A DNA stretch of 64,000 nt, taken from positions 62,001-126,000 of the forward strand of contig NZ_PVZV01000010.1 of NCBI RefSeq assembly GCF_002995495.1, in the 5' to 3' direction. Origin of the DNA: Actinocorallia populi (GTDB lineage Bacteria; Actinomycetota; Actinomycetes; Streptosporangiales; Streptosporangiaceae). The notes below the pieces were generated by a model, which saw only the letters and a program-made list of their open reading frames with translations, searched no databases and was not told the DNA's origin. The translations under genes and the position numbers were made by a program. Positions 1 to 64,000 of the stretch are shown here, one piece after another. Position 1 is the first letter of the stretch; each line of letters starts with the position of its first letter.

Positions 1-119
1 CCGAGCTCCAAGCCGGAACCCGTCGGTCGCCCGCCGAAGCACACGAGCATGCCGGACCCCTCCGGAAGGACCTCGCCGCCGCCATGGGCGTGAGCGTCGC
101 GCGCCGACCGGGCTTGCGG
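1..119. other. Window edge, no certain gene
   Basis: Nothing firm can be assigned here. On the minus strand an ATG at 50-48 is preceded by a purine-rich GGAGG about eight bases upstream. It opens a frame that runs off the left edge (begins MLVCFGGRPTGSG), so a following gene of the minus-strand CoA-transferase operon may start here. Sixteen codons are too few to identify it. Confidence 0.2.
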
Positions 120-1325
120 TCAGGTGACGGCGCCTGCCGTCTTGAGCTCGATGATGCGCTCCCAGTCGAGGCCGAGTTCCAGGAGGATCTCCTCGGTCTG
201 GGCGGCGAACTCCGGGGCCGGGGCGAGGTCGGGGGCGGTGACGTCGAACTGGACGGGGTTGGCGACCAGCTCGAGTTCTCCGGCCTTGCGCAGGTATTCG
301 TTCGCTCGGATCTGGGGGTCTTCGCCCACCTGGAGGGAGTCCTGGACGGGGGCCCAGGGGCCGGCCAGGGTGGCGAAGCGCTCGGTCCACTCCGGGAGGG
401 TGCGGGAGGCGATCACCTTTCGGAGGATCTCGACGGCCTCGGCGGTGTTGGCGGCGATCAGCTCGCCGGTGGCGAAGCGCGGATCGTCGATCAGGTCCGC
501 ACGGTCGATGTGGCGGCAGACGTCGGCCCAGAACTTGGCGGGCTGCAGCATGACGAAGGAGATGTGGCGGTCGTCGGCCGTGCGGTACAGGCCCGAGAGG
601 GGGTTGGCCGTCGAGCCGTGCGTGCCCAGCGGGGGTGTCTCCCAGGCTTCGCCCAGGTGCTGGGACAGGGCGATTCCGTGGCCCATGGCCCACAGGCCGC
701 TGCCGAGCAGGGAGACGTCGACGACCGAGGGTTCGCCGGTGCGTTCGCGGCGGAACAGGGCCGCCGCGATGCCTCCCGCCAGGTTCGTGCCGGAGATGGT
801 GTCGCCGTAGGCGGGGGCGGGCGGGTTGATCAGGCCCGCCGAGCCGGACGGGGTGATGCTGGCCGCGGTCGCGGCGCGGGCCCAGAAGGCCGTCATGTCG
901 TAGCCGCCCCGTTCGGCTTCCGCGCCGCGGGGGCCGAGGGCGCTGCCCCGCGCGTAGACGGCCTTCGGGTTCACCGCGCGGATGTCGTCGACGTCGATGC
1001 CGAACTTCGCGCGGTGGCCGGGCAGGAAGCTGGTCAGGAACACGTCGGCCCGGCGGGCCAGGTCCAGCAGCACCTCCCTGCCCTCGGGCTTCGACATGTC
1101 GAGGCCGATGCTGCGCTTGCCGCGGTTGGCGTGCTCGATGTTGGGGTTGGGGTCGCCTTCGACCTTGAAGGTGCCGGTCTGGCGGAGGCCGCGCTGCGGG
1201 TCGCCGTTGACGGCGTGCTCGACCTTGATGACCTCGGCGCCCCAGTCGGCGAGGACCGCGCCCGCGGACGGGACGAAGCCGTACATCGCCACCTCGAGGA
1301 CGCGTACTCCTTCGAGGGGCCTCAT
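120..1325 (-). CDS. CaiB/BaiF family CoA-transferase
   Basis: A 401-residue class III CoA-transferase, of the family's usual length. It would move CoA from a donor thioester to a carboxylic acid in the cytoplasm. The N-terminus (MRPLEGVRVLEVAMYGFVPS) and the segment ADWGAEVIKVEH are typical of the family. The likely catalytic aspartate lies in PAYGDTISGTNLAGG, near residue 174. Its start overlaps the stop of the upstream aldehyde dehydrogenase as ATGA, so the two are co-translated; together they would oxidise an aldehyde to an acid and make its CoA ester. The closest relative in the window is the CoA-transferase at 56710-57927, which shares FVPSAGAVLADWGA and the GGYD.TAFWAR segment. The substrate is unknown. 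Confidence 0.9.
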   Translation of the reverse strand: MRPLEGVRVLEVAMYGFVPSAGAVLADWGAEVIKVEHAVNGDPQRGLRQTGTFKVEGDPNPNIEHANRGKRSIGLDMSKPEGREVLLDLARRADVFLTSFLPGHRAKFGIDVDDIRAVNPKAVYARGSALGPRGAEAERGGYDMTAFWARAATAASITPSGSAGLINPPAPAYGDTISGTNLAGGIAAALFRRERTGEPSVVDVSLLGSGLWAMGHGIALSQHLGEAWETPPLGTHGSTANPLSGLYRTADDRHISFVMLQPAKFWADVCRHIDRADLIDDPRFATGELIAANTAEAVEILRKVIASRTLPEWTERFATLAGPWAPVQDSLQVGEDPQIRANEYLRKAGELELVANPVQFDVTAPDLAPAPEFAAQTEEILLELGLDWERIIELKTAGAVT

Positions 1326-2788
1326 GCGACCACCGTCGCGAGGGTCTTGATCTGCAGGAACTCCTCCAGGCCCTGCACGCCCATCTCCCGGCCGAGGCCC
1401 GACTGCTTGTAGCCGCCGAAGGGCGCGTCGGCGGCGAAGTAGTTGCCGCCGTTGATGCTGAACGTGCCGGTGCGGATCCGGCGCGCCACCCGCAGCGCCC
1501 GCTCCTCGTCGCGGCTGTGCACCGCGCCGGACAGGCCGAAGATCGAGTTGTTGGCGATGCGCACCGCGTCCTCGTCGTCGGTGTAGGGGATGACGGCGAG
1601 GACGGGGCCGAACACCTCGTTCTGCGCGATCTCGCTGTCGGGGTCGACGTTCGCCAGCAGGGTCGGCTGGTAGAAGAAGCCCGGGTCGACCTTCTGCCCG
1701 CCGGTCACCAGCGTCGCGCCCTCCTCGACGGCGCGCCCGACCATGGCGTGCACCTTGTCGCGCTGCTTGGCGCTGATGAGCGGGCCCATGTAGGTCTGCG
1801 GGTCGGCGGGGTCGCCGTACCTGATCCGGCCCATGGACGCCGCGACCTTCGCCACGATCTCGTCGTGGCTCTCCCGGGGCACGAGCAGCCGGGTGGTGAG
1901 CGCGCAGCCCTGTCCGGCATGCGAGCAGATGGTGAAACCGGCGAACATGGCCGCGGCGTCGAAGTCCGCGTCGTCCAGGACGATCATCGCGGACTTGCCG
2001 CCGAGCTCCAGGAACACCCGCTTCAGGGTGCCGCTCGCGGCGGACATGATCTGGCGGCCGACCTGGGTGGAGCCGGTGAAGCTGACGATGTCCACGTCGG
2101 GGTGGGTGGTGAGCACCTCGCCCACCGCCACCTCGGAGGAGGAGATCACGTTGACCACGCCGGGCGGGATGTCGGTGTGCTCGGCGATCAGCTCGCCCAG
2201 GGCCAGCGTGACCAGCGGCGTGTCCGGCGCGGCCTTGAGCACGACCGTGCAGCCGGCGGCGAGCGCGGGCGCCAGCTTCGCCAGCGCGAGCTGGTTGGGG
2301 TAGTTGTACGGCAGGATCGCCGCGACGACTCCGCCCGCCTCCTTCTCGATCCAGCGGCGGTGGCGCTGGCCCCGGTCCTCGATCTCCCCGAGCTCCTCGC
2401 TCAGGGGGTAGGTCCGCAGCAGGTCCGCGTAGTAGCTGACGATCTTGATGGGGATGTCGAGCTGGTTGCCGTGGGTGAGCATGCGGCTCGCGCCCACCTC
2501 GGTGATCGTCAGCTCGCGCAGCTCCTCCTTGTGCTCGTTCAGCGCCTGGTGGAGCTGGTCGAGGCAGCGGATGCGCAACTGCCTGTCGGTCGCCCAGTCC
2601 GTGGTGTCGAAGGCACGGCGGGCCGCCGCGACACCGGCCTCGGCGTCGGCGACCGCGGCGTCCGGCGCGTGGCCGAACACCTCCCCCGTCGCCGGGTCGA
2701 GCGAAGCGTACGTCCGCTCGGTCTCGACAAGTTTCCCGTCGATGAGCAGGCGCTTCGTCACGCCTCGCGCCCTGTCGTCAGTTCCCAT
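1322..2788 (-). CDS. NAD(P)-dependent aldehyde dehydrogenase
   Basis: A 488-residue aldehyde dehydrogenase that oxidises an aldehyde to its carboxylic acid. The general-base glutamate is in LELGGKS and the nucleophilic cysteine in SHAGQGCALTTR; the NAD-binding FTGSTQVGR segment is present. The ATG at 2788 is chosen because GAGGAGG lies four bases upstream. It is the first gene after the divergent promoter region and overlaps the next gene (CoA-transferase) by four bases. The paralogue at 53509-54975 has the same layout, for example DSTDW in place of DTTDW near the N-terminus. By context the substrate is likely the aldehyde produced by the P450/dehydrogenase cassette encoded divergently. Confidence 0.93.
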   Translation of the reverse strand: MGTDDRARGVTKRLLIDGKLVETERTYASLDPATGEVFGHAPDAAVADAEAGVAAARRAFDTTDWATDRQLRIRCLDQLHQALNEHKEELRELTITEVGASRMLTHGNQLDIPIKIVSYYADLLRTYPLSEELGEIEDRGQRHRRWIEKEAGGVVAAILPYNYPNQLALAKLAPALAAGCTVVLKAAPDTPLVTLALGELIAEHTDIPPGVVNVISSSEVAVGEVLTTHPDVDIVSFTGSTQVGRQIMSAASGTLKRVFLELGGKSAMIVLDDADFDAAAMFAGFTICSHAGQGCALTTRLLVPRESHDEIVAKVAASMGRIRYGDPADPQTYMGPLISAKQRDKVHAMVGRAVEEGATLVTGGQKVDPGFFYQPTLLANVDPDSEIAQNEVFGPVLAVIPYTDDEDAVRIANNSIFGLSGAVHSRDEERALRVARRIRTGTFSINGGNYFAADAPFGGYKQSGLGREMGVQGLEEFLQIKTLATVVA

Positions 2789-2811
2789 GCTGCCTCCTCG
2801 TCGATGGGTGG

Positions 2812-2859
2812 AAACTACATTCTCACTTCTTGCGAATCAAGCATCCACTATAGAGAATG
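2812..2859 (-). promoter_or_regulatory. Promoter with inverted repeat for the minus operon
   Basis: Read on the minus strand, TTGATT (2840-2835) and TAGTTT (2817-2812) are separated by 17 bases, a good sigma-70-type promoter 24 bases before the aldehyde dehydrogenase start. A perfect 7-bp inverted repeat, CATTCTC (2818-2824) and GAGAATG (2853-2859), brackets the -35 region with one arm inside the spacer. That placement suits an operator. The regulator is not identified. Confidence 0.5.
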
Positions 2860-2890
2860 CCCGTTAGCGAGGACTTCCGGAAGGGTCAGC

Positions 2891-2913
2891 GATGAGAGTA
2901 GTGTTCTCGCATC
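2891..2913. promoter_or_regulatory. Inverted repeat upstream of the SDR gene
   Basis: GATGAGAG, a 7-bp spacer and CTCGCATC form an imperfect inverted repeat (7 of 8 positions pair), about 75 bases before the SDR start at 2989. TTCTCG recurs at 2925-2930. This is a candidate operator for the plus-strand cassette; I found no convincing -35 for that direction. Confidence 0.3.
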
Positions 2914-2988
2914 TGGAAGGGAGATTCTCGTGATTCGGACGACCGTACCGACGCACCGCACCACCATCTTCGAAGAAGGGGCCTGCGC

Positions 2989-3693
2989 ATGAGGACCGCG
3001 GTAGTGACCGGCGGCGGCTCGGGCATCGGCAAGGCCATCGCCGAACGGTTGAAGGCCGACGGGCTCCGGGTCGCCACGCTCGACCTCAACCCCCCGGCCA
3101 CCGAGCACTCCTACAAGGCGGACGTGACGAGCCGGGAGCAGATCGACGAGGCGCTCACCCGGATCAGGGCGAGCCTGGGCCCGGTCACCGTCCTGGTCAA
3201 CGCCGCGGGCCTCGACGGGTTCAAGCGCTTCGCCGACCTGTCCTTCGCGTCCTGGCAGCGGGTGATCGACGTCAACCTGAACGGCGTCTTCCACTGCGTC
3301 CAGGCGGTGCTGCCCGACATGGTCGAGACCGGCTGGGGCCGGATCGTCAACATCTCCTCCTCCAGCGCCCACTCCGGGCAGCAGTACATGGCGCACTACG
3401 TGTCGGCGAAGTCGGCGGTCAACGGGCTGACCAAGGCGCTGGCCCTGGAGCTCGGCCCCGCCGGCGTCACCGTCAACGCGGTGCCCCCGGGCTTCATCGA
3501 CACCCCCATGCTGCGCAAGGCCGAGGAGCGCGGGCTGCTCGGCGGGACGATCGAGGACCACATCCAGCGCACGCCCGTCCGCCGGGTCGGCACGCCGCAG
3601 GACCTCGCCGCGACCTGCTCCTTCCTGATCTCGGAGGAGGCCGGATACATCACCGGCCAGATCGTGGGCGTCAACGGCGGACGCAACACCTGA
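2989..3693 (+). CDS. Short-chain dehydrogenase/reductase (FabG-like)
   Basis: A 234-residue classical SDR that interconverts an alcohol and a ketone with NAD(P)H. It shows the TGGGSGIG cofactor loop near residue 7, the NAAG motif, serines in NISSSSAHSG and the catalytic YVSAK. It opens the plus-strand cassette, 41 bases before the mycofactocin-type SDR. The C-terminal VNGG is typical of beta-ketoacyl reductase-like members, so a role on a 3-hydroxyacyl-CoA or a cyclic alcohol is equally possible. Confidence 0.9.
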   Translation: MRTAVVTGGGSGIGKAIAERLKADGLRVATLDLNPPATEHSYKADVTSREQIDEALTRIRASLGPVTVLVNAAGLDGFKRFADLSFASWQRVIDVNLNGVFHCVQAVLPDMVETGWGRIVNISSSSAHSGQQYMAHYVSAKSAVNGLTKALALELGPAGVTVNAVPPGFIDTPMLRKAEERGLLGGTIEDHIQRTPVRRVGTPQDLAATCSFLISEEAGYITGQIVGVNGGRNT

Positions 3694-3734
3694 TTCCGCC
3701 GCATTCAATGAGAAAGAGAAAGGCACCACCGACC

Positions 3735-4595
3735 ATGGGACGTGTTGAGGGCAAGGTCGCGTTCATCACCGGAGCGGCGCGCGGGCAGGGCCGCAGCCAC
3801 GCGGTGCGGCTGGCCGAGGAGGGCGCCGACATCATCGCGATCGACCTCTGCCGGGACCTCGAGACGGTCAACTACCCGTTGGCCACCCCGGAGGACCTGA
3901 AGGAGACGGTCCGCCTGGTCGAGGAGAAGGGCCGCCGCATCACCGCGGTGCAGGCCGACGTCCGCGACGCCGGGCAGGTGCGCGACGCGCTGGCTCGGGG
4001 CATCGCCGAGCTCGGCAGGGTCGACATCGTCGTGGCGCAGGCCGGCATCGCGGGAATGAAGGGCAGCCCGCCGATGCAGGCCTGGTCGGACGTCGTGGAC
4101 ACCAACCTCGTCGGGTCGATCAACGCGATCCAGGCCGCGCTGCCGCACCTCGAGGCGGGCGCCTCCATCATCGCGACCGCCTCGGCCGCCGCGCTGATGG
4201 CGCACGGCATCGTGCAGGAGCCCGGGAAGGACCCCGGCGGCCACGCCTACGTCTTCGCCAAGCGCGCCCTGTCGCAGTACGTGCACAGCCTCGCCCTGAA
4301 CCTGGCGCCGCGCAACATCCGGGCCAACGTGGTGCACCCGACGAACTGCAACACCCCCATGCTGCAGAGCGAGCCGATGTACAGGTCCTTCCGCCCGGAC
4401 CTGGAGAACCCGACCCGCGAGGACGCCGAGCCCGCCTTCTACGTGCAGCAGGCCATGCCGGTGCCCTACGTCGAGCCGGAGGAGATCAGCAACGCCGTCC
4501 TGTTCCTCGCCTCCGACGAGTCCCGCTTCGTCACCGGCATGCAGCTGCGGGTCGACGCGGGCGGCTACCTCAAGTGGCACGACTTCCACGTCTGA
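3735..4595 (+). CDS. Mycofactocin-coupled SDR family oxidoreductase
   Basis: A 286-residue SDR with the extended signature GAARGQGRSHAVRLAEEGA at the N-terminus, which marks the actinobacterial family whose tightly bound NAD is recycled through mycofactocin. The catalytic Tyr-Lys pair is in AYVFAKRAL. The ATG at 3735 is preferred over one nine codons upstream because the 79%-like paralogue at 52608-53468 begins at exactly this MGRVEGKVAF (the degree of similarity is judged by eye, not computed). Next come a ferredoxin and a P450, so the likely job is oxidation of the alcohol the P450 makes. It implies that the host also encodes mycofactocin biosynthesis outside this window. Confidence 0.92.
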   Translation: MGRVEGKVAFITGAARGQGRSHAVRLAEEGADIIAIDLCRDLETVNYPLATPEDLKETVRLVEEKGRRITAVQADVRDAGQVRDALARGIAELGRVDIVVAQAGIAGMKGSPPMQAWSDVVDTNLVGSINAIQAALPHLEAGASIIATASAAALMAHGIVQEPGKDPGGHAYVFAKRALSQYVHSLALNLAPRNIRANVVHPTNCNTPMLQSEPMYRSFRPDLENPTREDAEPAFYVQQAMPVPYVEPEEISNAVLFLASDESRFVTGMQLRVDAGGYLKWHDFHV

Positions 4596-4628
4596 GCCCA
4601 CGGACCCACCGCGACAAGGAGGAAAACG

Positions 4629-4829
4629 ATGAAGGTACAGGTCGACTCCGAGCGCTGCCAGGGCCACACGCTCTGCGCGATGAAGGCTCCCGAGGTGTTC
4701 GAACTCGACGACGTCGACGGCCACTCGTCGGTCATCGACGAGAACGTTCCGGCCGGGCTGGAGCAGAAGGTCATGGGGGCGGTCAGGTCCTGCCCCGAGC
4801 GGGCGATCTCCGTGGAGGGCACAGCGTGA
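4629..4829 (+). CDS. [3Fe-4S] ferredoxin
   Basis: A 66-residue single-cluster ferredoxin. Cys10, Cys16 and Cys55 match the three-cysteine pattern C-x5-C...CP, with His13 where a fourth ligand would be, as in P450 redox partners of actinomycetes. The RBS AAGGAGG precedes the start. Its stop codon overlaps the GTG start of the P450 gene, so the pair is translationally coupled and it almost certainly feeds electrons to that P450. The close relative at 52396-52587 keeps all three cysteines. Confidence 0.93.
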   Translation: MKVQVDSERCQGHTLCAMKAPEVFELDDVDGHSSVIDENVPAGLEQKVMGAVRSCPERAISVEGTA

Positions 4830-6199
4830 GCACGCAAGACGCGATCGGCGACGAAGAGCGCAAGAAGATCAAGTACCACTTCGACCGGCACGCGCCCGAC
4901 TACCGCGAACGCTTCGAAGACATCACCCACGAAATGCACGCCAAGTGCCCCATCGCCTGGACCGACACCCACGGCGGACACTGGGTCGCCGCCGGCAACC
5001 GCGAAGTCTTCGAACTCGCCGCCCGCTCCGCCGAATACCTCTCCAACGACCACGACGTCAACAACGAACGACGCGGCTACCAGGGCATCTCCATCCCCGC
5101 ACCCGCACGCGGAAAAGGCCGCCGCGGCGGATTCCTGGAAATGGACCCACCCGAGCAGCGCTACTACCGCCAGACCCTCAATCCCTATCTGTCGCCCGCG
5201 GCCACCAGCCGGTGGATCCCGTGGATCGACGAACTGGTACGCGCCTGCATCGACGACAGGATCGAGTCCGGACGCATCGACTTCGTCGAAGACCTCGTCA
5301 ACATCGTCCCCGCCGTCTTCACCCTCGGCATGATGGGCATCCCCATCAAGGACTGGACCGTCTACTGCGAACCGGCGCACGCCGCCATCTACACCCCCCT
5401 GGACTCCCCCGACATCGAACGGGTCGGCCAGCTCCACATGCAGATGGGCATGGAACTGTTCAAGCAGTTCGCCGACATCAAGGAGAACCCCCGACCCGGC
5501 CTGATCAACGCGCTCATCAACGCCGACATCAACGGCCAAAAAGCACCCGACATGGAAATCCTCGGCGTGCTCGGACTGCTCATCGGCGGCGGGTTCGACA
5601 CCACCACCGCACTCAGCTCCCATGCCATCGAATGGCTCTCCCAGAACCCGGCCGAACGCGAACGGCTCAGCCGTGAGCGCGACACCCTCCTGGACTCGGC
5701 CACCGAGGAGTTCCTGCGCTTCTACACCCCCGCCGTCGGCGACGGACGCACCATCTCCGCCGACTGCGAAATCGCCGGAGTGCGGTTCAAAGAAGGCGAC
5801 CGCCTCTGGCTTTCCTGGGCCATGGCCAACCGCGACCCGGCGGTCTTCGAAGAACCCGACCAGGTCAAGATGGACCGCGAGGGCAACCGGCACGCCAGCT
5901 TCGGCCTCGGCATCCACCGCTGCATCGGCTCCAACGTGGCACGCACGGTCTTCAAACGGATGATCCTCCAGGTCCTCGACCGCATGCCCGACTACGTGTG
6001 CGACCCCGAAGGAACCGTGCACTACGACACGATCTCCGTCATCAACGGCATGCGCTACCTGCCCGCCACCTTCACCCCGGGCTCCCGGCTCGGCCCCGGC
6101 CTCGAGGAGACCCTCGACAAGCTCCAGAAGGCCTGCGACGAGCAGCGCCTCGCCGAACCCGTCACCATCCGCAAGAAGCGGGCGGAGCTCTCCGCCTGA
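4826..6199 (+). CDS. Cytochrome P450
   Basis: A soluble class I P450 of 457 residues that inserts oxygen into an unactivated C-H bond. The heme-binding loop FGLGIHRCIG has the cysteine ligand at about residue 366. The K-helix ExxR is E295-R298 (EEFLR), and the I-helix reads GGGFDTTTAL in place of the usual AGxxT. The GTG at 4826 is chosen because it overlaps the ferredoxin stop. Codon use is odd for the window: GAA is frequent up to about 6060, then GAG takes over in the last 40 codons, which hints at a recombinant origin. The counterpart at 50983-52362 shares long blocks such as GGFLEMDPPEQRYYRQ. Confidence 0.95.
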   Translation: MSTQDAIGDEERKKIKYHFDRHAPDYRERFEDITHEMHAKCPIAWTDTHGGHWVAAGNREVFELAARSAEYLSNDHDVNNERRGYQGISIPAPARGKGRRGGFLEMDPPEQRYYRQTLNPYLSPAATSRWIPWIDELVRACIDDRIESGRIDFVEDLVNIVPAVFTLGMMGIPIKDWTVYCEPAHAAIYTPLDSPDIERVGQLHMQMGMELFKQFADIKENPRPGLINALINADINGQKAPDMEILGVLGLLIGGGFDTTTALSSHAIEWLSQNPAERERLSRERDTLLDSATEEFLRFYTPAVGDGRTISADCEIAGVRFKEGDRLWLSWAMANRDPAVFEEPDQVKMDREGNRHASFGLGIHRCIGSNVARTVFKRMILQVLDRMPDYVCDPEGTVHYDTISVINGMRYLPATFTPGSRLGPGLEETLDKLQKACDEQRLAEPVTIRKKRAELSA

Positions 6200-6205
6200 C
6201 CGACG

Positions 6206-6257
6206 GGGGCCGGGCTCGGGCGCGCCCCTTCGGCGGGGCGCGCCCGAGCCCGGCCCC
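6206..6257. terminator. Long perfect hairpin inside the cassette
   Basis: Two 23-base arms (6206-6228 and 6235-6257) pair perfectly around the six-base loop TTCGGC, seven bases after the P450 stop and 26 bases before the aldolase-fusion start. There is no T-run. It may be a terminator or attenuator that lowers expression of the downstream genes, or an RNA-stabilising hairpin. The mirror cassette has no such element. Confidence 0.75.
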
Positions 6258-6283
6258 ACCACCGCGACAGTTGAGGAGACGAT

Positions 6284-7951
6284 GTGGACGGGCCCTCGGG
6301 ACGCCCCCTGCCCCTGCTCACCGAAGAGACCGCGTTCTTCTGGACATCCGGGGCGGATGGCCGGTTGCGCTTCCAGGAGTGCGAGTCCTGCTCGGCCCTG
6401 ATCCACCCGCCCCAGCCGGTCTGCCGGTACTGCCGGAAACGCGAGATCGGGGTGCGGGCCGTCTCCGGGTTCGCGACCCTCATCGGCTTCACCGTCAACG
6501 AGCGGTTCGGCCTCCCCGGGCTGCCGGCGCCCTACGTCGTGGCGCAGGTCGCGATCGAGGAGGACCCCCGGGTCCGCCTCACCACCAACATCGTCGGATG
6601 CGACCCCGCGGAGCTCTCCCTGGGCATGCGGATGGAGGTCGCCTTCGAGCAGGTCGAGGACGTGTGGCTGCCGCTCTTCCGGCCCGCCGCCGACCAGGGC
6701 GAGCCGGCCCCGCCGGTGCGCGACGAGATCGAGCCCGACCAGATGTGGCGCCATGTGCGCCCGATGCTCACGCCCGAGAAGTTCGAGGACAAGGTCGCCA
6801 TCACCGGCGTCGGCGCCTCCGAACTGGGCCGCCGCCTCATGGTCGACCCGCTCTCCCTGACCGTGCAGGCGTGCGAGCGGGCGGTCGCCGACGCCGGGCT
6901 GAGCCTGGACGACATCGACGGGCTGGCCACCTACCCGGGCGCGGGCCCGTTCGGCGGGTTCGGCGAAGGCGGTGTCACCGCGCTGGAGGCCGCGCTGGGC
7001 ATCCGCCCCACCTGGCACAACGGCGGCGGCGAGACGTTCGGGCCCGGCGGGTCGGTCATCGCCGCGATGATGGCGGTCGCCGGCGGGATGGCCCGCCATG
7101 TGTTGTGCTTCCGCACCCTGTGGGAGGCCACCCACAACGAGCTCATGCGGCAGGGCAAGATCACCCCGCCCGGCGGTAGGGCGGGCGGCTCCTCGGCCTG
7201 GCGGATGCCCTTCGGCTCGGTGTCGGCGGCGCACACCCTGGCGCAGAACGCCCAGCGGCACTTCCAGCGCTACGGCACCACCCGCGAGACCCTGGGCTGG
7301 ATCGCGCTGAACCAGCGTGCCAACGCCGCGCTCAACCCCACCGCGATCTACCGCGACCCGATGACGATGGACGACTACCTGGGCGCCCGCCCGATCACCA
7401 CGCCGTTCGGCCTCTACGACTGCGACGTGCCCTGCGACGGCGCCGTCGCGGTGATCGTGTCGGCCGTGGACGCCGCCCGCGACCTGGACCGGCCGGTCAT
7501 CCGGGTGGAGGCCGTCGGCACCCAGATCATCGAGCGGATCGAGTGGGACCAGAGCACGCTCACCCACGAACCGCAGGTGCTCGGGCAGGCCGCCCACCTG
7601 TGGACGCGCACCGACCTGCGGCCCTCGGACGTCGACGTCGCCCAGCTCTACGACGGCTTCACCATCAACTGCCTGTCCTGGATCGAGGCCCTGGGCTTCT
7701 GCGGCATCGGGGAGGCCAAGGACTTCCTGGACGGCGGCAAGAACATCGCCCGCGACGGCGTCCTGCCGCTGAACACCCACGGCGGGCAGCTCTCCCACGG
7801 CCGCACCCACGGCATGGGGCTGATGCACGAGGCCGTCGTCCAGCTGCGCGGCGAGGGCGGGGAGCGCCAGGTGCCGGACGCGAAGGTCGCCGTGGTCAGC
7901 AGCGGCGGCCTCACCCCCAGCGGGGCGATCCTGCTCAGGACCGATTCATGA
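6284..7951 (+). CDS. DUF35 (OB-fold)-thiolase-like aldolase fusion
   Basis: A 555-residue fusion. Residues about 10-150 form a DUF35 rubredoxin-type zinc ribbon (Cys33, Cys36, Cys47, Cys50) plus an OB-fold. From about residue 163 (KVAITGVGASELG) it is a thiolase-fold lipid-transfer-like domain with GGGETFGPGGS, YDGFTINCLSW and NTHGGQLSHGRTHG. In steroid side-chain degradation, ChsH2-DUF35 and Ltp2 are separate chains that act together as a retro-aldolase; here both parts sit in one polypeptide. I infer cleavage of a beta-hydroxyacyl-CoA rather than a classical thiolase step. The GTG start has GAGGAG upstream, and the end overlaps the next gene as ATGA. The paralogue is at 48934-50607. Confidence 0.88.
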   Translation: MDGPSGRPLPLLTEETAFFWTSGADGRLRFQECESCSALIHPPQPVCRYCRKREIGVRAVSGFATLIGFTVNERFGLPGLPAPYVVAQVAIEEDPRVRLTTNIVGCDPAELSLGMRMEVAFEQVEDVWLPLFRPAADQGEPAPPVRDEIEPDQMWRHVRPMLTPEKFEDKVAITGVGASELGRRLMVDPLSLTVQACERAVADAGLSLDDIDGLATYPGAGPFGGFGEGGVTALEAALGIRPTWHNGGGETFGPGGSVIAAMMAVAGGMARHVLCFRTLWEATHNELMRQGKITPPGGRAGGSSAWRMPFGSVSAAHTLAQNAQRHFQRYGTTRETLGWIALNQRANAALNPTAIYRDPMTMDDYLGARPITTPFGLYDCDVPCDGAVAVIVSAVDAARDLDRPVIRVEAVGTQIIERIEWDQSTLTHEPQVLGQAAHLWTRTDLRPSDVDVAQLYDGFTINCLSWIEALGFCGIGEAKDFLDGGKNIARDGVLPLNTHGGQLSHGRTHGMGLMHEAVVQLRGEGGERQVPDAKVAVVSSGGLTPSGAILLRTDS

Positions 7952-8820
7952 CGTCCAGGTTCCGGATCGTCGAGGTCGACGGCATCCCGATGTCGGCGCT
8001 GGTCCAGGAGGCGGAGCGGCCCCGGGCCGTCGTCCTCGCCCTGCACGGCGGGGCGACCAGCAGCGTGTACTACGACGCGCCGGACCATCCGCGGCTGTCG
8101 CTGCTGCGGGCCGGCGCCGCGCTCGGCTTCACCGTCATCGCGCTGGACCGTCCGGGATACGGCGCCTCTGCCCCGTACAGGCAGGAGCTGACCTCGGCCG
8201 CGCGGCGCGTCGACCTGGCCTTCGGAGCGCTGGAGCGGCTGCCGGGTTCCTCCGGCGCGGGCGTGTTCCTGATGGCGCATTCCAGCGGGTGCGAGCTGGC
8301 GATCCGCATGGCCGGTGACGAGCGGGGCGCGGACCTGCTGGGCCTGGAGATCGCGGGCACCGGGCGGCACCGCCACGAGCGCGCCATGCGGCTGTGGCGG
8401 GAGTGGGACCGCGAGCGCCCCGCGGGTCCCGCCCTGCGCGAGATCCTGTGGGGACCGCCCCGCATCTACCCGGACGACCTCGTCGGCGGAGCCCGGATCG
8501 CCGCCCCCGCCCCCTCCTACGAGGGGACGGAGGCGGAGGGCTGGCCGGAGGGCCTGGCGGAGCTCGCGTCCCGCGTGCGGGTCCCGGTGCACTACAGCCT
8601 CGGCGAGCACGAGATGTGGTGGCGTGCGGGGGCCGGGGCGCTGGCGGACGTCGCGTCCCTGTTCACCGCCTCCCCCCGGGTGGCCGTCCACGAGCAGGTG
8701 GGTGGCGGTCACAACCTCAGCCTCGGCCGCTGCGCCCTGGCCTACCACCTGGAGATCCTGTCGTTCGTCGAGGAATGCGTCCTGGCCCGTGAGGCCGTGG
8801 ACCGCGAAAGGGTGGGCTGA
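7948..8820 (+). CDS. Alpha/beta-fold hydrolase
   Basis: A 290-residue alpha/beta hydrolase. It has the oxyanion-hole segment LALHGG, RPGYGAS after strand 4 and a nucleophile elbow MAHSSGCE, where Ser112 is the probable nucleophile with Ala in place of the first Gly of GxSxG. A late histidine lies in GGGHNLSLG. The family covers esterases, lactonases and C-C hydrolases; the substrate cannot be read from sequence. It overlaps the aldolase fusion by four bases and the DoxX gene by one, so it belongs to the cassette and might open a lactone or ester intermediate. The mirror cassette has no counterpart. Confidence 0.85.
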   Translation: MTSRFRIVEVDGIPMSALVQEAERPRAVVLALHGGATSSVYYDAPDHPRLSLLRAGAALGFTVIALDRPGYGASAPYRQELTSAARRVDLAFGALERLPGSSGAGVFLMAHSSGCELAIRMAGDERGADLLGLEIAGTGRHRHERAMRLWREWDRERPAGPALREILWGPPRIYPDDLVGGARIAAPAPSYEGTEAEGWPEGLAELASRVRVPVHYSLGEHEMWWRAGAGALADVASLFTASPRVAVHEQVGGGHNLSLGRCALAYHLEILSFVEECVLAREAVDRERVG

Positions 8821-9329
8821 TGGACGCCGACGTCGTCGCGCCGTTGCTCGTACGGGTGGTCGTGGGCATCACCATGATCGCCCACGGCTACAACCACTGG
8901 AGGGGCGGCGGCGGCATCCAGGGCACCGCCCGCTGGTTCACCGGCCTCGGCCTCCGCCAGGGCACCCTCCAGGCCTGGATGAGCGTCCTCACCGAAATCG
9001 GCGCGGGCGTCCTGCTCATCATCGGCCTGCTCACCCCCCTGGCCTGCGCCGCCGTCATCTCCGTCATGCTCGTCGCCGGACTCCTGGCCCACCGCAAGAA
9101 CGGGTTCTTCGTCTTCAAGGACGGCTACGAATACGTCCTCGTCCTCGCCGTCGCCTGCCTCGCCCTCGCCATGACCGGCCCCGGCGACTGGTCGGTGGAC
9201 GAAGCCGCCGACATCGCCGTCACCGGCTGGGCCGGCGGAGCCATCGCCCTCGGCATCGCCCTCATCGCCACCGCGGGGCTCCTCGCCACTTTCTGGCGCC
9301 CCCAGCCGCAGCAGGAAGAGGTCGGCTGA
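8820..9329 (+). CDS. DoxX family membrane protein
   Basis: A 169-residue protein with about four hydrophobic helices and the DoxX-type start VVGITMIAHGYNHW. It overlaps the genes on both sides by one base (TGATG). DoxX-like proteins are small quinone- or redox-associated membrane proteins; their precise role is unsettled. The paralogue at 45350-45862 shares GITMIAHG.NH and GTARWF, and it too sits in a P450 cassette. A link to redox balance of the oxygenase system is plausible but unproven. Confidence 0.85.
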   Translation: MDADVVAPLLVRVVVGITMIAHGYNHWRGGGGIQGTARWFTGLGLRQGTLQAWMSVLTEIGAGVLLIIGLLTPLACAAVISVMLVAGLLAHRKNGFFVFKDGYEYVLVLAVACLALAMTGPGDWSVDEAADIAVTGWAGGAIALGIALIATAGLLATFWRPQPQQEEVG

Positions 9330-10147
9330 TGCACGTCGGGTTCATCGGCCTGGGCAGCCAAGGCGCTCCCATGGCCCGCCGGATCATCGACGCCGGCTAC
9401 GACACCACCCTGTGGGCACGACGGGCCGCCACCCTGGAGTCCTTCGCCGACACTTCCGCCAAGACGGCCGGCTCACCGGCCGAACTGGCCGCCGAGTGCG
9501 ACATCGTCTGCGTCTGCGTCGTCAACGACGCAGACGTGGAAGAGGTCCTCACCGGAGACGCGGGTGTGCTGGCCGGTCTGCGGTCCGGCGGCGTCATCGC
9601 CATCCACAGCACCGTCCACCCCGACACCTGCCGCAGGCTCGCCGAACTCGCAGGAGAACGGGGCATCCGCCTCGTGGACGCCCCGGTCAGCGGCGGGGGT
9701 GGCGCCGCCGCCGAAGGACGCCTGCTGGTGATCGTCGGGGGCGAGGACGAAGCCGTCGAACTCTGCCGCCCCGTCTTCGCCACCTACGCCTCACCCATCA
9801 TCCACACCGGAGCACTGGGCAGCGCACAACTCACCAAACTCCTCAACAACCTCCTGTTCACCGCCCACCTCGCCACCGCCGCCAGCACCCTCGCACTCGG
9901 CAGACAACTCGGCATCAACACCACCGCACTCGCCCAAGCCATCACCCACGGCACCGGCACCAGCTTCGCCCTCACCCGCGTCACCGCCGCCGGAGGCACC
10001 CTCGACCGCATGGCACCCGTCGCCGGACCACTCCTCCAAAAAGACGCCCGCCTCATCACCGAACTCGCCCGCACCCACCACGCCACCCCCGGCACCGTCC
10101 TCACCGCCGCCGACGACGCACTGGACCTCATGGACCACCAGCGATGA
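9329..10147 (+). CDS. 3-hydroxyisobutyrate dehydrogenase-like oxidoreductase
   Basis: A 272-residue beta-hydroxyacid dehydrogenase with the NAD(P) loop GFIGLGSQGAPMA at the N-terminus, the substrate loop DAPVSGGGGAAAEG and the catalytic lysine in LTKLLNNLLF. The family oxidises 3-hydroxy acids to semialdehydes or reduces the reverse. It is close to the enzyme at 55880-56713, sharing FIGLGSQGAPMARRII and TTLWARRA.TLESFA. The last 150 codons use CTC, AAA and CAA far more than neighbouring genes, a codon bias that suggests a different history. It is the last tightly overlapping gene of the cassette. Confidence 0.9.
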   Translation: MHVGFIGLGSQGAPMARRIIDAGYDTTLWARRAATLESFADTSAKTAGSPAELAAECDIVCVCVVNDADVEEVLTGDAGVLAGLRSGGVIAIHSTVHPDTCRRLAELAGERGIRLVDAPVSGGGGAAAEGRLLVIVGGEDEAVELCRPVFATYASPIIHTGALGSAQLTKLLNNLLFTAHLATAASTLALGRQLGINTTALAQAITHGTGTSFALTRVTAAGGTLDRMAPVAGPLLQKDARLITELARTHHATPGTVLTAADDALDLMDHQR

Positions 10148-10175
10148 CTCCCCCGCTCCCCCCGAAGGTGATCAC

Positions 10176-11213
10176 ATGGTGAAAACGCCCCTCCGAGTCG
10201 TCCAGTGGGCCACCGGGAACATCGGGACCCGGTCGCTGAAAGGCGTCATCGAGCATCCGCGCCTGGAACTGGCCGGGCTCTACGTGCACTCCGAGAGCAA
10301 GGCCGGCGTCGACGCCGGGGAGTTGTGCGGGCTGGGGCCGACCGGTGTCCGGGCGACCCGCGACCCCGACGAGATCACGGCGCTGGGCGCGGACTGCGTC
10401 CTGTACATGCCGGCCGCCTGCGATTTCGACGAGGTCTGCCGGCTGCTGGAGTCCGGTGCGAACGTCGTCACCACCCGGGGCGAGTTCCACCGCCCCGACG
10501 GCATGGACGCCGGGGTCCGCAAACGGGTCGAGGCCGCGTGCGAGCGCGGCGGCACCTCGGTCCACAGCACCGGCAGCAGCCCCGGGTTCATCACCGAGGC
10601 CGTCCCGCTGGTGCTGACCTCGATCCAGCGGCGGCTCGACTCCCTGACCATCAACGAGTTCGCCGACCTGTCCCGGCGCGACTCTCCCGGGCTGCTGTTC
10701 GGCGTCATGGGCTTCGGGCAGCCGCCCGCGGCGCTCCCCGAAGGGCGGCTGGCCCACGGCAGGGTCAGTTTCGGCCCCTCGCTGATGCTCGTCGCCGACG
10801 CCCTCGGGATACCGCTCGACTGCCTGGAGGCCGGCGGGGAGGTCGCGGTCGCGAGCCGCGCCGTCGAGATCGCGGCGGGCACCCTGAAGGCCGGTACGGT
10901 CGCCGCCCAGCGCATCACGGTGTCGGGCATGCGGGACGGCCGGGCGGTGCTGAACTTCCGCGCCACCTGGTACTGCACCACCGACCTCGACCCCGTCTGG
11001 GACGTCCGGCCCACCGGCTGGAGCGTCCGTGTCGACGGCGACGCCCCGCTCGACGTCGACCTGCGCTTCCCGGTGTCCCTCGACGAGATGGCCTCGGTGT
11101 CGCCCGGCTACACGGCCAACCGCGCCGTCAACGCCGTGCCCGCCGTCTGCGCCGCTCCCCCCGGTATCCGCACGAGCACGGACCTCCCCCAGGTGATCGC
11201 CGATCTCGGCTGA
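10176..11213 (+). CDS. Dihydrodipicolinate reductase-like oxidoreductase
   Basis: A 345-residue NAD(P)-dependent oxidoreductase with a Rossmann start VVQWATGNIGTRSLKGV, the form found in a DapB-like family common in mycobacteria and relatives. It is longer than DapB (about 250 residues) and lacks an obvious lysine-biosynthesis context. The segment STGSSPGFITEAVPL is typical of this actinobacterial group. It lies 28 bases after the previous gene and before a hairpin at 11224-11244, so it probably ends the transcript. The function in this cassette is unknown; reduction or oxidation of a pathway intermediate is the simplest guess. Confidence 0.8.
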   Translation: MVKTPLRVVQWATGNIGTRSLKGVIEHPRLELAGLYVHSESKAGVDAGELCGLGPTGVRATRDPDEITALGADCVLYMPAACDFDEVCRLLESGANVVTTRGEFHRPDGMDAGVRKRVEAACERGGTSVHSTGSSPGFITEAVPLVLTSIQRRLDSLTINEFADLSRRDSPGLLFGVMGFGQPPAALPEGRLAHGRVSFGPSLMLVADALGIPLDCLEAGGEVAVASRAVEIAAGTLKAGTVAAQRITVSGMRDGRAVLNFRATWYCTTDLDPVWDVRPTGWSVRVDGDAPLDVDLRFPVSLDEMASVSPGYTANRAVNAVPAVCAAPPGIRTSTDLPQVIADLG

Positions 11214-11223
11214 TCTGAGATCA

Positions 11224-11244
11224 TCATCGGCAGGATGCCGATGA
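11224..11244. terminator. Hairpin after the DapB-like gene
   Basis: TCATCGGC and GCCGATGA pair perfectly around the five-base loop AGGAT, ten bases after the stop at 11213. It has no clear T-run. It is a likely transcript end before the amidohydrolase gene. Confidence 0.5.
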
Positions 11245-11359
11245 CGACCGCGGTCCCCTTCCCGGGACCGCCCTCCGAGCCGCCGCCGGCCCGGGACACC
11301 GCCGCGCCGGGCGGTGCTCCCGGGCCGGGCGGTGCCGTCCCCGCCCGCGGGGCGCTCCC

Positions 11360-12757
11360 GTGAGCACCCTGCTGCTGCGCGGCGTGGAGGTCGCCGGGCG
11401 CCCTGCCGACGTGCGCCTCGCCGGAGGGGTCGTCGCCGAGCTCGGCTCGGACCTGGCGGCGCGTCCCGGGGACGAAGTGCTGGACGGACGCGGCGGCGCG
11501 CTCATCCCCGGGCTGCACGACCACCACATCCACCTCATGGCGACCGCCGCGGCCGAACGTTCGGTGCGGGTGGGGCCTCCCGAGGTGTCCTCTCCCGGGG
11601 AGCTCGCCGACGTGCTGCGGCGGGCCGACGCGGCTCTGCCCCCCGGCGCCTGGCTGCGTGCCGTGGGATACCACGAATCCGTCGCCGGCGACCTGGACCG
11701 GGAGGCGCTGGACGCGCTCCTCCCCCACCGGCCGGTGCGGGTGCAGCACCGCTCGGGAGCGCAGTGGAGCCTGAACAGCGCGGCCTGCCGTGCCGTCGGC
11801 CTGGACGAAGGGCAGCGCCCCGAGGGGGCCGAGACGGACGCGTCCGGCCGGCCGACCGGCCGGTTGCTGCGCGCCGACGCCTGGTTGCGGGACAGGCTGC
11901 CCGCGGGGGATCCGCCCGACCTGTCCGCGCTGGGGCGGCGGCTGGCCCGCGCGGGTGTCACCGGCGTCACCGACGCGACGCCCGTCGAACGGCCGGCGGA
12001 CCTGCGGGTGCTGGCCGACGCGGGGTTGCCGCAGCGGCTGACGCTCACCGGCGGTCCCGCGCTGGCCGCTGCGGACTTCCCCGAGAACGTGGCGCGCGGG
12101 CCGGTCAAGCTGGTGGTCGCCGACCACGAGCTCCCCTCGCTCGACGCGCTGGCCGGGGCGATCGGGGCCGCGCATCTCGCGGACCGGCCGGTGGCCGTCC
12201 ACTGCGTCAGCCTCGTCGCCCTCGTCCTGGCCCTCGCCGCCTGGGAGCAGGCCGGGGTCCGGTCCGGCGACCGGATCGAGCACGCCTCGGTGGTGTCGCC
12301 GGAACTCGTCCCGGTCCTGGCCGCCCGGGGCCTGACCGTGGTGACGCAACCGGGCTTCGTCGCCGAGCGCGGCGACCGCTACCTGCTCGACGTCCCCCCG
12401 CGGGAGCACGCGGACCTCTACCGCTGCGCCTCCCTGCTCGACGCGGGGGTGCCCGTCGCCGGAAGCACCGACGCCCCCTACGGCTCCCCCGACCCCTGGA
12501 TCGCCGTCAAGGCCGCGGCCGACCGCCGCACGGCGGGCGGGCGGATCCTCGGCGCGCGGGAGCGGCTCTCCCCGCACCGCGCCCTGGAGCTCTTCCTCAC
12601 CGCGCCCGACGCCCCCGGCAAAAGGCCGAGGAGCGTCCGTCCGGGCGCCCCTGCCGACCTCGTCCTGCTGGCCGCGCCGCTCGGCGACGTGTTGGCGGCT
12701 CCCTCGTCGGACGCGGTCGTCATGACGTTCTTCGCCGGGACGCCTTTCTCCGCCTGA
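11360..12757 (+). CDS. YtcJ-type amidohydrolase
   Basis: A 465-residue metal-dependent hydrolase of the amidohydrolase_3 group. Metal-binding motifs are visible: HDHHIH after strand 1, VAVHCVS, IEHAS and the late aspartate in GSTDAPYGSPD. Members hydrolyse amides, ureas or N-formyl groups, so the exact substrate is open. The GTG start at 11360 gives the family's normal N-terminus (a beta-strand LLLRGVEV). It lies 146 bases after the previous gene, behind a hairpin, so it may have its own promoter. It ends 12 bases from the convergent small gene. Confidence 0.87.
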   Translation: MSTLLLRGVEVAGRPADVRLAGGVVAELGSDLAARPGDEVLDGRGGALIPGLHDHHIHLMATAAAERSVRVGPPEVSSPGELADVLRRADAALPPGAWLRAVGYHESVAGDLDREALDALLPHRPVRVQHRSGAQWSLNSAACRAVGLDEGQRPEGAETDASGRPTGRLLRADAWLRDRLPAGDPPDLSALGRRLARAGVTGVTDATPVERPADLRVLADAGLPQRLTLTGGPALAAADFPENVARGPVKLVVADHELPSLDALAGAIGAAHLADRPVAVHCVSLVALVLALAAWEQAGVRSGDRIEHASVVSPELVPVLAARGLTVVTQPGFVAERGDRYLLDVPPREHADLYRCASLLDAGVPVAGSTDAPYGSPDPWIAVKAAADRRTAGGRILGARERLSPHRALELFLTAPDAPGKRPRSVRPGAPADLVLLAAPLGDVLAAPSSDAVVMTFFAGTPFSA

Positions 12758-12769
12758 GGTCCGCGGCCT

Positions 12770-12979
12770 TCAGCAGTCGCTCCAGAACTCCTCGAGCTGC
12801 TCGCGGGTGAGCGCCTCGTAGGGGCGCTCGGGCATCGGGCGGCCGGTCTGGAGCGACCAGATGGTGTAGAGGCACAGGGCGATGGGATCCTCTTCGGAGG
12901 GCATCGGAGCAGGGAGGGGCGTGTCAGGCACAGATCTACGATCCGCCCGAGGACGCCGCCTTCTTGAAAAAAACCTCAT
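12770..12979 (-). CDS. Small hypothetical protein (69 aa)
   Basis: A 69-residue frame with a very basic N-terminus (MRFFSRRRRPRADRR) and a C-terminal segment rich in acidic and aromatic residues (LTREQLEEFWSDC). I do not recognise it. It is transcribed divergently from the DUF5753 regulator, with an AT-rich, palindrome-bearing region between them, which is why I think it is real. The Shine-Dalgarno sequence is weak. Confidence 0.45.
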   Translation of the reverse strand: MRFFSRRRRPRADRRSVPDTPLPAPMPSEEDPIALCLYTIWSLQTGRPMPERPYEALTREQLEEFWSDC

Positions 12980-13023
12980 TACCCAGACAAACCCGGATGA
13001 TCTAGATATTCAACTCCTCTTAC

Positions 13024-13041
13024 TGAAGTAACTTTACTTCA
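13024..13041. promoter_or_regulatory. Perfect palindrome between divergent genes
   Basis: TGAAGTAA-CT-TTACTTCA is a perfect 8-bp inverted repeat with a two-base centre. It lies in the only clearly AT-rich stretch of the region (about 12960-13075), between the 69-residue gene and the DUF5753 regulator. It is a strong candidate operator, most simply for autoregulation by the adjacent regulator. Confidence 0.55.
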
Positions 13042-13141
13042 CACTGAATAATGAAAAGTGACGTGTGCACTGGTTGCGAAACCGGCCCGCTGGCAGGATG
13101 CTCGGCACCGAACCGGAGTGCGACGACCCCGCGGAGTACGG

Positions 13142-14218
13142 ATGTCCCATGGGTCCACCGAAGAGGTGGTGGCCGCCTTCATCGCCGAGCTCAAGGCGGC
13201 CTGGGCGATGGCCTCTCCCACCTATGCCGCGGTGGAGCGGCTGGCCGAGGAGCTCAGGAAGCGGCCGGTCCAGCACGGGCGGCGGATCGTCCCCCTGCCC
13301 GCGGCCACCGTGAACGACCTGCTCACCAAACCGCGGCGGCGGCTCCCCCGCTGGGAGATGACGGCCTCGCTGCTGACCGTGCTCCGGGAGATCCTCGCGG
13401 ACCGCGGTGAGGACCCCGACCGCGTCGGCACCCTCGCGGCGTGGAAGGCCCGGCACGAGGCCTCGCTCACGGCCATGGACACGATCCGGAGCCGAAGGCG
13501 CGGAGGCCGGGTGGGCGTGGCCTCCGGCGACCCCGACCCCGAGGAGCTGGCGCGCGAGCGCCTGGCGATCGAGGACGCCCAGCGCGCCACCCTGCTGAAG
13601 ACGGCCGGGAGCGGGGAGCCGAAGTGGTGGCACCCGTACCGGGACGTCGTCCCCGCCTGGGCCACGGCCTACCTGTCACTGGAGCAGTCGAGCCACCGGC
13701 TGCAGATCTACGAGCCGGGCGCCGTCCCCGACCTGCTGTGGACCGCCGAGCGCGCCCGGCGCGCGGCCCTGTGCGAGCACCCCGGCGCGCCGGAGGACGT
13801 GATCGACAGGAAGGTCGCGCTCCAGCTGAGCCGCCGCCGCATGCTCCGGCGGAGCGAGCCCGCCCGCCTGTGGGTGCTCCTGGACGAGGCGGCGGTCGCG
13901 CCCTTCGGCGACCGCGCCCTGTGGCGGGCGCAGACCGAGCACCTGCTCGACCTCGCGTCGCTGCCGCACGTCAGCCTCCAGCTCCGCCGGGCGGGTCCCG
14001 ACAGGGGCCTGATCGGCGACGCGGTCCGGCTGCTGCGCTTCCACGAGAAGGAGTTCCCCGACGTCATCTGTCTCCGGCAGGACCGGACCGCGCTCTACCC
14101 GCCCGAATCCCAGGTCGTCCACCACTACACCGCCCTCCTGAAAGGGCAATTCTTCGCCGCGGAGACGCCCGAAACCTCCGTACAAATCCTTAGCGATCTC
14201 CTCAAGCGGCACCAATAG
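13142..14218 (+). CDS. XRE-like regulator with DUF5753 domain
   Basis: A 358-residue protein. Residues about 10-90 look like a divergent helix-turn-helix (AAVERLAEELRKR...LPAATVNDLLTK). The C-terminal two-thirds match the DUF5753 effector domain common in actinomycete XRE regulators (WATAYLSLEQSSHRLQIYEP, then HVSLQLRRAG and YPPESQVVHHYTALL). The ATG at 13142 starts in the sequence GATGTCCCATGG. It lies just upstream of a Methyltransf_19 gene, a pairing seen often in actinomycetes together with DUF397 proteins. The stop codon lies inside a ninefold-spaced repeat (see 14210-14236). Confidence 0.8.
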   Translation: MSHGSTEEVVAAFIAELKAAWAMASPTYAAVERLAEELRKRPVQHGRRIVPLPAATVNDLLTKPRRRLPRWEMTASLLTVLREILADRGEDPDRVGTLAAWKARHEASLTAMDTIRSRRRGGRVGVASGDPDPEELARERLAIEDAQRATLLKTAGSGEPKWWHPYRDVVPAWATAYLSLEQSSHRLQIYEPGAVPDLLWTAERARRAALCEHPGAPEDVIDRKVALQLSRRRMLRRSEPARLWVLLDEAAVAPFGDRALWRAQTEHLLDLASLPHVSLQLRRAGPDRGLIGDAVRLLRFHEKEFPDVICLRQDRTALYPPESQVVHHYTALLKGQFFAAETPETSVQILSDLLKRHQ

Positions 14219-14236
14219 TGCCAATAGCACCAATAG
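14210..14236 (+). repeat. Three tandem 9-bp repeats carrying in-frame stops
   Basis: CACCAATAG, TGCCAATAG and CACCAATAG follow each other directly. The first contains the stop codon of the DUF5753 gene. Because the unit is nine bases, every copy holds a TAG in the same frame. Just downstream ATAGG (14233-14237) and CCTAT (14247-14251) form an inverted repeat around GATATATCT. Confidence 0.7.
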
Positions 14237-14341
14237 GGATATATCTCCTATACCTAGCCAACAACCGCCGCCGTCTGTTGTCATGGGGACCCGTCCACAG
14301 AGAATCCCAGCGCCCTCGCCTGGTGCCCCCCGGAGGCCGAC

Positions 14342-15172
14342 ATGACCGGTGAAGAGAGTTTTGCTTGGCACGAAGCGGAAAAAGACCTCTATTCCGGGAT
14401 TGATACGTCAGTACCGCACTCCGCCCGGATCTGGAACTACTGGCTAGGCGGCAAGGACAACTTCCCCGTCGACCAGCAGGCCGGCGACGAGTACATCCGG
14501 GTCTTCCCCGGCATCACCGGGCTGGCCCGCCACTCGCGCGCCTTCCTGACCCGCGCGGTGCGGTACCTGGCCGCGGAGGAGGGCGTCCGCCAGTTCCTGG
14601 ACATCGGCACCGGGCTCCCCACCCACGACAACACCCACGAGGTCGCCCAGCGCGTCGCCCCCGACGCGCGCATCGTCTACGTCGACAACGACCCCCTCGT
14701 CCTCCTGCACGCGCGGGCCCTGCTGACCAGCACCCCCCAGGGGGTGACCGCCTACGTCGACGCGGACCTGCACGACCCCCCGGCCATCCTGGAGAAGGCG
14801 TCCCGGACCCTGGACCTCACCGGCCGCCCGGTGGGCCTGATGCTCATGGGCATCCTGGGCCACATCGCCGACGACGCCGAGATCAAGAAGATCGTCGCCG
14901 CCCTCCTCGACCCCCTGCCCTCCGGCAGCTTCCTCACCCTCTACGACGGCACCGCGACCGACGAGGACTTCGCCGAGGCGCAGGAGGGCTACGACGAGAC
15001 GGGCGCCGTCCCCTACCGCCTGCGCAGGCCGGAGCAGGTCATCGACTGCTTCGACGGCCTGGAGGTCCTCGACCCGGGCGTCGTCCCCATCCACCTGTGG
15101 CGTCCCGAGCCCAGCCCCTTCGACCCCGGCCCCCCGGCCCACGCCTACGGGGGCGTCGGCCGCAAGCCCTGA
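14342..15172 (+). CDS. SAM-dependent methyltransferase, Methyltransf_19 (DUF574)
   Basis: A 276-residue protein of the actinomycete Methyltransf_19 family. Diagnostic segments are SVPHSARIWNYWLGGKDNFPVD, the SAM loop LDIGTGLPTHDNTHEVAQ and VYVDNDPLVLLHARALL. These proteins occur in many copies in actinomycete genomes, often beside XRE/DUF5753 regulators as here; substrates are mostly unknown. It is followed by a strong convergent terminator. Confidence 0.9.
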   Translation: MTGEESFAWHEAEKDLYSGIDTSVPHSARIWNYWLGGKDNFPVDQQAGDEYIRVFPGITGLARHSRAFLTRAVRYLAAEEGVRQFLDIGTGLPTHDNTHEVAQRVAPDARIVYVDNDPLVLLHARALLTSTPQGVTAYVDADLHDPPAILEKASRTLDLTGRPVGLMLMGILGHIADDAEIKKIVAALLDPLPSGSFLTLYDGTATDEDFAEAQEGYDETGAVPYRLRRPEQVIDCFDGLEVLDPGVVPIHLWRPEPSPFDPGPPAHAYGGVGRKP

Positions 15173-15216
15173 CCGCGCCGGCCGCCCGGACCCCCGGGAC
15201 GATGCCCGGGACAGTG

Positions 15217-15260
15217 CCCGGACCGGTGCCGCTCGGCCGTGGAGCCGGCACCGGTCCGGG
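15217..15260. terminator. Bidirectional terminator
   Basis: Arms 15217-15231 and 15246-15260 pair perfectly over 15 bases around a 14-base loop. It lies between the ends of the convergent Methyltransf_19 gene and the MmgE/PrpD gene and would serve both. Confidence 0.8.
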
Positions 15261-15272
15261 GGCCGGCGGCCC

Positions 15273-16691
15273 CTACCGGGAGGCCGGGGCCGCTCGCAGC
15301 GCCTCGGCCAGGGCGGTGAGGTCCGGGGCGGAGGGCAGGCCGTAGACCAGCTCGGTGACCCGGTCGGCCTGCCCGGGGGCGAGCAGGCGGGTGGCGTTCA
15401 GCCGGAACTTGGCGGCCAGCTCCTCGGAGCTCAGCGGGTTGCCGGGCCCCCCGCGGTTGACGCTGACGCGCTCCTCCAGCACCTCGCCCGAGGCGAGCCG
15501 GACGCGCAGCACGGCCGGGAACTGGTGGGGGAAGATCCGGTCGCACTCGGCGTCGGGGACGCAGTGCACCTTCGCGGCCAGGGCGAGCCGCGCGGGGTCG
15601 GCCGCGGCCTCGTCGGTGAAGTCCTCGTGGAACAGGCCGAGTCCGCCGCCGCCGAGCAGCGCGGCCGCGACCGTGTAAGGGCCCGAGAACGCGGCGTGGT
15701 AGCCGGACCTGGGATGGATCTTGTCCTCGCGGGGCTCGCCGATGGTGCGCAGGACGGGGGTGGGCGCGCCCAGCTCGATGTGCTCGATCTGCGAGACCTC
15801 CAGCCCGCGCCCGCGCAGCCGCAGCGCCGCGTCGACGCCGGCGTGGGTGAAGTGGTTGCACGGGTAGGGCTTGAAGAAGATGCCCGGCAGCTCCCACCGT
15901 TCGCCCAGACCGTCCAGCAGCGGCTCCAGGTGGTACTGGTCGCCGCAGAACGCCTGGAGCAGGCCGAAGCGGCCCTCCAGCACGGTCGGCGGGCCGGTCA
16001 GCCCGGTCCGGGCCAGGCCCGCGGCGGTGACGGCGGCGTGCGCGGCCCAGCCGCAGTGCACGCGCTTGACGGTGCCGCCGGTGCGGTTGGCCTCCAGCAG
16101 GCCCGAGCCCATGCTCGCGGCGATGCCCAGCGCGTGGGCGACGCCGTCGGCGCCCAGGCCCGACAGCATGGCGCCGGCCGCGGCGCCGCCGAGCGCGCCG
16201 CAGATCGCGGTGGCGTGCAGGCCGCGCTCGAAGAACACCGAGTTGCCGAGCTCCTCGTCGTACCCGGCCATGCCGACGCGGACAGCGATCTCGACGCCGA
16301 CGCCGATGGCGTCCAGCAGCTGCGCCCCGGTGGCGCCCCGCGACTCGGCGACGGCGAGCGCGGCGGGCACGACCGACGCGGACGGGTGCAGCACCGACGG
16401 CAGGTGGGTGTCGTCGAAGTCGAGGGAGTGCGCGAGGGTGCCGTTCAGCAGCGCCGCGCTCGGCTCGGGCAGCGGCTCGGCGTGGCCGATCGCGGTGGCG
16501 CGGCCGCTGCCGCCCCACTCGGCGACCAGCGCGCCGACGGCCTTGGCGGGCGGCTCGCCGGTGGCGGCCAGGCTGTTGCCGAGCACGTCGAGGACGCGGC
16601 GCGCCGCGTCGGCGCGCAGCTCGGCGGGCAGCCCCTTGCTCCGGGCCTCCTCGGCGAACTCCCCGAGGGTCTGGACGATCGGCGTGCTCAC
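15273..16691 (-). CDS. MmgE/PrpD family protein
   Basis: A 472-residue member of the MmgE/PrpD fold, which contains 2-methylcitrate dehydratase, cis-aconitate decarboxylase and related enzymes. Recognisable blocks are HSLDFDDTHLPSVLHPSASVVPAAL, FFKPYPCNHFTHAGVDAA and the late VSVNRGGPGNPLS. The GTG at 16691 is chosen because it overlaps the upstream cyclase stop (GTGA). It ends the operon that begins with a CoA-transferase and a CoA-ester lyase. No methylcitrate synthase is nearby, so propionate metabolism is unlikely. A dehydratase, isomerase or decarboxylase acting on a di- or tricarboxylate is more likely. Confidence 0.88.
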   Translation of the reverse strand: MSTPIVQTLGEFAEEARSKGLPAELRADAARRVLDVLGNSLAATGEPPAKAVGALVAEWGGSGRATAIGHAEPLPEPSAALLNGTLAHSLDFDDTHLPSVLHPSASVVPAALAVAESRGATGAQLLDAIGVGVEIAVRVGMAGYDEELGNSVFFERGLHATAICGALGGAAAGAMLSGLGADGVAHALGIAASMGSGLLEANRTGGTVKRVHCGWAAHAAVTAAGLARTGLTGPPTVLEGRFGLLQAFCGDQYHLEPLLDGLGERWELPGIFFKPYPCNHFTHAGVDAALRLRGRGLEVSQIEHIELGAPTPVLRTIGEPREDKIHPRSGYHAAFSGPYTVAAALLGGGGLGLFHEDFTDEAAADPARLALAAKVHCVPDAECDRIFPHQFPAVLRVRLASGEVLEERVSVNRGGPGNPLSSEELAAKFRLNATRLLAPGQADRVTELVYGLPSAPDLTALAEALRAAPASR

Positions 16692-17515
16692 GCGCTCACC
16701 GCCGCGAGCGGGCGGACCGGGGAGCCCGTGCCGCCCTTGATGCGCAGCGGGGCCAGTACGAAGACGAACTCGTGGACGCCCGCCTCGGCTATGTCCTCGA
16801 GGTGGAGGTGCTCCATGATGTAGATGCCGTTCTCCACCAGCAGCACCCGGTGGACGGGCAGGACCGCGTGGCCCGCGCCCGCCGGGATCTGCTCGTAGGC
16901 GGTGGTGTCGGCGCCGGTCGCGAAGACGCCGCGGGCGGCCAGCCACTCGGCGGCTTCGACGGTCGCGCCGGGGACGCCCGCGGCCTTGCTCATGTAGGCC
17001 TCGGCATCGCCGAAGTTGCGGGCCCAGCCGGTGCGGACGAGCGCGACGTCGCCCTCGCCCGGCTCGGTGCCGGCGCGCTCCGCGGCGGCCGCCAGGTCGG
17101 CGGCGGTCACCCCGTAGCCGGGCGGCAGCGTCGGCACGCCGTGCACGGCCGCGACGTCGAGCAGCACGCCGCGGCGCAGCATGCCGGGCAGCTTCTCGGC
17201 GCCGTGCTCGCTGAACACGCCGCCGCGCTGGGCCTCGGCCGCGTCGACGTCGCCGTGCAGCCTGCCGCAGTGGCTGACGTGCGAGAGCGCGTCGATGTGG
17301 GTGCCGACGTGCCCGCCGGTGACGATGATCTCGTTGGCCGCCGAGCCGCCGTCGGGGCGCTCCATGTCGCCGTGGCGGCGGATCAGGGTCATCCGGAAGC
17401 CGGGGTGGTTGGGCGAGCACGGCATGCCGGTGAAGAACGGGTGGCCGAGCTCGATCAGCCGTACACCGCCGGCGACGGCCGCCAGCAGCGGGTCACGGGT
17501 CGTGGTCTGGGTCAT
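16688..17515 (-). CDS. Cyclase family protein (kynurenine formamidase-like)
   Basis: A 275-residue protein of the cyclase/KynB family, whose members are metal-dependent hydrolases of N-formyl groups, lactams or cyclic imides. The metal-binding motif reads GGHVGTHIDALSH, close to the consensus HGTHxDxPxH but with Ala-Leu before Ser-His where the family has Pro and His. It overlaps its neighbours by four bases on each side, so it is made with the CoA-ester lyase and the PrpD-like enzyme. A ring-opening hydrolysis within this pathway is a reasonable inference. Confidence 0.85.
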   Translation of the reverse strand: MTQTTTRDPLLAAVAGGVRLIELGHPFFTGMPCSPNHPGFRMTLIRRHGDMERPDGGSAANEIIVTGGHVGTHIDALSHVSHCGRLHGDVDAAEAQRGGVFSEHGAEKLPGMLRRGVLLDVAAVHGVPTLPPGYGVTAADLAAAAERAGTEPGEGDVALVRTGWARNFGDAEAYMSKAAGVPGATVEAAEWLAARGVFATGADTTAYEQIPAGAGHAVLPVHRVLLVENGIYIMEHLHLEDIAEAGVHEFVFVLAPLRIKGGTGSPVRPLAAVSA

Positions 17516-18360
17516 CGGATGTCACTTTCCTTGTCGCGAGTGTCACGGTCGGCGGGCTCGGCGAGGCAGAGCAGCCAGCGGGCGCGCTCCACGACGGCCT
17601 TGTCGACGAACCGCCCGGAGGCGTCGATCCAGGCGGCCTCCCCGCCCGTCCCGCCGGCGCCGGTGAACCGGCCGAGCAGCTCGCGCGCCCACGCGGTCTC
17701 CTCCGGGTCGGGCGCGCAGGCCTCGTGGACGACGGGGATCTGCGCGGGGTGGATCACCGAGCGGCCGAAGAACCCGGCCGCGCGGCCCGCCCCGGTGTCG
17801 GCGCGCAGCCCGTCCAGGTCGCGCACCGCCGTCCAGACGCTCTGCGCCGGGCTGGGCAGCCCGGCGGCGCGCGCCGCGACGACGATGCGCGACCGCGGCC
17901 AGGCCAGGGCCTGGCGGGCGGCCCGCAGATCGGCGAGGAGATCCGCTTCGCCCAGCGAGATCCCCCCGACGAGCGGGTGGGCGGTGGCCAGAGCCAGGGC
18001 GTTCTCCACCCCGAGCGCCGACTCCACCAGCGGGAACACCGGCACGCCGAGCAGGTCGGCGACGCGGCGCAGCTCGCCGGGGTCCTCGCACTTGGGCACC
18101 CGGACCCCGGCGAGCGAGCCCGGCGCGGCGGCCAGCGCCAACAGGTCGGCCCGCCCGGCCGGGGCGGCCGGGTCGTTGATCCGCACGTACGCGGTCCGGC
18201 CCGAGTCCAGCACGGCCAGGACGTTGCGCCGCGCCTCGTCCTTGGCCGCCGCGGCGACCGCGTCCTCCAGGTCGAGGACGACGGCGTCGGCGGGTCCGGA
18301 CAGCGCCTTGCCCATCCGGTCGGGGCGGTCCCCCGGCACGTACAGCCAGCTTCGGATCAC
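17512..18360 (-). CDS. CoA-ester lyase (CitE/HpcH-like)
   Basis: A 282-residue lyase of the citrate-lyase-beta/malyl-CoA-lyase family, which splits or joins a beta-hydroxyacyl-CoA with Mg2+. Key segments are LYVPGDRPDRM, the acidic VVLDLEDAV, VRVPKCEDP and FPLVESALGVENA. The GTG at 18360 overlaps the CoA-transferase stop as GTGA. CoA-transferase followed by CoA lyase is the arrangement of itaconate/citramalate-type degradation (CoA activation, then citramalyl-CoA cleavage), but no hydratase of that pathway is present here, so the substrate remains open. Confidence 0.9.
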   Translation of the reverse strand: MIRSWLYVPGDRPDRMGKALSGPADAVVLDLEDAVAAAAKDEARRNVLAVLDSGRTAYVRINDPAAPAGRADLLALAAAPGSLAGVRVPKCEDPGELRRVADLLGVPVFPLVESALGVENALALATAHPLVGGISLGEADLLADLRAARQALAWPRSRIVVAARAAGLPSPAQSVWTAVRDLDGLRADTGAGRAAGFFGRSVIHPAQIPVVHEACAPDPEETAWARELLGRFTGAGGTGGEAAWIDASGRFVDKAVVERARWLLCLAEPADRDTRDKESDIR

Positions 18361-19544
18361 CTGATGACGCCCTTGGCCCGCAGTTCCGCGAGCTCGTCGC
18401 CGGTGACGCCGTAACGGGCGAGGACCTCCTCGGTGTGCGCGCCGACTGGCGCGCCGGCGGACCTGATGGCGCCGGGCGTCTCGGAGAGGCGGAACAGGAT
18501 GTTCTGCATCTTGATGGGGCCGAGTTCGTCGTCCTGGACGGTGGCGATGGTGCCGAGCGCCTCGAACTGGGGGTCGGCCATCACGTCGGCGGCGTCGTAG
18601 ATGGGGGCGACGGCTGCCTGGGCCTCCTCGAACGCCTTGATGACCTCGTCGCGGTCGCGTTCGGCGATCCAGCCGCCGACGGCCGCGTCGAGTTCGTCGG
18701 CGTGCTTCGCGCGCTCGGCGCCGGAGGTGAACCACGGCTCGTCGATGTACTCGGGGCGGCCGACCAGGTGCATCACGCGTTCGGCGATCGACTGCGCGCT
18801 GGTGGAGATGGCCACCCACTTGCCGTCGCGGGTCTCGTAGGTGTTGCGCGGCGCGTTGTTGCTGGAGCGGTTGCCGCTGCGCTGCTGCAGGATGCCGAGC
18901 TGGTCGTAGTTGATGATCTGCGGGCCGAGCAGGGTGAGGATCGGCTCGATGATGGCCATGTCGACGACCTGGCCGCGGCCGGTGGCCTCGCGGGCGCGCA
19001 GCGCGGTCATCACCGCGAACGCGGTGGTCAGCGCGGTGATGCCGTCGGCGAGCCCGAACGGCGGCAAGGTGGGCGGCCCGTCAGGCTGGCCGGTGATGGC
19101 GGCGAAGCCGCTCATCGCCTCGGCCAGTGTGCCGAACCCGGGGCGCTTGGCGTAGGGGCCGATCTGGCCGAAGCCGGTGACGCGGACCAGCACGAGGCGG
19201 GGGTTGATCGCGCTGAGCTCCTCGTAGCCCAGCCCCCAGCGCTCCAGCGTGCCGGGCCGGAAGTTCTCGATGACGACGTCGGCGTCGGCGACCATCCTGC
19301 GGAAGATCTCCTGGCCCTCGGGCGAGCCCAGGTAGAGCGTCATGGCCTTCTTGTTGCGGCCGATCATCTTCCACCAGAGGCCGACGCCGTCGCGCTGCGC
19401 GCCGTGGTCGCGCACCGGGTCGCCCTTGGGGTGCTCGACCTTGACGACCTCGGCGCCGAAGTCGGCGAGCAGGGTCGCCGCGAGCGGTCCGGCGAACAGG
19501 GTGGCCGTGTCGATGACCCGGACGCCTTCCAGAGCTCCCGCCAT
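18357..19544 (-). CDS. CaiB/BaiF family CoA-transferase
   Basis: A 395-residue class III CoA-transferase and the first gene of the four-gene minus operon. It has ADFGAEVVKVEHPKGDPVRD and ENFRPGTLERWGLGYEEL; the likely catalytic aspartate lies in PPFGLADGITALTTAF. AGGAAGG stands eight bases before the ATG. It belongs to the more usual succinyl-CoA-type branch rather than to the branch of the two CoA-transferases at the window ends, which share AVLADWGA. It probably activates the acid that the following lyase cleaves as a CoA ester. Confidence 0.92.
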   Translation of the reverse strand: MAGALEGVRVIDTATLFAGPLAATLLADFGAEVVKVEHPKGDPVRDHGAQRDGVGLWWKMIGRNKKAMTLYLGSPEGQEIFRRMVADADVVIENFRPGTLERWGLGYEELSAINPRLVLVRVTGFGQIGPYAKRPGFGTLAEAMSGFAAITGQPDGPPTLPPFGLADGITALTTAFAVMTALRAREATGRGQVVDMAIIEPILTLLGPQIINYDQLGILQQRSGNRSSNNAPRNTYETRDGKWVAISTSAQSIAERVMHLVGRPEYIDEPWFTSGAERAKHADELDAAVGGWIAERDRDEVIKAFEEAQAAVAPIYDAADVMADPQFEALGTIATVQDDELGPIKMQNILFRLSETPGAIRSAGAPVGAHTEEVLARYGVTGDELAELRAKGVIR

Positions 19545-19567
19545 GGACGCGCACCTTCCTCTCTCGT

Positions 19568-19586
19568 CGTTCCGCTTGACGGAACG
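19568..19586. promoter_or_regulatory. Palindrome in the CoA-transferase leader
   Basis: CGTTCCG and CGGAACG form a perfect 7-bp inverted repeat with a five-base centre, 24 bases upstream of the CoA-transferase start. A related CCCAGC-GGAACG-GCTGGG palindrome lies at 19732-19749, just before the divergent flavoprotein gene. Both could bind the IclR-type regulator encoded at 22755-23585. Confidence 0.45.
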
Positions 19587-19628
19587 CTCTCAGATCGCCT
19601 CCCCGGAGAGCTCCCCGGTCGTGGCTTT

Positions 19629-19661
19629 TTCAAATTGGCACTGGTGACTGGCTATAGTCAA
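19629..19661. promoter_or_regulatory. Overlapping divergent promoters
   Basis: For the plus strand, TTCAAA (19629-19634) and TATAGT (19653-19658) are 18 bases apart and point to the flavoprotein gene. On the minus strand, TTGACT (19661-19656) followed 18 bases later by CAATTT points to the CoA-transferase operon. The two would share the same 33 bases, so the operons may compete for polymerase. Confidence 0.4.
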
Positions 19662-19731
19662 GTTCGCACAGGATATTGACCCGCAACCGTGCCGGGTGCG
19701 ACGCTGAACCCACCCTCAGGCTAATGTTTCT

Positions 19732-19749
19732 CCCAGCGGAACGGCTGGG
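19732..19749. promoter_or_regulatory. Palindrome before the flavoprotein gene
   Basis: CCCAGC and GCTGGG flank GGAACG, 25 bases before the GTG start at 19774. It overlaps the expected transcript leader and is a candidate repressor site. Confidence 0.35.
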
Positions 19750-19773
19750 CGCCGCGGGTCAGGAAGGAACGCA

Positions 19774-21156
19774 GTGAGCGCAACGGAATTCGACGGACCC
19801 GATCTCGTCGTGGCGGGCGCAGGAGGCGGTCTCGCCGGAGCCCTGCGGGCCGCGGAGCACGGGCTGAGCGTCCTGGTGGTGGAGGCCAGCGAGCACTACC
19901 GCCGCGGCAACAACACCTCGATGTCCACGGCGATGTTCCCCGGAGCGGGCTCCCGCTGGCAGGCCGAGGCCGGGGTCGAGGACTCCCCCGAGCGGTTCGC
20001 CGCCGACATGGCCGCCAAGACGCGCGGCCAGGTCGACGCCCGGCTCGCCCGTACGCTCGCCGAGGTCAGCGCCCCGCTGGTGGAGTGGCTCGACGACGGC
20101 GTCGGGCTGCCGATGTCGCTGGTCACCGACTTCAACTACCCCGGCCACTCGGTCACGCGCTGCCACACCGTGCCGGGCCGGCACGGCAACACCGTCATCG
20201 ACCATCTGGCGCGCCGGGTGCGCGAGCACCCGAACATCGACATGCTCGTCCCCGCCCGGCTCACCGACGTGCTGACCGGACCGGACGGCGCGGTGCGCGC
20301 GGCCGTGGTGAGCATGCCCGACGGCTCCGCGGAGGAGATCCCGACCCGCGGCGTCCTGCTGGCCACCAACGGCTACGGCGCCGACCGCGACCTCGTCGCG
20401 AAGCACCTGCCGGAGATCGGCAGGGCCCTCTACCAGGGCGGCGAGTTCTCCAGGGGCGACGCGCTGCGGATCGGCGAGAGGCTGGGCGCGGCCACCGGCT
20501 ACCTGGACGCCTACCAGGGCCACGCCGGGGTCGCCGCCGGGGCGAGCACCCTGGTCAGCTGGGCCACGATCGTCCTGGGCGGCGTCCTGGTCGACCTGAC
20601 CGGCCGCCGCTTCGGCGACGAGACCCGCGGCTACTCCGAGTACGCCGCCGAGCTGGCCGCCCGGCCGGGCTCGACGGGCTGGATCGTCATCGACGAGGCC
20701 ATCCACGAGCGGTGCCTGGCGTTCCAGGACTACCTGGACGTCGTCGAGTCCGGCGTGCTGGTCCGGGCCGACGGCGCGGCCGCCCTCGCCGAGGCGACCG
20801 GGCTGCCCGCCGAGGCGCTCGCCGCCGAGCTGGCCGCCTCCGCGTCCGCCGCCCGCGGCGAGAGCGACGACCCGCACGGCCGCACCCGATGGGAGCGCCC
20901 GCTGGGCCCCGGGTACGTCGCCGTCCGCGTCCTGCCCGCCCTCTTCCACACCCAGGGCGGCCTGATCGTCGACGAGCACGCCGCCGTCGTGGACACGCGG
21001 GACCGGCCGATCAGGGGCCTGTACGCCTCGGGCGGCGCCGCCGCGGGCGTCTCCGGCCACGGCGCCGCCGGATACCTCGCCGGAAACGGCCTGCTGCCCG
21101 CCTTCGGACTCGCCTACCTGGCCGCAGACGACCTCGCCCGCACCCTCGCGGGCTGA
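19774..21156 (+). CDS. FAD-dependent oxidoreductase, fumarate-reductase-like
   Basis: A 460-residue flavoprotein of the succinate dehydrogenase/fumarate reductase flavoprotein family (which includes 3-ketosteroid dehydrogenases and urocanate reductase). The N-terminal FAD loop is VVAGAGGGLAGALRAAEHG, with NNTSMSTAMFPGAG after it. A second FAD contact near the end reads GLYASGGAAAGVSGHGAAGYLAGNG. No heme or extra domain is present, so it is a soluble dehydrogenase or reductase acting on a C-C bond next to a carbonyl or carboxylate. The GTG start has AGGAAGG upstream. It leads the plus-strand operon that includes the hydantoinase-like gene. Confidence 0.85.
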   Translation: MSATEFDGPDLVVAGAGGGLAGALRAAEHGLSVLVVEASEHYRRGNNTSMSTAMFPGAGSRWQAEAGVEDSPERFAADMAAKTRGQVDARLARTLAEVSAPLVEWLDDGVGLPMSLVTDFNYPGHSVTRCHTVPGRHGNTVIDHLARRVREHPNIDMLVPARLTDVLTGPDGAVRAAVVSMPDGSAEEIPTRGVLLATNGYGADRDLVAKHLPEIGRALYQGGEFSRGDALRIGERLGAATGYLDAYQGHAGVAAGASTLVSWATIVLGGVLVDLTGRRFGDETRGYSEYAAELAARPGSTGWIVIDEAIHERCLAFQDYLDVVESGVLVRADGAAALAEATGLPAEALAAELAASASAARGESDDPHGRTRWERPLGPGYVAVRVLPALFHTQGGLIVDEHAAVVDTRDRPIRGLYASGGAAAGVSGHGAAGYLAGNGLLPAFGLAYLAADDLARTLAG

Positions 21157-21204
21157 CGACTTCCCCCTTTCCCCCACTACACGCGCAAGCGGAGGAGACC
21201 GCCC

Positions 21205-22671
21205 ATGGCGTCCATCGAGCTGCTGATCAAGAACGTCCGGGTCGTCCGCCCCGGAGACGCCGACGGGACGCCCCCGCCGGTGGACATCGCCGTCAACGAC
21301 GGCACCGTCGTGCGGGTGGGCCCCGGCCTGCCCGAGGACGACGCGGCCACCGTCGTCGACGGCCGCGGCCTGCTGGCCTTCCCCGGCGTGGTCGACGCCC
21401 ACCAGCACTGGGGCATCTACAACGACCTGGCCACCGACACCCGCACCGAGAGCCGCGCCAGCGTGCAGGGCGGCGTCACGACCGCGCTGACCTACATGCG
21501 GACCGGCCAGTACTACCTCAACAAGGGCGGCAGCTACAAGGAGTTCTTCCCCGAGGTCCTCTCGCTGTCCGACGGTAAGGCATACACCGACTACGCCTTC
21601 CACCTGGCGCCCATGAGCGCCCAGCACATCGGCGAGATTCCCTACCTCGTCGAGGAGCACGGCGTCACCTCGTTCAAGATCTTCATGTTCTACGGCAGCT
21701 ACGGCCTGCACGGCAGGTCGACCGGCCAGAGCGAGTTCCTGATGATCCCCGAGGACGAGCGCTACGACCTGGCGCACTTCGAGTTCGTCATGCGCGGCGT
21801 GCAGAACGCCCGGGAGATCCTCACCGACTACGCCGACCACCTGTCGCTGTCGCTGCACTGCGAGACCGCCGAGATCATGACGGCGTACACCAAGATGGTC
21901 GAGCAGGAGGGCAGCCTCACCGGGCTGCGCGCCTACAGCGCCTCCCGGCCGCCGCACTCCGAGGGCCTGGCCGTCACGATCGCCTCCTACCTGGCGCACG
22001 AGACCGGCCTGCCGAACGTCAACCTGCTGCACCTGTCCGGTGAGAAGGCCCTGTCGGCCGCGCTGACCATGGCCGGCGCGTTCCCGCACGTGAACTTCCG
22101 CCGCGAGGTGACCATCGGCCACCTGCTCGCCGACGTCGACACCGCCAGCGGCATCGGGGGCAAGGTCAACCCGCCGCTGCGCGAGCGCTCGGACGTCGAC
22201 GCCCTGTGGCGGCACATGCTCGCCGGCGAGATCGACTGGGTCGTCAGCGACCACGCCTGCTGCCGCGACGAGCTGAAGTTCGGCGCCGACCGCGGCGACG
22301 TCTTCCTGGCCAAGTCCGGTTTCGGCGGCGCCGAGTACCTGCTGCCCGGCCTGGTCGGCGAGGGCGTCCGGCGCGGCCTGTCCCTGCAGGCCATCGCCCG
22401 CCTGTCCTCCGCCAACCCCGCCAGGCGCTACGGCCTGCTGCGCAAGGGCGACATCGCCGAGGGCTTCGACGCCGACATCGCGCTGGTCGACCCGGACGCC
22501 GCCTGGACGGTCCGCGCCGAGGACTCCGAGTCCACCCAGGAGTACACGCCGTTCGAGGGCTTCGCCATGACGGCGAAGGTCACCGACACGTTCGTGCGCG
22601 GCAACCGGGTCCTGGCCGACGGCGAGGTCGTCGGCGACCCCGTGGGCCGCTACCAGCCGCGCGGTCGCTGA
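21205..22671 (+). CDS. Dihydropyrimidinase/hydantoinase-family hydrolase
   Basis: A 488-residue metal-dependent cyclic-amide hydrolase. The binuclear site is visible: HQH in VVDAHQHWG, the carboxylatable lysine in SFKIFMFYG, His in LSLHCE, His in NLLHLSGEKAL and Asp in VSDHACC. The family opens dihydropyrimidines, hydantoins, allantoin or cyclic imides. GGAGGAG precedes the ATG by seven bases. Placement after a reductase-type flavoprotein suggests ring reduction followed by ring opening, as in reductive pyrimidine degradation, although no beta-ureidopropionase of the classical type follows directly. A strong terminator ends the transcript. Confidence 0.88.
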   Translation: MASIELLIKNVRVVRPGDADGTPPPVDIAVNDGTVVRVGPGLPEDDAATVVDGRGLLAFPGVVDAHQHWGIYNDLATDTRTESRASVQGGVTTALTYMRTGQYYLNKGGSYKEFFPEVLSLSDGKAYTDYAFHLAPMSAQHIGEIPYLVEEHGVTSFKIFMFYGSYGLHGRSTGQSEFLMIPEDERYDLAHFEFVMRGVQNAREILTDYADHLSLSLHCETAEIMTAYTKMVEQEGSLTGLRAYSASRPPHSEGLAVTIASYLAHETGLPNVNLLHLSGEKALSAALTMAGAFPHVNFRREVTIGHLLADVDTASGIGGKVNPPLRERSDVDALWRHMLAGEIDWVVSDHACCRDELKFGADRGDVFLAKSGFGGAEYLLPGLVGEGVRRGLSLQAIARLSSANPARRYGLLRKGDIAEGFDADIALVDPDAAWTVRAEDSESTQEYTPFEGFAMTAKVTDTFVRGNRVLADGEVVGDPVGRYQPRGR

Positions 22672-22682
22672 CGCCCACGGCG

Positions 22683-22716
22683 AGGCCCCGCGGACCGGTC
22701 GTCCGCGGGGCCTTTT
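22683..22716 (+). terminator. Intrinsic terminator
   Basis: Thirteen-base perfect arms (22683-22695 and 22701-22713) with a five-base loop are followed by a T-run to 22716. This is a textbook rho-independent terminator 11 bases after the hydantoinase stop. Confidence 0.92.
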
Positions 22717-22754
22717 CGGATCCGCTCCCACCGACCGAGACCTAGGATTCAGAC

Positions 22755-23585
22755 GTGACCGAGACCGACAAGAGCGTTCCCGGACGGGCCGCCGCGCGCC
22801 CGGCGGACACCTTGGGCACCGAGACCGCCGCCCGGGTCGCCGACGTGCTCCTGATGTTCGTGGGAGGGCCCCAGTACCTGGGGGTCAGCGCGATCAGCCG
22901 GGAACTCGGCCTGTCCAAGGCGGTGGTGCACCGCATCCTGCGGTCGCTGGTGTCGCGGGAGATACTGCAGACCGACCCGGACGTCCCGGGCTACCGGCTG
23001 GGCCCGGCCGCGGTGGCGCTCGGCGCCAGCGCGCTGACCAGGTTCGAGGCGCGGACGGCGGCGCTGCCCGTGCTGCGCAGGCTGCGCGACGAAACGGGCG
23101 AGACGACGACCCTGTCGGGGCTGGTCGGCGACGAGCGCGTCTACCTGACGCAGTTCGAGAGCCCCCGCGAGGTCAAGATGACCGTCGAGCTGGGGCTCCG
23201 TTTCCCGCTGCACGCGGGCTCCTCGGGCAAGGCCATCCTGGCGTTCCTGCCGCAGGACCGGCGCGAGGCGCTGCTCGCGCGCCCGCTGGCCCCGCTCACC
23301 GACCGCACCGTCACCGACGGCGACGCGCTCCGCGCCGAGCTCGCCGAGATCGTCCGCACCGGCGTGGCCGTCTCGGTCGGCGAACGCCAGTCCGACGCGG
23401 GCTCCGTGGCCGCGCCCCTGTTCGGCCCCGACGGCGAGCCGCACGGTTCGATCAGCGTCTGCGGCCCCCGCCACCGCTTCGACCTCGAGCAGGTCGAACG
23501 CCACCGCACCCTCGTCCTGGCCGCCGCCGAGGAGATCAGCCGCAGCTGGGCCTGGCTCCGCGGCACCCCCGCCGAACGCCTGTGA
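22755..23585 (+). CDS. IclR family transcriptional regulator
   Basis: A 276-residue IclR regulator. The winged helix-turn-helix is near residues 30-85 (LGVSAISRELGLSKAVVHRILRSLVSREIL). The effector domain follows with TTLSGLVGDERVYL, FPLHAGSSGKAILAFL and VSVGERQSDAGSVAAPLF. The GTG start lies 38 bases after the terminator of the hydantoinase gene. By position it probably controls the flavoprotein/hydantoinase and CoA-transferase operons; the palindromes at 19568 and 19732 are candidate targets. Confidence 0.9.
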   Translation: MTETDKSVPGRAAARPADTLGTETAARVADVLLMFVGGPQYLGVSAISRELGLSKAVVHRILRSLVSREILQTDPDVPGYRLGPAAVALGASALTRFEARTAALPVLRRLRDETGETTTLSGLVGDERVYLTQFESPREVKMTVELGLRFPLHAGSSGKAILAFLPQDRREALLARPLAPLTDRTVTDGDALRAELAEIVRTGVAVSVGERQSDAGSVAAPLFGPDGEPHGSISVCGPRHRFDLEQVERHRTLVLAAAEEISRSWAWLRGTPAERL

Positions 23586-23600
23586 CCGCCGGACGCGCGA

Positions 23601-23633
23601 GGGCCCCGGCGCGGTGCTCCGCGTCCGGGGCCC
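23601..23633. terminator. Bidirectional hairpin terminator
   Basis: Arms 23601-23614 and 23619-23633 pair with one bulged base around a TGCT loop. It lies between the convergent iclR gene and the last permease gene of the minus operon. Confidence 0.75.
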
Positions 23634-23644
23634 GCCGCGGGCCG

Positions 23645-24571
23645 TCACCAGAGTTCGGGGTCGCTTCTGGTGCGGGCCGACGGGTTGAGGGCGTCGCGGA
23701 TCGCGTCGCCCAGGAGGTTGAAGGCCACCACGACCAGCATGATCGCCAGGCCGGGGAAGACGGTGGCCCACCAGGTCAGGCGCAGGGTGGTGCGCGAGTC
23801 CGACAGCATGCTGCCCAGTGAGAAGTCCGGCGGCTGCACGCCCAGGCCCAGGAGGCTGAGGGCGCTCTCCACCAGGATCATCACGCCGGCGCTGGTCGAC
23901 CACAGGATGACGACCGGGCCGAGCACGTTGGGCGCGATGTGCCGGAAGAGGATCGCCGGGGTGCGGGCGCCGACGGTGTGCGCGGCGGTGACGAAGTCCA
24001 TGCGCTTGACCTGCGACACCGAGTTGACGATCGTCCGCGCGTAGTTCGCCCAGCCCCACACCGCCAGGATGATCATGAGCTTGACGATGCCGGGGCCCAC
24101 GACCGCGGCGAGCGCGACGCCGACCGCGACGAACGGGATCGCGAACTGGATGTCGGCCAGCCGCATGAGCACCATGCCGACGCCGTTCTCGAAGTACCCG
24201 GCGACCAGGCCGAGCACCAGGCCGAACAGCGCGGCGCCGGTGGCGGTCACCACGCCGACGACCAGGCTGAGCCGCAGCCCGTACAGCAGCCGGCTGAACA
24301 CGTCGCGGCCCAGGGTGTCGGTGCCCAGCAGGTGGCCGCCCTCGCCGCCCAGCCAGAACGGCGCCTGGCCCGCCGCGGCGAGGTTCTGGTGGGTGGGGTC
24401 GTGCGGCACGATCCACGGGGCGAACAGGGCGATCAGCACCAGCGCCCCCAGCATCGGCACCGCGATGCGGCCCGAGGTGTCGCCCCACACCCGGCCGAGG
24501 ATCTCGGCCGAACGGGAGCGGCTGCGCTCGACGTGCCTGGACTTGGCGACCGGGGCGGTGGCCGTGGTCAT
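23645..24571 (-). CDS. ABC transporter permease, DppC/OppC type
   Basis: A 308-residue inner-membrane permease of the peptide/nickel/opine importer family. It has a cytoplasmic N-tail, then about six membrane helices with the conserved loop HLLGTDTLGRDVFSRLLYGLR typical of DppC (19-residue core). The EAA-type cytoplasmic loop lies around DFVTAAHTVGARTPAILFRHIAPNV. GGGAGG precedes the ATG. It is the last gene of a ten-gene operon and pairs with the DppB-type permease 25 bases upstream. Confidence 0.93.
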   Translation of the reverse strand: MTTATAPVAKSRHVERSRSRSAEILGRVWGDTSGRIAVPMLGALVLIALFAPWIVPHDPTHQNLAAAGQAPFWLGGEGGHLLGTDTLGRDVFSRLLYGLRLSLVVGVVTATGAALFGLVLGLVAGYFENGVGMVLMRLADIQFAIPFVAVGVALAAVVGPGIVKLMIILAVWGWANYARTIVNSVSQVKRMDFVTAAHTVGARTPAILFRHIAPNVLGPVVILWSTSAGVMILVESALSLLGLGVQPPDFSLGSMLSDSRTTLRLTWWATVFPGLAIMLVVVAFNLLGDAIRDALNPSARTRSDPELW

Positions 24572-24596
24572 GGGAGCCTCCCTGGGGTCGTGGGGG

Positions 24597-25523
24597 TCAC
24601 GCCGCCGCCTTGGCGCGCAGCCGTGGGTCGATCAGCCGGACGATGAGGTCCATGGCGATGTTGACCAGGGTGATGAGCATGGCCATGCAGAACACGCTGG
24701 CCTGCACCAGCGGGAAGTCCTGGTTGCCGACGCTGCGGATGAGCAGCGCGCCCAGGCCGTTGTAGCCCAGCAGCGGCTCCAGCACGAGCAGCGCGCTGAA
24801 CAGGAACGAGAACTCGATGCCCAGCCAGGCCAGCAGCGGCGGCATCGCGCCGGGCAGGGCGTGGCCGAACAGTACCTTCCAGGGCGGCACGCCCTTGGAG
24901 CGGGCGGTCAGCACGTGCCCCTCGTTGAAGGAGTCCAGCAGCTGGCCGCGCACCAGCCGGGTGGTCGTGGAGACCGCGGCGAGCGTCAGCGCGACCACCG
25001 GGATCACCAGGCTGGCCATGCCCTCGCTGCCGGTGGCCGGCAGCCACTGCAGGTTCACCGCCAGCAGCAGCACCAGCAGCAGCGCCATCCAGAAGTAGGG
25101 CACGCTGCCGGTGACGAACGCGCCGACCATGAGCAGCCGGCCGGAGAGGCGGCTGGGCCGGAGCGCGGCGAAGGTGCCGATGCCGAACGACAGCACCACG
25201 CACAGGACGAGGGACGGGATCACCAGCCACAGGCTGGGGCCGAGCCGCTCCAGCACCATCGCCATGGCGGGCTGGCTGAAGGAGAACGAGTCGCCGAAGT
25301 CGAAGGTGAACGAGCTCAGCAGCGCGTCGCCGTACTGGACGAAGAAGGGCTCGTTGAGACCGAGCCGCTCCCGCGTCGCCTCGATCACCGCCTCGCTCGC
25401 CTCCGGCGGGGACATCAGCTCGGCCGGGTCGCCCGACAGCCGGGCCAGCGTGAACAGGAAGGTGGTCACGCCCCAGGCGACCACGGCCACCAGCAGCAGC
25501 CGGCGGACGGCGTATCCGATCAT
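24597..25523 (-). CDS. ABC transporter permease, DppB/OppB type
   Basis: A 308-residue permease with the DppB signature: an N-terminal membrane helix (RRLLLVAVVAWGVTTFLFTL) followed by a periplasmic-side region with RLGLNEPFFVQYGDALL, then five helices. The coupling loop is around LTARSKGVPPWKVLFGHALPG. It overlaps the upstream 94-residue gene by ATGA. It forms the channel with the DppC-type protein. Confidence 0.93.
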   Translation of the reverse strand: MIGYAVRRLLLVAVVAWGVTTFLFTLARLSGDPAELMSPPEASEAVIEATRERLGLNEPFFVQYGDALLSSFTFDFGDSFSFSQPAMAMVLERLGPSLWLVIPSLVLCVVLSFGIGTFAALRPSRLSGRLLMVGAFVTGSVPYFWMALLLVLLLAVNLQWLPATGSEGMASLVIPVVALTLAAVSTTTRLVRGQLLDSFNEGHVLTARSKGVPPWKVLFGHALPGAMPPLLAWLGIEFSFLFSALLVLEPLLGYNGLGALLIRSVGNQDFPLVQASVFCMAMLITLVNIAMDLIVRLIDPRLRAKAAA

Positions 25524-25804
25524 CGCGGCCCTCCCGCGGCGGCGGCCGCTTCCATGATCCGCTCGAGGAAGGCCCTGCGGTCGGCGGCCAGCCGCGCGCT
25601 CAGCTCGGGTCCCGGCTGGAAGAGGTCGAGGTCCTGCCGGGTGACCGAGCCGCGCTCGGCCAGCAGTTCCTCCAGGACGGTGAAGCGGTCGCGCAGCACC
25701 CAGAGTTCGGAGGCGACCTCCATGAGCGCGTTGAACACCCCGTCCAGATGCTCGGAACGGTCCAGGTAGACGGGGTCGTCGGCGGCGAATCCCGGCATGG
25801 TCAT
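25520..25804 (-). CDS. Small helical protein of unknown function (copy 1)
   Basis: A 94-residue, charged, probably all-helical protein that I cannot assign. Its core (about residues 33-51) reads ELWxLxDRxxVLExLLAER, and the same core occurs at about residues 25-43 of the protein at 30550-30837, so the two are paralogues. No signal peptide or membrane segment is visible. It is wedged between an ABC ATPase and the DppB permease with ATGA overlaps on both sides. The ATG at 25804 is chosen because of the overlap with the ATPase stop. A subunit or partner of the neighbouring methyltransferases or transporter is possible. Heptad-like leucines suggest a coiled-coil dimer. Confidence 0.75.
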   Translation of the reverse strand: MTMPGFAADDPVYLDRSEHLDGVFNALMEVASELWVLRDRFTVLEELLAERGSVTRQDLDLFQPGPELSARLAADRRAFLERIMEAAAAAGGPR

Positions 25805-26844
25805 CCGCCTTTCTTGAGGGTCGGCAGTCCGGTGACGGGCAGGGCGAGCGGGGGCGGCGCGGGCACGGCCCGGTGGCCGGGCTCGCCGCCGAGCCGCAGC
25901 TCGCCGGGGAAGTGGCAGGCCACCCGGCGCCCGTCGGAGACGGGGACCAGCGGCGGGGCCTGCTCGACGCATCTGGCGGTGGCCAGCGGGCAGCGCGAGC
26001 TGAACCCGCAGCCCGCGGGCCGGTCGACCGGGGAGGGGATGTCGCCGGTCGGCAGGATGCGGTGCTCTGTGTCCCGCTGCATCGAGGCCAGCACCGCGGT
26101 GTAGGGGTGGGCGGGGTCGGCGAACAGCTCGGCGGCGGGGCCGATCTCCACCAGCCGGCCGAGGTACATGACCGCGATCCGGTGGCTGAGGTGGCGCACC
26201 AGCGCCAGGTCGTGGGTGATGAACAGGTAGGCCAGGCCGCGCCGCCGCTGCAGGTCCTGCAGCAGGTTCACCACCTGGGCCTGGACCGAGACGTCCAGGG
26301 ACGCGGTCGGCTCGTCCGCCACGATCAGCGACGGGTCGAGCATGAGGGCGCGGGCGATGCCGACGCGCTGGCGCTGGCCGCCGGAGAGCTCCTGGGGGTA
26401 CCGGCCGGCGAACGCCGGGTCGAGGCCCACCTGCTCCATCATCTCCAGCACCCTGCGGCGGCGCTCGGCCGCGTCGCCCGCCTTGTGCACCCGCAGCGGT
26501 TCGGCGAGCACGTCGCCCACCCGCTGGTAGGGGTTGAGCGAGGTGGACGGGTTCTGGAAGACCATCGCCATGCGGCGGCGGACCGCGGTGCGCAGCGCCG
26601 AGCCGCGCAGCGCGGTGATGTCGCGGCCCTCGAAGTCGATGCGCCCCGCCGTGGGCTTCTCCAGGCGGATCAGCATCCGGGCCACGGTGGTCTTGCCGCT
26701 GCCCGACTCCCCCACCAGGCCCAGGGTCTCGCCGCGGCGCACCTCGAAGGAGACGCCGTCGACGGCGCGCAGCGTGCGGCCGCCGCCGAGGCGGAACTCC
26801 TTGACCAGGCCGTCGGCGCGGGCGACGTGCTGCTCACTCATCAC
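25801..26844 (-). CDS. ABC transporter ATP-binding protein, DppF/OppF type
   Basis: A 347-residue ATPase. Walker A is GESGSGKTT, the signature is LSGGQRQRVGIARAL and Walker B is LIVADEPTASLD. After the nucleotide-binding domain comes the oligopeptide-type C-terminal extension with cysteines in GCGFSSRCPLATARC. Start choice: GTG at 26844 or ATG at 26841; both overlap the end of the preceding ATPase gene. It powers import together with the other ATPase of the operon. Confidence 0.93.
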   Translation of the reverse strand: MMSEQHVARADGLVKEFRLGGGRTLRAVDGVSFEVRRGETLGLVGESGSGKTTVARMLIRLEKPTAGRIDFEGRDITALRGSALRTAVRRRMAMVFQNPSTSLNPYQRVGDVLAEPLRVHKAGDAAERRRRVLEMMEQVGLDPAFAGRYPQELSGGQRQRVGIARALMLDPSLIVADEPTASLDVSVQAQVVNLLQDLQRRRGLAYLFITHDLALVRHLSHRIAVMYLGRLVEIGPAAELFADPAHPYTAVLASMQRDTEHRILPTGDIPSPVDRPAGCGFSSRCPLATARCVEQAPPLVPVSDGRRVACHFPGELRLGGEPGHRAVPAPPPLALPVTGLPTLKKGG

Positions 26845-27883
26845 GGGCTCCTGCGGTGATCGGGCCGTACCCCTCGGTCAGCAGGCACGCGGCGGACCGT
26901 CCCGGCGCGACCGGGCGCGGCTCGGGACGGGTGGACAGGCACACCTCGTGCACGCTCGGGCAGCGGGCCGCGAACGCGCAGCCGGCCGGGCTCTCGGCGG
27001 GACCGGGCGGGCGCCCCTCGATGGTGTGCAGCCGCTCGCCCGGCTCGTGGGAGCCGGGGGCCGAGCGCAGCAGCGACCAGGTGTAGGGATGGCGCGGGCG
27101 GGACAGGACCTCGGCGGTCGGCCCGGCCTCCACGACCTCGCCCGCGTACATCACCACCAGCCGGTCGGCCAGGTCGGAGATCACGTCCAGGTCGTGGGTG
27201 GCGATCACGATCGACAGGCCGAGCTCGCGGTTGAGCTCCCTGAGCAGCTCCAGGATCTGCGCCTGGGTCGTCACGTCCAGCGCCGTGGTCGGCTCGTCGC
27301 AGAACAGCACGGACGGCCCGGCCACCAGCGCCATCGCGATGACGATGCGCTGGGACTGGCCGCCGGAGACCTCGTGCGGGTAGGAGTCCATCCGGGAGGC
27401 CGGTTCGGGGATGCCGACCCGGGCCAGCATCCGCTCGGCCAGCTCGCGGGCGGCTTCGCGCGACAACGACGGGTCGGCGGTGCGCGCCGACTCGACCAGC
27501 TGCGCGCCGATGCGCTTCATCGGGTGCAGCGACCGCCACGGGTCCTGGAACACCAGCCGTGCCCGCTTGGCCCGCAGCCCGCGCAGCTCGCGCCTGGGCA
27601 TGGCCAGCACGTCCTGGCCGTCCAGGATGATCGTCCCGTCCACCCGCGCGCCGGGGGGCAGCAGCCGCAGCGCCGCCATGATCGATGTCGACTTGCCCGA
27701 CCCCGACTCCCCCGCGAGCGCCACGATCTCGCCCTTGGCGACGTGGAAGGTGGCGTCGCGGATGATCCGCAGCAGCCCCTTGCCGGTCGGCAGCGTCACC
27801 CGGACGTCCTTCATCACCAGGGCGTCCTGGCGGAAGCCCTCCGGGGACGGCGCCGCCGCGGTCTCCAGCAGTCCCTCGCTCAC
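26834..27883 (-). CDS. ABC transporter ATP-binding protein, DppD/OppD type
   Basis: A 349-residue ATPase with Walker A GESGSGKST, signature VSGGQSQRIVIAMAL and Walker B VLFCDEPTTALD, then the oligopeptide-type tail GCAFAARCPSVHEVC. The GTG at 27883 is chosen over longer frames because it overlaps the methyltransferase stop as GTGA and leaves a normal-length domain. It forms a heterodimer with the DppF-type subunit. Confidence 0.92.
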   Translation of the reverse strand: MSEGLLETAAAPSPEGFRQDALVMKDVRVTLPTGKGLLRIIRDATFHVAKGEIVALAGESGSGKSTSIMAALRLLPPGARVDGTIILDGQDVLAMPRRELRGLRAKRARLVFQDPWRSLHPMKRIGAQLVESARTADPSLSREAARELAERMLARVGIPEPASRMDSYPHEVSGGQSQRIVIAMALVAGPSVLFCDEPTTALDVTTQAQILELLRELNRELGLSIVIATHDLDVISDLADRLVVMYAGEVVEAGPTAEVLSRPRHPYTWSLLRSAPGSHEPGERLHTIEGRPPGPAESPAGCAFAARCPSVHEVCLSTRPEPRPVAPGRSAACLLTEGYGPITAGARDE

Positions 27884-28983
27884 GTCGACTCCTCCTTCTC
27901 CACCGGGCGGCGGGCGAAGGTCACCCACGGGTAGCCCCCGGGGCCGAGTGCCTGCTGCCGCACCTCGGTGAACCCCGCCTCCTTCGCCGTCTCCACCAGC
28001 TCGGCCGTGGCGGTGCTCCGCCACCACGGCTCGTTGCCGTTCTCCGCGTCCCAGTCGTCCAGCCAGGCCTGGTAGGGGGCCCGTTCGCGGTAGGGCGCGA
28101 CGTCGGAGAACACCAGGTCCCCGCCCGGCCTCAGCAGCCGGAACGCCTCGGCGAAGATCCCGCGTATCGCGTGCGGGGGGACCTCGTGCAGCAGGATGAA
28201 CGAGGTCACCAGGTCCTGGCTCCCGGTCGGCAGACCGGTGTCCTCGGCCGGGGCCCGCACCAGGTCCCAGGCCAGACCGCGGTCGGCGGCACGGCGCTGG
28301 GCGTAGCGCAGGGCGGTGAGGGACAGGTCCACCCCGGTGACGCGGGCGCCGGGAAACCGCTCGGCCAGTTTGAGCGTGTACTGGCCGGTGCCGCAGCCGA
28401 GGTCGCAGACGGCGGTGTAGTCCGTCCGCGGCGCCGCGGCCGCGACCTCCGCCCGCTGGCGGAAGATGTCGCCGTACGCCGGCACCAGCAGGTACCGGTA
28501 GACCAGCTCATGGTGCACGAACCCCATGTGCTCGTGGCCGTCCCAGCCGCCGGTGGTGCCGTGGAACTCATACCTCCAGTACCGCGGCACCACCTCTTCT
28601 CCCCGGTCGAGGATCGCCGCGGGATCCGGCGCCTCCGCGAACTCCGCCAGCTCAGCGCGCTGGGCCTGGAAGGCCGCGGCGGCGCGCGGGGTCAGGGAGC
28701 GGCGGCCCCAGCGCAGCGCGGCGCCGATCACGGCCTGGTCGGCGGAGCCCGCCAGGGCGCGCTCCGCCGCCGCGCGCAGGTCGTCGATCCGCGGCTCCGG
28801 CGCGTCCGCCCACGCGGCGGCCTCGGGGGAGGCCTCGATCCGGGCCTTGACCCGGGCCCGCAGCGGGTCCAGCGCGGCCCGCTGCGCGGCCAGGAACTCC
28901 AGTTCGGCACGGCCGCGCTGGTGCAGCCGGACGTCGGGGTTCATGCCGTCGGGGACCCGCGCGGCGATCTCGTCCCGGGTCAA
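27880..28983 (-). CDS. Class I SAM methyltransferase (copy 1)
   Basis: A 367-residue methyltransferase. An all-helical N-terminal region of about 130 residues leads to the unusual block TTGGWDGH (143-150) and then YRYLLVPAYG. The Rossmann methyltransferase domain starts at VCDLGCGTG (motif I, 192-200) and continues through DLVTSFILLHEVPP and LLRPGGDLVFSD. The start is a TTG at 28983, supported by a perfect AAGGAGGT seven bases upstream, inside the end of the substrate-binding-protein gene. The methyltransferase at 30834-31892 shares the GGWDGH block, so the two form a small family. The methyl acceptor is unknown; placement within an importer operon suggests an imported small molecule. Confidence 0.85.
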   Translation of the reverse strand: MTRDEIAARVPDGMNPDVRLHQRGRAELEFLAAQRAALDPLRARVKARIEASPEAAAWADAPEPRIDDLRAAAERALAGSADQAVIGAALRWGRRSLTPRAAAAFQAQRAELAEFAEAPDPAAILDRGEEVVPRYWRYEFHGTTGGWDGHEHMGFVHHELVYRYLLVPAYGDIFRQRAEVAAAAPRTDYTAVCDLGCGTGQYTLKLAERFPGARVTGVDLSLTALRYAQRRAADRGLAWDLVRAPAEDTGLPTGSQDLVTSFILLHEVPPHAIRGIFAEAFRLLRPGGDLVFSDVAPYRERAPYQAWLDDWDAENGNEPWWRSTATAELVETAKEAGFTEVRQQALGPGGYPWVTFARRPVEKEEST

Positions 28984-28986
28984 GGG

Positions 28987-30540
28987 TCAGACCTCCTTGG
29001 CCACGGAGTCGAGCAGGAGCATCAGGCCGTTGCTGTTGTCGAACCCGGTCACGCCGTCCCGGTAGCCGCCGACGGTGGGGCCGCCGTAGGTGTAGAGGAC
29101 GTAGGCCTGGTCGTTGAGGTACCGGGCGCACTCGATGAGCTTCTTCTCGCGCTTCGCGGGGTCCATCTCGGTGCGCTCGGCCTTCAGCAGCGCGTCCCAC
29201 TTCGCGTCCTCGACGAACGGCTTCTTGGACGAGGAGACGTGCCCGTACATGCGGTCCGCGTCGAAGATGCCGGTGTAGGAGCCGCCCCGGTAGAAGACGT
29301 GGGCGTCGGAGCCGTTGCGGAACGACTGCACCCAGACCGGGACCTCCACCGAGGTGATCTTCGGCTTGAAGCCGGCCTCCTGGAGCTGCGCCCCGACCGC
29401 CTCGAACAGCTTCTTGTAGAGGTTCATGCCGAAGATCTCGATCTCGGCGCCCTCGGCCCCCGCCTCCTTGAGGAGGCTCTTGGCGCCCTCGAGGTCGTAG
29501 GCCGGGCGGGTGATCGACGGGGTGTACCCGAAGACGCCCTCCACCGCGACCTGGCCGTCCTCCAGCAGGCCGGCGCCGTAGGTCAGCGCCTGCATCAGGG
29601 CCGGGGCGTCGATCGCCTTGACCGCGGCCCGGCGCACCCGCACGTCGTCGAAGGGGGCCTTGGTGGTGTTCAGCTGGAACATGTTCTGGTTGCCGCTGAA
29701 GTCGGCGGCGACCGTGAGGCCGCCCACGCCCTCCAGCGTCTTCAGGCTCTCGGCGCTGAGGTTCTGCGCGGCGTCGATCTCCCCCGCCTCCAGCGCCGAG
29801 GCGAGCGCGCCGGGGTCGGTGAAGTACCGCAGGAAGATCTCGGACGTCTTCGGCTTGCCACCGTAGAAGCCGTCGAACGCGGCGAACTCGATGCCCCGGT
29901 CCACCCCGAAGCTGTTGATCTTGAACTGGCCGGAGCCGATGGGGGCGGCGTTGAAGCCGTCCTCGCCGACCTTCTTCCAGTGCGCCTCGGGCACCACGAA
30001 GACCTGGCCGAGCCGGGCCAGCAGCAGCGGGTCGGGCGCGTTGGTCTCGATCCGCAGCGTGGTGGCGTCGACCTTGCGCACGTCCTTCACGCTGGTGAGG
30101 AACATGGTGCCGGCGTACTGCTTGGCCGTGACCTCGGTGAGGCTGAAGACGACGTCGTCGATGGTGACCGGCGAGCCGTCGTGGAACGTGACGCCCTGGC
30201 GCAGCTTGAACGTCCAGACGGTGTCGCTGGTGCGCGTCCACTCCTCGGCCAGGCGCGGCGCGGCCTCGGAGGCGCCGCGCAGCCGGCGCACCAGCGTGTC
30301 GAAGGCGTTGAACTGGAAGGTGGTGTACTGCTCGTTCATCGGGTTCAGCGTGTCGTCCACGATGACCGTGCCGATGGTCAGCAGGGAGGCCTTGGAGCCG
30401 CCCTCGCTGGAGGCGCCCGGACCGCCGCACGCGCTCAGCGCGCCGCCGGCCGCGATCAGGCCGCCCAGCGCCAGGCCGCCGCGCAGGAAGTTCCGGCGGT
30501 CGATCGCCCGGCCCTGGCCGGAGAGGAAACTCTTGCTCAC
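28987..30540 (-). CDS. ABC transporter substrate-binding lipoprotein, family 5
   Basis: A 517-residue peptide/opine/nickel-type solute-binding protein. The N-terminus carries a twin-arginine-like motif (DRRNFLRGG, Arg15-Arg16) and a lipobox LSAC with Cys38, so it is probably exported folded by Tat and lipid-anchored outside. Family-5 features include LAEEWTRTSDTVWTFKLRQG and VTFHDGSPVTIDDVVFS. The GTG start has AAGGAA upstream. It determines what the importer captures; family 5 covers peptides, sugars, opines and aromatic conjugates, so the ligand cannot be stated. Confidence 0.92.
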   Translation of the reverse strand: MSKSFLSGQGRAIDRRNFLRGGLALGGLIAAGGALSACGGPGASSEGGSKASLLTIGTVIVDDTLNPMNEQYTTFQFNAFDTLVRRLRGASEAAPRLAEEWTRTSDTVWTFKLRQGVTFHDGSPVTIDDVVFSLTEVTAKQYAGTMFLTSVKDVRKVDATTLRIETNAPDPLLLARLGQVFVVPEAHWKKVGEDGFNAAPIGSGQFKINSFGVDRGIEFAAFDGFYGGKPKTSEIFLRYFTDPGALASALEAGEIDAAQNLSAESLKTLEGVGGLTVAADFSGNQNMFQLNTTKAPFDDVRVRRAAVKAIDAPALMQALTYGAGLLEDGQVAVEGVFGYTPSITRPAYDLEGAKSLLKEAGAEGAEIEIFGMNLYKKLFEAVGAQLQEAGFKPKITSVEVPVWVQSFRNGSDAHVFYRGGSYTGIFDADRMYGHVSSSKKPFVEDAKWDALLKAERTEMDPAKREKKLIECARYLNDQAYVLYTYGGPTVGGYRDGVTGFDNSNGLMLLLDSVAKEV

Positions 30541-30549
30541 GTTCGTTCC

Positions 30550-30837
30550 TTATGCGTCGAGGGCCGCGACTGCGGCCTTCACCCGGGTGTCGGAGTCGAG
30601 GACCGCCCCGAACACGCGGCCCACGAGGGCCTCGCGCTCCCGGCGCAGTCGGGCCAGCAGTTCTTCGGACGGCCGCAGTTCGTCCACGGCGGCGGGGTCG
30701 AGGCAGCCCCGTTCGGCCAGCAGGTGCTCCAGCACCAGCGTGCGGTCCTTGAGGATCCACAGCTCGGAGGTCAGCTCGGCGACCATGCGGGCCAGGTCGT
30801 CCAGCCGGGCCGAACCGAGGTAGGTCTGGTCGCTCAC
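30550..30837 (-). CDS. Small helical protein of unknown function (copy 2)
   Basis: A 95-residue charged, helical protein paralogous to that at 25520-25804. The core ELWILKDRTLVLEHLLAER spans about residues 25-43, and a second match is PSEELLARLRRER against PGPELSARLAADR. The GTG start overlaps the stop of the methyltransferase gene (GTGA) and has AAGGAGG seven bases upstream. It is translated directly after methyltransferase copy 2, which makes a complex with that enzyme the simplest guess. I do not recognise a described family. Confidence 0.75.
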   Translation of the reverse strand: MSDQTYLGSARLDDLARMVAELTSELWILKDRTLVLEHLLAERGCLDPAAVDELRPSEELLARLRREREALVGRVFGAVLDSDTRVKAAVAALDA

Positions 30838-31892
30838 AGGTTCCCCTCCTTGCGTCCGCGGACGATCCACGGGTAGTCGCCCCTGTTCAGGCCGTAGGCC
30901 TTGACGTCGGTGAAGCCCGCCTCCTCCATCAGGGACGGCAGGTCGAGCTGCAGGTAGGAGCGCATGAACGGCTCGCCCCGGTGCTCGGTCTCCCAGTCCA
31001 GGACCACCGACCGGAAGGCGCCGTTGCGCTCGAAGGGCGCGATGTCGCCCATCACCAGGTCGCCCCCGGGCTCCAGCACCCGGAACATCTCCCGGAGGAT
31101 CTCCTTCGTCGCCGTCGGCGGAGTCTCGTGGAAGAGAGTGAAGATCGACACCAGGCCGACCGAGGCGTCCGGCAGGCCGGTCCGCTCGGCCGGCGCCTGC
31201 AGGAGCGTCCAGTCGTACCCTTCGTGCACCGCGCGGGCGCGGGCGTAGCGCAGCTGGGTCTCCGACAGTTCGATCCCGATGGTCTCGCTGCCGGGGAACA
31301 CCGCGGACAGCGCGGTCAGCATGCGCCCGTTGCCGCAGCCGACCTCCAGGACGGTGCGGTAGTCACGGCGCGGCGCCTCCATCGCCACCTGGGTGCGCTG
31401 GTCCATGAGGTTCTCGCCGGTGCGGACCGCGCCGACGCCGCCGGGCATGAGCACGTAGCGGTAGCCCAGGTCGTGGATGACCACGCCCATCAGGTCGTGG
31501 CCGTCCCAGCCGCCGGTCGTCAGGTGGAACCCGGCGTGGAAGTAGGCGGGCACGTCGGCGGCGGGATTCAAGGTCAGCGAGCCGGGGGCGTCCTCGGGGA
31601 CGTCCAGCCACTCCTCGATCGCCGCGCGGGACTCCTCGGCCGCCGGGATGGCGCGGACGTAGATCTCCTCGGCCACGTAGCGGGTGAAGAGGCGGTCGAA
31701 GAGCCAGGGGCCGTGGTCGCCCAGCCTCTCGTTCACCGAGCGGCGCCGGTCGGCCAGTTCCGCGGGGGGCTCGGTCTCCAGCTGCGCGTACCGCTCGGCG
31801 GCGGCGGCCTGGAGCACTCCCCCGGCGTAGCCCTGGAGCGCGCCGAGGAAATCGAGTCCCGCACGGGACCTCTGCTTCACGGGGACGTCCAA
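30834..31892 (-). CDS. Class I SAM methyltransferase (copy 2)
   Basis: A 352-residue methyltransferase with the same layout as the protein at 27880-28983: a helical N-terminus, the block LTTGGWDGHDLMG (about 124-136), YRYVLMPGG, then motif I VLEVGCGNGR (181-190), LVSIFTLFHETPP and VLEPGGDLVMGD. The start is taken as TTG at 31892 because AAGGAGGT stands about five bases upstream; the next in-frame candidate, GTG at 31880, is too far from it. It follows the flavin monooxygenase by 35 bases, and a regulator-type palindrome (31903-31919) overlaps its ribosome-binding site. Hydroxylation followed by O-methylation would be a natural sequence, but this is inference. Confidence 0.85.
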   Translation of the reverse strand: MDVPVKQRSRAGLDFLGALQGYAGGVLQAAAAERYAQLETEPPAELADRRRSVNERLGDHGPWLFDRLFTRYVAEEIYVRAIPAAEESRAAIEEWLDVPEDAPGSLTLNPAADVPAYFHAGFHLTTGGWDGHDLMGVVIHDLGYRYVLMPGGVGAVRTGENLMDQRTQVAMEAPRRDYRTVLEVGCGNGRMLTALSAVFPGSETIGIELSETQLRYARARAVHEGYDWTLLQAPAERTGLPDASVGLVSIFTLFHETPPTATKEILREMFRVLEPGGDLVMGDIAPFERNGAFRSVVLDWETEHRGEPFMRSYLQLDLPSLMEEAGFTDVKAYGLNRGDYPWIVRGRKEGNL

Positions 31893-31902
31893 GGGAACCT
31901 CC

Positions 31903-31919
31903 TTCTCACAATGTGGAAA
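31903..31919. promoter_or_regulatory. Third copy of the IclR-type palindrome
   Basis: TTCTCACAATGTGGAAA matches the sites at 33200-33216 and 34293-34309 and is the most symmetric of the three. It lies between the monooxygenase and methyltransferase genes and overlaps the methyltransferase ribosome-binding site. No convincing -35 is seen, so it may control an internal start or act as a roadblock. Confidence 0.55.
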
Positions 31920-31927
31920 TAAAGGAA

Positions 31928-33178
31928 TCAAGCAGGAATGTGGGTGTCCCGGGAGACACGGGAGGCGAGCATCGAGGAGCGCAGCAGGTGCGCCCGCGCC
32001 AGTTCCGGGTCCGCCGCCGTACGGCGCATGTGCTCGTTCCGGCGCCGCCGCTCGGCGGGGTCCTCCTCGCGGAGCATGTCCCGGTTCTCGTGGGTGACGA
32101 CCCGCACGTAGTCGTGCGCGACGGACCTGCGCGCCTCTTCGTAGGCGTCGAGCGGCGCGGTGTCCCCGGCCTCCGCGACCAGGATCGCCTCGGCCGCCAT
32201 GGCGGCGTCGTGGATCCCGCTGTTCATGCCCATGCCGCCGAGCGGGTTGTTGAGGTGGGCGGCGTCGCCCGCCAGCAGCACCCTGCCCACGCGGAACCGC
32301 TCGGCGACCCGCTGGTGCACCCGGTAGATGCGGGAGTGCACCACGTCGTAGCCCTCGGGGCAGGGGGCGATGGCCTGGAGGCGCTGTTGGATCGTTCCGA
32401 CATCGAGCGCGTCGGCGGCGTCCTGCTCGCCCGGCGGGATCGGGAAGAGCGCCCGCCAGTGCAGCGGGGTGCGCAGCAGCACCAGCCACTCGCGCGGGTC
32501 GGAGATGTAGTTGACCGAGGCGAGACCGGGGATGAGCTCGGCGAAGTCGACGTTGGTGGAGACCACGAGGAACTGCTCGGGGTAGGTGATGCCGGGGAAG
32601 CCGATGTCCAGCGCGTGCCGGATCGGGCTGTGCGCGCCGTCGGCGGCGATCACCCAGCGGGCCCGGTACCCGACCGCCGGGGCGTCGGGGTCGGCCGACC
32701 CGGCGACCCGGACGACGGCCTCCTCGCCGTCGGTCTCGGCCGAGCGGACGTGGGCGTTCTCGAACAGCAGGACGTTCGGCATTTCGGCGAGCCGGTCGCG
32801 GATGATGCGGACCAGGTTCTGCTGCTCGCTCTGCAACCGGTACGGGAAGGGGGTGTCGCCGGCGATCTCGGCCAGGTCGAAGTGGGCGATCAGCCCCTCG
32901 GCGCGGTCCCGGTACTGGTAGGTGTCCGACACCAGGCCGACCTCGTGCAGCGGGGCGGAGACGCCCAGACCGTCCAGGATCTCCAGGGTCGGCGGGTGGA
33001 ACGTCGAGGCCCGCGACTCGCCCAGGACGCCGTCCCCGGCCAGGCCCGCCTCGAAGACGGCGACCCGGAGCCCGCCGAGGGCGAGCTTGAGCGCCGCGGT
33101 GGCGCCCACGGGACCGAGACCCACGACGACGACGTCGCAGTCCTCCGGCGGCCGGGAAACGTGGAAACCGAGAAGCAC
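31928..33178 (-). CDS. FAD-dependent monooxygenase (aromatic hydroxylase type)
   Basis: A 416-residue class A flavoprotein monooxygenase (PHBH/UbiH fold). It has the N-terminal VVVGLGPVGATAALKLA, the DG motif IAADGAHSPIRHALD and the GD motif LLAGDAAHLNNPLGGMGMNSGIHD. It is about the length of 6-hydroxynicotinate 3-monooxygenase and 4-hydroxybenzoate hydroxylase and lacks the extra thioredoxin-like domain of phenol hydroxylases. The GTG start has GGAGG upstream. It is the first gene of the ten-gene operon and probably starts attack on an imported aromatic or N-heteroaromatic ring. Confidence 0.9.
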   Translation of the reverse strand: MLLGFHVSRPPEDCDVVVVGLGPVGATAALKLALGGLRVAVFEAGLAGDGVLGESRASTFHPPTLEILDGLGVSAPLHEVGLVSDTYQYRDRAEGLIAHFDLAEIAGDTPFPYRLQSEQQNLVRIIRDRLAEMPNVLLFENAHVRSAETDGEEAVVRVAGSADPDAPAVGYRARWVIAADGAHSPIRHALDIGFPGITYPEQFLVVSTNVDFAELIPGLASVNYISDPREWLVLLRTPLHWRALFPIPPGEQDAADALDVGTIQQRLQAIAPCPEGYDVVHSRIYRVHQRVAERFRVGRVLLAGDAAHLNNPLGGMGMNSGIHDAAMAAEAILVAEAGDTAPLDAYEEARRSVAHDYVRVVTHENRDMLREEDPAERRRRNEHMRRTAADPELARAHLLRSSMLASRVSRDTHIPA

Positions 33179-33199
33179 GGAACCTCCATCTACTGACAG

Positions 33200-33243
33200 C
33201 TCTCACACTGCGGTAACCATGCACTCGAGATGCGGGAACGCTA
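33200..33243 (-). promoter_or_regulatory. Monooxygenase operon promoter with tandem operators
   Basis: On the minus strand TAGCGT (33243-33238) is the -10; its -35, TTGACT, is at 33266-33261 with 17 bases between. The palindrome CTCTCACACTGCGGTAA (33200-33216) lies 22 bases from a degenerate copy, CACTCGAGATGCGGGAA (33222-33238), which abuts the -10. Two sites two helical turns apart, covering the transcription start, fit repression by an IclR tetramer. Confidence 0.7.
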
Positions 33244-33328
33244 GCTAGCAGAAGACGGCAAGTCAATGCTTTCCGGACAAGGATTAACCTGCCGATAACA
33301 CAAGGAGGTCGGCGGAGAGCAGCCGAAA

Positions 33329-33352
33329 CACCGGCGCAACACGGCGCCGGTG
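33329..33352 (-). terminator. Hairpin after the central iclR gene
   Basis: CACCGGCGC and GCGCCGGTG pair perfectly (nine bases) around a six-base loop, 48 bases beyond the iclR stop, followed on the minus strand by GTTTCGG. It separates iclR from the monooxygenase promoter. Confidence 0.6.
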
Positions 33353-33399
33353 CGGGGAAACGGAGGTTCCGCCGCGCGGAAACGCGCGGGGGAAGCGGC

Positions 33400-34212
33400 T
33401 CAGCCGCGGTGCGCGCGGTCCACGAGGAGCTTGGAGATGTCCGCCGCGCCGGAGACCACCAGGTCGATGATCCGGGCGCGGTCGGCGTGCTGCAGCCGGA
33501 AGAGGGGGCCGGCCACCCCGAGCGCGCCGACCACCTCGGCGCCGTCCCTGATCACGGCCGAGGCGCCCCAGATGCCCTCGTCCACCTCGCCGAAGCTCTC
33601 CAGCCAGCCCAGCCTGGCCACGGTGTCCACGTCGGCCCTGATCTGCTCGCGCTCAGGCTGGGCGATCTGGGTCATCGCCGCCAGGTAGCGCTCGCGCTCG
33701 GCCGCCTTCATGGAGGCCAGCAGCACCCGGGAGGCCGAGCCCTGGTGCAGGATCATCGGCTGGCCCTTGTCGAACTGCAGCCGCACCGGGTGCGAGGACT
33801 CGACGCGGTCCACGCAGATGGCGCTCCAGCCCACCCGCTTGATCAGGAGGGTGGTCTCACCGCCGGCCTCGGCCACCGCGCGCAGCACCGGCTGGGCCAA
33901 TACCTCCAGGGAGTCGCCGGCCTCCCGCGCGGCGCCGGCCAGGCTGACGAACCGCCAGCTCAGCCGGTACTCCCCCGGCCTGGCCTCCTCGACCAGGCCC
34001 TCCTCGCGCAGGACCGACAGGTAGCGGTAGACCGAGCTGATCGGCATGTCCAGCTCGGCGGCCAGCTCGGCGGCGGAGCGGGTGTGCCGCTGCGGGCTGA
34101 AGGCCAGCAGCAGGTGCAGCACCTTGCGCGAGCTCTCCGCGCCGCTGCGCCGGGAGGAGCGGCCCTGCCCCGGCACTGCGGGGGATGCGTCCGCGACGGC
34201 TTCCTCGGACAC
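33400..34212 (-). CDS. IclR family transcriptional regulator
   Basis: A 270-residue IclR protein. The helix-turn-helix lies near residues 42-75 (RSAAELAAELDMPISSVYRYLSVL), and the effector domain has GETTLLIKRVGWSAICVDRVES, HQGSASRVLLASM and the late GALGVAGPLFRL. The GTG start follows AAGGAGG by four bases. It sits between the two operons whose promoters share a 17-bp palindrome, so it is the obvious regulator of both. IclR repressors usually release DNA on binding an aromatic or small acid ligand. Confidence 0.92.
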   Translation of the reverse strand: MSEEAVADASPAVPGQGRSSRRSGAESSRKVLHLLLAFSPQRHTRSAAELAAELDMPISSVYRYLSVLREEGLVEEARPGEYRLSWRFVSLAGAAREAGDSLEVLAQPVLRAVAEAGGETTLLIKRVGWSAICVDRVESSHPVRLQFDKGQPMILHQGSASRVLLASMKAAERERYLAAMTQIAQPEREQIRADVDTVARLGWLESFGEVDEGIWGASAVIRDGAEVVGALGVAGPLFRLQHADRARIIDLVVSGAADISKLLVDRAHRG

Positions 34213-34240
34213 ACCGCCTCCTTCGGTCCGGCGACCCCGC

Positions 34241-34309
34241 TTGACCTTGGCCGGGGTCGGGATCTAGCTTGTCTCACATAACAATAAACACTCTCTCACA
34301 CTGCGGGAA
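34241..34309 (+). promoter_or_regulatory. Dabb-nitrilase operon promoter with tandem operators
   Basis: TTGACC (34241-34246) and TAGCTT (34265-34270) are 18 bases apart. CTCTCACACTGCGGGAA (34293-34309) differs at one of 17 positions from the site at 33200-33216. A half-matching copy starting GTCTCACA (34271-34287) lies exactly 22 bases before it and abuts the -10, the same arrangement as at the monooxygenase promoter in mirror image. Confidence 0.72.
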
Positions 34310-34349
34310 CTGGGCACCTTATTGCGACCCGAGTCCCGGAGGAACCGCC

Positions 34350-34643
34350 ATGATGCGGCACATCGTCCTGTTGCAGTGGACCGAGACGGCCACCGATCAG
34401 CAGAAGCGAGAGGCGGAGACAGCTTTCCACAACTTGGCAGCCAGGATTCCTGAGATCCTGGACATTTTTTGCGGGGCCGACCTCGGGCTCACCGGCGGCG
34501 CGCACGACTTCGCCGCCGTGCTCACCTTCGCGGACGTCGAAGGCTGGCGCGCCTACCAGGAGCACGAGGCGCACAAGGCGCTGGTCGCCGACCACCTGAA
34601 GCCGATCCTCGCCGGCCGCTCCGTCATCCAGTTCGATGCCTGA
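34350..34643 (+). CDS. Dabb family (stress-responsive A/B barrel) protein
   Basis: A 97-residue ferredoxin-fold dimeric barrel protein. Typical features are the start RHIVLLQW, the central DLGLTGGAHDFAAVLTFAD and the end HEAHKALVADHLKPIL. Members range from stress proteins of unknown action to small catabolic cyclases and decarboxylases. GGAGGAA precedes the first of two ATG codons (34350, 34353). Its end overlaps the next gene by eight bases, so it is part of the catabolic operon. Confidence 0.85.
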   Translation: MMRHIVLLQWTETATDQQKREAETAFHNLAARIPEILDIFCGADLGLTGGAHDFAAVLTFADVEGWRAYQEHEAHKALVADHLKPILAGRSVIQFDA

Positions 34644-35292
34644 CCGGGCCGGACAGGCCCCCGCCCTCGACGAGCTCGCCGACGACTACCGGCGGGCGGG
34701 ATTCGGCGGAAGCCTCGATCCGGGCAGGCGGCCCGCGCTGGTCGTCGTCGACCTCGTCCGCGCCTACGTCGATCCGGAGTCGCCGCTGTACGCCGGGGCC
34801 GAGCGGGCCGTGGAGCAGTCCGCGCTGCTGGTCCGCCACGCCCGCGCGCTCGGGCACCCGGTCGTCTTCACCTATGTGGAGTACGCGCCCGGCGGCGCCG
34901 ACGGCGGCCTCTTCTACCGCAAGGTGCCCGCGCTCCGGCTGTTCGAGCGCGGATCGCCCTGGGGGGAGCCGCCCGAGGAGCTGGTGCCCGGCCCCGGCGA
35001 CCTGGTGGTCGTCAAGAAGTACCCGTCGGCGTTCTTCGGCACCGGCCTGGCCTCCACGCTGACCGCGCTGGGCGTCGACTCGGTGGTCGTCACCGGGACG
35101 AGCACCAGCGGCTGCGTCCGCGCCACCGCGCTCGACGCGCTGTGCCACGGGTTCCGGCCGGTCGTGGTGTCCGACGCCGTCGCCGACCGCGACCCCCGGC
35201 CGCACGAGGCGGCGCTGTTCGACCTGGCCGCCAAGTACGCCGACGTCCAGGAGGCTGCCAAGGTACTGGAGTCATGGAAGGAAACGACATGA
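34636..35292 (+). CDS. Isochorismatase-family cysteine hydrolase (amidase type)
   Basis: A 218-residue cysteine hydrolase. The catalytic triad can be placed: Asp39 (LVVVDLVRAY), Lys127 or Lys128 (VVVKKYPSAFFGT) and Cys160 (TSTSGCVRATA). This arrangement, with the GC.R segment, is that of N-carbamoylsarcosine and maleamate amidohydrolases rather than true isochorismatases. It would release ammonia from an amide or carbamoyl group. Overlaps with both neighbours tie it to the operon. Maleamate amidohydrolase is an attractive guess given the maleate-isomerase-like gene downstream, but not proven. Confidence 0.87.
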   Translation: MPDRAGQAPALDELADDYRRAGFGGSLDPGRRPALVVVDLVRAYVDPESPLYAGAERAVEQSALLVRHARALGHPVVFTYVEYAPGGADGGLFYRKVPALRLFERGSPWGEPPEELVPGPGDLVVVKKYPSAFFGTGLASTLTALGVDSVVVTGTSTSGCVRATALDALCHGFRPVVVSDAVADRDPRPHEAALFDLAAKYADVQEAAKVLESWKETT

Positions 35293-36176
35293 CCCCTCTG
35301 AACGTCCACCCCGCCGACCGGCTGCGCGCCCGGCTCGCCGCCGGAACCCCGCTCCTGGCCGCCGGCTGCCACGACGCGCTCTCCGCCCGGCTCGCCACGC
35401 AGGCCGGATTCGAGGCGATCCACCTGTCGGGCGCGCTGGTCAGCGCCGTCACCTTCGGCCTGCCCGACCTGGGCTACGTCGGCGCGAGCGACATGGTCGA
35501 CGCGCTGCGCCGGGTCTCCGCGGGCACCGACCTGCCGGTCATCGCCGACGCCGACACCGGCTACGGCGACCCGCTCCAGGTGGCCGAGACCGTCCGCCGC
35601 TACGAGCGGGGCGGGGCCGCGGCCCTCCACCTGGAGGACCAGGTCATGCCCAAGCGCTGCGGCCACATGGCGGGCGTGCGGCTGGCGGGCCTGGCCGAGA
35701 CCGTGGCCCGGCTGCGCGCCGCGGCCGACGCGCGGGAGCGGCTGGTGCTCATCGCCCGCACGGACGCCCTGAACGCCGAGGGCGAGGACGAGGCGCTGCG
35801 CCGGGTCGAGGCGTTCGCCGCGGCCGGCGCCGACGCGGTCTTCGTCGAGGGCGCCCGGGACGCCGCCACCGTCCGCCGGGCGCACGAGGCCTCCGGCGGG
35901 CTGCCGGTCGTCGTGAACTTCTCCGCGGCCGGGCACTCGCCCGAGCCGATCGACGACCTGGCCGCGGCCGGAGCCCGCATCGCGCTCTTCCCGGTGGCCG
36001 CCGCGCTCGCCGGGGCCGCCGCGATGAGCGCGGCCTACCGCGAGATCCTCACCGTCCGCCGCGCCCCCGAGCCCCCGCTCAGCTGGGGGGACTTCACCAC
36101 CGTCCTGGGACTGCCCGCCCTCGCCGAGCAAGAGGAGCGCTGGCGTCCCGCCGCCGACCCCGGGGAGACCCCGTGA
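35289..36176 (+). CDS. Isocitrate lyase/PEP mutase superfamily lyase
   Basis: A 295-residue lyase of the ICL/PEPM superfamily. Metal-binding DADTGYGDP and the loop LEDQVMPKRCGHMAG are present; the catalytic cysteine in KRCGH marks it as a C-C lyase (methylisocitrate or 2,3-dimethylmalate lyase-like) rather than a phosphonomutase. The ATG at 35289 is preferred because it overlaps the previous stop (ATGA) and has AAGG upstream; an ATG five codons earlier is possible. It would split a 2-hydroxy dicarboxylate to pyruvate or glyoxylate plus a small acid, the likely exit of the pathway into central metabolism. Confidence 0.88.
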   Translation: MTPLNVHPADRLRARLAAGTPLLAAGCHDALSARLATQAGFEAIHLSGALVSAVTFGLPDLGYVGASDMVDALRRVSAGTDLPVIADADTGYGDPLQVAETVRRYERGGAAALHLEDQVMPKRCGHMAGVRLAGLAETVARLRAAADARERLVLIARTDALNAEGEDEALRRVEAFAAAGADAVFVEGARDAATVRRAHEASGGLPVVVNFSAAGHSPEPIDDLAAAGARIALFPVAAALAGAAAMSAAYREILTVRRAPEPPLSWGDFTTVLGLPALAEQEERWRPAADPGETP

Positions 36177-36916
36177 CCACCGTCCTGGCCGACCGCCACG
36201 CCTTCGGCGTGATCATTCCCTCCACCAACACCGCGGTGGAGGACGAGTACTACCGGTTCCGCGCACCCGGCGTGTCCTTCCACGCCGGACGCATCCTCAT
36301 CCGCAACGCCGTCCTCGACTCCGACGAGGACATGGAGAACTTCCTGGAGGACCTGCGCGGCGAGATCGGCGCCGCGGTGGAGTCCGTCCTGACCTGCAGG
36401 CCCGACTCCCTCATCATGGGGATGAGCGCCGAGACGTTCTGGGGCGGCGCCGAGGGCAACGCCGAGTTCGAACGCTGGATCGGCGAGATGTCCGGCCTGG
36501 ACGTCGTCACCGGCGCGTCCGCGACCCACGCGGCGCTGCAGCGGTTCGGCGTGCGCAGGATCGGCGTGATCACCCCCTACCAGCCCGTCGCCGACGAGCA
36601 GGTGCGCGCCTACTTCACCGAGCTCGGCTACGAGGTGCACGCCGTGCACGGCCTGAAGTGCGGCTCGGCGACCTCGATCGCCGAGGTGCCGCCGGAGGAG
36701 ATCCGCGCCGCGTTCGCGAAGGTCGACGGGCCCGGTGTGGAGGCGCTCGTCCAGGCGGGCACCAACCTGCCGGTCATCGGCGTGGCCGCCGCGGTGGAGG
36801 AGGAGATCGGCAAGCCGGTCGTCCCGATCAACGCCGCGTCCCTCTGGCACGCCTACCGGACCCACGGCATCAAGGACCGCATCCCGGGCGCCGGCCGGCT
36901 GCTCGCGACGCTCTAG
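36173..36916 (+). CDS. Asp/Glu racemase superfamily protein, maleate-isomerase-like
   Basis: A 247-residue protein with the maleate isomerase/arylmalonate decarboxylase fold. The N-terminal PSTNTAVEDEYY (16-27) is the substrate-binding loop of that group. The two positions where maleate isomerase has its paired cysteines appear as MGMSAE (82-87) and VQAGTNLP (193-200), neither with cysteine. The only cysteines (75 and 163) lie elsewhere. It therefore either uses another chemistry or only binds ligand. The GTG start overlaps the previous stop (GTGA). My alignment is by eye. Confidence 0.8.
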   Translation: MTTVLADRHAFGVIIPSTNTAVEDEYYRFRAPGVSFHAGRILIRNAVLDSDEDMENFLEDLRGEIGAAVESVLTCRPDSLIMGMSAETFWGGAEGNAEFERWIGEMSGLDVVTGASATHAALQRFGVRRIGVITPYQPVADEQVRAYFTELGYEVHAVHGLKCGSATSIAEVPPEEIRAAFAKVDGPGVEALVQAGTNLPVIGVAAAVEEEIGKPVVPINAASLWHAYRTHGIKDRIPGAGRLLATL

Positions 36917-36929
36917 AAAGGAAGAAGAG

Positions 36930-38618
36930 ATGGCGAAGGTACGGGTCGCAGCGGCCCAGTTCTTCTCCGGGCCGGACCCGCTGGCCAACCTGGAGCTGGC
37001 CGCCGGATACGTCCGCGACGCGGCGGCGCAGGGGGCCAGGCTGGTCGTCCTGCCCGAGAACGCCAACCGGGTGCGCGACTTCTCCTCCCGCGAGGAGTGC
37101 TGGGAGCACTCCGAGGACCTCGACGGCCCGTTCGTGACGGGCCTCGCCGGGCTCGCCGCGGAGCTCGGCGTGTACATCGCGGCGGGCGTCGACCTGCGCG
37201 GCGAGAGCTCGCCGACCGTGTACATCGGGTCCGTCCTGCTCGGGCCCGACGGCCGTGTCGTCGGCGTCCACCACAAGCACGTCCTGTGGGACTACGAGTA
37301 CACGCTCTTCACGCCCGGCGACGAGCCCTACCGGGTGTACGACACCGAGCTCGGCCGGATCGGGCTGCTGCTGTGCGCCGACGGGATCGTCCCCGACACC
37401 CCGCGCGCGCTCGGCCTGCTCGGCGCGCAGATCCTGTGCAACTCCCTCAACTCCCGCGGCCCCGACGAGTACCGCGTGCACGTGCCGCTGCGCTCGATGG
37501 AGAACCGCGTGTGGCACGTCGCGGCCAACACCGTCGGCGGCCCCGAGCACGAGTGGCCGTGGATGGGCGGCAGCCAGATCGTCGCCCCCGACGGCACCCG
37601 CCTCGCCGACGCCGGTGAGGAGGAGCCGGGCCTGGCGATCGCCGACATCGAGCCGGAGCTGGCGGACGACAAGCACATGGCGGGTGTGGGCGACGTGTTC
37701 GCCTGGCGGCGTCCCGACCTGTACGGCGTGCTCACCCGCCCGCTCGAGGAGGTCCCGGCCGCGGCCATGTACGGGCCCGCCCCCGCGGACATGCCGCCGC
37801 GCCCGCTGCCCGTCGCGCTGCTGCAGGTCAGCTGGTCCCGCAACACCGAGTGGACGGTGCTGCGCGCGATCGGCCAGGTCACGTTCGCGGGCAGGCGCGG
37901 GGCGCGGCTCGGCGTGCTGCCCGAGCTGTTCTGCCTGCGGCCGGGCGAGGCCGCGCAGGACCCCGAACGTGCTGCGGGCCTGTCGCGCGACGTCCTGCAG
38001 CGGCTCTCCGCCTCCTGCGCGGAGGCGAAGTTGTGGCTGGCCGCCAACCTGGTGGAGGCCGAGGACGGGAAGTACTACTCGACCGTCTACCTGCTGGACG
38101 ACACCGGCACCGTCGTGCACCGCTACCGCAAGACCCACCTGACCGACGAGGACCGCGCCTGGGCGACGCCCGGCTCGGACCTGTCGGTCGCCGACACCCC
38201 GATCGGCCGCATCGGCTTCATGGTCGGCGAGGAGGTCTGGGTGCCGGAGGTCGCGCGGGTCCTGGCCGTCGAGGGCGCCGAGCTGATCGTCCACCCGACG
38301 TCCTGGACGACGCCCGAGGCCATGCACGTCGCGGCCACCGAGCGCACCGAGGAGAACCGCGTCCACCTGGTCTCGGTGACCCGCCTGGACTGCCCCGCCG
38401 GCCTGGGCAGCCAGATCGTCCGCGCCGACGACTTCCAGCCCGGCCAGCCCATCGCCGTGATGCGCTACCCCACCGGCTACTGGACCCGTCCCGGCTTCGA
38501 GGAGCAGCTCCTGCTCGACCTCGACCTGCGCGAGTCCAACGACAAGATGATGGGGTACCACCTCGACCCCCTGGCCACCCGGGCGCCGCGGCTCTACGGC
38601 TCCTTCACCGCGACCTGA
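36930..38618 (+). CDS. Double-domain nitrilase-superfamily hydrolase
   Basis: A 562-residue protein made of two carbon-nitrogen hydrolase domains (about 1-285 and 292-562). The first has the complete triad: Glu43 (VLPENA), Lys116 (HHKHVLW) and Cys149 (LLLCADG). The second keeps Glu332 (VLPELF) and Lys401 (YRKTHLT), but the cysteine position reads GFMVGEEVW with Gly433, so it should be inactive. Usual family members have one domain of about 270-330 residues. The ATG follows GGAAGAAGAG, 13 bases after the previous gene. It probably hydrolyses an amide, nitrile or carbamoyl group as the last step of the operon, with the second domain structural or regulatory. Confidence 0.88.
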   Translation: MAKVRVAAAQFFSGPDPLANLELAAGYVRDAAAQGARLVVLPENANRVRDFSSREECWEHSEDLDGPFVTGLAGLAAELGVYIAAGVDLRGESSPTVYIGSVLLGPDGRVVGVHHKHVLWDYEYTLFTPGDEPYRVYDTELGRIGLLLCADGIVPDTPRALGLLGAQILCNSLNSRGPDEYRVHVPLRSMENRVWHVAANTVGGPEHEWPWMGGSQIVAPDGTRLADAGEEEPGLAIADIEPELADDKHMAGVGDVFAWRRPDLYGVLTRPLEEVPAAAMYGPAPADMPPRPLPVALLQVSWSRNTEWTVLRAIGQVTFAGRRGARLGVLPELFCLRPGEAAQDPERAAGLSRDVLQRLSASCAEAKLWLAANLVEAEDGKYYSTVYLLDDTGTVVHRYRKTHLTDEDRAWATPGSDLSVADTPIGRIGFMVGEEVWVPEVARVLAVEGAELIVHPTSWTTPEAMHVAATERTEENRVHLVSVTRLDCPAGLGSQIVRADDFQPGQPIAVMRYPTGYWTRPGFEEQLLLDLDLRESNDKMMGYHLDPLATRAPRLYGSFTAT

Positions 38619-38633
38619 CCGCGAGGCCCGACA

Positions 38634-38676
38634 ACGTGTTCGCCCCGCTCCCTCTTTCGGGGCGGGGCGAACACGT
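38634..38676. terminator. Bidirectional terminator
   Basis: Arms 38634-38648 and 38662-38676 pair perfectly over 15 bases with a 13-base loop, 16 bases after the nitrilase stop and just before the convergent lacI stop. Confidence 0.85.
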
Positions 38677-38678
38677 CA

Positions 38679-39713
38679 TCACACCCCTTCGGGCGGCGGG
38701 GCCGTGCTCTTGCGGACGACGAGGCTGGTGGACAGCTCCAGCCGGGTGGGCGGCCTCTCGCCGTCGCGCAGGCTCAGCAGCATCTGGGCGGCGGCCTCGG
38801 CCATCTCGCGCAGCGGCTGGTGGACGGTGGTGAGGGCGGGGCTGGCCCAGGGCGCCACCGCCACGTCGTCGTAGCCGACGACCGACAGGTCGTGCGGAAC
38901 GCGCAGGCCGTGCACGCGCGCCGCCTCCAGGACGCCGAGGGCCTGCAGGTCGCTGCCCGCGAAGATCGCCGTCGGGCGGTCGGGGCGGCCGAGCATCTCC
39001 AGCGCGTGCCGGTAGCCGCCCTCGACGTGGAAGTCCCCGTAGGCCACCAGGCCAGGGTCCACCGCCAGGCCCGCCATGCCCATCGCGGACCGGAACCCGT
39101 CGAGCCTGGCCAGCGAGCACAACATGTCGTCGGGTCCGGTGATGATCGCGATCCGCCGGTGGCCGCACTCGATGAGGTGGCGGGTCGCGGCGACCCCGCC
39201 CGACCAGTTGGCCGACCCGACCGACGGCACGTCCGGCTCGGGGTCGCCCGCCGGGTCGATGATGACGAACGGGATGGACCGCGAGCGCAGCTGGTGCTTG
39301 AACTCCGGCGGGAGGCTGGAGAAGACCAGGACGACACCGAGGGGGCGGCGGCGCAGCACCCCGTCGAGCCATTCGGGTCCGGGCGCGTGCCGGGTGCCGC
39401 TCTCGGTGAGCACCACGCCGGCGGCGTGGGCCTTGGCGACGCCCTCCACGCCCCGGATCAGCTCCATCGCCCAGAGGCTGTCGAGCTCGTGGAAGACGAG
39501 CTCGATCAGCGGCGCCTCACCCGCCGATCCGGGTGTCCTGCGGTAGCCGTGGAGCTCCAGGAGGCGCTCGACCCTGGCCCGTGTCGGCCGTGCCACGTCC
39601 TGGCGGCCGTTGAGAACTTTCGAAACTGTCGAAACAGAGACTCCGGCTTCGTCCGCCACCTGGGCCAGGGTGACCCGGGCCGTTTCATCCTCCGCACGCA
39701 TGGGCAGCAGCAT
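38679..39713 (-). CDS. LacI family transcriptional regulator
   Basis: A 344-residue LacI-type repressor. The helix-turn-helix is VTLAQVADEAGVSVSTVSKV near residue 14, and the hinge and periplasmic-binding-like effector domain follow (IAIITGPDDMLCSLARLDGF, AIFAGSDLQALGVLEAARVHG, VVGYDDVAVAPWASPALTTV). The start may be ATG 39713 or ATG 39701. It is divergent from a sugar importer/beta-glucosidase operon, which it most likely represses until a beta-glucoside or its sugar is present. A good candidate operator (39616-39627) lies within its own helix-turn-helix codons. Confidence 0.92.
   Translation of the reverse strand: MLLPMRAEDETARVTLAQVADEAGVSVSTVSKVLNGRQDVARPTRARVERLLELHGYRRTPGSAGEAPLIELVFHELDSLWAMELIRGVEGVAKAHAAGVVLTESGTRHAPGPEWLDGVLRRRPLGVVLVFSSLPPEFKHQLRSRSIPFVIIDPAGDPEPDVPSVGSANWSGGVAATRHLIECGHRRIAIITGPDDMLCSLARLDGFRSAMGMAGLAVDPGLVAYGDFHVEGGYRHALEMLGRPDRPTAIFAGSDLQALGVLEAARVHGLRVPHDLSVVGYDDVAVAPWASPALTTVHQPLREMAEAAAQMLLSLRDGERPPTRLELSTSLVVRKSTAPPPEGV
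39616..39627. promoter_or_regulatory. Possible LacI-type site inside lacI
   Basis: ACTTTCGAAACT has the central CG of LacI-family operators and resembles the site at 39826-39839 in sharing CTTT(T)CGAAA. It falls in the codons for the recognition helix, so coding constraint could explain it. Confidence 0.25.
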
Positions 39714-39760
39714 AGGCCACCCCGCGCCGTCCAGCGTCTCTCTTCGGCCATGGCGCGGGG

Positions 39761-39789
39761 TTGACCGTGGAGGGAACGCGTTCTAGTGT
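39761..39789 (+). promoter_or_regulatory. Promoter of the sugar importer operon
   Basis: TTGACC (39761-39766) and TAGTGT (39784-39789) are 17 bases apart. A perfect palindrome, GAACGCGTTC (39774-39783), with the CG centre usual for LacI proteins, fills the spacer next to the -10. Confidence 0.72.
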
Positions 39790-39825
39790 CCCGGGTCACA
39801 AGGATGTTTCGGGGGAGCTTCCGAA

Positions 39826-39839
39826 ACTTTTCGAAAGGT
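39826..39839. promoter_or_regulatory. Candidate LacI operator at the leader
   Basis: ACTTTTCGAAAGGT is an imperfect palindrome with a CG centre, six bases before the ATG of the binding-protein gene and overlapping its ribosome-binding site. With the palindrome at 39774-39783 (52 bp away, about five helical turns) it could allow looping. Confidence 0.5.
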
Positions 39840-39844
39840 CTGCA

Positions 39845-41143
39845 ATGAAGAGACGCACCTGGCTCACCCGGGCCGTCGCCGGTGGCACCGCCCTCGCCCT
39901 GAGCCTGGCCCTCACCGCCTGCGGCGGCGACTCCGGCGGCGAGGAGGGTGGGGAGATCCGCATCCTGGTGTACGGGGACACCGCCAACAAGGTCGAGACC
40001 AAGCTCGTCGAGACGTTCAACAGGACGTCCGACGTCAAGGCGGTCCTCGACACCATCCCGGGCGCGGACTACCAGGCGAAGCTCCAGACGGTGATCAGCT
40101 CCAAGCAGGCGCCCGACGTCTTCTTCAACTGGGGCGGCGGCAGCATCCAGCCGTTCGTGAAGGCGGACCTGCTCATGCCGCTCGACGACCTCATCGCCAA
40201 GGACCCCGCGCTGAAGTCCAGCTTCCTGCCCTCGGTGTTCGACACCGCGGTCGTCGACGGCAAGCCGTACGGCGTCCCGATGCGCGGCACCCAGCCCGTC
40301 CTGCTGTTCCACAACAAGAAGGTCCTCGCCGACGCGGGCGTCTCCGCGCCGACGACCTGGGACGAACTGCTCGACGCGGTCGCGAAGCTCAAGGCGAAGG
40401 GGATCACGCCCATCGCACTCGGCGGCGGCGACAAGTGGCCCACCCAGATGTGGTTCCAGTACGTCTACGACCGCGTCGCCGGACCCGACCTGTTCAAGCG
40501 GGCGGTCGGCGGCGACACCGCCGCGTGGGAGGAGCCCGACAGCCGCAAGGCCCTCGAGACGCTGCGGCAGCTGATCGACGCCGGGGCCTTCGGCACCAAC
40601 TTCGACTCGGTGAAGTTCACCGACGACGGCTCCCCCGCCCTCCTCGCGCGGAGCAAGGCCGGCTTCGAGCTGATGGGCTCCTGGGCCTACTCCACCCACC
40701 AGAGCCTCGACCCCGAGTTCGCCGAGAAGGACCTCGGCTACAGCGCCTTCCCCGCCATCCCCGGCGGCAAGGGCGACCCGGCCAACATCGTCGGCAACAC
40801 CAACAACTTCTACTCGGTGCTGAAGGCCACGAAGCACCCCGAGGCCGTCGCGGAGTTCCTGAAGCTCCAGTACTCCGACGAGTTCGTCAAGGAGCACCTG
40901 GCCATCGGCAACCTCCCCACCACCACGAACACGCCGCAGTTCCTCGACACCTCGGCCAGCCCCGAGTACGCGAAGTTCCAGTTCGGCCTGGTGGAGAAGG
41001 CCCCCGCCTTCCAGCTCTCCTGGGACCAGGCGTACCCGCCCGCGGCGACGACCCCGCTGCACCGGGCCGTCCAGGGGTTCTTCAACGGGAGCATCGACGC
41101 CGACGGGTTCATCAAGGCCATGCAGGCCCTGCCCAAGCCCTGA
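39845..41143 (+). CDS. Sugar ABC transporter substrate-binding lipoprotein, family 1
   Basis: A 432-residue extracellular carbohydrate-binding protein. A basic signal peptide (MKRRTWLTRAV) ends in the lipobox LTAC with Cys26, followed by a short glycine/serine linker. Family-1 features include the hinge segment YGVPMRGTQPVLLFHNKKVL and DELLDAVAKLKAKG. The ATG at 39845 follows GAAAGG. It captures a sugar, probably an oligo-beta-glucoside given the GH3 enzyme in the operon, and passes it to the two permeases. The ATPase is not encoded here, so a shared MsiK-type ATPase is likely, as is usual in actinomycetes. Confidence 0.93.
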   Translation: MKRRTWLTRAVAGGTALALSLALTACGGDSGGEEGGEIRILVYGDTANKVETKLVETFNRTSDVKAVLDTIPGADYQAKLQTVISSKQAPDVFFNWGGGSIQPFVKADLLMPLDDLIAKDPALKSSFLPSVFDTAVVDGKPYGVPMRGTQPVLLFHNKKVLADAGVSAPTTWDELLDAVAKLKAKGITPIALGGGDKWPTQMWFQYVYDRVAGPDLFKRAVGGDTAAWEEPDSRKALETLRQLIDAGAFGTNFDSVKFTDDGSPALLARSKAGFELMGSWAYSTHQSLDPEFAEKDLGYSAFPAIPGGKGDPANIVGNTNNFYSVLKATKHPEAVAEFLKLQYSDEFVKEHLAIGNLPTTTNTPQFLDTSASPEYAKFQFGLVEKAPAFQLSWDQAYPPAATTPLHRAVQGFFNGSIDADGFIKAMQALPKP

Positions 41144-41154
41144 CGGGACCGTCC

Positions 41155-42084
41155 ATGACCTCTCTCACCGCGGCCTCCGCGGGCAGGCTCCGGGCCGCTC
41201 GGCGGCCCGGAGCCGCCTCCTCCCGCCCGGGGTTCCTCTGGGCGCTGCCCGCCACCGTCTTCTTCGCCCTGTTCGCCCTCGTCCCGCTCGTCCTCGTCGC
41301 CGTCCTGTCCTTCACCGAGTGGAACGGCCTGGGCGATCCGGTCTTCGTCGGCATGGACAACTGGTCGGCGCTGCTGGACGACCCCGTCATGCTCAAGAGC
41401 GTGTGGCTGAGCCTGCTGCTCACCGCGCTCGGCGTCGCGTTCCAGACGCCGTTCAGCATCCTGCTGGGCGTGTGGGCCGCGGGGAAGCAGCGCAACCGCG
41501 CCGTGCTTTCGGCGATCTACTTCATCCCGCTGCTGCTGTCGGCCACCGCCATCTCGGTGTTGTGGCGGTCGCTGCTCGACCCGAACTTCGGCGTCCCCGC
41601 CGAGGCCGAGTGGCTGTTCGGTGACGGCAACCTCTTCGGCTCGCAGAGCGGGGCGCTCGCCGTCCTCGTCTTCGTCGGGGTCTGGCAGTTCACGCCGTTC
41701 CACACGCTGATCTACCAGGGGGCGGCGCGCGCCATCCCGCAGGTGCTCTACCAGGCGGCGGAGATCGACGGGGCGGGGCGGGTGCGCAGGTTCCTGCACA
41801 TCACCCTGCCGCAGCTGCGCAACGCCATCGTCACCTCGGTGATCCTCATGGTCGTCGGCGGGCTGACGACCTTCGACATCGTGCTCATCCTCACCCAGGG
41901 CGGGCCGGGCACCGACACCACGATCACCGCCTACTACATGTACGACAAGGCGTTCAAGGGCTTCCAGTTCGGCGCCGCCTCGGCCGTCTCGCTGGTGCTC
42001 GTCGTGACCGCCACGCTCATCTCCCTCCTGGTCGTACGGCTGTCCGGCTACGACCGGATGCGCGGAAGCACGGAGGGCCTGTGA
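41155..42084 (+). CDS. Sugar ABC transporter permease, MalF-like
   Basis: A 309-residue permease with about six membrane helices. The first is WALPATVFFALFALVPLVLV, and the coupling loop is YQAAEIDGAGRVRRFLHITLPQL, the EAA motif of MalF/UgpA-type proteins. It follows the binding-protein gene by 11 bases and overlaps the next permease gene at GTGATG. Confidence 0.93.
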   Translation: MTSLTAASAGRLRAARRPGAASSRPGFLWALPATVFFALFALVPLVLVAVLSFTEWNGLGDPVFVGMDNWSALLDDPVMLKSVWLSLLLTALGVAFQTPFSILLGVWAAGKQRNRAVLSAIYFIPLLLSATAISVLWRSLLDPNFGVPAEAEWLFGDGNLFGSQSGALAVLVFVGVWQFTPFHTLIYQGAARAIPQVLYQAAEIDGAGRVRRFLHITLPQLRNAIVTSVILMVVGGLTTFDIVLILTQGGPGTDTTITAYYMYDKAFKGFQFGAASAVSLVLVVTATLISLLVVRLSGYDRMRGSTEGL

Positions 42085-42902
42085 TGCGCGGACGCCCCAA
42101 CCTCCTCGCCGGATTCGGCTCGCTCGTCTGGCTCGCCATCGTCGGGCTGCCGCTGTACGTGATGCTCGCGGCGTCGCTGCAGAGCCGCACGGACTACGCG
42201 TCCGGCGGGCCGCTCAGCATCCCGGACCGGCTGACGCCGCAGAACTACCTCGACATGTTCAGCGGCGGGTTCGGCCGGTACTTCCTCAACACCGCCATCG
42301 TCACCGTCGCCGTCGTCGCCATCGTGCTGCTGGTCGTGCCGCCCCTGGCGTACGCGATCGTCCGCAGCCGGGGCCGCGCCACGACGGCGGTCTTCCGGAT
42401 CTTCCTGCTGGGGCTGGCCGTCCCTGCGCAGGCCGTCATCGTGCCGATGTTCTACGTCATCAGCGAGGTCGGCCTGTACGACGACCTCATCGGCGTGATC
42501 CTGCCGACGGCGGCGTTCTCGCTGCCGGTGTGCACGCTGGTCCTCACCGGCGTCATGCGGGAGATCCACGGCGAGCTGTACGAGGCGATGGCGATCGACG
42601 GCGCCTCGGCCGGGCGCATGTTCTTCCGGCTGGTGCTGCCGCTGTCCAAGGGCGGCCTGTCGACCATCACGGTCTTCTCCGCCCTCCAGGCGTGGAACGG
42701 GTTCCTGTTCCCGCTGGTCCTCACCCAGTCGGCCGAGAGCAAGCTGATCACCCTCGGCCTCTACGACTTCCGGACCCAGCACGGCGTCAACGTCCCCGGC
42801 CTGCTCGCCGCGGTCGTGCTGTCCATGCTGCCCATCCTCATCGTCTACCTGTTCGCCCGGCGGGCCCTCATCCAGGGCCTCATGGGCGTCGGGGGGAAGT
42901 AG
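42084..42902 (+). CDS. Sugar ABC transporter permease, MalG-like
   Basis: A 272-residue permease, partner of the MalF-like protein. The EAA loop reads YEAMAIDGASAGRMFFRLVLPL, and the end LFARRALIQGLMGVGGK is typical of MalG-type proteins. The ATG at 42084 is preferred over the GTG three bases earlier because GGAGGG is then six bases away. It ends eight bases before the beta-glucosidase gene. Confidence 0.93.
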   Translation: MRGRPNLLAGFGSLVWLAIVGLPLYVMLAASLQSRTDYASGGPLSIPDRLTPQNYLDMFSGGFGRYFLNTAIVTVAVVAIVLLVVPPLAYAIVRSRGRATTAVFRIFLLGLAVPAQAVIVPMFYVISEVGLYDDLIGVILPTAAFSLPVCTLVLTGVMREIHGELYEAMAIDGASAGRMFFRLVLPLSKGGLSTITVFSALQAWNGFLFPLVLTQSAESKLITLGLYDFRTQHGVNVPGLLAAVVLSMLPILIVYLFARRALIQGLMGVGGK

Positions 42903-42910
42903 ACCCACGT

Positions 42911-45262
42911 ATGGAAACCGAAGTGGCCGTCCCCGTCTGGCGGGACACCGCGCTGCCCCCGAGCGAGCGCGCCGCCGCGCTGCTCGCCGAGCTCACCCTC
43001 CCCGAGAAGGTCGCCCAGCTGTTCGGCGTCTGGGTCGGGGCGTCCGACGAGGGCGGCGAGGTGGCCCCCTACCAGCACGAGATGGAGGAGCCCCCCGACC
43101 TGGCGGAGCTGCTCCCGGACGGGCTCGGGCAGCTGACCCGCCCGTTCGGGACCGCGCCCGTCGACCCGGCGCTCGGCGCGCTGTCCCTGCTGCGCACCCA
43201 GCGCCGGATCACGGCGGCCGGCCGGTTCGGCGTCCCCGCCATGGCGCACGAGGAGTGCCTCGCCGGGTTCGCGGCCTGGCGGGCCACCGCCTACCCGGTG
43301 CCGCTGTCGTGGGGAGCCTCGTTCGACCCGGATCTGGTGCGGCGGATGGCCGGGCGGATCGGCCGCGACCTGCGCTCGGTCGGCGTCCACCAGGGGCTCG
43401 CCCCGGTCCTGGACGTCACCCGCGACGGGCGCTGGGGGCGGGTGGAGGAGACCGTCGGCGAGGACCCCTACCTCGTGGGGACCGTCGGCACCGCGTACGT
43501 GCGGGGACTGGAGGACGCCGGGGTCGTCGCCACGCTGAAGCACCTCGCGGGATATTCGGCGTCGCGGGCCGGCCGCAACCTCGCGCCCGTCGGCATGGGA
43601 GCGCGCGAGCTGGCGGACGTGATCCTGCCGCCGTTCGAGATGGCCGTCCGCGAGAGCGGCGTCCGATCGGTCATGCACTCCTACACCGACCTCGACGGGG
43701 TGCCGTCCGCGGCCGACGCGGAGCTGCTCACCGGGCTGCTGCGCGACACCTGGGGGTTCTCCGGCACCGTCGTCTCGGACTACTTCGGCATCGCGTTCCT
43801 CAGGACGCTGCACGGGATCGCCGGGAGCTGGGGCGAGGCGGCGGGTGCCGCGCTGGCGGCGGGCGTCGACGTCGAGCTGCCCACGGTGAAGACCTTCGGC
43901 GGGCCGCTGCTGGAGGAGGTGGCCGCCGGGCGCGTCCCGGAGGAGCTGATCGACCGGGCCGCGCTGCGCGTCCTCACCCAGAAGGCCGAGCTGGGGCTGC
44001 TGGACCCGGACTGGGATCCCGTTCCGCCGGTGCTCGCCGGAGCCGACCTGGACGATCCGGAATCGCTGCGTGGAACGGTCGAACTCGACGGCCCGGAGAA
44101 CCGGGCGCTCGCGCGGGAGCTCGCGGAGCGGGCCGTGGTGCTGCTGCGCAACGACGGTGTGCTGCCGCTCTCGAAGCCCCGGCGGATCGCCCTGATCGGG
44201 CCGAACGCCGACGAATCCACGGCCGTGCTGGGGTGCTACTCGTTCCCCCGGCATGTGGGGGTCCACCACCCGGAGATCCCGGTGGGCATCGGGCTGCCGA
44301 CCCTGCGGGAAGCGCTCGCCGCGGAGTTCCCGGGGAGCGAGCTGGTCCACTCCCCCGGCTGCTCCGTGGACGGGCCCGAGATGGAGGGTTTCGCCGACGC
44401 GCTCGCCACCGCCCGGGACGCCGACGTGGTGGTCCTGGCGCTCGGCGACCGGGCCGGGCTGTTCGGGCGCGGCACCAGCGGCGAAGGGTGCGACGCGGAG
44501 TCGCTCGTCCTTCCCGGGGTGCAGCAGGAACTGCTGGACGCCCTGCTGGACACCGGGACGCCTGTCGTGGTCGTCCTGCTGGCGGGGCGGCCCTACACGC
44601 TCGGCCGGGCGGTCGGCGAGTCGGCGGCGATCGTCCAGTCGTTCTTCCCCGGCGAGGAGGGCACCGGGGCGATCGCGGGAGTGCTGAGCGGGCGCGTCAA
44701 CCCGTCCGGGCGACTGCCGGTGAGCGTGCCGCGGCGGCCGAACGTCCAGCCGTCGACGTACCTGGCGGCGCGGCTCGGGCATGCCACCGACGTGTCGAAC
44801 ACGGACCCGACGCCCGCTTTCGGATTCGGGCACGGGCTGTCCTACACGAACTTCGAATGGTCGGACCTGGCCGTCGTCCAGGGCGAGACCGGCACGGACG
44901 GGGAGTTCCGGCTGGAGTTCACCGTCCGCAACACCGGCGGCCGGGACGGGGCCGAGGTCGTCCAGCTCTACCTGCACGACCCCGTGGCGTCGGTGGTGCA
45001 GCCGGTGCAGCGGCTGATCGGCTACCACCGGCTGCCGCTCGCGGCGGGCCAGGCCCGTCGCGTCGCCGTCACGGTGCCCGCCGACCTGGCGTCCTTCACC
45101 GGCCGCGACGGCACGCGCCGGGTCGAGCCGGGCGAGCTGGAGCTGCGGTTGAGCGCCTCCTGCACCGACCCGCGACTGACCGCCGCGGTGACGCTCACCG
45201 GCCCCGTGCGGCGGCTCGACCACACCCGCCGCCTGCACCCGGTGTTCACGCCCGCCGGGTGA
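42911..45262 (+). CDS. Glycoside hydrolase family 3 beta-glucosidase
   Basis: A 783-residue GH3 enzyme. The (beta/alpha)8 domain has LDVTRDGRWGRVEETVGEDP, the substrate-binding KH (LKHLAGY, Lys210-His211) and the nucleophile Asp290 in TVVSDYFGI. The alpha/beta sandwich domain and a C-terminal fibronectin-III-like domain (VRNTGGRDGAEVVQLYLHDP) follow. No signal peptide is seen, so it acts in the cytoplasm on imported disaccharides or xylosides, releasing the terminal sugar. Beta-glucosidase, beta-xylosidase or related specificity cannot be separated from sequence alone. Confidence 0.93.
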   Translation: METEVAVPVWRDTALPPSERAAALLAELTLPEKVAQLFGVWVGASDEGGEVAPYQHEMEEPPDLAELLPDGLGQLTRPFGTAPVDPALGALSLLRTQRRITAAGRFGVPAMAHEECLAGFAAWRATAYPVPLSWGASFDPDLVRRMAGRIGRDLRSVGVHQGLAPVLDVTRDGRWGRVEETVGEDPYLVGTVGTAYVRGLEDAGVVATLKHLAGYSASRAGRNLAPVGMGARELADVILPPFEMAVRESGVRSVMHSYTDLDGVPSAADAELLTGLLRDTWGFSGTVVSDYFGIAFLRTLHGIAGSWGEAAGAALAAGVDVELPTVKTFGGPLLEEVAAGRVPEELIDRAALRVLTQKAELGLLDPDWDPVPPVLAGADLDDPESLRGTVELDGPENRALARELAERAVVLLRNDGVLPLSKPRRIALIGPNADESTAVLGCYSFPRHVGVHHPEIPVGIGLPTLREALAAEFPGSELVHSPGCSVDGPEMEGFADALATARDADVVVLALGDRAGLFGRGTSGEGCDAESLVLPGVQQELLDALLDTGTPVVVVLLAGRPYTLGRAVGESAAIVQSFFPGEEGTGAIAGVLSGRVNPSGRLPVSVPRRPNVQPSTYLAARLGHATDVSNTDPTPAFGFGHGLSYTNFEWSDLAVVQGETGTDGEFRLEFTVRNTGGRDGAEVVQLYLHDPVASVVQPVQRLIGYHRLPLAAGQARRVAVTVPADLASFTGRDGTRRVEPGELELRLSASCTDPRLTAAVTLTGPVRRLDHTRRLHPVFTPAG

Positions 45263-45299
45263 AACGCGACCGCGGCGGGCGCGGCCTCCTTGCGAACCG

Positions 45300-45336
45300 C
45301 CTGTGCCCCAGCCCGTTCTCCGGGCCGGGGCACAGG
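45300..45336. terminator. Bidirectional terminator
   Basis: CCTGTGCCCC-AGCCCG pairs with CGGGC-C-GGGGCACAGG with one mismatch around a short loop. It lies between the beta-glucosidase stop and the convergent DoxX gene. Confidence 0.82.
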
Positions 45337-45349
45337 TCCTCCGGTGAGG

Positions 45350-45862
45350 TCAGGCGTTCTCCTTCGCCTCGCGCTTCGGCCGCCAGAAGACGGCCAGGAG
45401 GAGAAGGCCGCCCACGCCGCCGAGCAGGGCGACGCCGAGGCCGGGCAGGCCGTCCAGGGTGATGCCCGCCGGGTGGTCGGCCGACCAGCGGCCGGGACCG
45501 AGGGCGGCGAGGGCGCACGCGGCCAGGATGATCATGAGGACGTACTCGTAGCCCTCGCCGGGGCGGAAGATGAAGAAGCCGTTCTTCAGGTGGTTGGCGA
45601 CGAGCGCCACCACCATGGTCCCCACGACGGCCGCCGCGGCCAGGGCATTGAGCAGGCCGGCCAGGAGCAGGACGCCCGCGCCCAGTTCGGTGAGCGTGGC
45701 CAGCAGGGCGTGGAGGCGGCCGGGCCGGATGCCGATGGACTCGAACCAGCGGGCGGTGCCGGGAAGCTTTCCGCCGCCGAAGGCGTGGTTCCAGCCGTGG
45801 GCGATCATCGTGATGCCCAGGGAGAACCGCAGCACGGCGGCCGCGATGTCGATCTCGATCAT
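45350..45862 (-). CDS. DoxX family membrane protein
   Basis: A 170-residue membrane protein with about four helices, paralogous to that at 8820-9329 (GITMIAHGWNHAFGGG, GTARWFESIG and the repeated NGFFIF). It is the last gene of the long minus operon and follows the ferredoxin reductase by seven bases. The family's role is poorly defined; proximity to a reductase and P450s suggests electron flow or quinone handling. Confidence 0.85.
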   Translation of the reverse strand: MIEIDIAAAVLRFSLGITMIAHGWNHAFGGGKLPGTARWFESIGIRPGRLHALLATLTELGAGVLLLAGLLNALAAAAVVGTMVVALVANHLKNGFFIFRPGEGYEYVLMIILAACALAALGPGRWSADHPAGITLDGLPGLGVALLGGVGGLLLLAVFWRPKREAKENA

Positions 45863-45869
45863 CGATCTC

Positions 45870-47072
45870 TCACTTTCCGGCCTGTGCGAGCACCGAAGCG
45901 CGGTCCGCGCCGGAGGCGACCAGCGCGCGATAGCGGACGAACAGGGCGGGCGCGCCGAAGGAGGCGACGCCGGTCAGCGCGCCGCCGGTGAAGTAGCCGA
46001 CGACCGTGCCCTTCACCGGGCCGCCGTCGAGCCCTTCGCCGTGCAGGGTGAGCACCTCGTCAGCCTCTCCCGTCCGGCCGACCGTCTGCACCTTCATGCC
46101 GAACTGGTCGGACCACACGTAGGCGGGCGGGGCGGCGGGCGTGTCCGCGCCGACGATGTCGCGGGCGACGGTCGCCGCCTGCTCGATCACGGCGGTCCAG
46201 TGCTCGTCGCGGCGGTGGGCTCCGCGGGACGCGTCCCACCAGGCCGCCGCGTCGCCCACGGCCCAGACCCGTTCGGCGCCCACGGCCCTGCCCCGCGCGT
46301 CGCAGGCGAGGCCGTCACCGGTGTTCAGCCCGGCGTCCTCCAGCCAGGTCAGGTCGGGGGTGGCTCCGACGCTCACCAGGACGGCGTCGGCCGTGCGCCG
46401 GGACCCGTCGGACAGCTCCACCGTGCGCGCGTCGGCGAACCGCGACAGCGCGGCACCGCAGACCAGCTCCACGCCCGCCTCGGTGAACAGGCGTGCCGCG
46501 AGGGCTCCCGCCTTCGCGCCGAGCGCGCGTTCGCACGGCACCGCGCCCGCTTCCAGGGCGGTCACCGCGACACCGCGTTCGGCGGCGGCGCAGGCGACCT
46601 CGGCGCCGATGAACCCGGCTCCGACGACGAGGAGCGAACGCGCCGAGTCGAGCACGCCGCGCAGCGCGAGCGCGTCGTCGAGGGTCCGCAGCGTGTACAC
46701 GCCGTCGGGCTGGCCGGGCAGTTTCCGCGCGACGACGCCGGTCGCGATGACCACGGCGTCCCCGCTGACGGAGCCGCCGCCGGCCAGCTCGACGGTCGTG
46801 CCGCGCAGCGCGACGGCCCGCGCGCCCAGCCGCACCGCGACGTCCAGTTCGGCCAGTGCCGGGCCGTCGCGCAACACGGCGCGCTCGGGCTCCCACTGGC
46901 CCTTGAGGATCTGCTTGGACAGGGGCGGCCGGTCGTAGGGCGGGTGCGGCTCGGCTCCGACCAGCGTGATCCGCCCGGAGTACCCCTCCGCGCGCAGCCG
47001 CTCGATCGTCCTGACACCGCCCAGGCCCGCCCCGACGACGACCACGTGTCCGGGCTCGAACTTCTCCGTCAT
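45870..47072 (-). CDS. NAD(P)H-dependent ferredoxin reductase (FAD)
   Basis: A 400-residue reductase of the putidaredoxin-reductase type. The first FAD loop is VVVGAGLGGVRTIERL, with PPYDRPPLSKQIL following. The NAD(P)H loop is LLVVGAGFIGAEVACAA, and the second FAD contact is VWAVGDAAAW. It moves electrons from NAD(P)H to the [3Fe-4S] and 7Fe ferredoxins that serve the P450s. It is the only ferredoxin reductase in the window, so it could serve both P450 cassettes. The ATG at 47072 lies two bases after the stop of the 100-residue gene. Confidence 0.93.
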   Translation of the reverse strand: MTEKFEPGHVVVVGAGLGGVRTIERLRAEGYSGRITLVGAEPHPPYDRPPLSKQILKGQWEPERAVLRDGPALAELDVAVRLGARAVALRGTTVELAGGGSVSGDAVVIATGVVARKLPGQPDGVYTLRTLDDALALRGVLDSARSLLVVGAGFIGAEVACAAAERGVAVTALEAGAVPCERALGAKAGALAARLFTEAGVELVCGAALSRFADARTVELSDGSRRTADAVLVSVGATPDLTWLEDAGLNTGDGLACDARGRAVGAERVWAVGDAAAWWDASRGAHRRDEHWTAVIEQAATVARDIVGADTPAAPPAYVWSDQFGMKVQTVGRTGEADEVLTLHGEGLDGGPVKGTVVGYFTGGALTGVASFGAPALFVRYRALVASGADRASVLAQAGK

Positions 47073-47074
47073 CG

Positions 47075-47377
47075 TCAGTCCGAGGCCGGTAGCGGCTTGG
47101 CGGACTTCTGCTCGACATCGGTGCCGTCGACGGCGACGGCGTACTCGCCGCCCTGCACGCACAGCAGCTCCACGTCGACGCCTTCGACGGTGTAGCGCTT
47201 GCCCAGCAGGACGCCCGCGCCCGCCTCGGTCTGCGCCGGGACCTTCTCGGCCACCTGCTCCTCGGCCATCTCGAGGCCGCCGCAGGTGACGGCGAGGTCG
47301 TCTTGGGGGGCGCGGACGACGACCAGCGCGGTCGCGTCCACGGTGCTCCGGAGGGTTTGTCCCGCGCGCAGCTTCAT
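47075..47377 (-). CDS. Conserved small protein of unknown function (100 aa)
   Basis: A 100-residue soluble protein, mostly beta by appearance, starting MKLRAGQTLRSTVDATALVVVRAP. Two cysteines (C32 in LAVTCGGLEM and C73 in VELLCVQGG) and GVLLGKRYTVEGVDVELLC are the notable features. I do not recognise a family. It lies between the aldehyde dehydrogenase and the ferredoxin reductase with AAGGAG before its ATG, so it is a real part of the P450 operon. A redox accessory role is possible. Confidence 0.75.
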   Translation of the reverse strand: MKLRAGQTLRSTVDATALVVVRAPQDDLAVTCGGLEMAEEQVAEKVPAQTEAGAGVLLGKRYTVEGVDVELLCVQGGEYAVAVDGTDVEQKSAKPLPASD

Positions 47378-47405
47378 CAGGTGCTCCTTACTCGTTACAG
47401 GGGGT

Positions 47406-48887
47406 TCAGCGGGTGACGGTGCCGACGAGCTTCACGTCGAGGTACTCGTCGATGCCCTGGGCGCCGCCCTCGCGGCCGAGGCCGCTGTCGCCCACGCCGC
47501 CGAACGGGGCGGCGGCTCCGGTCGGGTCGATGTCGTTGACACCGACGATGCCGAACCGCAGCGCCTCCGAGACGCGCTGGGCCCGGCCGAGGTCGTTGGT
47601 GTAGACGTAGGAGGCCAGTCCGTAGCCGGTGTCGTTGGCGCGCCGGATCGCCTCGTCCTCGTCGTCGAAGGCGATGACCGCCGCCACCGGGCCGAAGGTC
47701 TCCTCCCGGTAGATCCGCATCGACTCGTCCACGTCGGCGAGAACGGTGGGCGCGTAGAAGCGCCCGGAGTCCAGGCCGTCCCCGGTGAGGCGGCGGCCTC
47801 CGGCGAGCAGCCGCGCGCCCTTGGCGACGGCGTCCTCGACCTGCGCGGACACCTTGGCGACCGCGGCGTCGTCCACGAGCGGGCCGACCGCCACGCCGGG
47901 GCGGTCCCCCGGTCCGGCGACGAGCCTGCCGACCCGCGCGACGAGCTCGGCCGTGAACGGCTCGAGAACGGAGCGGTGGACGAAGATGCGGTTCGGGCTG
48001 ATGCAGGCCTGCCCGGTGTTGAGGAACTTCACCAGCGCGGCGCCCTTGGCGGCGTGCACCGGGTCGGCGTCGGGGAACACCAGCATCGGCGCGTGCCCGC
48101 CGAGCTCCATCGACACCCGCTTCATCGTCGCCGCGGCGCGCGCGGCCAGCAGCTTGCCGACCTCAGTGGAGCCGGTGAACGTCAGCTTGCGCACCTCGGG
48201 CGCGTCGAGCAGCCGGTCGCCGACCGCTTCGGGAGTGCCGGTGGTCACCAGGTTGACGGCTCCGGCGGGCAGCCCGGCCTCGGCGAGGATCTCGAACACC
48301 GCGACGGCGCACAGCGGCGTCTGCTCCGCGGGCTTCAGCACGACGGTGCAGCCGGCGGCCAGCGCGGGGCCGACCTTCCGCGTGATCATCGAGACCGGGT
48401 AGTTCCACGGGGTGATCGCGGCGACCACCCCGACGGGCTGGCGCAGCACGGTGAGGCGCTGGTCGGCTCTGGCGGACGGGATCGAGCTCCCGTAGACGCG
48501 CTTGGCCTCCTCGGCGAACCATGACAGGAAACCGAGGGCGTAGCGGACCTCGTTGCGGGCCGCCTTCAGCGGCTTGCCCTGCTCCAGGGTCATCAGCGCC
48601 GCCAGTTCCTCGGCGCGCTCGGACATCAGCGCGTGGGCCTTCCACAGCACCTCGGCGCGCCGGTAGGCGGTCTCCCGGCTCCAGGAGGCGAAGGCCCCTG
48701 CCGCCGCGGCGATCGCGCGGTCGGTCTCGGCCGCCCCCGCGTCCGCGGCGGTGCCGATCACCCGGCCGGTGGCGGGGTCGGTGACCTCGAAGACCCGCCC
48801 GTCGTCGGCCGCCAGCCACTTCCCGTCGATGAACAGGGTCTCTCCGGTCCGCACGCGCCCTCCGATCGACATTTCTACATCCGTCAT
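47406..48887 (-). CDS. Aldehyde dehydrogenase (succinate-semialdehyde type)
   Basis: A 493-residue dehydrogenase with MELGGHAP (general-base Glu) and NTGQACISPNR (nucleophilic Cys). ITPWNYPVSMITRKVGPALAAG and PFGGVGDSGLGREGG are closest to the succinate-semialdehyde/NAD(P) branch. It differs from the two aldehyde dehydrogenases that pair with CoA-transferases (1322 and 53509), which share AGQGC. It follows the DUF35-aldolase gene by 46 bases and may oxidise the small aldehyde that an aldol cleavage releases. Confidence 0.92.
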   Translation of the reverse strand: MTDVEMSIGGRVRTGETLFIDGKWLAADDGRVFEVTDPATGRVIGTAADAGAAETDRAIAAAAGAFASWSRETAYRRAEVLWKAHALMSERAEELAALMTLEQGKPLKAARNEVRYALGFLSWFAEEAKRVYGSSIPSARADQRLTVLRQPVGVVAAITPWNYPVSMITRKVGPALAAGCTVVLKPAEQTPLCAVAVFEILAEAGLPAGAVNLVTTGTPEAVGDRLLDAPEVRKLTFTGSTEVGKLLAARAAATMKRVSMELGGHAPMLVFPDADPVHAAKGAALVKFLNTGQACISPNRIFVHRSVLEPFTAELVARVGRLVAGPGDRPGVAVGPLVDDAAVAKVSAQVEDAVAKGARLLAGGRRLTGDGLDSGRFYAPTVLADVDESMRIYREETFGPVAAVIAFDDEDEAIRRANDTGYGLASYVYTNDLGRAQRVSEALRFGIVGVNDIDPTGAAAPFGGVGDSGLGREGGAQGIDEYLDVKLVGTVTR

Positions 48888-48933
48888 AGCGTCAATGATC
48901 CCTGAGAGTTCCGGACGAGGGAATCCCGGCCGC

Positions 48934-50607
48934 TCACGAGTCCGTCCTCAGCAGCATCACTCCGCTCGGCGTGAGGCCGCCGCTGCTCACCGCGGCCACC
49001 CGCGCGCCCGCCACCTGCCGCTCCCCCGCGTCGCCGCGCAGCTGCTCGATCGCCTCGTACAGGAGGCCCATGCCGTGGGTGCGGCCGTGGGAGAGCTGCC
49101 CGCCGTGGGTGTTCAGCGGCAGGACGCCGTCGCGGGCGATGTTCTTTCCGCCGTCCAGGAAGTCCTTGGCCTCACCGATGCCGCAGAAGCCCAGGGCCTC
49201 GATCCACGACAGGCAGTTGAAGGTGAAACCGTCGTACAGTTCGGCCACGTCCACGTCGGCGGGACGCAGGTCCGTCCGGGTCCACAGGTGCGCCGCCGAG
49301 CCCAGGACCTGGGGCTCGTGCGTCGAGGTGCTCTGGTCCCACTCCAGCCGCTCGATGATCTGGGTGCCGACCGCCTCGACCCGGACCGGGCGCACCCGCA
49401 GGTCGCCGGCCGTGTCCGCGGCGGAGACCACGACCGCGATGGAGCCGTCGCAGGGCACGTCGCAGTCGTAGAGGCCGAACGGCGTGGTGATCGGGCGGGC
49501 GCCCAGGTAGTCGTCCATCGTCATCGGGTCGCGGTAGATCGCGGACGGGTTCAGCGCCGCGTTCGCCCGCTGGTTCAGCGCGATCCAGCCGAGCGTCTCG
49601 CGGGTGGTGCCGTAACGGCGGAAGTGGCGCTGCGCCGACTGGGCCAGGGTGTGCGCGGCGGAGGTCGCCCCGAAGGGCGCGCCCCAGCCCATGCCCCCGG
49701 TGACGACGCGCCCGCCGCCCGACTTGAGGGCTCCCTGCTGCCGCAGGGTGTCGAAGGTCGACTGCCACACGGTCCGGAAGCACAGCACGTGCCGGGCCAG
49801 GCCCGCGGAGACCGCCTGCATCGCGGCGATCACCGAGCCTCCGGGCCCGAACGTCTCGCCTCCGCCGTTGTACCAGGTCGGGCGGATGCGCAGCGCGGCC
49901 TCCAGCGCCGTGACGCCGCCCTCCCCCATGCCGTGTTCGAGACCGCCCCCCGGGTAGGTGGACAGTCCGTCGATGTCGTCCAGCTCCAGGCCCGCGTCGG
50001 CCACCGCGGCCCGGCACGCCTCGACGGCCAGGGCGAGGGGGTCCGCCATGAGCCGCCGCCCGATCGCCGACCGCCCGATGCCGGACAGGACGGCGTCGTC
50101 CTCGAACCTCCGGCCGACCCGGACCGGCGGACGCACCAGGTCGCGCACCCGCTCGGCGGGCACCTCGTCCTCCGGCAGCGGGTCCGGCCGTTCGGGCTGC
50201 TCGCCCGCCGGGCGGAACAGCGGCAGCCAGACGTCCTCGACCTGCTCGAAGACCACCTCCATCCGCATGCCGAGGTCGAGGTCCTCCTCGGCGCAGTCCA
50301 CCAGGCGCGTGGTGAGTTTGACCCGGGGATCCTCTTCGACCGCGACCTGGGCGACGATCACCGGCGAGGGGACCCCCGGGAGCTGGAACCGGTGGCTGAC
50401 GGTGAACCCGAAGAGGATCCCGCGGCCCGAGACCTCCCGGATACCCGTCTCGGAGCCCCGGCAGGACGGGCACACCGGCTTCGGCGGGTGGATGAGGGCC
50501 GAGCACTCCCGGCACTCCTGCAGGCGGAGCCGGCCGTCGGCTCCGGAGCGCCAGTAGAACTCGGTCCAGGGGGTGACGAAGGGGAGCGGCCGTCCCTGCG
50601 CGCTCAT
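48934..50607 (-). CDS. DUF35 (OB-fold)-thiolase-like aldolase fusion
   Basis: A 557-residue fusion matching that at 6284-7951 throughout. The zinc ribbon uses Cys32, Cys35, Cys46 and Cys49, then an OB-fold. From about residue 165 it has the thiolase-fold domain with GGGETFGPGGSVIAAM, RDPMTMDDYLGARPITT, YDGFTFNCLSW and NTHGGQLSHGRTHGMGL. As with its paralogue I infer retro-aldol cleavage of a CoA-bound beta-hydroxy acid. The ATG overlaps the 7Fe ferredoxin stop (ATGA), which ties it to the electron-transfer genes. Confidence 0.88.
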   Translation of the reverse strand: MSAQGRPLPFVTPWTEFYWRSGADGRLRLQECRECSALIHPPKPVCPSCRGSETGIREVSGRGILFGFTVSHRFQLPGVPSPVIVAQVAVEEDPRVKLTTRLVDCAEEDLDLGMRMEVVFEQVEDVWLPLFRPAGEQPERPDPLPEDEVPAERVRDLVRPPVRVGRRFEDDAVLSGIGRSAIGRRLMADPLALAVEACRAAVADAGLELDDIDGLSTYPGGGLEHGMGEGGVTALEAALRIRPTWYNGGGETFGPGGSVIAAMQAVSAGLARHVLCFRTVWQSTFDTLRQQGALKSGGGRVVTGGMGWGAPFGATSAAHTLAQSAQRHFRRYGTTRETLGWIALNQRANAALNPSAIYRDPMTMDDYLGARPITTPFGLYDCDVPCDGSIAVVVSAADTAGDLRVRPVRVEAVGTQIIERLEWDQSTSTHEPQVLGSAAHLWTRTDLRPADVDVAELYDGFTFNCLSWIEALGFCGIGEAKDFLDGGKNIARDGVLPLNTHGGQLSHGRTHGMGLLYEAIEQLRGDAGERQVAGARVAAVSSGGLTPSGVMLLRTDS

Positions 50608-50933
50608 CGGCCGGCCTCCCGCACGGGCAGCCGCACGACGTGCTCGTGGTCCGGCAGCACGCCGCCGTCCAGGCCCGACGCGCCGCCGGGCGCCCCCACC
50701 TCGGTGAAGACGTCCGCGTTGATCCGCGTGAAGCCGTCCCACTCCTCGGGGACGTCCTCCTCGTAGTAGATGGCCCCCACGGGGCACACCTGCTCGCACG
50801 CACCGCAGTCGACGCATTCGTCGGGCTGGATGTAGGCCATCCGCGTGCCCGGGTAGATGCAGTCGACCGGACAGGCGTCCACGCACGATCTGTCGAGGAC
50901 GTCCACACAAGGCTCGGCCACCACGTAGGCCAC
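50604..50933 (-). CDS. 7Fe ferredoxin (FdxA-like)
   Basis: A 109-residue ferredoxin with two cluster motifs: Cys9, Cys17, Cys21 and Cys25 at the N-terminus, then Cys40-x2-Cys43-x2-Cys46-x3-Cys50-Pro, the pattern of a [3Fe-4S][4Fe-4S] protein. The C-terminal half (after INADVF) is variable and lacks cysteine. The GTG start is at 50933. Placed between a P450 and the aldolase fusion, it may carry electrons for another oxygenase or dehydrogenase of the pathway. The mirror cassette at the left end has no such gene. Confidence 0.9.
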   Translation of the reverse strand: MAYVVAEPCVDVLDRSCVDACPVDCIYPGTRMAYIQPDECVDCGACEQVCPVGAIYYEEDVPEEWDGFTRINADVFTEVGAPGGASGLDGGVLPDHEHVVRLPVREAGR

Positions 50934-50982
50934 CGCACACTCCCCTTCGTCTAAGGAACTACAAAGACCGCACGTTCGCGGT

Positions 50983-52362
50983 TCAGCCGTCGAGCTTCGC
51001 CGCGGTGGCGCGCACCGTGACCGGCTCGGCGAGACCCTGCTCGTCGCAGAGGCGCTGCATCCGCTCGAGCGTCTCCTCCAGCCCGGGGCCGAGGCGCCTG
51101 CCGGGGGTGAAGGTCGCCGGCAGGTGCTTCATGCCGTTGATGACACCGGTGGTGTCGTAGTGCTCCGCTCCCTCCGGGTCGCACACGAAGTCCGGCATCC
51201 GGTCCAGCACCGCAGTGAGCATGATCTTGAAGACCGCGCGCGCCACGTTCGACCCGATGCACCGGTGGATGCCGAGACCGAAGCTGGCATGCCGGTTGCC
51301 CTTGCGGTCGAGGTGGACGTTGTGCGGGTCCTCGAAGACCTTCTCGTCCCGGTTGGCCATCGCCCACGACAACCAGAGCCGCTCGCCCTCCTTGAACTCC
51401 GTGCCGTTGATCACGCAGTCCTGGGAGATCGTGCGGCCGTCGCCCTGCGCCGGGGTGAAGTACCGGAGGAACTCCTCGGTGGCGCTGTCGAGCAGCGTCT
51501 CGCGCTCCCGGCTCAGCCGGTCGCGCTCGCCGGGGTGCTCCGACAGCCATTCCAGTGAGTGCGCGGTCAGGGCGGTGCTGGTGTCGAAGCCGCCGCCGAT
51601 GATCAGCCCGATGACGCCGAAGATCTCCCCGTCGTCGGGCCGCTCTCCGTTGATCTCCAGGTTGAGCAGCTCGTTGATGAGGCCGGGCCGCGGATTCTCC
51701 CGCACGGCGAACACGTTCCCCATCAGGTGCTGCCCCATGACGGCCTGGAGCTCGCGCATGCGGGCGTATCCCGGGTCGTCCGGCGAGGTGTAGACGGCGG
51801 CGTGCGTCGGCTCGCAGTAGACGGTCCAGTCCTTGATCGGCAGGCCGAGCATCGCCAGGGTGAAGACCGCCGGCACGATGTTGGCCAGGTCGTCGACGAA
51901 GTCGATCCGGCCGCTCTCGATCACCTCGTCGATGCACGCGCGGGTGACCTCCTCCAGGACCGGCCTCCACCGCGCGACCGCCGCCGGGGACAGGTACGGG
52001 TTGAGGGCCTGGCGGTAGTACCGCTGCTCCGGCGGGTCCATCTCCAGGAAGCCGCCCCGCCTCCGAGGCACTCCCGGCACCACGACGGAGGGGATGCTGA
52101 TCCCTTGGTAGCCCTTCCTGATGCCTTTGACGTCGTGGTCGTTCGACAGCACGTCCGCGCGGCGTGCGATGTCGAACAGCTCCTTGTTGCCGCTGGCGAA
52201 CCAGTAGCCGCCGTGGGTGTCGTTCCAGGCGACCGGACACTTGCCGTGGAACTCCTTGGCGAGCTCCTCGAACTCGATCCGGTACCGCGACGTGTGCCGG
52301 TCCAGGCTGATGGTGTGCTTCTTGCGCTCCGCGTCCGCGGACGTCGTTTCCTCAGTGCTCAC
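50983..52362 (-). CDS. Cytochrome P450
   Basis: A 459-residue P450 closely related to that at 4826-6199. The heme loop FGLGIHRCIG places the cysteine at about 368; the K-helix reads EEFLR and the I-helix GGGFDTSTAL. Shared blocks include GGFLEMDPPEQRYYRQ and NIVPAVFTL. The GTG start has GGAG upstream. Its own [3Fe-4S] ferredoxin precedes it by 33 bases. Codon use is ordinary for the window, unlike its left-hand relative. Confidence 0.95.
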   Translation of the reverse strand: MSTEETTSADAERKKHTISLDRHTSRYRIEFEELAKEFHGKCPVAWNDTHGGYWFASGNKELFDIARRADVLSNDHDVKGIRKGYQGISIPSVVVPGVPRRRGGFLEMDPPEQRYYRQALNPYLSPAAVARWRPVLEEVTRACIDEVIESGRIDFVDDLANIVPAVFTLAMLGLPIKDWTVYCEPTHAAVYTSPDDPGYARMRELQAVMGQHLMGNVFAVRENPRPGLINELLNLEINGERPDDGEIFGVIGLIIGGGFDTSTALTAHSLEWLSEHPGERDRLSRERETLLDSATEEFLRYFTPAQGDGRTISQDCVINGTEFKEGERLWLSWAMANRDEKVFEDPHNVHLDRKGNRHASFGLGIHRCIGSNVARAVFKIMLTAVLDRMPDFVCDPEGAEHYDTTGVINGMKHLPATFTPGRRLGPGLEETLERMQRLCDEQGLAEPVTVRATAAKLDG

Positions 52363-52395
52363 TGCTTCTCCAACCCCGAGGTCGATCGGTGGGTC

Positions 52396-52587
52396 TCAGA
52401 ACAGGACGATGGCCTGTTCGGGGCAGGACCGTGCGGCCTCCCTGGCCTGGCCCTCCTTGTCCGCGGGGACCTCTTCCAAAAGGGCGTAGGCGTGGCCGTC
52501 CTCGTCGCGCAGGGCGAAGAGGTCGGGGGCGTTCATGGCGCACAGGGTGTGGCCCTGGCACAGCTCGGAGTCGACGCGAACCTTCAC
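52396..52587 (-). CDS. [3Fe-4S] ferredoxin
   Basis: A 63-residue ferredoxin with Cys10, Cys16 and Cys55 and His13 between the first two (CQGHTLC), like the protein at 4629-4829. It follows the mycofactocin-type SDR by 20 bases and precedes the P450, its obvious partner. AGGAGG stands before the ATG. Confidence 0.93.
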   Translation of the reverse strand: MKVRVDSELCQGHTLCAMNAPDLFALRDEDGHAYALLEEVPADKEGQAREAARSCPEQAIVLF

Positions 52588-52607
52588 GGTGAGCCTCCTG
52601 CTCGGGA

Positions 52608-53468
52608 TCAGAGGTGGAAGTCGTGGAACTTCAGGTAGGAGCCGGCGTCGATCCTCAGCTGGACGCCGGTGACGTACCGCGCCTCGTCGGAGGCGAGGTA
52701 GAGGACCGCGTTGCTCATGTCCTCCGGCTCGATGAACGGGATGGGCATGGCCTGCTGCGCCGGGAAGGCCGGGAGGGCGTCCTCGCGGGTGGGGTTCTCC
52801 AGGTCGGGCCGGAACGACTTGTACATCGACTCGTTGTTGAGCATGTCGGTGTTGCAGTTCGTCGGGTGCACGGCGTTGGCGCGGATCATCCGGGGCGCGA
52901 GGTTGCGCGCCAGCTCGTGGACGAACTCCGACAGGGCCCGCTTGGCGTAGGTGTAGCCGGCGCCGCCCGGGTTGGCGCCGGGCTGGGCGACCTGCATGCC
53001 GACCATGAACGCCGCGGCCGAGCCGGTCGCGATGATCGAACCGCCCTCGGTGAGGTGCGGGATCGAGGCGTGGACGGCGTTGATGACGCCGATCAGGTTG
53101 GTGTCGACGACGTCGGTCCAGGCCTGCATCGGCGGCTCGCCCCGCGACGGCATGATGCCGGCCTGGGCGACGACGACGTCGAGGCCGCCGAGCGTGGCGA
53201 CGCCCTCGGCCAGCGCGGCCGACAGCTGCGCCCGCTCGCGCACGTCGGCCTCGACCGCCACGATGCGCCGGCCGTGCCGCTCGACGAGGCGGACGGTCTC
53301 CTTCAGGTCCTCGGAGGTGGCCAGGGGGTAGCCGTTGGTCGGCACGTCGCGGCAGATGTCGACCGCGATGATGTCGGCGCCCTCTTCGGCCAGCCGCACC
53401 GCGTGGCTGCGGCCCTGGCCGCGCGCGGCGCCGGTGATGAAGGCGACCTTGCCCTCTACTCGGCCCAT
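52608..53468 (-). CDS. Mycofactocin-coupled SDR family oxidoreductase
   Basis: A 286-residue SDR, the same length as the protein at 3735-4595 and starting with the same MGRVEGKVAFITGAARGQG. The catalytic pair is in GYTYAKRALSEF, and the C-terminus YLKFHDFHL matches YLKWHDFHV. The family binds NAD so tightly that it needs mycofactocin for reoxidation. It probably oxidises the alcohol made by the P450 two genes downstream, passing the aldehyde to the dehydrogenase encoded just upstream. Confidence 0.93.
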   Translation of the reverse strand: MGRVEGKVAFITGAARGQGRSHAVRLAEEGADIIAVDICRDVPTNGYPLATSEDLKETVRLVERHGRRIVAVEADVRERAQLSAALAEGVATLGGLDVVVAQAGIMPSRGEPPMQAWTDVVDTNLIGVINAVHASIPHLTEGGSIIATGSAAAFMVGMQVAQPGANPGGAGYTYAKRALSEFVHELARNLAPRMIRANAVHPTNCNTDMLNNESMYKSFRPDLENPTREDALPAFPAQQAMPIPFIEPEDMSNAVLYLASDEARYVTGVQLRIDAGSYLKFHDFHL

Positions 53469-53508
53469 GATGGTCCTTCTTTCTTTCGGTGGGGGTGGGA
53501 GACCGGCG

Positions 53509-54975
53509 TCAGACGGCGCCGGCGGGGAAGGCGATGGTCTTGACCTCGAGGAAGTCCTCCAGGCCCTCGGTGCCCCATTCGCGGCCGAGGCCGCTCTGCT
53601 TGTAGCCGCCGAAGGGGGACTCCACGTCGAACCAGGCGGCTCCGGCGACGCTCACGGTCCCGGTCCGAAAGCGCCGCGCCATCGCCATGGCCCGCTCCAC
53701 GTCGGCGCCGTAGACGCCCGCCGAGAGGCCGTAGGGGGTGCCGTCCGCGATCCGGACGGCGTCCTCGTCGTCGTCGTAGGGCAGGACGACGAGGGCGGGT
53801 CCGAAGATCTCCTCCTGGGCGATCGCGGCCCGGGGGTCCACGTCGGTGACGAGCGTGGGCTCGACGAAGTAGCCGCGCTCGAACCGGTCGGTGGGCCTGC
53901 CGCCGAGGACGATCCTGCCGTCTCGGGCGGCGGTCTCGTAGTGGCGCAGGATGTTGTCGCGCTGGCGGGCGTTGATGACCGGGCCCATGAGGGTGTCCGG
54001 GTCGGTCGGGTCGCCCCAGGGGATGCGCTCCATGGTGCCCTTGGCGTAGGCGAGCGCCTCCTCCAGGCGGGCGCGGGGGACGAGCATCCGGGTGAGCTGG
54101 GTGCAGCCCTGGCCGGCGTGGGCGCAGACGGCCCCGGCCAGCATGGGGATGGTGGCCATGAAGTCGCAGTCGTCCAGCAGCACCGCGGCGGACTTGCCGC
54201 CCAGCTCCAGCGTGACGCGCTTGAGGGTCTCGGAGGCGGCGCCCATCACCTTGCGGCCGGTGAGGGTGGAGCCGGTGAGGGTGACCCCGTCGACGTCTGG
54301 GTGGGAGGTGAGCAGCGCGGCGACCCCGTTGTCGCCGGTGGTGACGACGTTGAGCACGCCCGCGGGCAGGTCGGTGTGCTCCGCGGCGATCTCGCCGAGG
54401 GCCAGGGCGCTCCACGGGGAGTCCGGGGCGGGTTTCAGGACGACGGTGCATCCGGCGGCCAGGGCCGCGCCGACCTTGGCGATGTTCAGGTAGAAGGGGT
54501 AGTTCCACGGGGTGATCGCGGCGATGACCCCGGCGGCCTCGCGCCGGATGACGCGCTCGACGGGCGCGCCGCCGATCTCCTTGACCGGCAGGCGGCGTTC
54601 GAAGGAGTAGGTCTCCAGCAGGCCGATGTAGTGGTCGAGGTAGCCGATCGCCGCTTCCAGCGCGACCCCGGCGGTCAGCCGGACCGGGGTGCCGGTCTCG
54701 GCGATGAGCCCGGCCCGCAGCGCCTCGACGTTCTCGCGCAGGGCGTCGCGGAGCTGGACGAGGCAGTGCCGGCGCAGCTCGGTGTTCGTGGACCAGTCGG
54801 TGGAGTCGAAGGCGCGGCGTGCCGCCCCGATGGCGCGTTCGACGTCGGCGGCGCCGGCCTCCGGGGCCGCGCCGATCACTTCTTCGGTCGCGGGGTTGAT
54901 GTTGTCGAAGGTCCGGCCGCTGCCGGCGGCGACCAGTTCGCCGTCGATGAGCATGCGCTCGCCGAGGGTTGTCAC
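53509..54975 (-). CDS. NAD(P)-dependent aldehyde dehydrogenase
   Basis: A 488-residue aldehyde dehydrogenase with LELGGKSAAVLLDD (Glu) and AHAGQGCTQLTRML (Cys), closest in this window to that at 1322-2788. The GTG at 54975 (VTTLGERMLIDG) has GGAG upstream; the ATG eight codons later is an alternative. It lies 40 bases before the SDR and completes an alcohol-aldehyde-acid oxidation series. Confidence 0.92.
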   Translation of the reverse strand: MTTLGERMLIDGELVAAGSGRTFDNINPATEEVIGAAPEAGAADVERAIGAARRAFDSTDWSTNTELRRHCLVQLRDALRENVEALRAGLIAETGTPVRLTAGVALEAAIGYLDHYIGLLETYSFERRLPVKEIGGAPVERVIRREAAGVIAAITPWNYPFYLNIAKVGAALAAGCTVVLKPAPDSPWSALALGEIAAEHTDLPAGVLNVVTTGDNGVAALLTSHPDVDGVTLTGSTLTGRKVMGAASETLKRVTLELGGKSAAVLLDDCDFMATIPMLAGAVCAHAGQGCTQLTRMLVPRARLEEALAYAKGTMERIPWGDPTDPDTLMGPVINARQRDNILRHYETAARDGRIVLGGRPTDRFERGYFVEPTLVTDVDPRAAIAQEEIFGPALVVLPYDDDEDAVRIADGTPYGLSAGVYGADVERAMAMARRFRTGTVSVAGAAWFDVESPFGGYKQSGLGREWGTEGLEDFLEVKTIAFPAGAV

Positions 54976-55040
54976 TGCGGTCTCCGATCGTGTCGGGGTG
55001 GGTGGGGCGCCGCGGGGTGCGGCGGCTCGGAGGGGCCGGG

Positions 55041-55883
55041 TCAGGCGTCGGTCACCGCGGCTTCGGACTCCGGCCAGAGCAGGCCGGCGAGGACGTCGTG
55101 GGCCGCGGTGAGCGCGCCGAGGTCCGCGCCGAGGTCGGCGGTCGTCTCGCGGACGACCGTGAGGTCCTTGCCGAGGAACTCCGCGACGCTGGTGGCGAAG
55201 GCCGCGACGGAGCCGCGCGAGGCGATTCCGGTGAGGGCGCGGCTGGCTCCGCTGCCGTTCTCCAGCGCCTGGAGCAGGGCCGTCTCGGACACTCCGAGCC
55301 GTGCGGCCACCGCGACGGCCTGCCCGACGACACCGATGTTGGCGGCGAAGACCGCGTTGTTGAGCAGCTTGATCCGCTGCCCGTCGCCGCGGCCGCCCAG
55401 GTGCAGGATCGGGTCGCCGTACGCGGCGAGGAAGGGCCTGACCTGCTCGACGTGCGCGGCCTCGCCCCCCGCGAAGAGCGTGAGCCGACCCGCGGCGATG
55501 TCGTGCGGCCCGCCGCTGATCGCGGCGTCGACCACCGCGACGCCGCGCCCGGCGGCGTGGTCGCCCAGCATCTCCACGGTCCGCGGACTGCACGTGGTGT
55601 GCACGACCAGCGCCGACCCTTCGGCCATGGTGTCCAGGAGGCCGCCGTCGAAGCAGACCGCCTGCACCTGGGCGTCGGTGTGCACGCACACTCCGACGAT
55701 CTGCGCGTCGGCGAGGTCGGCGACCTCGGCGGTGGTGCGCGCGCCGGCCTCGGCGAACTCCCTCCGGGCGGCCTCGGAGGCCTCCAGGACGGTCACCTCG
55801 TGCCCGGCGGCGAGCAGGCGGCGGACCATCTGGCCGCCCATCCGGCCCGCGCCGACGAAACCGAGCCGCAGCGGCGCGCTCAT
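55041..55883 (-). CDS. Beta-hydroxyacid dehydrogenase (HIBADH-like), divergent
   Basis: A 280-residue NAD(P)-dependent dehydrogenase with GFVGAGRMGGQMV, the substrate loop DAAISGGPHDIAAG and the catalytic lysine in RIKLLNNAVF. It overlaps the related enzyme upstream by four bases. The two share a fold but differ widely in the substrate loop (AISGGPHD against PVSGGGPA), so they likely act on different hydroxy acids. It is the third such enzyme of the window and has no equivalent in the left cassette. Confidence 0.88.
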   Translation of the reverse strand: MSAPLRLGFVGAGRMGGQMVRRLLAAGHEVTVLEASEAARREFAEAGARTTAEVADLADAQIVGVCVHTDAQVQAVCFDGGLLDTMAEGSALVVHTTCSPRTVEMLGDHAAGRGVAVVDAAISGGPHDIAAGRLTLFAGGEAAHVEQVRPFLAAYGDPILHLGGRGDGQRIKLLNNAVFAANIGVVGQAVAVAARLGVSETALLQALENGSGASRALTGIASRGSVAAFATSVAEFLGKDLTVVRETTADLGADLGALTAAHDVLAGLLWPESEAAVTDA

Positions 55884-56713
55884 CGGGCGCACCCCATCGA
55901 CTCCAGGGCGGCGTCGGCGGCCTCGAAGACCGAGGAGACCTTGACGCCCAGGGAGTCGGCGAGCTCGCCGGCGATCCGCGCGTCCTTCTGGAGCAGCGGC
56001 CCGGCCTTCGCTCCCATGGGCTCGAGCGTGAAGCGCGCGGAGCGGCCCATCATCCCGGTGGCGAAGCTCGATCCGGAGCCGCGTTCCAGGACGACCGAGA
56101 GCTGCTCCGGGTCGACGCCGAACGCGCGGGCGAGCGCGAACGCGCCTTCGGCGACGCCGAGGTTGGCCGCCAGCAGCAGGTTGTTGATGAGTTTGGCCCG
56201 CTGGCCCGCGCCGAGCGGACCGAGGTGCACGACGGGGTCGCCGTAGGTCCGGAAGACCGGGGCGCAGCGCTCCACGTCCTCCGGGGATCCGCCGGCCATC
56301 ACCAGGAGGGTGCCCGCTTCGGCCGCGGGTCCGCCTCCGCTGACCGGCGCGTCCACCAGGCCGACGCCGCGCTCGGCGGCGCGCTCGGCGAGCCTGGCGC
56401 AGGTGTCGGGGTGCACGGTGCTGTGCACCGCGATGACCGAGCCCAGGCGCATGCCCTCCAGCAGGCCGTTCGGGCCGGACACCACCTCCTCGACGCCCGC
56501 GTCGTCCACCACGCAGACGCAGGCCAGGTCGCTGGCCGCGCCGACCTCGGCGGGCGAGGCCGCGAAGCGGGCGCCGGTGCCCGCGAAGGACTCCAGGGTC
56601 TCGGCGCGGCGCGCCCACAGGGTGGTGGGGATGCCCGCCTCGATGATCCGGCGGGCCATGGGGGCGCCCTGGCTGCCCAGTCCGATGAAGCCGACCTTCG
56701 TCACCGCGCTCAT
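55880..56713 (-). CDS. 3-hydroxyisobutyrate dehydrogenase-like oxidoreductase
   Basis: A 277-residue enzyme with VGFIGLGSQGAPMARRI, DAPVSGGGPAAEAG and the catalytic lysine in RAKLINNLLL. It is a close relative of the enzyme at 9329-10147. The ATG overlaps the CoA-transferase stop. The conserved pairing with CoA-transferase, SDR and P450 in both cassettes suggests that it oxidises or reduces a branched beta-hydroxy acid in the same pathway. Confidence 0.9.
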   Translation of the reverse strand: MSAVTKVGFIGLGSQGAPMARRIIEAGIPTTLWARRAETLESFAGTGARFAASPAEVGAASDLACVCVVDDAGVEEVVSGPNGLLEGMRLGSVIAVHSTVHPDTCARLAERAAERGVGLVDAPVSGGGPAAEAGTLLVMAGGSPEDVERCAPVFRTYGDPVVHLGPLGAGQRAKLINNLLLAANLGVAEGAFALARAFGVDPEQLSVVLERGSGSSFATGMMGRSARFTLEPMGAKAGPLLQKDARIAGELADSLGVKVSSVFEAADAALESMGCAR

Positions 56714-57927
56714 GTGATCGCACCCGCGATCTTGAGGTTGAGCAGCTCCTCGTCGGACAGGCCCAGTTCGCGAAGGATGTCGTCGGTGTGCTCGGCGAAC
56801 AGCGGCCCGCGCCTCAGCTCGGCCGGGGTGCGGTCGAACTGCACGGGGTTGGCGACGAGCCTGCGGGCGTTGCCCTCGGCGTCGGTGACCTCGGCGATCT
56901 GGCCGATGGCGCGCAGCGCCGGGTCGTGGCCGACCTCGTAGGTGGTCTGGGCGACGGCCCACTGGCCTTCCATGCCGTCGAAGGCCTTGACCCACTCGTC
57001 CTTGGTGCGCCGCCCGATCTCCTCCTGGAGGATCGCGATCGCCTCGGCCGCGTTGGCCATGAGGTTCGCGGCGGAGTCGAAGCGCGGGTCGGCGGCCAGC
57101 TCGGGGCGGCCGATGCGCTCGGTGAACTCCGGCCAGTAGCGGCCCGGCTGGAGCATGACGAGGGACAGCCAGCGGTCGTCGGAGGTGCGGTACATGTTCG
57201 ACAGCGGGTTGGTGCGGGTGCCGGCGCGCGGGTCGTGCTTGGGCAGCGGGCCGCCGGCCATGAGCGCCATGTTGACGTTGAGCTGGTTGGCCCAGGCGGC
57301 GACGCCCAGCAGGGAGATGTCCACGGACGGGGCGCCCAGGCCGCGGGAGCGGGCGAGCAGCGCGGCGGCGATGCCTCCGGCGATCGTCATGCCGCCGATG
57401 TTGTCGCCGAACGCGCCGACCGGCTGCTGGATGATGTGGTCCTCGCCGGGGGGCGTGATGCTGTCGGCGCTGCCGCCGCGCGCCCAGAAGGCGGTGCCGT
57501 CGTAGCCGCCGCTGTCGGCCTCGGGGCCGCTGTGCGCGAAGCTCGTGCCGGAGGCGTAGATGATCTCGGGGTTGATCGCGCGCACGTCGTCCAGGTCGAT
57601 GCCGAGCCGTTTGCGGGCGCCCGGCAGGAAGTTGGTCAGGAAGACGTCGGCGCCGCGGATCAGCTCGTGCAGGATCGGGACGGCCTCGGGCTTCTCCAGG
57701 GACAGGCCCAGGCTGCGCTTGCCGCGGTTGGGGCCGTCCATGATCGGGGCGAAGGTCGTGTCGTCCGACGCGGTCGCACGGCCGTACACCTTGATCAGGC
57801 CGCGCTGCGCGTCTCCCCTCTCGGCGTGCTCGATCTTGATGACGTCGGCGCCCCAGTCCGCCAGGACCGCCCCCGCGGACGGTACGAAGGTGAACTGGGC
57901 GACCTCGACGACCCGGACGCCCTGCAT
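56710..57927 (-). CDS. CaiB/BaiF family CoA-transferase
   Basis: A 405-residue class III CoA-transferase, first gene of the 13-gene minus operon. It shares FVPSAGAVLADWGAD with the protein at 120-1325, and the probable catalytic aspartate is in VGAFGDNIGGMTIAGG. Start choice: ATG 57927 gives MQGVRVVEVA; a GTG four codons upstream (57939) has GAGG about ten bases before it and may be the true start. It would activate the acid made by the aldehyde dehydrogenase. Confidence 0.9.
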   Translation of the reverse strand: MQGVRVVEVAQFTFVPSAGAVLADWGADVIKIEHAERGDAQRGLIKVYGRATASDDTTFAPIMDGPNRGKRSLGLSLEKPEAVPILHELIRGADVFLTNFLPGARKRLGIDLDDVRAINPEIIYASGTSFAHSGPEADSGGYDGTAFWARGGSADSITPPGEDHIIQQPVGAFGDNIGGMTIAGGIAAALLARSRGLGAPSVDISLLGVAAWANQLNVNMALMAGGPLPKHDPRAGTRTNPLSNMYRTSDDRWLSLVMLQPGRYWPEFTERIGRPELAADPRFDSAANLMANAAEAIAILQEEIGRRTKDEWVKAFDGMEGQWAVAQTTYEVGHDPALRAIGQIAEVTDAEGNARRLVANPVQFDRTPAELRRGPLFAEHTDDILRELGLSDEELLNLKIAGAIT

Positions 57928-58036
57928 CGGTAGGAACACTGGAAGGAGACCTCGGTTCTGCTCACGTCCGGCGGGAGGCCGGACGGCGACTGCGGGAGGG
58001 CGGGGCCCGTCGGCGGGCCGCTCGAACCCCTCCATC

Positions 58037-58077
58037 GGTTCGATAGAACCATATCCATCGAACTATTTAGTGAGCAA
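58037..58077 (-). promoter_or_regulatory. Promoter and palindromes of the long minus operon
   Basis: On the minus strand TTGCTC (58077-58072) and TATGGT (58053-58048) are 18 bases apart. GGTTC-GATA-GAACC (58037-58050) overlaps the -10 and start point, and TTCGAT (58039-58044) with ATCGAA (58057-58062) forms a second, interleaved inverted repeat. This looks like a repressor-controlled promoter about 120 bases before the CoA-transferase. Confidence 0.55.
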
Positions 58078-58144
58078 GGCCTCATCCCGGCAAGTTTGAA
58101 GAATGTTTCGAAGGGAGTCGAACTGTTGGCGCCCCGAAAGCACG

Positions 58145-58188
58145 GACACCCGCTCGGGGCATCCGTGCGGATGCCCCGAGCGGGTGTC
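58145..58188 (-). terminator. Very long perfect hairpin after the SDR gene
   Basis: Arms 58145-58165 and 58168-58188 are perfect complements over 21 bases with only two bases between (a realistic loop would open a few pairs). It lies 34 bases past the stop of the SDR gene at 58222. No T-run follows, as is common in high-GC actinomycetes. Confidence 0.85.
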
Positions 58189-58221
58189 GCGACCCCGGCG
58201 GGCGGCCTGCGGACCGCCGGC

Positions 58222-58989
58222 CTACACGTTGAAGCGGACCGCGCCGTCGACGCGGATCACCTCGCCGTTCAGGTAGTCGTTGTCGACGATGTGCAGGGCG
58301 AGCCGCGCGTACTCGTCGACATGGCCCATGCGCTTGGGGTTGGGGACGCCGGGCCCCCACTTGGCCTGGGCGTCCTCCTCCTTCATGCGGAACGCCGGGG
58401 TGAAGAAGGTGCCGGGCGCGATCGTCATCACGCGCACGCCGGTCGGCGCGAGGTCGCGGGCCGCCGCGAGGGTCAGGCTGATCACGCCGCCCTTGGCCGC
58501 CGCGTAGTCGGTCTGCCCGACCTGGGACTCGAAGCCCGCGATCGAGGCGGTCATGATGACCACGCCCCGCTGCCCCGACTCCAGCGGCTCGTTCCTCGTC
58601 ATCGCCGCGGCCGCCTGGGCGAGCACGTTGTAGGTGCCGCCGAGGAAGATGTCGGTGGTGCGCTTGAACGTCTCCAGCGGGTAGAACTCCCCGTTCCGGT
58701 TCACCATCCGCCGCCCGGCCGCCGGACCGCCGTGCACGACGACGGCGACCCGCAGCGTGCCGAGCTCCTGCGCCGCGGCGACGGCGGCGGCCACCGACTC
58801 CTCGCTGGTGACGTCGGTCGCCAGGAAGCGCACCCCGTCTCCCAGCTCGGCCTCCAGCGCCCTGCCCTTGTCCTCGGACAGGTCGGCGACGAGAACCGCC
58901 GCACCCGCCTGGACCAGCCGCCGCACCGTCGCCTCGCCGAAACCGCCGGCTCCGCCGACGACCAGCGCCGACGCGCCTTCCAGATTCAT
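58222..58989 (-). CDS. SDR, 3-hydroxyacyl-CoA dehydrogenase type II-like
   Basis: A 255-residue SDR with VVGGAGGFGEATVRRL and the catalytic YAAAKGGV; the end GEVIRVDGAVRF is typical of the HSD10-like type that oxidises 3-hydroxyacyl-CoA. An insertion PAAGRRMVNRNGEFYPLETFK replaces the usual NNAG region by VVHGGPAAG. AGGAGG is five bases before the ATG. It would follow hydration in a beta-oxidation sequence with the acyl-CoA dehydrogenases and the enoyl-CoA hydratase nearby. Confidence 0.88.
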   Translation of the reverse strand: MNLEGASALVVGGAGGFGEATVRRLVQAGAAVLVADLSEDKGRALEAELGDGVRFLATDVTSEESVAAAVAAAQELGTLRVAVVVHGGPAAGRRMVNRNGEFYPLETFKRTTDIFLGGTYNVLAQAAAAMTRNEPLESGQRGVVIMTASIAGFESQVGQTDYAAAKGGVISLTLAAARDLAPTGVRVMTIAPGTFFTPAFRMKEEDAQAKWGPGVPNPKRMGHVDEYARLALHIVDNDYLNGEVIRVDGAVRFNV

Positions 58990-59004
58990 CGCATCCTCCT
59001 AAGA

Positions 59005-59041
59005 CCACGGGACGTGCCCGGGAGATGGCGGCGTCCCGTGG
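59005..59041 (-). promoter_or_regulatory. Hairpin in the SDR leader
   Basis: CCACGGGACG (59005-59014) and CGTCCCGTGG (59032-59041) pair perfectly over ten bases with a 17-base loop, directly upstream of the SDR ribosome-binding site. It may be an operator or a leader structure. Confidence 0.4.
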
Positions 59042-59057
59042 GGACACCGGAGAACGG

Positions 59058-59077
59058 CCGGGGCGCGGCGGCCCCGG
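59058..59077 (-). terminator. Hairpin after the acyl-CoA synthetase gene
   Basis: CCGGGGC and GCCCCGG pair perfectly around GCGGCG, 12 bases beyond the synthetase stop. It probably ends the three-gene transcript starting near 63008. Confidence 0.6.
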
Positions 59078-59089
59078 TTCCGTTGCGGA

Positions 59090-60598
59090 TCACGCGGAGA
59101 CCGCGTCTCCCGGTGCGTCCGCGCGCACCAGGGCCACGAGGTCGCGGCGCAGCACCTTGCCCGTCGGGTTCACCGGGAACTCCTCGACGAACTCCACGTA
59201 CCGCGGTGTCTTGGAGCCGCGCAGTCGCTCGCGCACCCAGGCGCGCAGCTCGTCGGCCTCCACCGACGCGCCGGGCCGTACGATGACGAACGCGCCGATC
59301 TGCTGGCCCCACTCCAGGTCCGGAACGCCCGCGACCACGGCTTCCTGCACGGCCGGGTGGCCGCACAGCACGTCCTCGATCTCGGCGGGCGCGATGTTCT
59401 CGCCGCCCCGGATGATGGTGTCGTCGGCGCGGCCCCGGACGAACAGGTAGCCCTCGGCGTCGAGGTAGCCGCGGTCGCGGGTGGGGAACCAGCCGTCCGG
59501 GCGGACCTTGCTGCCGGCCTCCAGGTACTCCCCGGCCACCTGCGGGCCGCGCACCACGATGTCGCCGACGACGCCCGGCGCGCACGGAGCGCCGTCGTCG
59601 TCCTGCACCTCGATCTCGACCGACGGCAGCGCGCGGCCGACCGACCCGAGCCGGGCCCGCACCTCCGGGTCGTCCGCGCAGACGGCGGCGCGGTGGTCGT
59701 CGGGCCCCAGGACCGCGATCGACGACGCGGTCTCGGTGAGCCCGTAGGCGTTGACGAACCCGGTCCCGGGGAAGCGCGCCAGCGCCTCCTCCACCACCTC
59801 CGCGGCGATCTTCGCACCGCCGTAGGACAGGGAGCGCAGGCACGCCGGGCCCCGGGCGTCGCGGGAGCGCAGCTCGGCGACGATGCGGGCCAGCATCGTC
59901 GGCACGACCATGGCGTGGGTGACCCTCTGGCCCTCGACGGTCTCCAGCCAGCCGGCTGGGGTGAACCGCTCGAGGTAGACGATGCGGCGCCCGCTGTAGA
60001 GGTTCGACAGCACGTTCGCGACGGCGGCGATGTGGTAGGGCGGCACGCTGACGAGCGTCGCGTCGCCCTCGGGCACCGAGGCGAACTCCACCGAGCCGAA
60101 GAGGTAGGCGGTGAGGTTCTCGTGCCGCAGCACCGCGCTCTTGGGCGCGGCGGTGGTGCCGCTGGTCATGAGCAGCACCGCCACCGACACGGGGTCGGTC
60201 ATCAGGGCCGCGTCGAACACGGACGTCGCGGCGGGCAGCGCGAGGAACTCCGCGACGCCGACCGTCTCGGCGCCCGGCACCCGCTCGGGCGTGTCGGTGA
60301 CGACCAGCGGTGACTCCTGGCGGCCCATCACGTCGGCGAGCTGCTCGGCGCCGAGCCGGTAGTTGACCGGCAGGAAAGGCACGCCCGCGAGCGCCGCGGC
60401 GAACAGCGCCGCGGGGAAGGCCGGGCCGTTCGGGCCCAGGTAGACCAGGCGGCGCGCGCCGGAGGCCGCGATCCGCTGCGCCCCGGCCCGCGCACGTTCA
60501 CGCAGGCCGCGGCCGGTCAGGCCGGTGTCGGGGTCGCCGACGAGGACGCGGTCGCCCATGCCGTCGGCGACCATGTCCAGGATGATGGCGAGATTCAT
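59090..60598 (-). CDS. Acyl-CoA synthetase (AMP-binding)
   Basis: A 502-residue adenylate-forming enzyme that activates a carboxylic acid with ATP and CoA. The P-loop reads LLMTSGTTAAPKSAVLRHEN, the adenine-binding motif YGLTETASS, and the C-terminal domain has the catalytic lysine in NPTGKVLRRD. GGAG precedes the ATG. It belongs with the two acyl-CoA dehydrogenases upstream and gives this arm an ATP-dependent route to CoA esters beside the CoA-transferases. Confidence 0.93.
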   Translation of the reverse strand: MNLAIILDMVADGMGDRVLVGDPDTGLTGRGLRERARAGAQRIAASGARRLVYLGPNGPAFPAALFAAALAGVPFLPVNYRLGAEQLADVMGRQESPLVVTDTPERVPGAETVGVAEFLALPAATSVFDAALMTDPVSVAVLLMTSGTTAAPKSAVLRHENLTAYLFGSVEFASVPEGDATLVSVPPYHIAAVANVLSNLYSGRRIVYLERFTPAGWLETVEGQRVTHAMVVPTMLARIVAELRSRDARGPACLRSLSYGGAKIAAEVVEEALARFPGTGFVNAYGLTETASSIAVLGPDDHRAAVCADDPEVRARLGSVGRALPSVEIEVQDDDGAPCAPGVVGDIVVRGPQVAGEYLEAGSKVRPDGWFPTRDRGYLDAEGYLFVRGRADDTIIRGGENIAPAEIEDVLCGHPAVQEAVVAGVPDLEWGQQIGAFVIVRPGASVEADELRAWVRERLRGSKTPRYVEFVEEFPVNPTGKVLRRDLVALVRADAPGDAVSA

Positions 60599-60618
60599 CG
60601 GTGCTCCAGAGTGGGGGG

Positions 60619-61860
60619 TCAGCGGCCGCGCTTGACCTGGCTGAACGGGACGTCGCGGTCCAGCGCGGCCTCGCGGGGCATGCCGAGCAGCCGCTCGCTG
60701 ATGACGTTGCGCGCCATCTCGGTGCTGCCGCCGCCGAGGCTGCCGCTCTGGCGCATGAGGTAGTCGACGCCGACCCGGCCGGTCGCGCCCTGGGCCGCGC
60801 CGGTTCCGAACCCGGCGCTCGCGCCCGCGATCCGCAGGGTGAGGTCGCGGTCGGTCTGCGCGTACTCCGCGTGCAGCAGCCGCAGCAGCGACGACGCGAT
60901 CGGCGGAAGGGCCCCGGAGGCGATCGCGCGGGTCACCCGCACCGCCGTCTGCTGCTGGACCCTGCCGAAGGCGAGGCCGCGGCCCACCAGCTCGCGTGCC
61001 CTCGGGTCGTCCATCCGGCCGGTCGCCAGCGCCGCCTCCAGCGGGGAGATGTGGCCCATGCCCCGGCTGATGCTCCTGCCGCTGATGTAGGGCGAGCCCC
61101 CGCCCATGGCGTTGCGCTCGTGGAAGAGCTGCCGGGACGCCACCGTCCAGCCGTCGCCCACCTCGCCCACGACCGCGGAGGCGGGCAGAACGACGTCGTC
61201 GAAGAACTCCTCGCAGAACTCCATCGAACCGTTGACCATGCGGACGCGGTTCATCGTGATGCCGGGCGCCTTGGTGGGCACGAGGAACATGGTGAGGCCC
61301 TTGTGCTTGGGCACGTCCCAGTCGGTCCGGGCGAGGCACAGCCCGTAGTCGGCGGCGTAGGCCGAGGTGCTCCACGTCTTGGCGCCGTTCAGCACCCAGT
61401 TGTCGCCGTCACGGTCCGCCCGGGTGATGAGGCCGGCGAGGTCGGATCCGCCGCTGGGCTCGGACAGGAACTGGCAGATGACGCGCTCGCCGCGGATGGC
61501 GCCGCCGATGTACTCGCGCTTCTGCTCCTCGCTGCCCGCGTCCAGGATGGTCGGCGCGCAGATCGCGAAGGTCGGCTTGTTGAGCAGCAGCGGCATCTCG
61601 TAGTCGAGGCTCTCCTGGGTGAACGCCTTCTGGTGGGCGAGGGTCAGCCCGAGGCCGCCGTACTCGCGCGGGAAGCAGATCCCCGCGAAGCCCCCGTCGT
61701 ACAGGAGCTTCTGCAGCTCCCGGGCCCGCTCCCACTCGTGGTCGTCGTCCTCGCCCGGGGTCAGCGGGGCGGCGTCCGCCAGGAGCGGCATGTTGTCGGC
61801 GAGCCAGGCCCGCGCGCGCAGGCGGAAGGACTCGACGTCCTCCATCGTGGTCTCGGTCAT
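60619..61860 (-). CDS. Acyl-CoA dehydrogenase (subunit 1)
   Basis: A 413-residue FAD-dependent acyl-CoA dehydrogenase. It has CQFLSEPSGGSDLAG, the flavin-contacting WVLNGAKTWSTSA and FLVPTKAPGITMNRV; the C-terminal GSLGGGSTEMARNVISERLLG is typical of actinobacterial FadE proteins acting on branched or steroid-derived CoA esters. It lies five bases after a second acyl-CoA dehydrogenase gene, the arrangement of heteromeric FadE pairs in steroid catabolism. Confidence 0.92.
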   Translation of the reverse strand: MTETTMEDVESFRLRARAWLADNMPLLADAAPLTPGEDDDHEWERARELQKLLYDGGFAGICFPREYGGLGLTLAHQKAFTQESLDYEMPLLLNKPTFAICAPTILDAGSEEQKREYIGGAIRGERVICQFLSEPSGGSDLAGLITRADRDGDNWVLNGAKTWSTSAYAADYGLCLARTDWDVPKHKGLTMFLVPTKAPGITMNRVRMVNGSMEFCEEFFDDVVLPASAVVGEVGDGWTVASRQLFHERNAMGGGSPYISGRSISRGMGHISPLEAALATGRMDDPRARELVGRGLAFGRVQQQTAVRVTRAIASGALPPIASSLLRLLHAEYAQTDRDLTLRIAGASAGFGTGAAQGATGRVGVDYLMRQSGSLGGGSTEMARNVISERLLGMPREAALDRDVPFSQVKRGR

Positions 61861-61865
61861 CCGGA

Positions 61866-63008
61866 TCAGCCCTTCGACAGGTCGGAGGCGGCGAGGTCGG
61901 CGAGGTGGAGGGCGTGGTCCTCCGGGGTCCCGTAGAGGGCCTGGTCGAGCGTCGCGCGCCGCAGGTACAGGTGGAGGTCGTGCTCCCAGGTGACGCCGAT
62001 GCCGCCGTGGATCTGGACGCAGTCCTGGAGGATCGCCAGAGATCTCTCCCCCACGAACGTCTTGGCGACGCTCACCAGCTCCGGGGCGTCGGGCGAGCGG
62101 TCCTGGACGGCCGCGGCCGCGGCCTGGGTGGTGGCGTGGCAGGCCTCGAGCCAGGTGCGCATGTCGGCGAACCGGTGCTTGAGCGCCTGGTAGGAGGCGA
62201 GCGGGCGGCCGAAGGAGTAGCGGTCGAACCCCCACTGGACCGTCCTGTCGAAGGCGCGGTCGAGCACGGCGCACACCTCGGCGCACTGGATGACGGCGGC
62301 GATCTGCGCCTGCCGCTCGATGGCCCCGGCCGCGCCGGGCTCTCCCACCAGCGCGTCCGCGCCGACCCGGACGCCGTCGAAGCGGGCCTCGGAGAAGGAG
62401 CGGGACAGGTCGAGGGACCACTGGGGGGAGATCGTCAGGCCGTCGGCCGCGGCGGGGACGAGGAACTGGGCCACGCCCTCGGGTGTCGCGGCGGTGACCA
62501 GAAGGAGGTCGGCCTGGTCGGCCTCCTGGACCCGGTCCTTCACCCCGTCCAGGACCCATCCCCCGCCGTCGGGGGTCGCGGTGAGCGCGGGGGCCAGCGG
62601 CGCCCATCCGGCGCCCGGCTCGTACACCGCCCAGGTCGCGACGCTCTCGCCCGCGGCGAGCGCCTCGACCGCCGCCCCGTGGTCCGGCCCGGTGCCGTGC
62701 GACTCGACCAGCCCGGCCAGCACGACGTTCACCGGCAGGAGCGGGCCGGGACCCACGCCCGCGCCCAGCTCCTCGGCGAGGAGGGCGAGGTCGCGCACCC
62801 CCTCGCCGGACACGCTTCCGCCGCCGAGATCCTCGGGCACGATCGCGGCCGCCCAGCCGAGCTCGGCTCCCTGCCGCCACCACGCGCGGCTCCAGCGGGG
62901 CTCGTCGTCCTTCATGCCGCGGACGCGGTCGAGGGGGTACTCCTTCTCGAGGAGCCTCCTGGCCGAGGTCTGGAAGAGCTTCTGGTCCGACGAGAGCTCC
63001 AGCTCCAT
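61866..63008 (-). CDS. Acyl-CoA dehydrogenase (subunit 2)
   Basis: A 380-residue acyl-CoA dehydrogenase-family protein. It is shorter and more divergent than its partner: the substrate-side region reads TWAVYEPGAGWAP instead of the usual SEP.GGSD, while the C-terminal flavin-binding QIHGGIGVTWEHDLHLYLRR is well kept. In alpha2beta2 FadE enzymes one subunit of each pair supplies the catalytic base, and this split fits. AGGAG stands before the ATG. It is the first gene of the transcript. Confidence 0.9.
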   Translation of the reverse strand: MELELSSDQKLFQTSARRLLEKEYPLDRVRGMKDDEPRWSRAWWRQGAELGWAAAIVPEDLGGGSVSGEGVRDLALLAEELGAGVGPGPLLPVNVVLAGLVESHGTGPDHGAAVEALAAGESVATWAVYEPGAGWAPLAPALTATPDGGGWVLDGVKDRVQEADQADLLLVTAATPEGVAQFLVPAAADGLTISPQWSLDLSRSFSEARFDGVRVGADALVGEPGAAGAIERQAQIAAVIQCAEVCAVLDRAFDRTVQWGFDRYSFGRPLASYQALKHRFADMRTWLEACHATTQAAAAAVQDRSPDAPELVSVAKTFVGERSLAILQDCVQIHGGIGVTWEHDLHLYLRRATLDQALYGTPEDHALHLADLAASDLSKG

Positions 63009-63089
63009 CAGGACTCCTCTCCTGGGTTCGGGGAGGCGGGCCGGCCGCGCGGTGCCGTGCGCGGCCGGGCACCCGCTGGGACGTCCCTT

Positions 63090-63118
63090 ACTGAACACGA
63101 GAGGACAACACTTGTCAA
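63090..63118 (-). promoter_or_regulatory. Promoter with palindrome for the acyl-CoA dehydrogenase operon
   Basis: TTGACA (63118-63113 on the minus strand) is a consensus -35; 17 bases later TTCAGT (63095-63090) is a weak -10. GACAA-CAC-TTGTC (63104-63116) is a perfect inverted repeat overlapping the -35, well placed for a repressor. Confidence 0.5.
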
Positions 63119-63271
63119 TGTATCGAAGTATTTGCCCGGCGTGGAGGCGGCACCCTTGACGGCGGCCGCGCCGGCCCGGAATCTGTCAGGACGTGAGCGT
63201 TTCCACGCGGAGATCATCTCTGTGGGGGGAGTCACGCTCAGGGGAGAGGTCCTACGCTCTCCGTTGAGATA

Positions 63272-63298
63272 GGTTCATATTCGCCGAACGCTCGAACC
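63272..63298. promoter_or_regulatory. Nested palindrome before the ArsR-type gene
   Basis: GGTTC (63272-63276) and GAACC (63294-63298) enclose TTC-GCC-GAA (63280-63288) on nearly the same centre, 22 bases before the ArsR-type start. It is a likely autoregulatory site. Confidence 0.45.
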
Positions 63299-63320
63299 AT
63301 GGCCAGGAAGGAGGGCCGTC

Positions 63321-63716
63321 ATGCCGCGTGAAGCCGTCGCCACGACCGAGGTGCTCAAGGCGCTGAGCGACCCGATCCGGTGGAGCATCGTCCAGCAGAT
63401 CGCGCAGGAGGAGGAGTTCGCGTGCAGCGTCCTCGAGGACACGCTGCCCGTCTCCAAGACCACGATCTCCTACCACACCAAGATCCTGACCCAGGCCGGT
63501 CTGATCGAGGTGCACAAGCGGGGCCGCAACTACTTCTACTCGCTGCGCCGCGAGGTGCTGCGCACGGTGATCGACGAGCTGTGGCAGCTCTCCCCCGGCC
63601 CCCGTCTGGTCGAGAGCCCCGCCGAGACCCGCCGCGCCGAGCGCGCCGAACAGCGGCCCCGGCTCGCGGCCGCCTCGGGCGACTCCGACCCCCAGGCCGG
63701 CCTGCTCACCTGGTAG
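63321..63716 (+). CDS. ArsR/SmtB-type helix-turn-helix regulator
   Basis: A 131-residue winged helix regulator. VLKALSDPIRWSIVQQI is the ArsR start, SKTTISYHTKILTQAGLI the recognition helix region and KRGRNYFYSLRREVLRTV the wing and dimer helix. The metal-binding ELCVCDL motif is absent; only one cysteine (FACSVLED) lies near that position, so it is probably a non-metal, ligand-responsive member. AAGGAGG precedes the ATG. The likely target is the divergent acyl-CoA dehydrogenase operon. Confidence 0.88.
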   Translation: MPREAVATTEVLKALSDPIRWSIVQQIAQEEEFACSVLEDTLPVSKTTISYHTKILTQAGLIEVHKRGRNYFYSLRREVLRTVIDELWQLSPGPRLVESPAETRRAERAEQRPRLAAASGDSDPQAGLLTW

Positions 63717-63778
63717 TCCCCGGACGTCCTCCAGGTCTGCTGTAGCGTTTGCGGCCTGACGACAGAAGGGATCTGTTC

Positions 63779-64000
63779 ATGGCGGCCACCTCCACCGACG
63801 CGGTCGTGCTCAGCGAGCCCGGTCCGGGCGTGCGGCTGGTGACGCTGAACCGGCCCGGCGTGCGCAACGCCATGACCGAGGAGATGACCCGGGCCTGGGA
63901 CCAGGCCGTCGACGCGGTCTCCGCCGACCGGGAGACCCGGGTCCTGGTGGTCACCGGAGCCGGCAGCTCCTTCTGCTCGGGCGCCGACCTCTCCTGGCTG
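63779..64000 (+). CDS. Enoyl-CoA hydratase/isomerase family protein (partial)
   Basis: The first 74 codons of a crotonase-fold enzyme, cut by the window edge. VRLVTLNRPGVRNAMTEEM and the oxyanion-hole segment GAGSSFCSGADLSWL are typical. GAAGGG lies eight bases before the ATG. It probably hydrates the enoyl-CoA made by the nearby acyl-CoA dehydrogenases. Confidence 0.85.
   Translation, partial: MAATSTDAVVLSEPGPGVRLVTLNRPGVRNAMTEEMTRAWDQAVDAVSADRETRVLVVTGAGSSFCSGADLSWL

Follow-up and report, generated by a model that had tools for sequence, protein, structure and literature searches.

Gene Organization of the Locus

The window analysed, a stretch of 64,000 nucleotides from Actinocorallia populi, carries a gene for an IclR-family regulator between a left operon on the minus strand and a right operon on the plus strand, with a second IclR-family gene beyond the far end of the left operon:

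22755-23585, plus strand: second IclR-family regulator, facing the distal end of the left operon
23645-28027, minus strand: remainder of the left operon, with two permeases (23645-24571 and 24597-25523), a small open frame (25520-25972) and two ABC ATPases (open frames, 25801-26844 and 26834-28027)
27880-28983, minus strand: SAM methyltransferase 2
28987-30540, minus strand: extracellular solute-binding protein (family 5) belonging to the importer
30550-30870, minus strand: small conserved protein of 106 aa
30834-31922, minus strand: SAM methyltransferase 1 (open frame)
31928-33178, minus strand: FAD monooxygenase that heads the left operon, with PnpA and HspB as its closest solved chains
33400-34212, minus strand: IclR-family regulator (IclR_C and HTH_IclR domain matches)
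34350-34643, plus strand: Dabb-domain protein, heading the right operon
34636-35292, plus strand: isochorismatase-family amidohydrolase; nearest solved chain N-carbamoylsarcosine amidohydrolase
35289-36176, plus strand: methylisocitrate/dimethylmalate-lyase-like enzyme; nearest solved chain 2,3-dimethylmalate lyase
36173-36916, plus strand: maleate-isomerase/arylmalonate-decarboxylase-like enzyme; nearest solved chain a putative maleate isomerase
36735-38618, plus strand: two-domain carbon-nitrogen (nitrilase-type) hydrolase (open frame), last gene of the right operon

The assignment of the regulator at 33400-34212 to the IclR family is given by scores of 43.4 bits for PF09339 (cut-off 22) and 70.9 bits for PF01614 (cut-off 24). 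Methyltransferase 1 is likely to start at a TTG near 31890, as judged from the N-terminus of its relatives, and the true start of the carbon-nitrogen hydrolase probably lies further in than 36735. The 106-residue protein has no Pfam or NCBIfam match; several relatives hold a second, weaker match to it behind their ABC ATPase genes. The right operon extends as far as an oppositely oriented LacI-family gene, which belongs to a region (38679-42902) with an ABC importer made up of a family 1 solute-binding protein and two permeases.

The lower pathway of nicotinate and pyridine degradation employs a maleamate amidase and a maleate isomerase. The isochorismatase-family amidohydrolase, the maleate-isomerase-like enzyme and the HspB/PnpA-like FAD monooxygenase of the window resemble that pathway, to which the window adds the methylisocitrate/dimethylmalate-lyase-like enzyme, the two-domain nitrilase, the Dabb protein, two methyltransferases and the importer. 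From these likenesses we infer that the gene set may encode a catabolic pathway for a nitrogen-containing ring ending in maleate-like acids. Among the NCBIfam matches listed for ten proteins (for the monooxygenase, 25 of 65 weaker matches), none reached an equivalog cut-off, and these matches include no equivalog-level enzyme match to a maleamate pathway of the nicotinate type.

Putative Twin Operators in the Window and the Genome

The promoter regions at the heads of the two operons share a common arrangement:

33200-33216, minus-strand transcription (17-mer given in plus-strand letters): strong operator dyad of the monooxygenase promoter, CTCTCACACTGCGGTAA
33222-33238, minus strand: degenerate partner dyad of the monooxygenase promoter, CACTCGAGATGCGGGAA, over the expected transcription start
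33238-33266, minus strand: monooxygenase operon promoter, TTGACT (33266-33261), 17 bp, TAGCGT (33243-33238)
34241-34270, plus strand: Dabb operon promoter, TTGACC (34241-34246), 18 bp, TAGCTT (34265-34270)
34271-34287, plus strand: degenerate partner dyad of the Dabb promoter, GTCTCACATAACAATAA, 22 bp upstream of the strong copy
34293-34309, plus strand: strong operator dyad of the Dabb promoter, CTCTCACACTGCGGGAA

The initial annotation had described two 17-mers with 16 of 17 bases alike, each accompanied by a degenerate copy, and both letters and coordinates were confirmed, with the two 17-mers read on the plus strand. Each degenerate copy lies 22 bp from its strong copy, upstream in the sense of transcription, and equals it at 11 (33222) and 10 (34271) of 17 positions. 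The -10 boxes TAGCGT and TAGCTT abut the degenerate copies as described, TAGCGT overlapping the copy at 33222 by one base, and in mirror image the layouts do agree within a base, the distance from the end of the -10 box to the middle of the strong copy being 30 bp for the first and 31 bp for the second. The term palindrome is right in kind but loose: the dyad correlation of a 21-site matrix is 0.47, a value equalled by 1% of column permutations.

With up to three mismatches allowed, a scan of the window returned two matches against a shuffle mean of 0.27, and since two were reached by 5 of 100 shuffles, the evidence of the window is weak on its own. In the complete 8.25-Mb genome the two operators are the sole sites within two mismatches; the 19 matches in total, 17 others being at three mismatches, compare with 25 for the reversed pattern. 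The twin pattern is real, and it is its conservation, described below, that is decisive. Further members of the regulon elsewhere in the 8.25-Mb genome found no support. An exact match to a looser palindrome at C8:298235 was set aside, being one of 178 matches with up to two mismatches against 253 in the control.

Conservation of the Operators

Of 341 genomes of the family, 13 have an ortholog of the IclR protein at E 1e-55 or better, and that of the window is one of them. In 10 of the other 12, iclR adjoins the monooxygenase and the right-hand genes, and in G301, whose IclR is 45% identical, just the monooxygenase, the lyase and a Dabb homolog are found near it. The exact pattern TCTCACANTGYRGKAA gave 25 matches in 14 of the 341 genomes, compared with a single match of the reversed control. 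Twenty-two of these flank iclR and one lies in the monooxygenase promoter of G278, which places 23 at the cluster; the remaining two, in G040 (inside an open frame) and G334, lie outside it and were read as chance. The exact motif is present in 12 of the 13 genomes with an IclR ortholog and in 2 of the 328 without one (Fisher p about 3e-19, a value overstated, as the genomes are related and not independent). A broader pattern applied to the 12 relatives returned 23 zero-mismatch sites, all 23 at the cluster and spread over 11 genomes (none in G301), and 14 one-mismatch sites versus 17 in the control. With the zero-mismatch sites all at the cluster and the one-mismatch sites at control level, the regulon looks local.

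The scan of related genomes that the initial annotation had proposed thus found the 17-mer together with its 22-bp partner upstream of monooxygenase orthologs and of the right-hand operon. In two loci (L031 and L033, from G270 and G271) no Dabb or amidohydrolase homolog was detected at the cluster; here the right operon begins with the lyase gene, and the operator stands ahead of that gene. The site before the monooxygenase of Nocardia jinanensis (L025) is two mismatches from the scanned string. In L042, with an IclR that is 45% identical, the exact motif is absent, and two diverged dyads lie exactly 22 bp apart behind a TTGACG box. A distant set comprised nine IclR relatives from other families. 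Three of its loci (L074, L075 and L077), from one distant small-genome genus, show dyad pairs 22 bp apart near a monooxygenase relative, one of the dyads in L075 being weak, and a fourth locus of that genus, L082, has a single dyad upstream of the monooxygenase. Dyads in L080 and L081 are weak, and none were found in L085, L087 and L088, the contig of the last starting 31 bases before the monooxygenase match, with the promoter outside it. As a side observation, the genomes behind L082, L083, L084 and L086, which belong to another family and are small (1.0-1.7 Mb, 60-100% complete), have retained a 43% identical IclR and a monooxygenase relative accompanied by operator-like dyads.

Promoter Layout and Probable Mode of Action

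Promoter-like boxes of the form TTGACN-N17-19-TAnnnT are present in all 14 left and all 12 right regions, a count in which the near copies L034 and L035 are both included, and in all 26 they end 28-34 bp ahead of the centre of the strong dyad. The form was picked after the alignment had been viewed, with spacers of 16 to 19 searched, and its background amounts to 1 in 20000 random 100-base stretches and 4 in 2556 stretches of the window. A strict promoter scan found no promoter, and the -10 boxes are weak. On the opposite strand, where the promoter of iclR itself is expected, the box pair occurs in 1 of 12 regions.

The spacing of the dyads was examined over 103 offsets. L035, which nearly duplicates L034, entered neither the matrix nor this test, and the matrix was built without L042 and L057. 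On average, -22 was the best offset for a second, weaker dyad on both sides (z 5.0 and 5.5), and it took the top rank in 9 of the 13 regions on the left and 9 of the 11 on the right. In L038, L040 and L041, where this offset ranks 23, 3 and 62 of 103, the far dyad of the left side is poor.

If transcription starts about 7 bp past the -10 box, the dyad centres fall near +2 and +24, which is a blocking position; as both dyads overlap or follow the expected start, repression is the likely mode. The IclR protein of 33400-34212 would thus act as a local repressor of both flanking operons. A pair of its dimers, probably as one tetramer, would bind the two dyads of each promoter, 22 bp or about two helical turns apart, the weak one (centre about +2) over the expected start and the strong one (centre about +24) after it. 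So bound, the protein would block RNA polymerase from opening or escaping the promoter until a compound of the pathway releases it, whereupon both operons would come on together.

The same operators could in principle serve activation, given that some IclR-family regulators of aromatic catabolism, such as PcaU and PobR, are activators. Known activators of this family, however, bind upstream of the promoter, whereas the strong dyad lies downstream of a -10-like box and a TTGAC-type -35-like box in 26 of 26 regions. An IclR that binds these sites and activates both operons is therefore improbable, and repression is the reading followed below.

The Probable Reader of the Motif

One relative offers a natural test of whether the motif tracks the regulator or the order of genes. 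In G278, some 2.1 Mb separate iclR from the cluster, and both operators are still found at the divergent enzyme promoters; the distant iclR is itself preceded by a dyad with three mismatches. Along these lines, 30 loci out of 53 monooxygenase matches were compared over 420 bp upstream. All 12 loci from genomes with an IclR ortholog have a site score of at least 15, as opposed to 18 of 18 from genomes without one, in which nothing exceeded 2.2. The 18 negative monooxygenases are 48-53% identical and stand in other settings, so that they are a control for the protein family and not strict orthologs; an IclR-family gene of 29-30% identity is present at two of these 18 loci.

The second IclR-family protein (22755-23585) was considered as the reader of the 17-mers on the grounds that it lies in the window, adjoins the left operon, and has a counterpart of its type (E 1e-50 or better) in every one of the 12 genomes whose cluster carries the motif. 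That type is, however, present in 69 of 341 genomes, 57 of which are without the cluster motif, as compared with 12 of 13 genomes that have the motif for the first IclR. Moreover, the importer genes of L038-L041 have a relative of the second IclR as their neighbour, and the divergent promoter there carries a different palindrome. A palindrome of about TGTTCCA-N5-TGGAACA is conserved at this importer/methyltransferase promoter, as seen by eye in four aligned sequences (L038 17540-18080, L039 17300-17830, L041 17430-17960 and L040 1800-2310). Within the window its pattern gave two matches, both with three mismatches and reached by 10 of 100 shuffles, and no good copy. On the basis of co-occurrence and of the different palindrome the second IclR was rejected as the motif reader, a role for which we would give it very little chance. 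The comparison supports the view that the motif follows the IclR of 33400-34212, whose helix stretch SSxYRYL is retained by 12 of 17 aligned IclR orthologs, that of the window among them; the second IclR has a different sequence there.

That the twin copies involve no regulator at all, but go back to duplication of a promoter segment that chance or linkage at the DNA level has preserved, would agree with the modest support from the window noted above. Yet the surrounding sequence differs, whereas the dyad, its spacing and the promoter boxes have been preserved among IclR orthologs of 53-73% identity. Furthermore, the order of the two halves of the strong dyad, read in the direction of transcription, is reversed between the promoters, as would suit a symmetric dimer, and the sites are present in G278 without linkage to iclR. 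Such a duplication has next to no chance of being the explanation. With the same conserved switch at both gene groups, one regulator very probably controls both, and the initial proposal that this IclR represses the two operons gains support from conservation, spacing, co-occurrence and the unlinked iclR of G278. At a rough probability of 0.83, the IclR of 33400-34212 represses both flanking operons via the tandem dyads, a judgement made from sequence in which binding, repression, release by a ligand and operon continuity are the inferred parts.

Comparison with Known IclR Systems

In the survey by Suvorova and Gelfand (2021, PMC8222616), the group 1 operator of IclR proteins is a 17-bp dyad with the core YCRY-W3-RYGR, and tandem dyads with 18-22 bp between their centres are reported for 94 ortholog groups. 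Site centres lie mostly at -20 to -80 from the gene start, and the regulons are mostly small, many of them serving aromatic catabolism and transport. The spacing of 22 bp in the window falls within this tandem range, in agreement with the group 1 rule (PMC8222616). The core is matched at 10 of 11 positions by both strong window sites, which have C and not W at the centre, and at 11 of 11 by a third site described below. The outer bases of the two sites, however, are neither GKT/AMC nor those of a subgroup listed in PMC8222616. The WTT-11-AAW subgroup consensus is matched by the third site at 16 of 17 positions and by the two strong sites at 13; with 13 of 17 the strong sites were placed in no named subgroup. 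Another difference from the group 1 tandems as presented there is that one dyad of each window pair is strongly degraded. As the same dyad core and tandem spacing appear in PMC8222616, the type of control is already known and the cluster is a further case of it; this ortholog group may already be included in the supplementary tables of that study. The same source gives a similar dyad, GTTCMRYATMRTGAWS, for NpdR of Rhodococcus opacus, likewise an actinobacterial IclR protein of a pathway for a nitrogen-containing aromatic compound, but its outer bases differ and it serves the trinitrophenol pathway.

No published account of the present regulon was among the papers listed in literature searches. 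For TtgV, which controls an efflux pump, repression is modelled as the cooperative binding of a tetramer to two sites. The window IclR shows a weak sequence match to its solved chains (2xrn and 2xro, E 1e-7); the operator sequence of TtgV is unlike that of the window, as is its efflux pump target. What the locus provides is an uncharacterised catabolic gene set tied to one regulator, with exact candidate operators given, and a two-promoter reporter could be used to seek the inducer and the products of the cluster.

Extent of the Regulon and Additional Sites

The initial annotation had counted 15 genes in one regulon. Ten genes in the left operon and five in the right do add up to this number, provided the small open frame is a gene. 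One regulon of 15 genes is plausible in the window, where it depends on unbroken operons, a continuity suggested by the short gaps between genes; the methyltransferase and importer part varies between lineages, so that the count does not carry over as a whole. In L033, a methyltransferase and the small gene stand behind the nitrilase-type gene, still downstream of an operator, and in L038-L041 the methyltransferases and the solute-binding protein stand apart, beside a second IclR. The constant core among the ten family relatives with a linked cluster consists of the monooxygenase and the lyase, isomerase-like and nitrilase-type enzymes.

A further site, absent from the initial annotation, was found within the left operon:

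31903-31919, minus strand: third site, an operator-like dyad standing alone, TTTCCACATTGTGAGAA, which covers the methyltransferase 1 Shine-Dalgarno sequence

It differs by four substitutions from CTCTCACACTGCGGKAA and scores 26.1, as compared with 27.9-33.7 for the 21 matrix sites and with 21.5 for the best site in 8 Mb of random sequence. When the pattern was widened to fit it, the genome held exactly three zero-mismatch sites, all in the cluster, a count which is not independent for the third site, as the widened pattern was written after that site had been seen. No evident partner dyad or promoter accompanies it, and the methyltransferase junctions of L032, L034, L035 and L036 show no counterpart. 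It might, as a guess, be a roadblock or a fine-tuner. A more elaborate scheme can be put forward tentatively and is itself unlikely: one IclR repressor with three operators, namely two tandem pairs and a lone dyad at a ribosome binding site, would set the enzymes and the methyltransferase/importer genes of an undescribed pathway for a nitrogen-containing ring at different levels, with an extra dyad in the stem of the iclR terminator in some relatives.

Operator-like palindromes are also seen near the end of iclR in several relatives. In L034 (9331), L035 (5904) and L036 (9710), a strong hairpin directly follows iclR, its loop and inner stem being formed by such a palindrome, and a T-rich stretch comes next, which would place an operator inside a likely terminator. 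In L032, a third zero-mismatch operator (10306-10322) comes soon after the iclR stop codon, in addition to both promoter operators.
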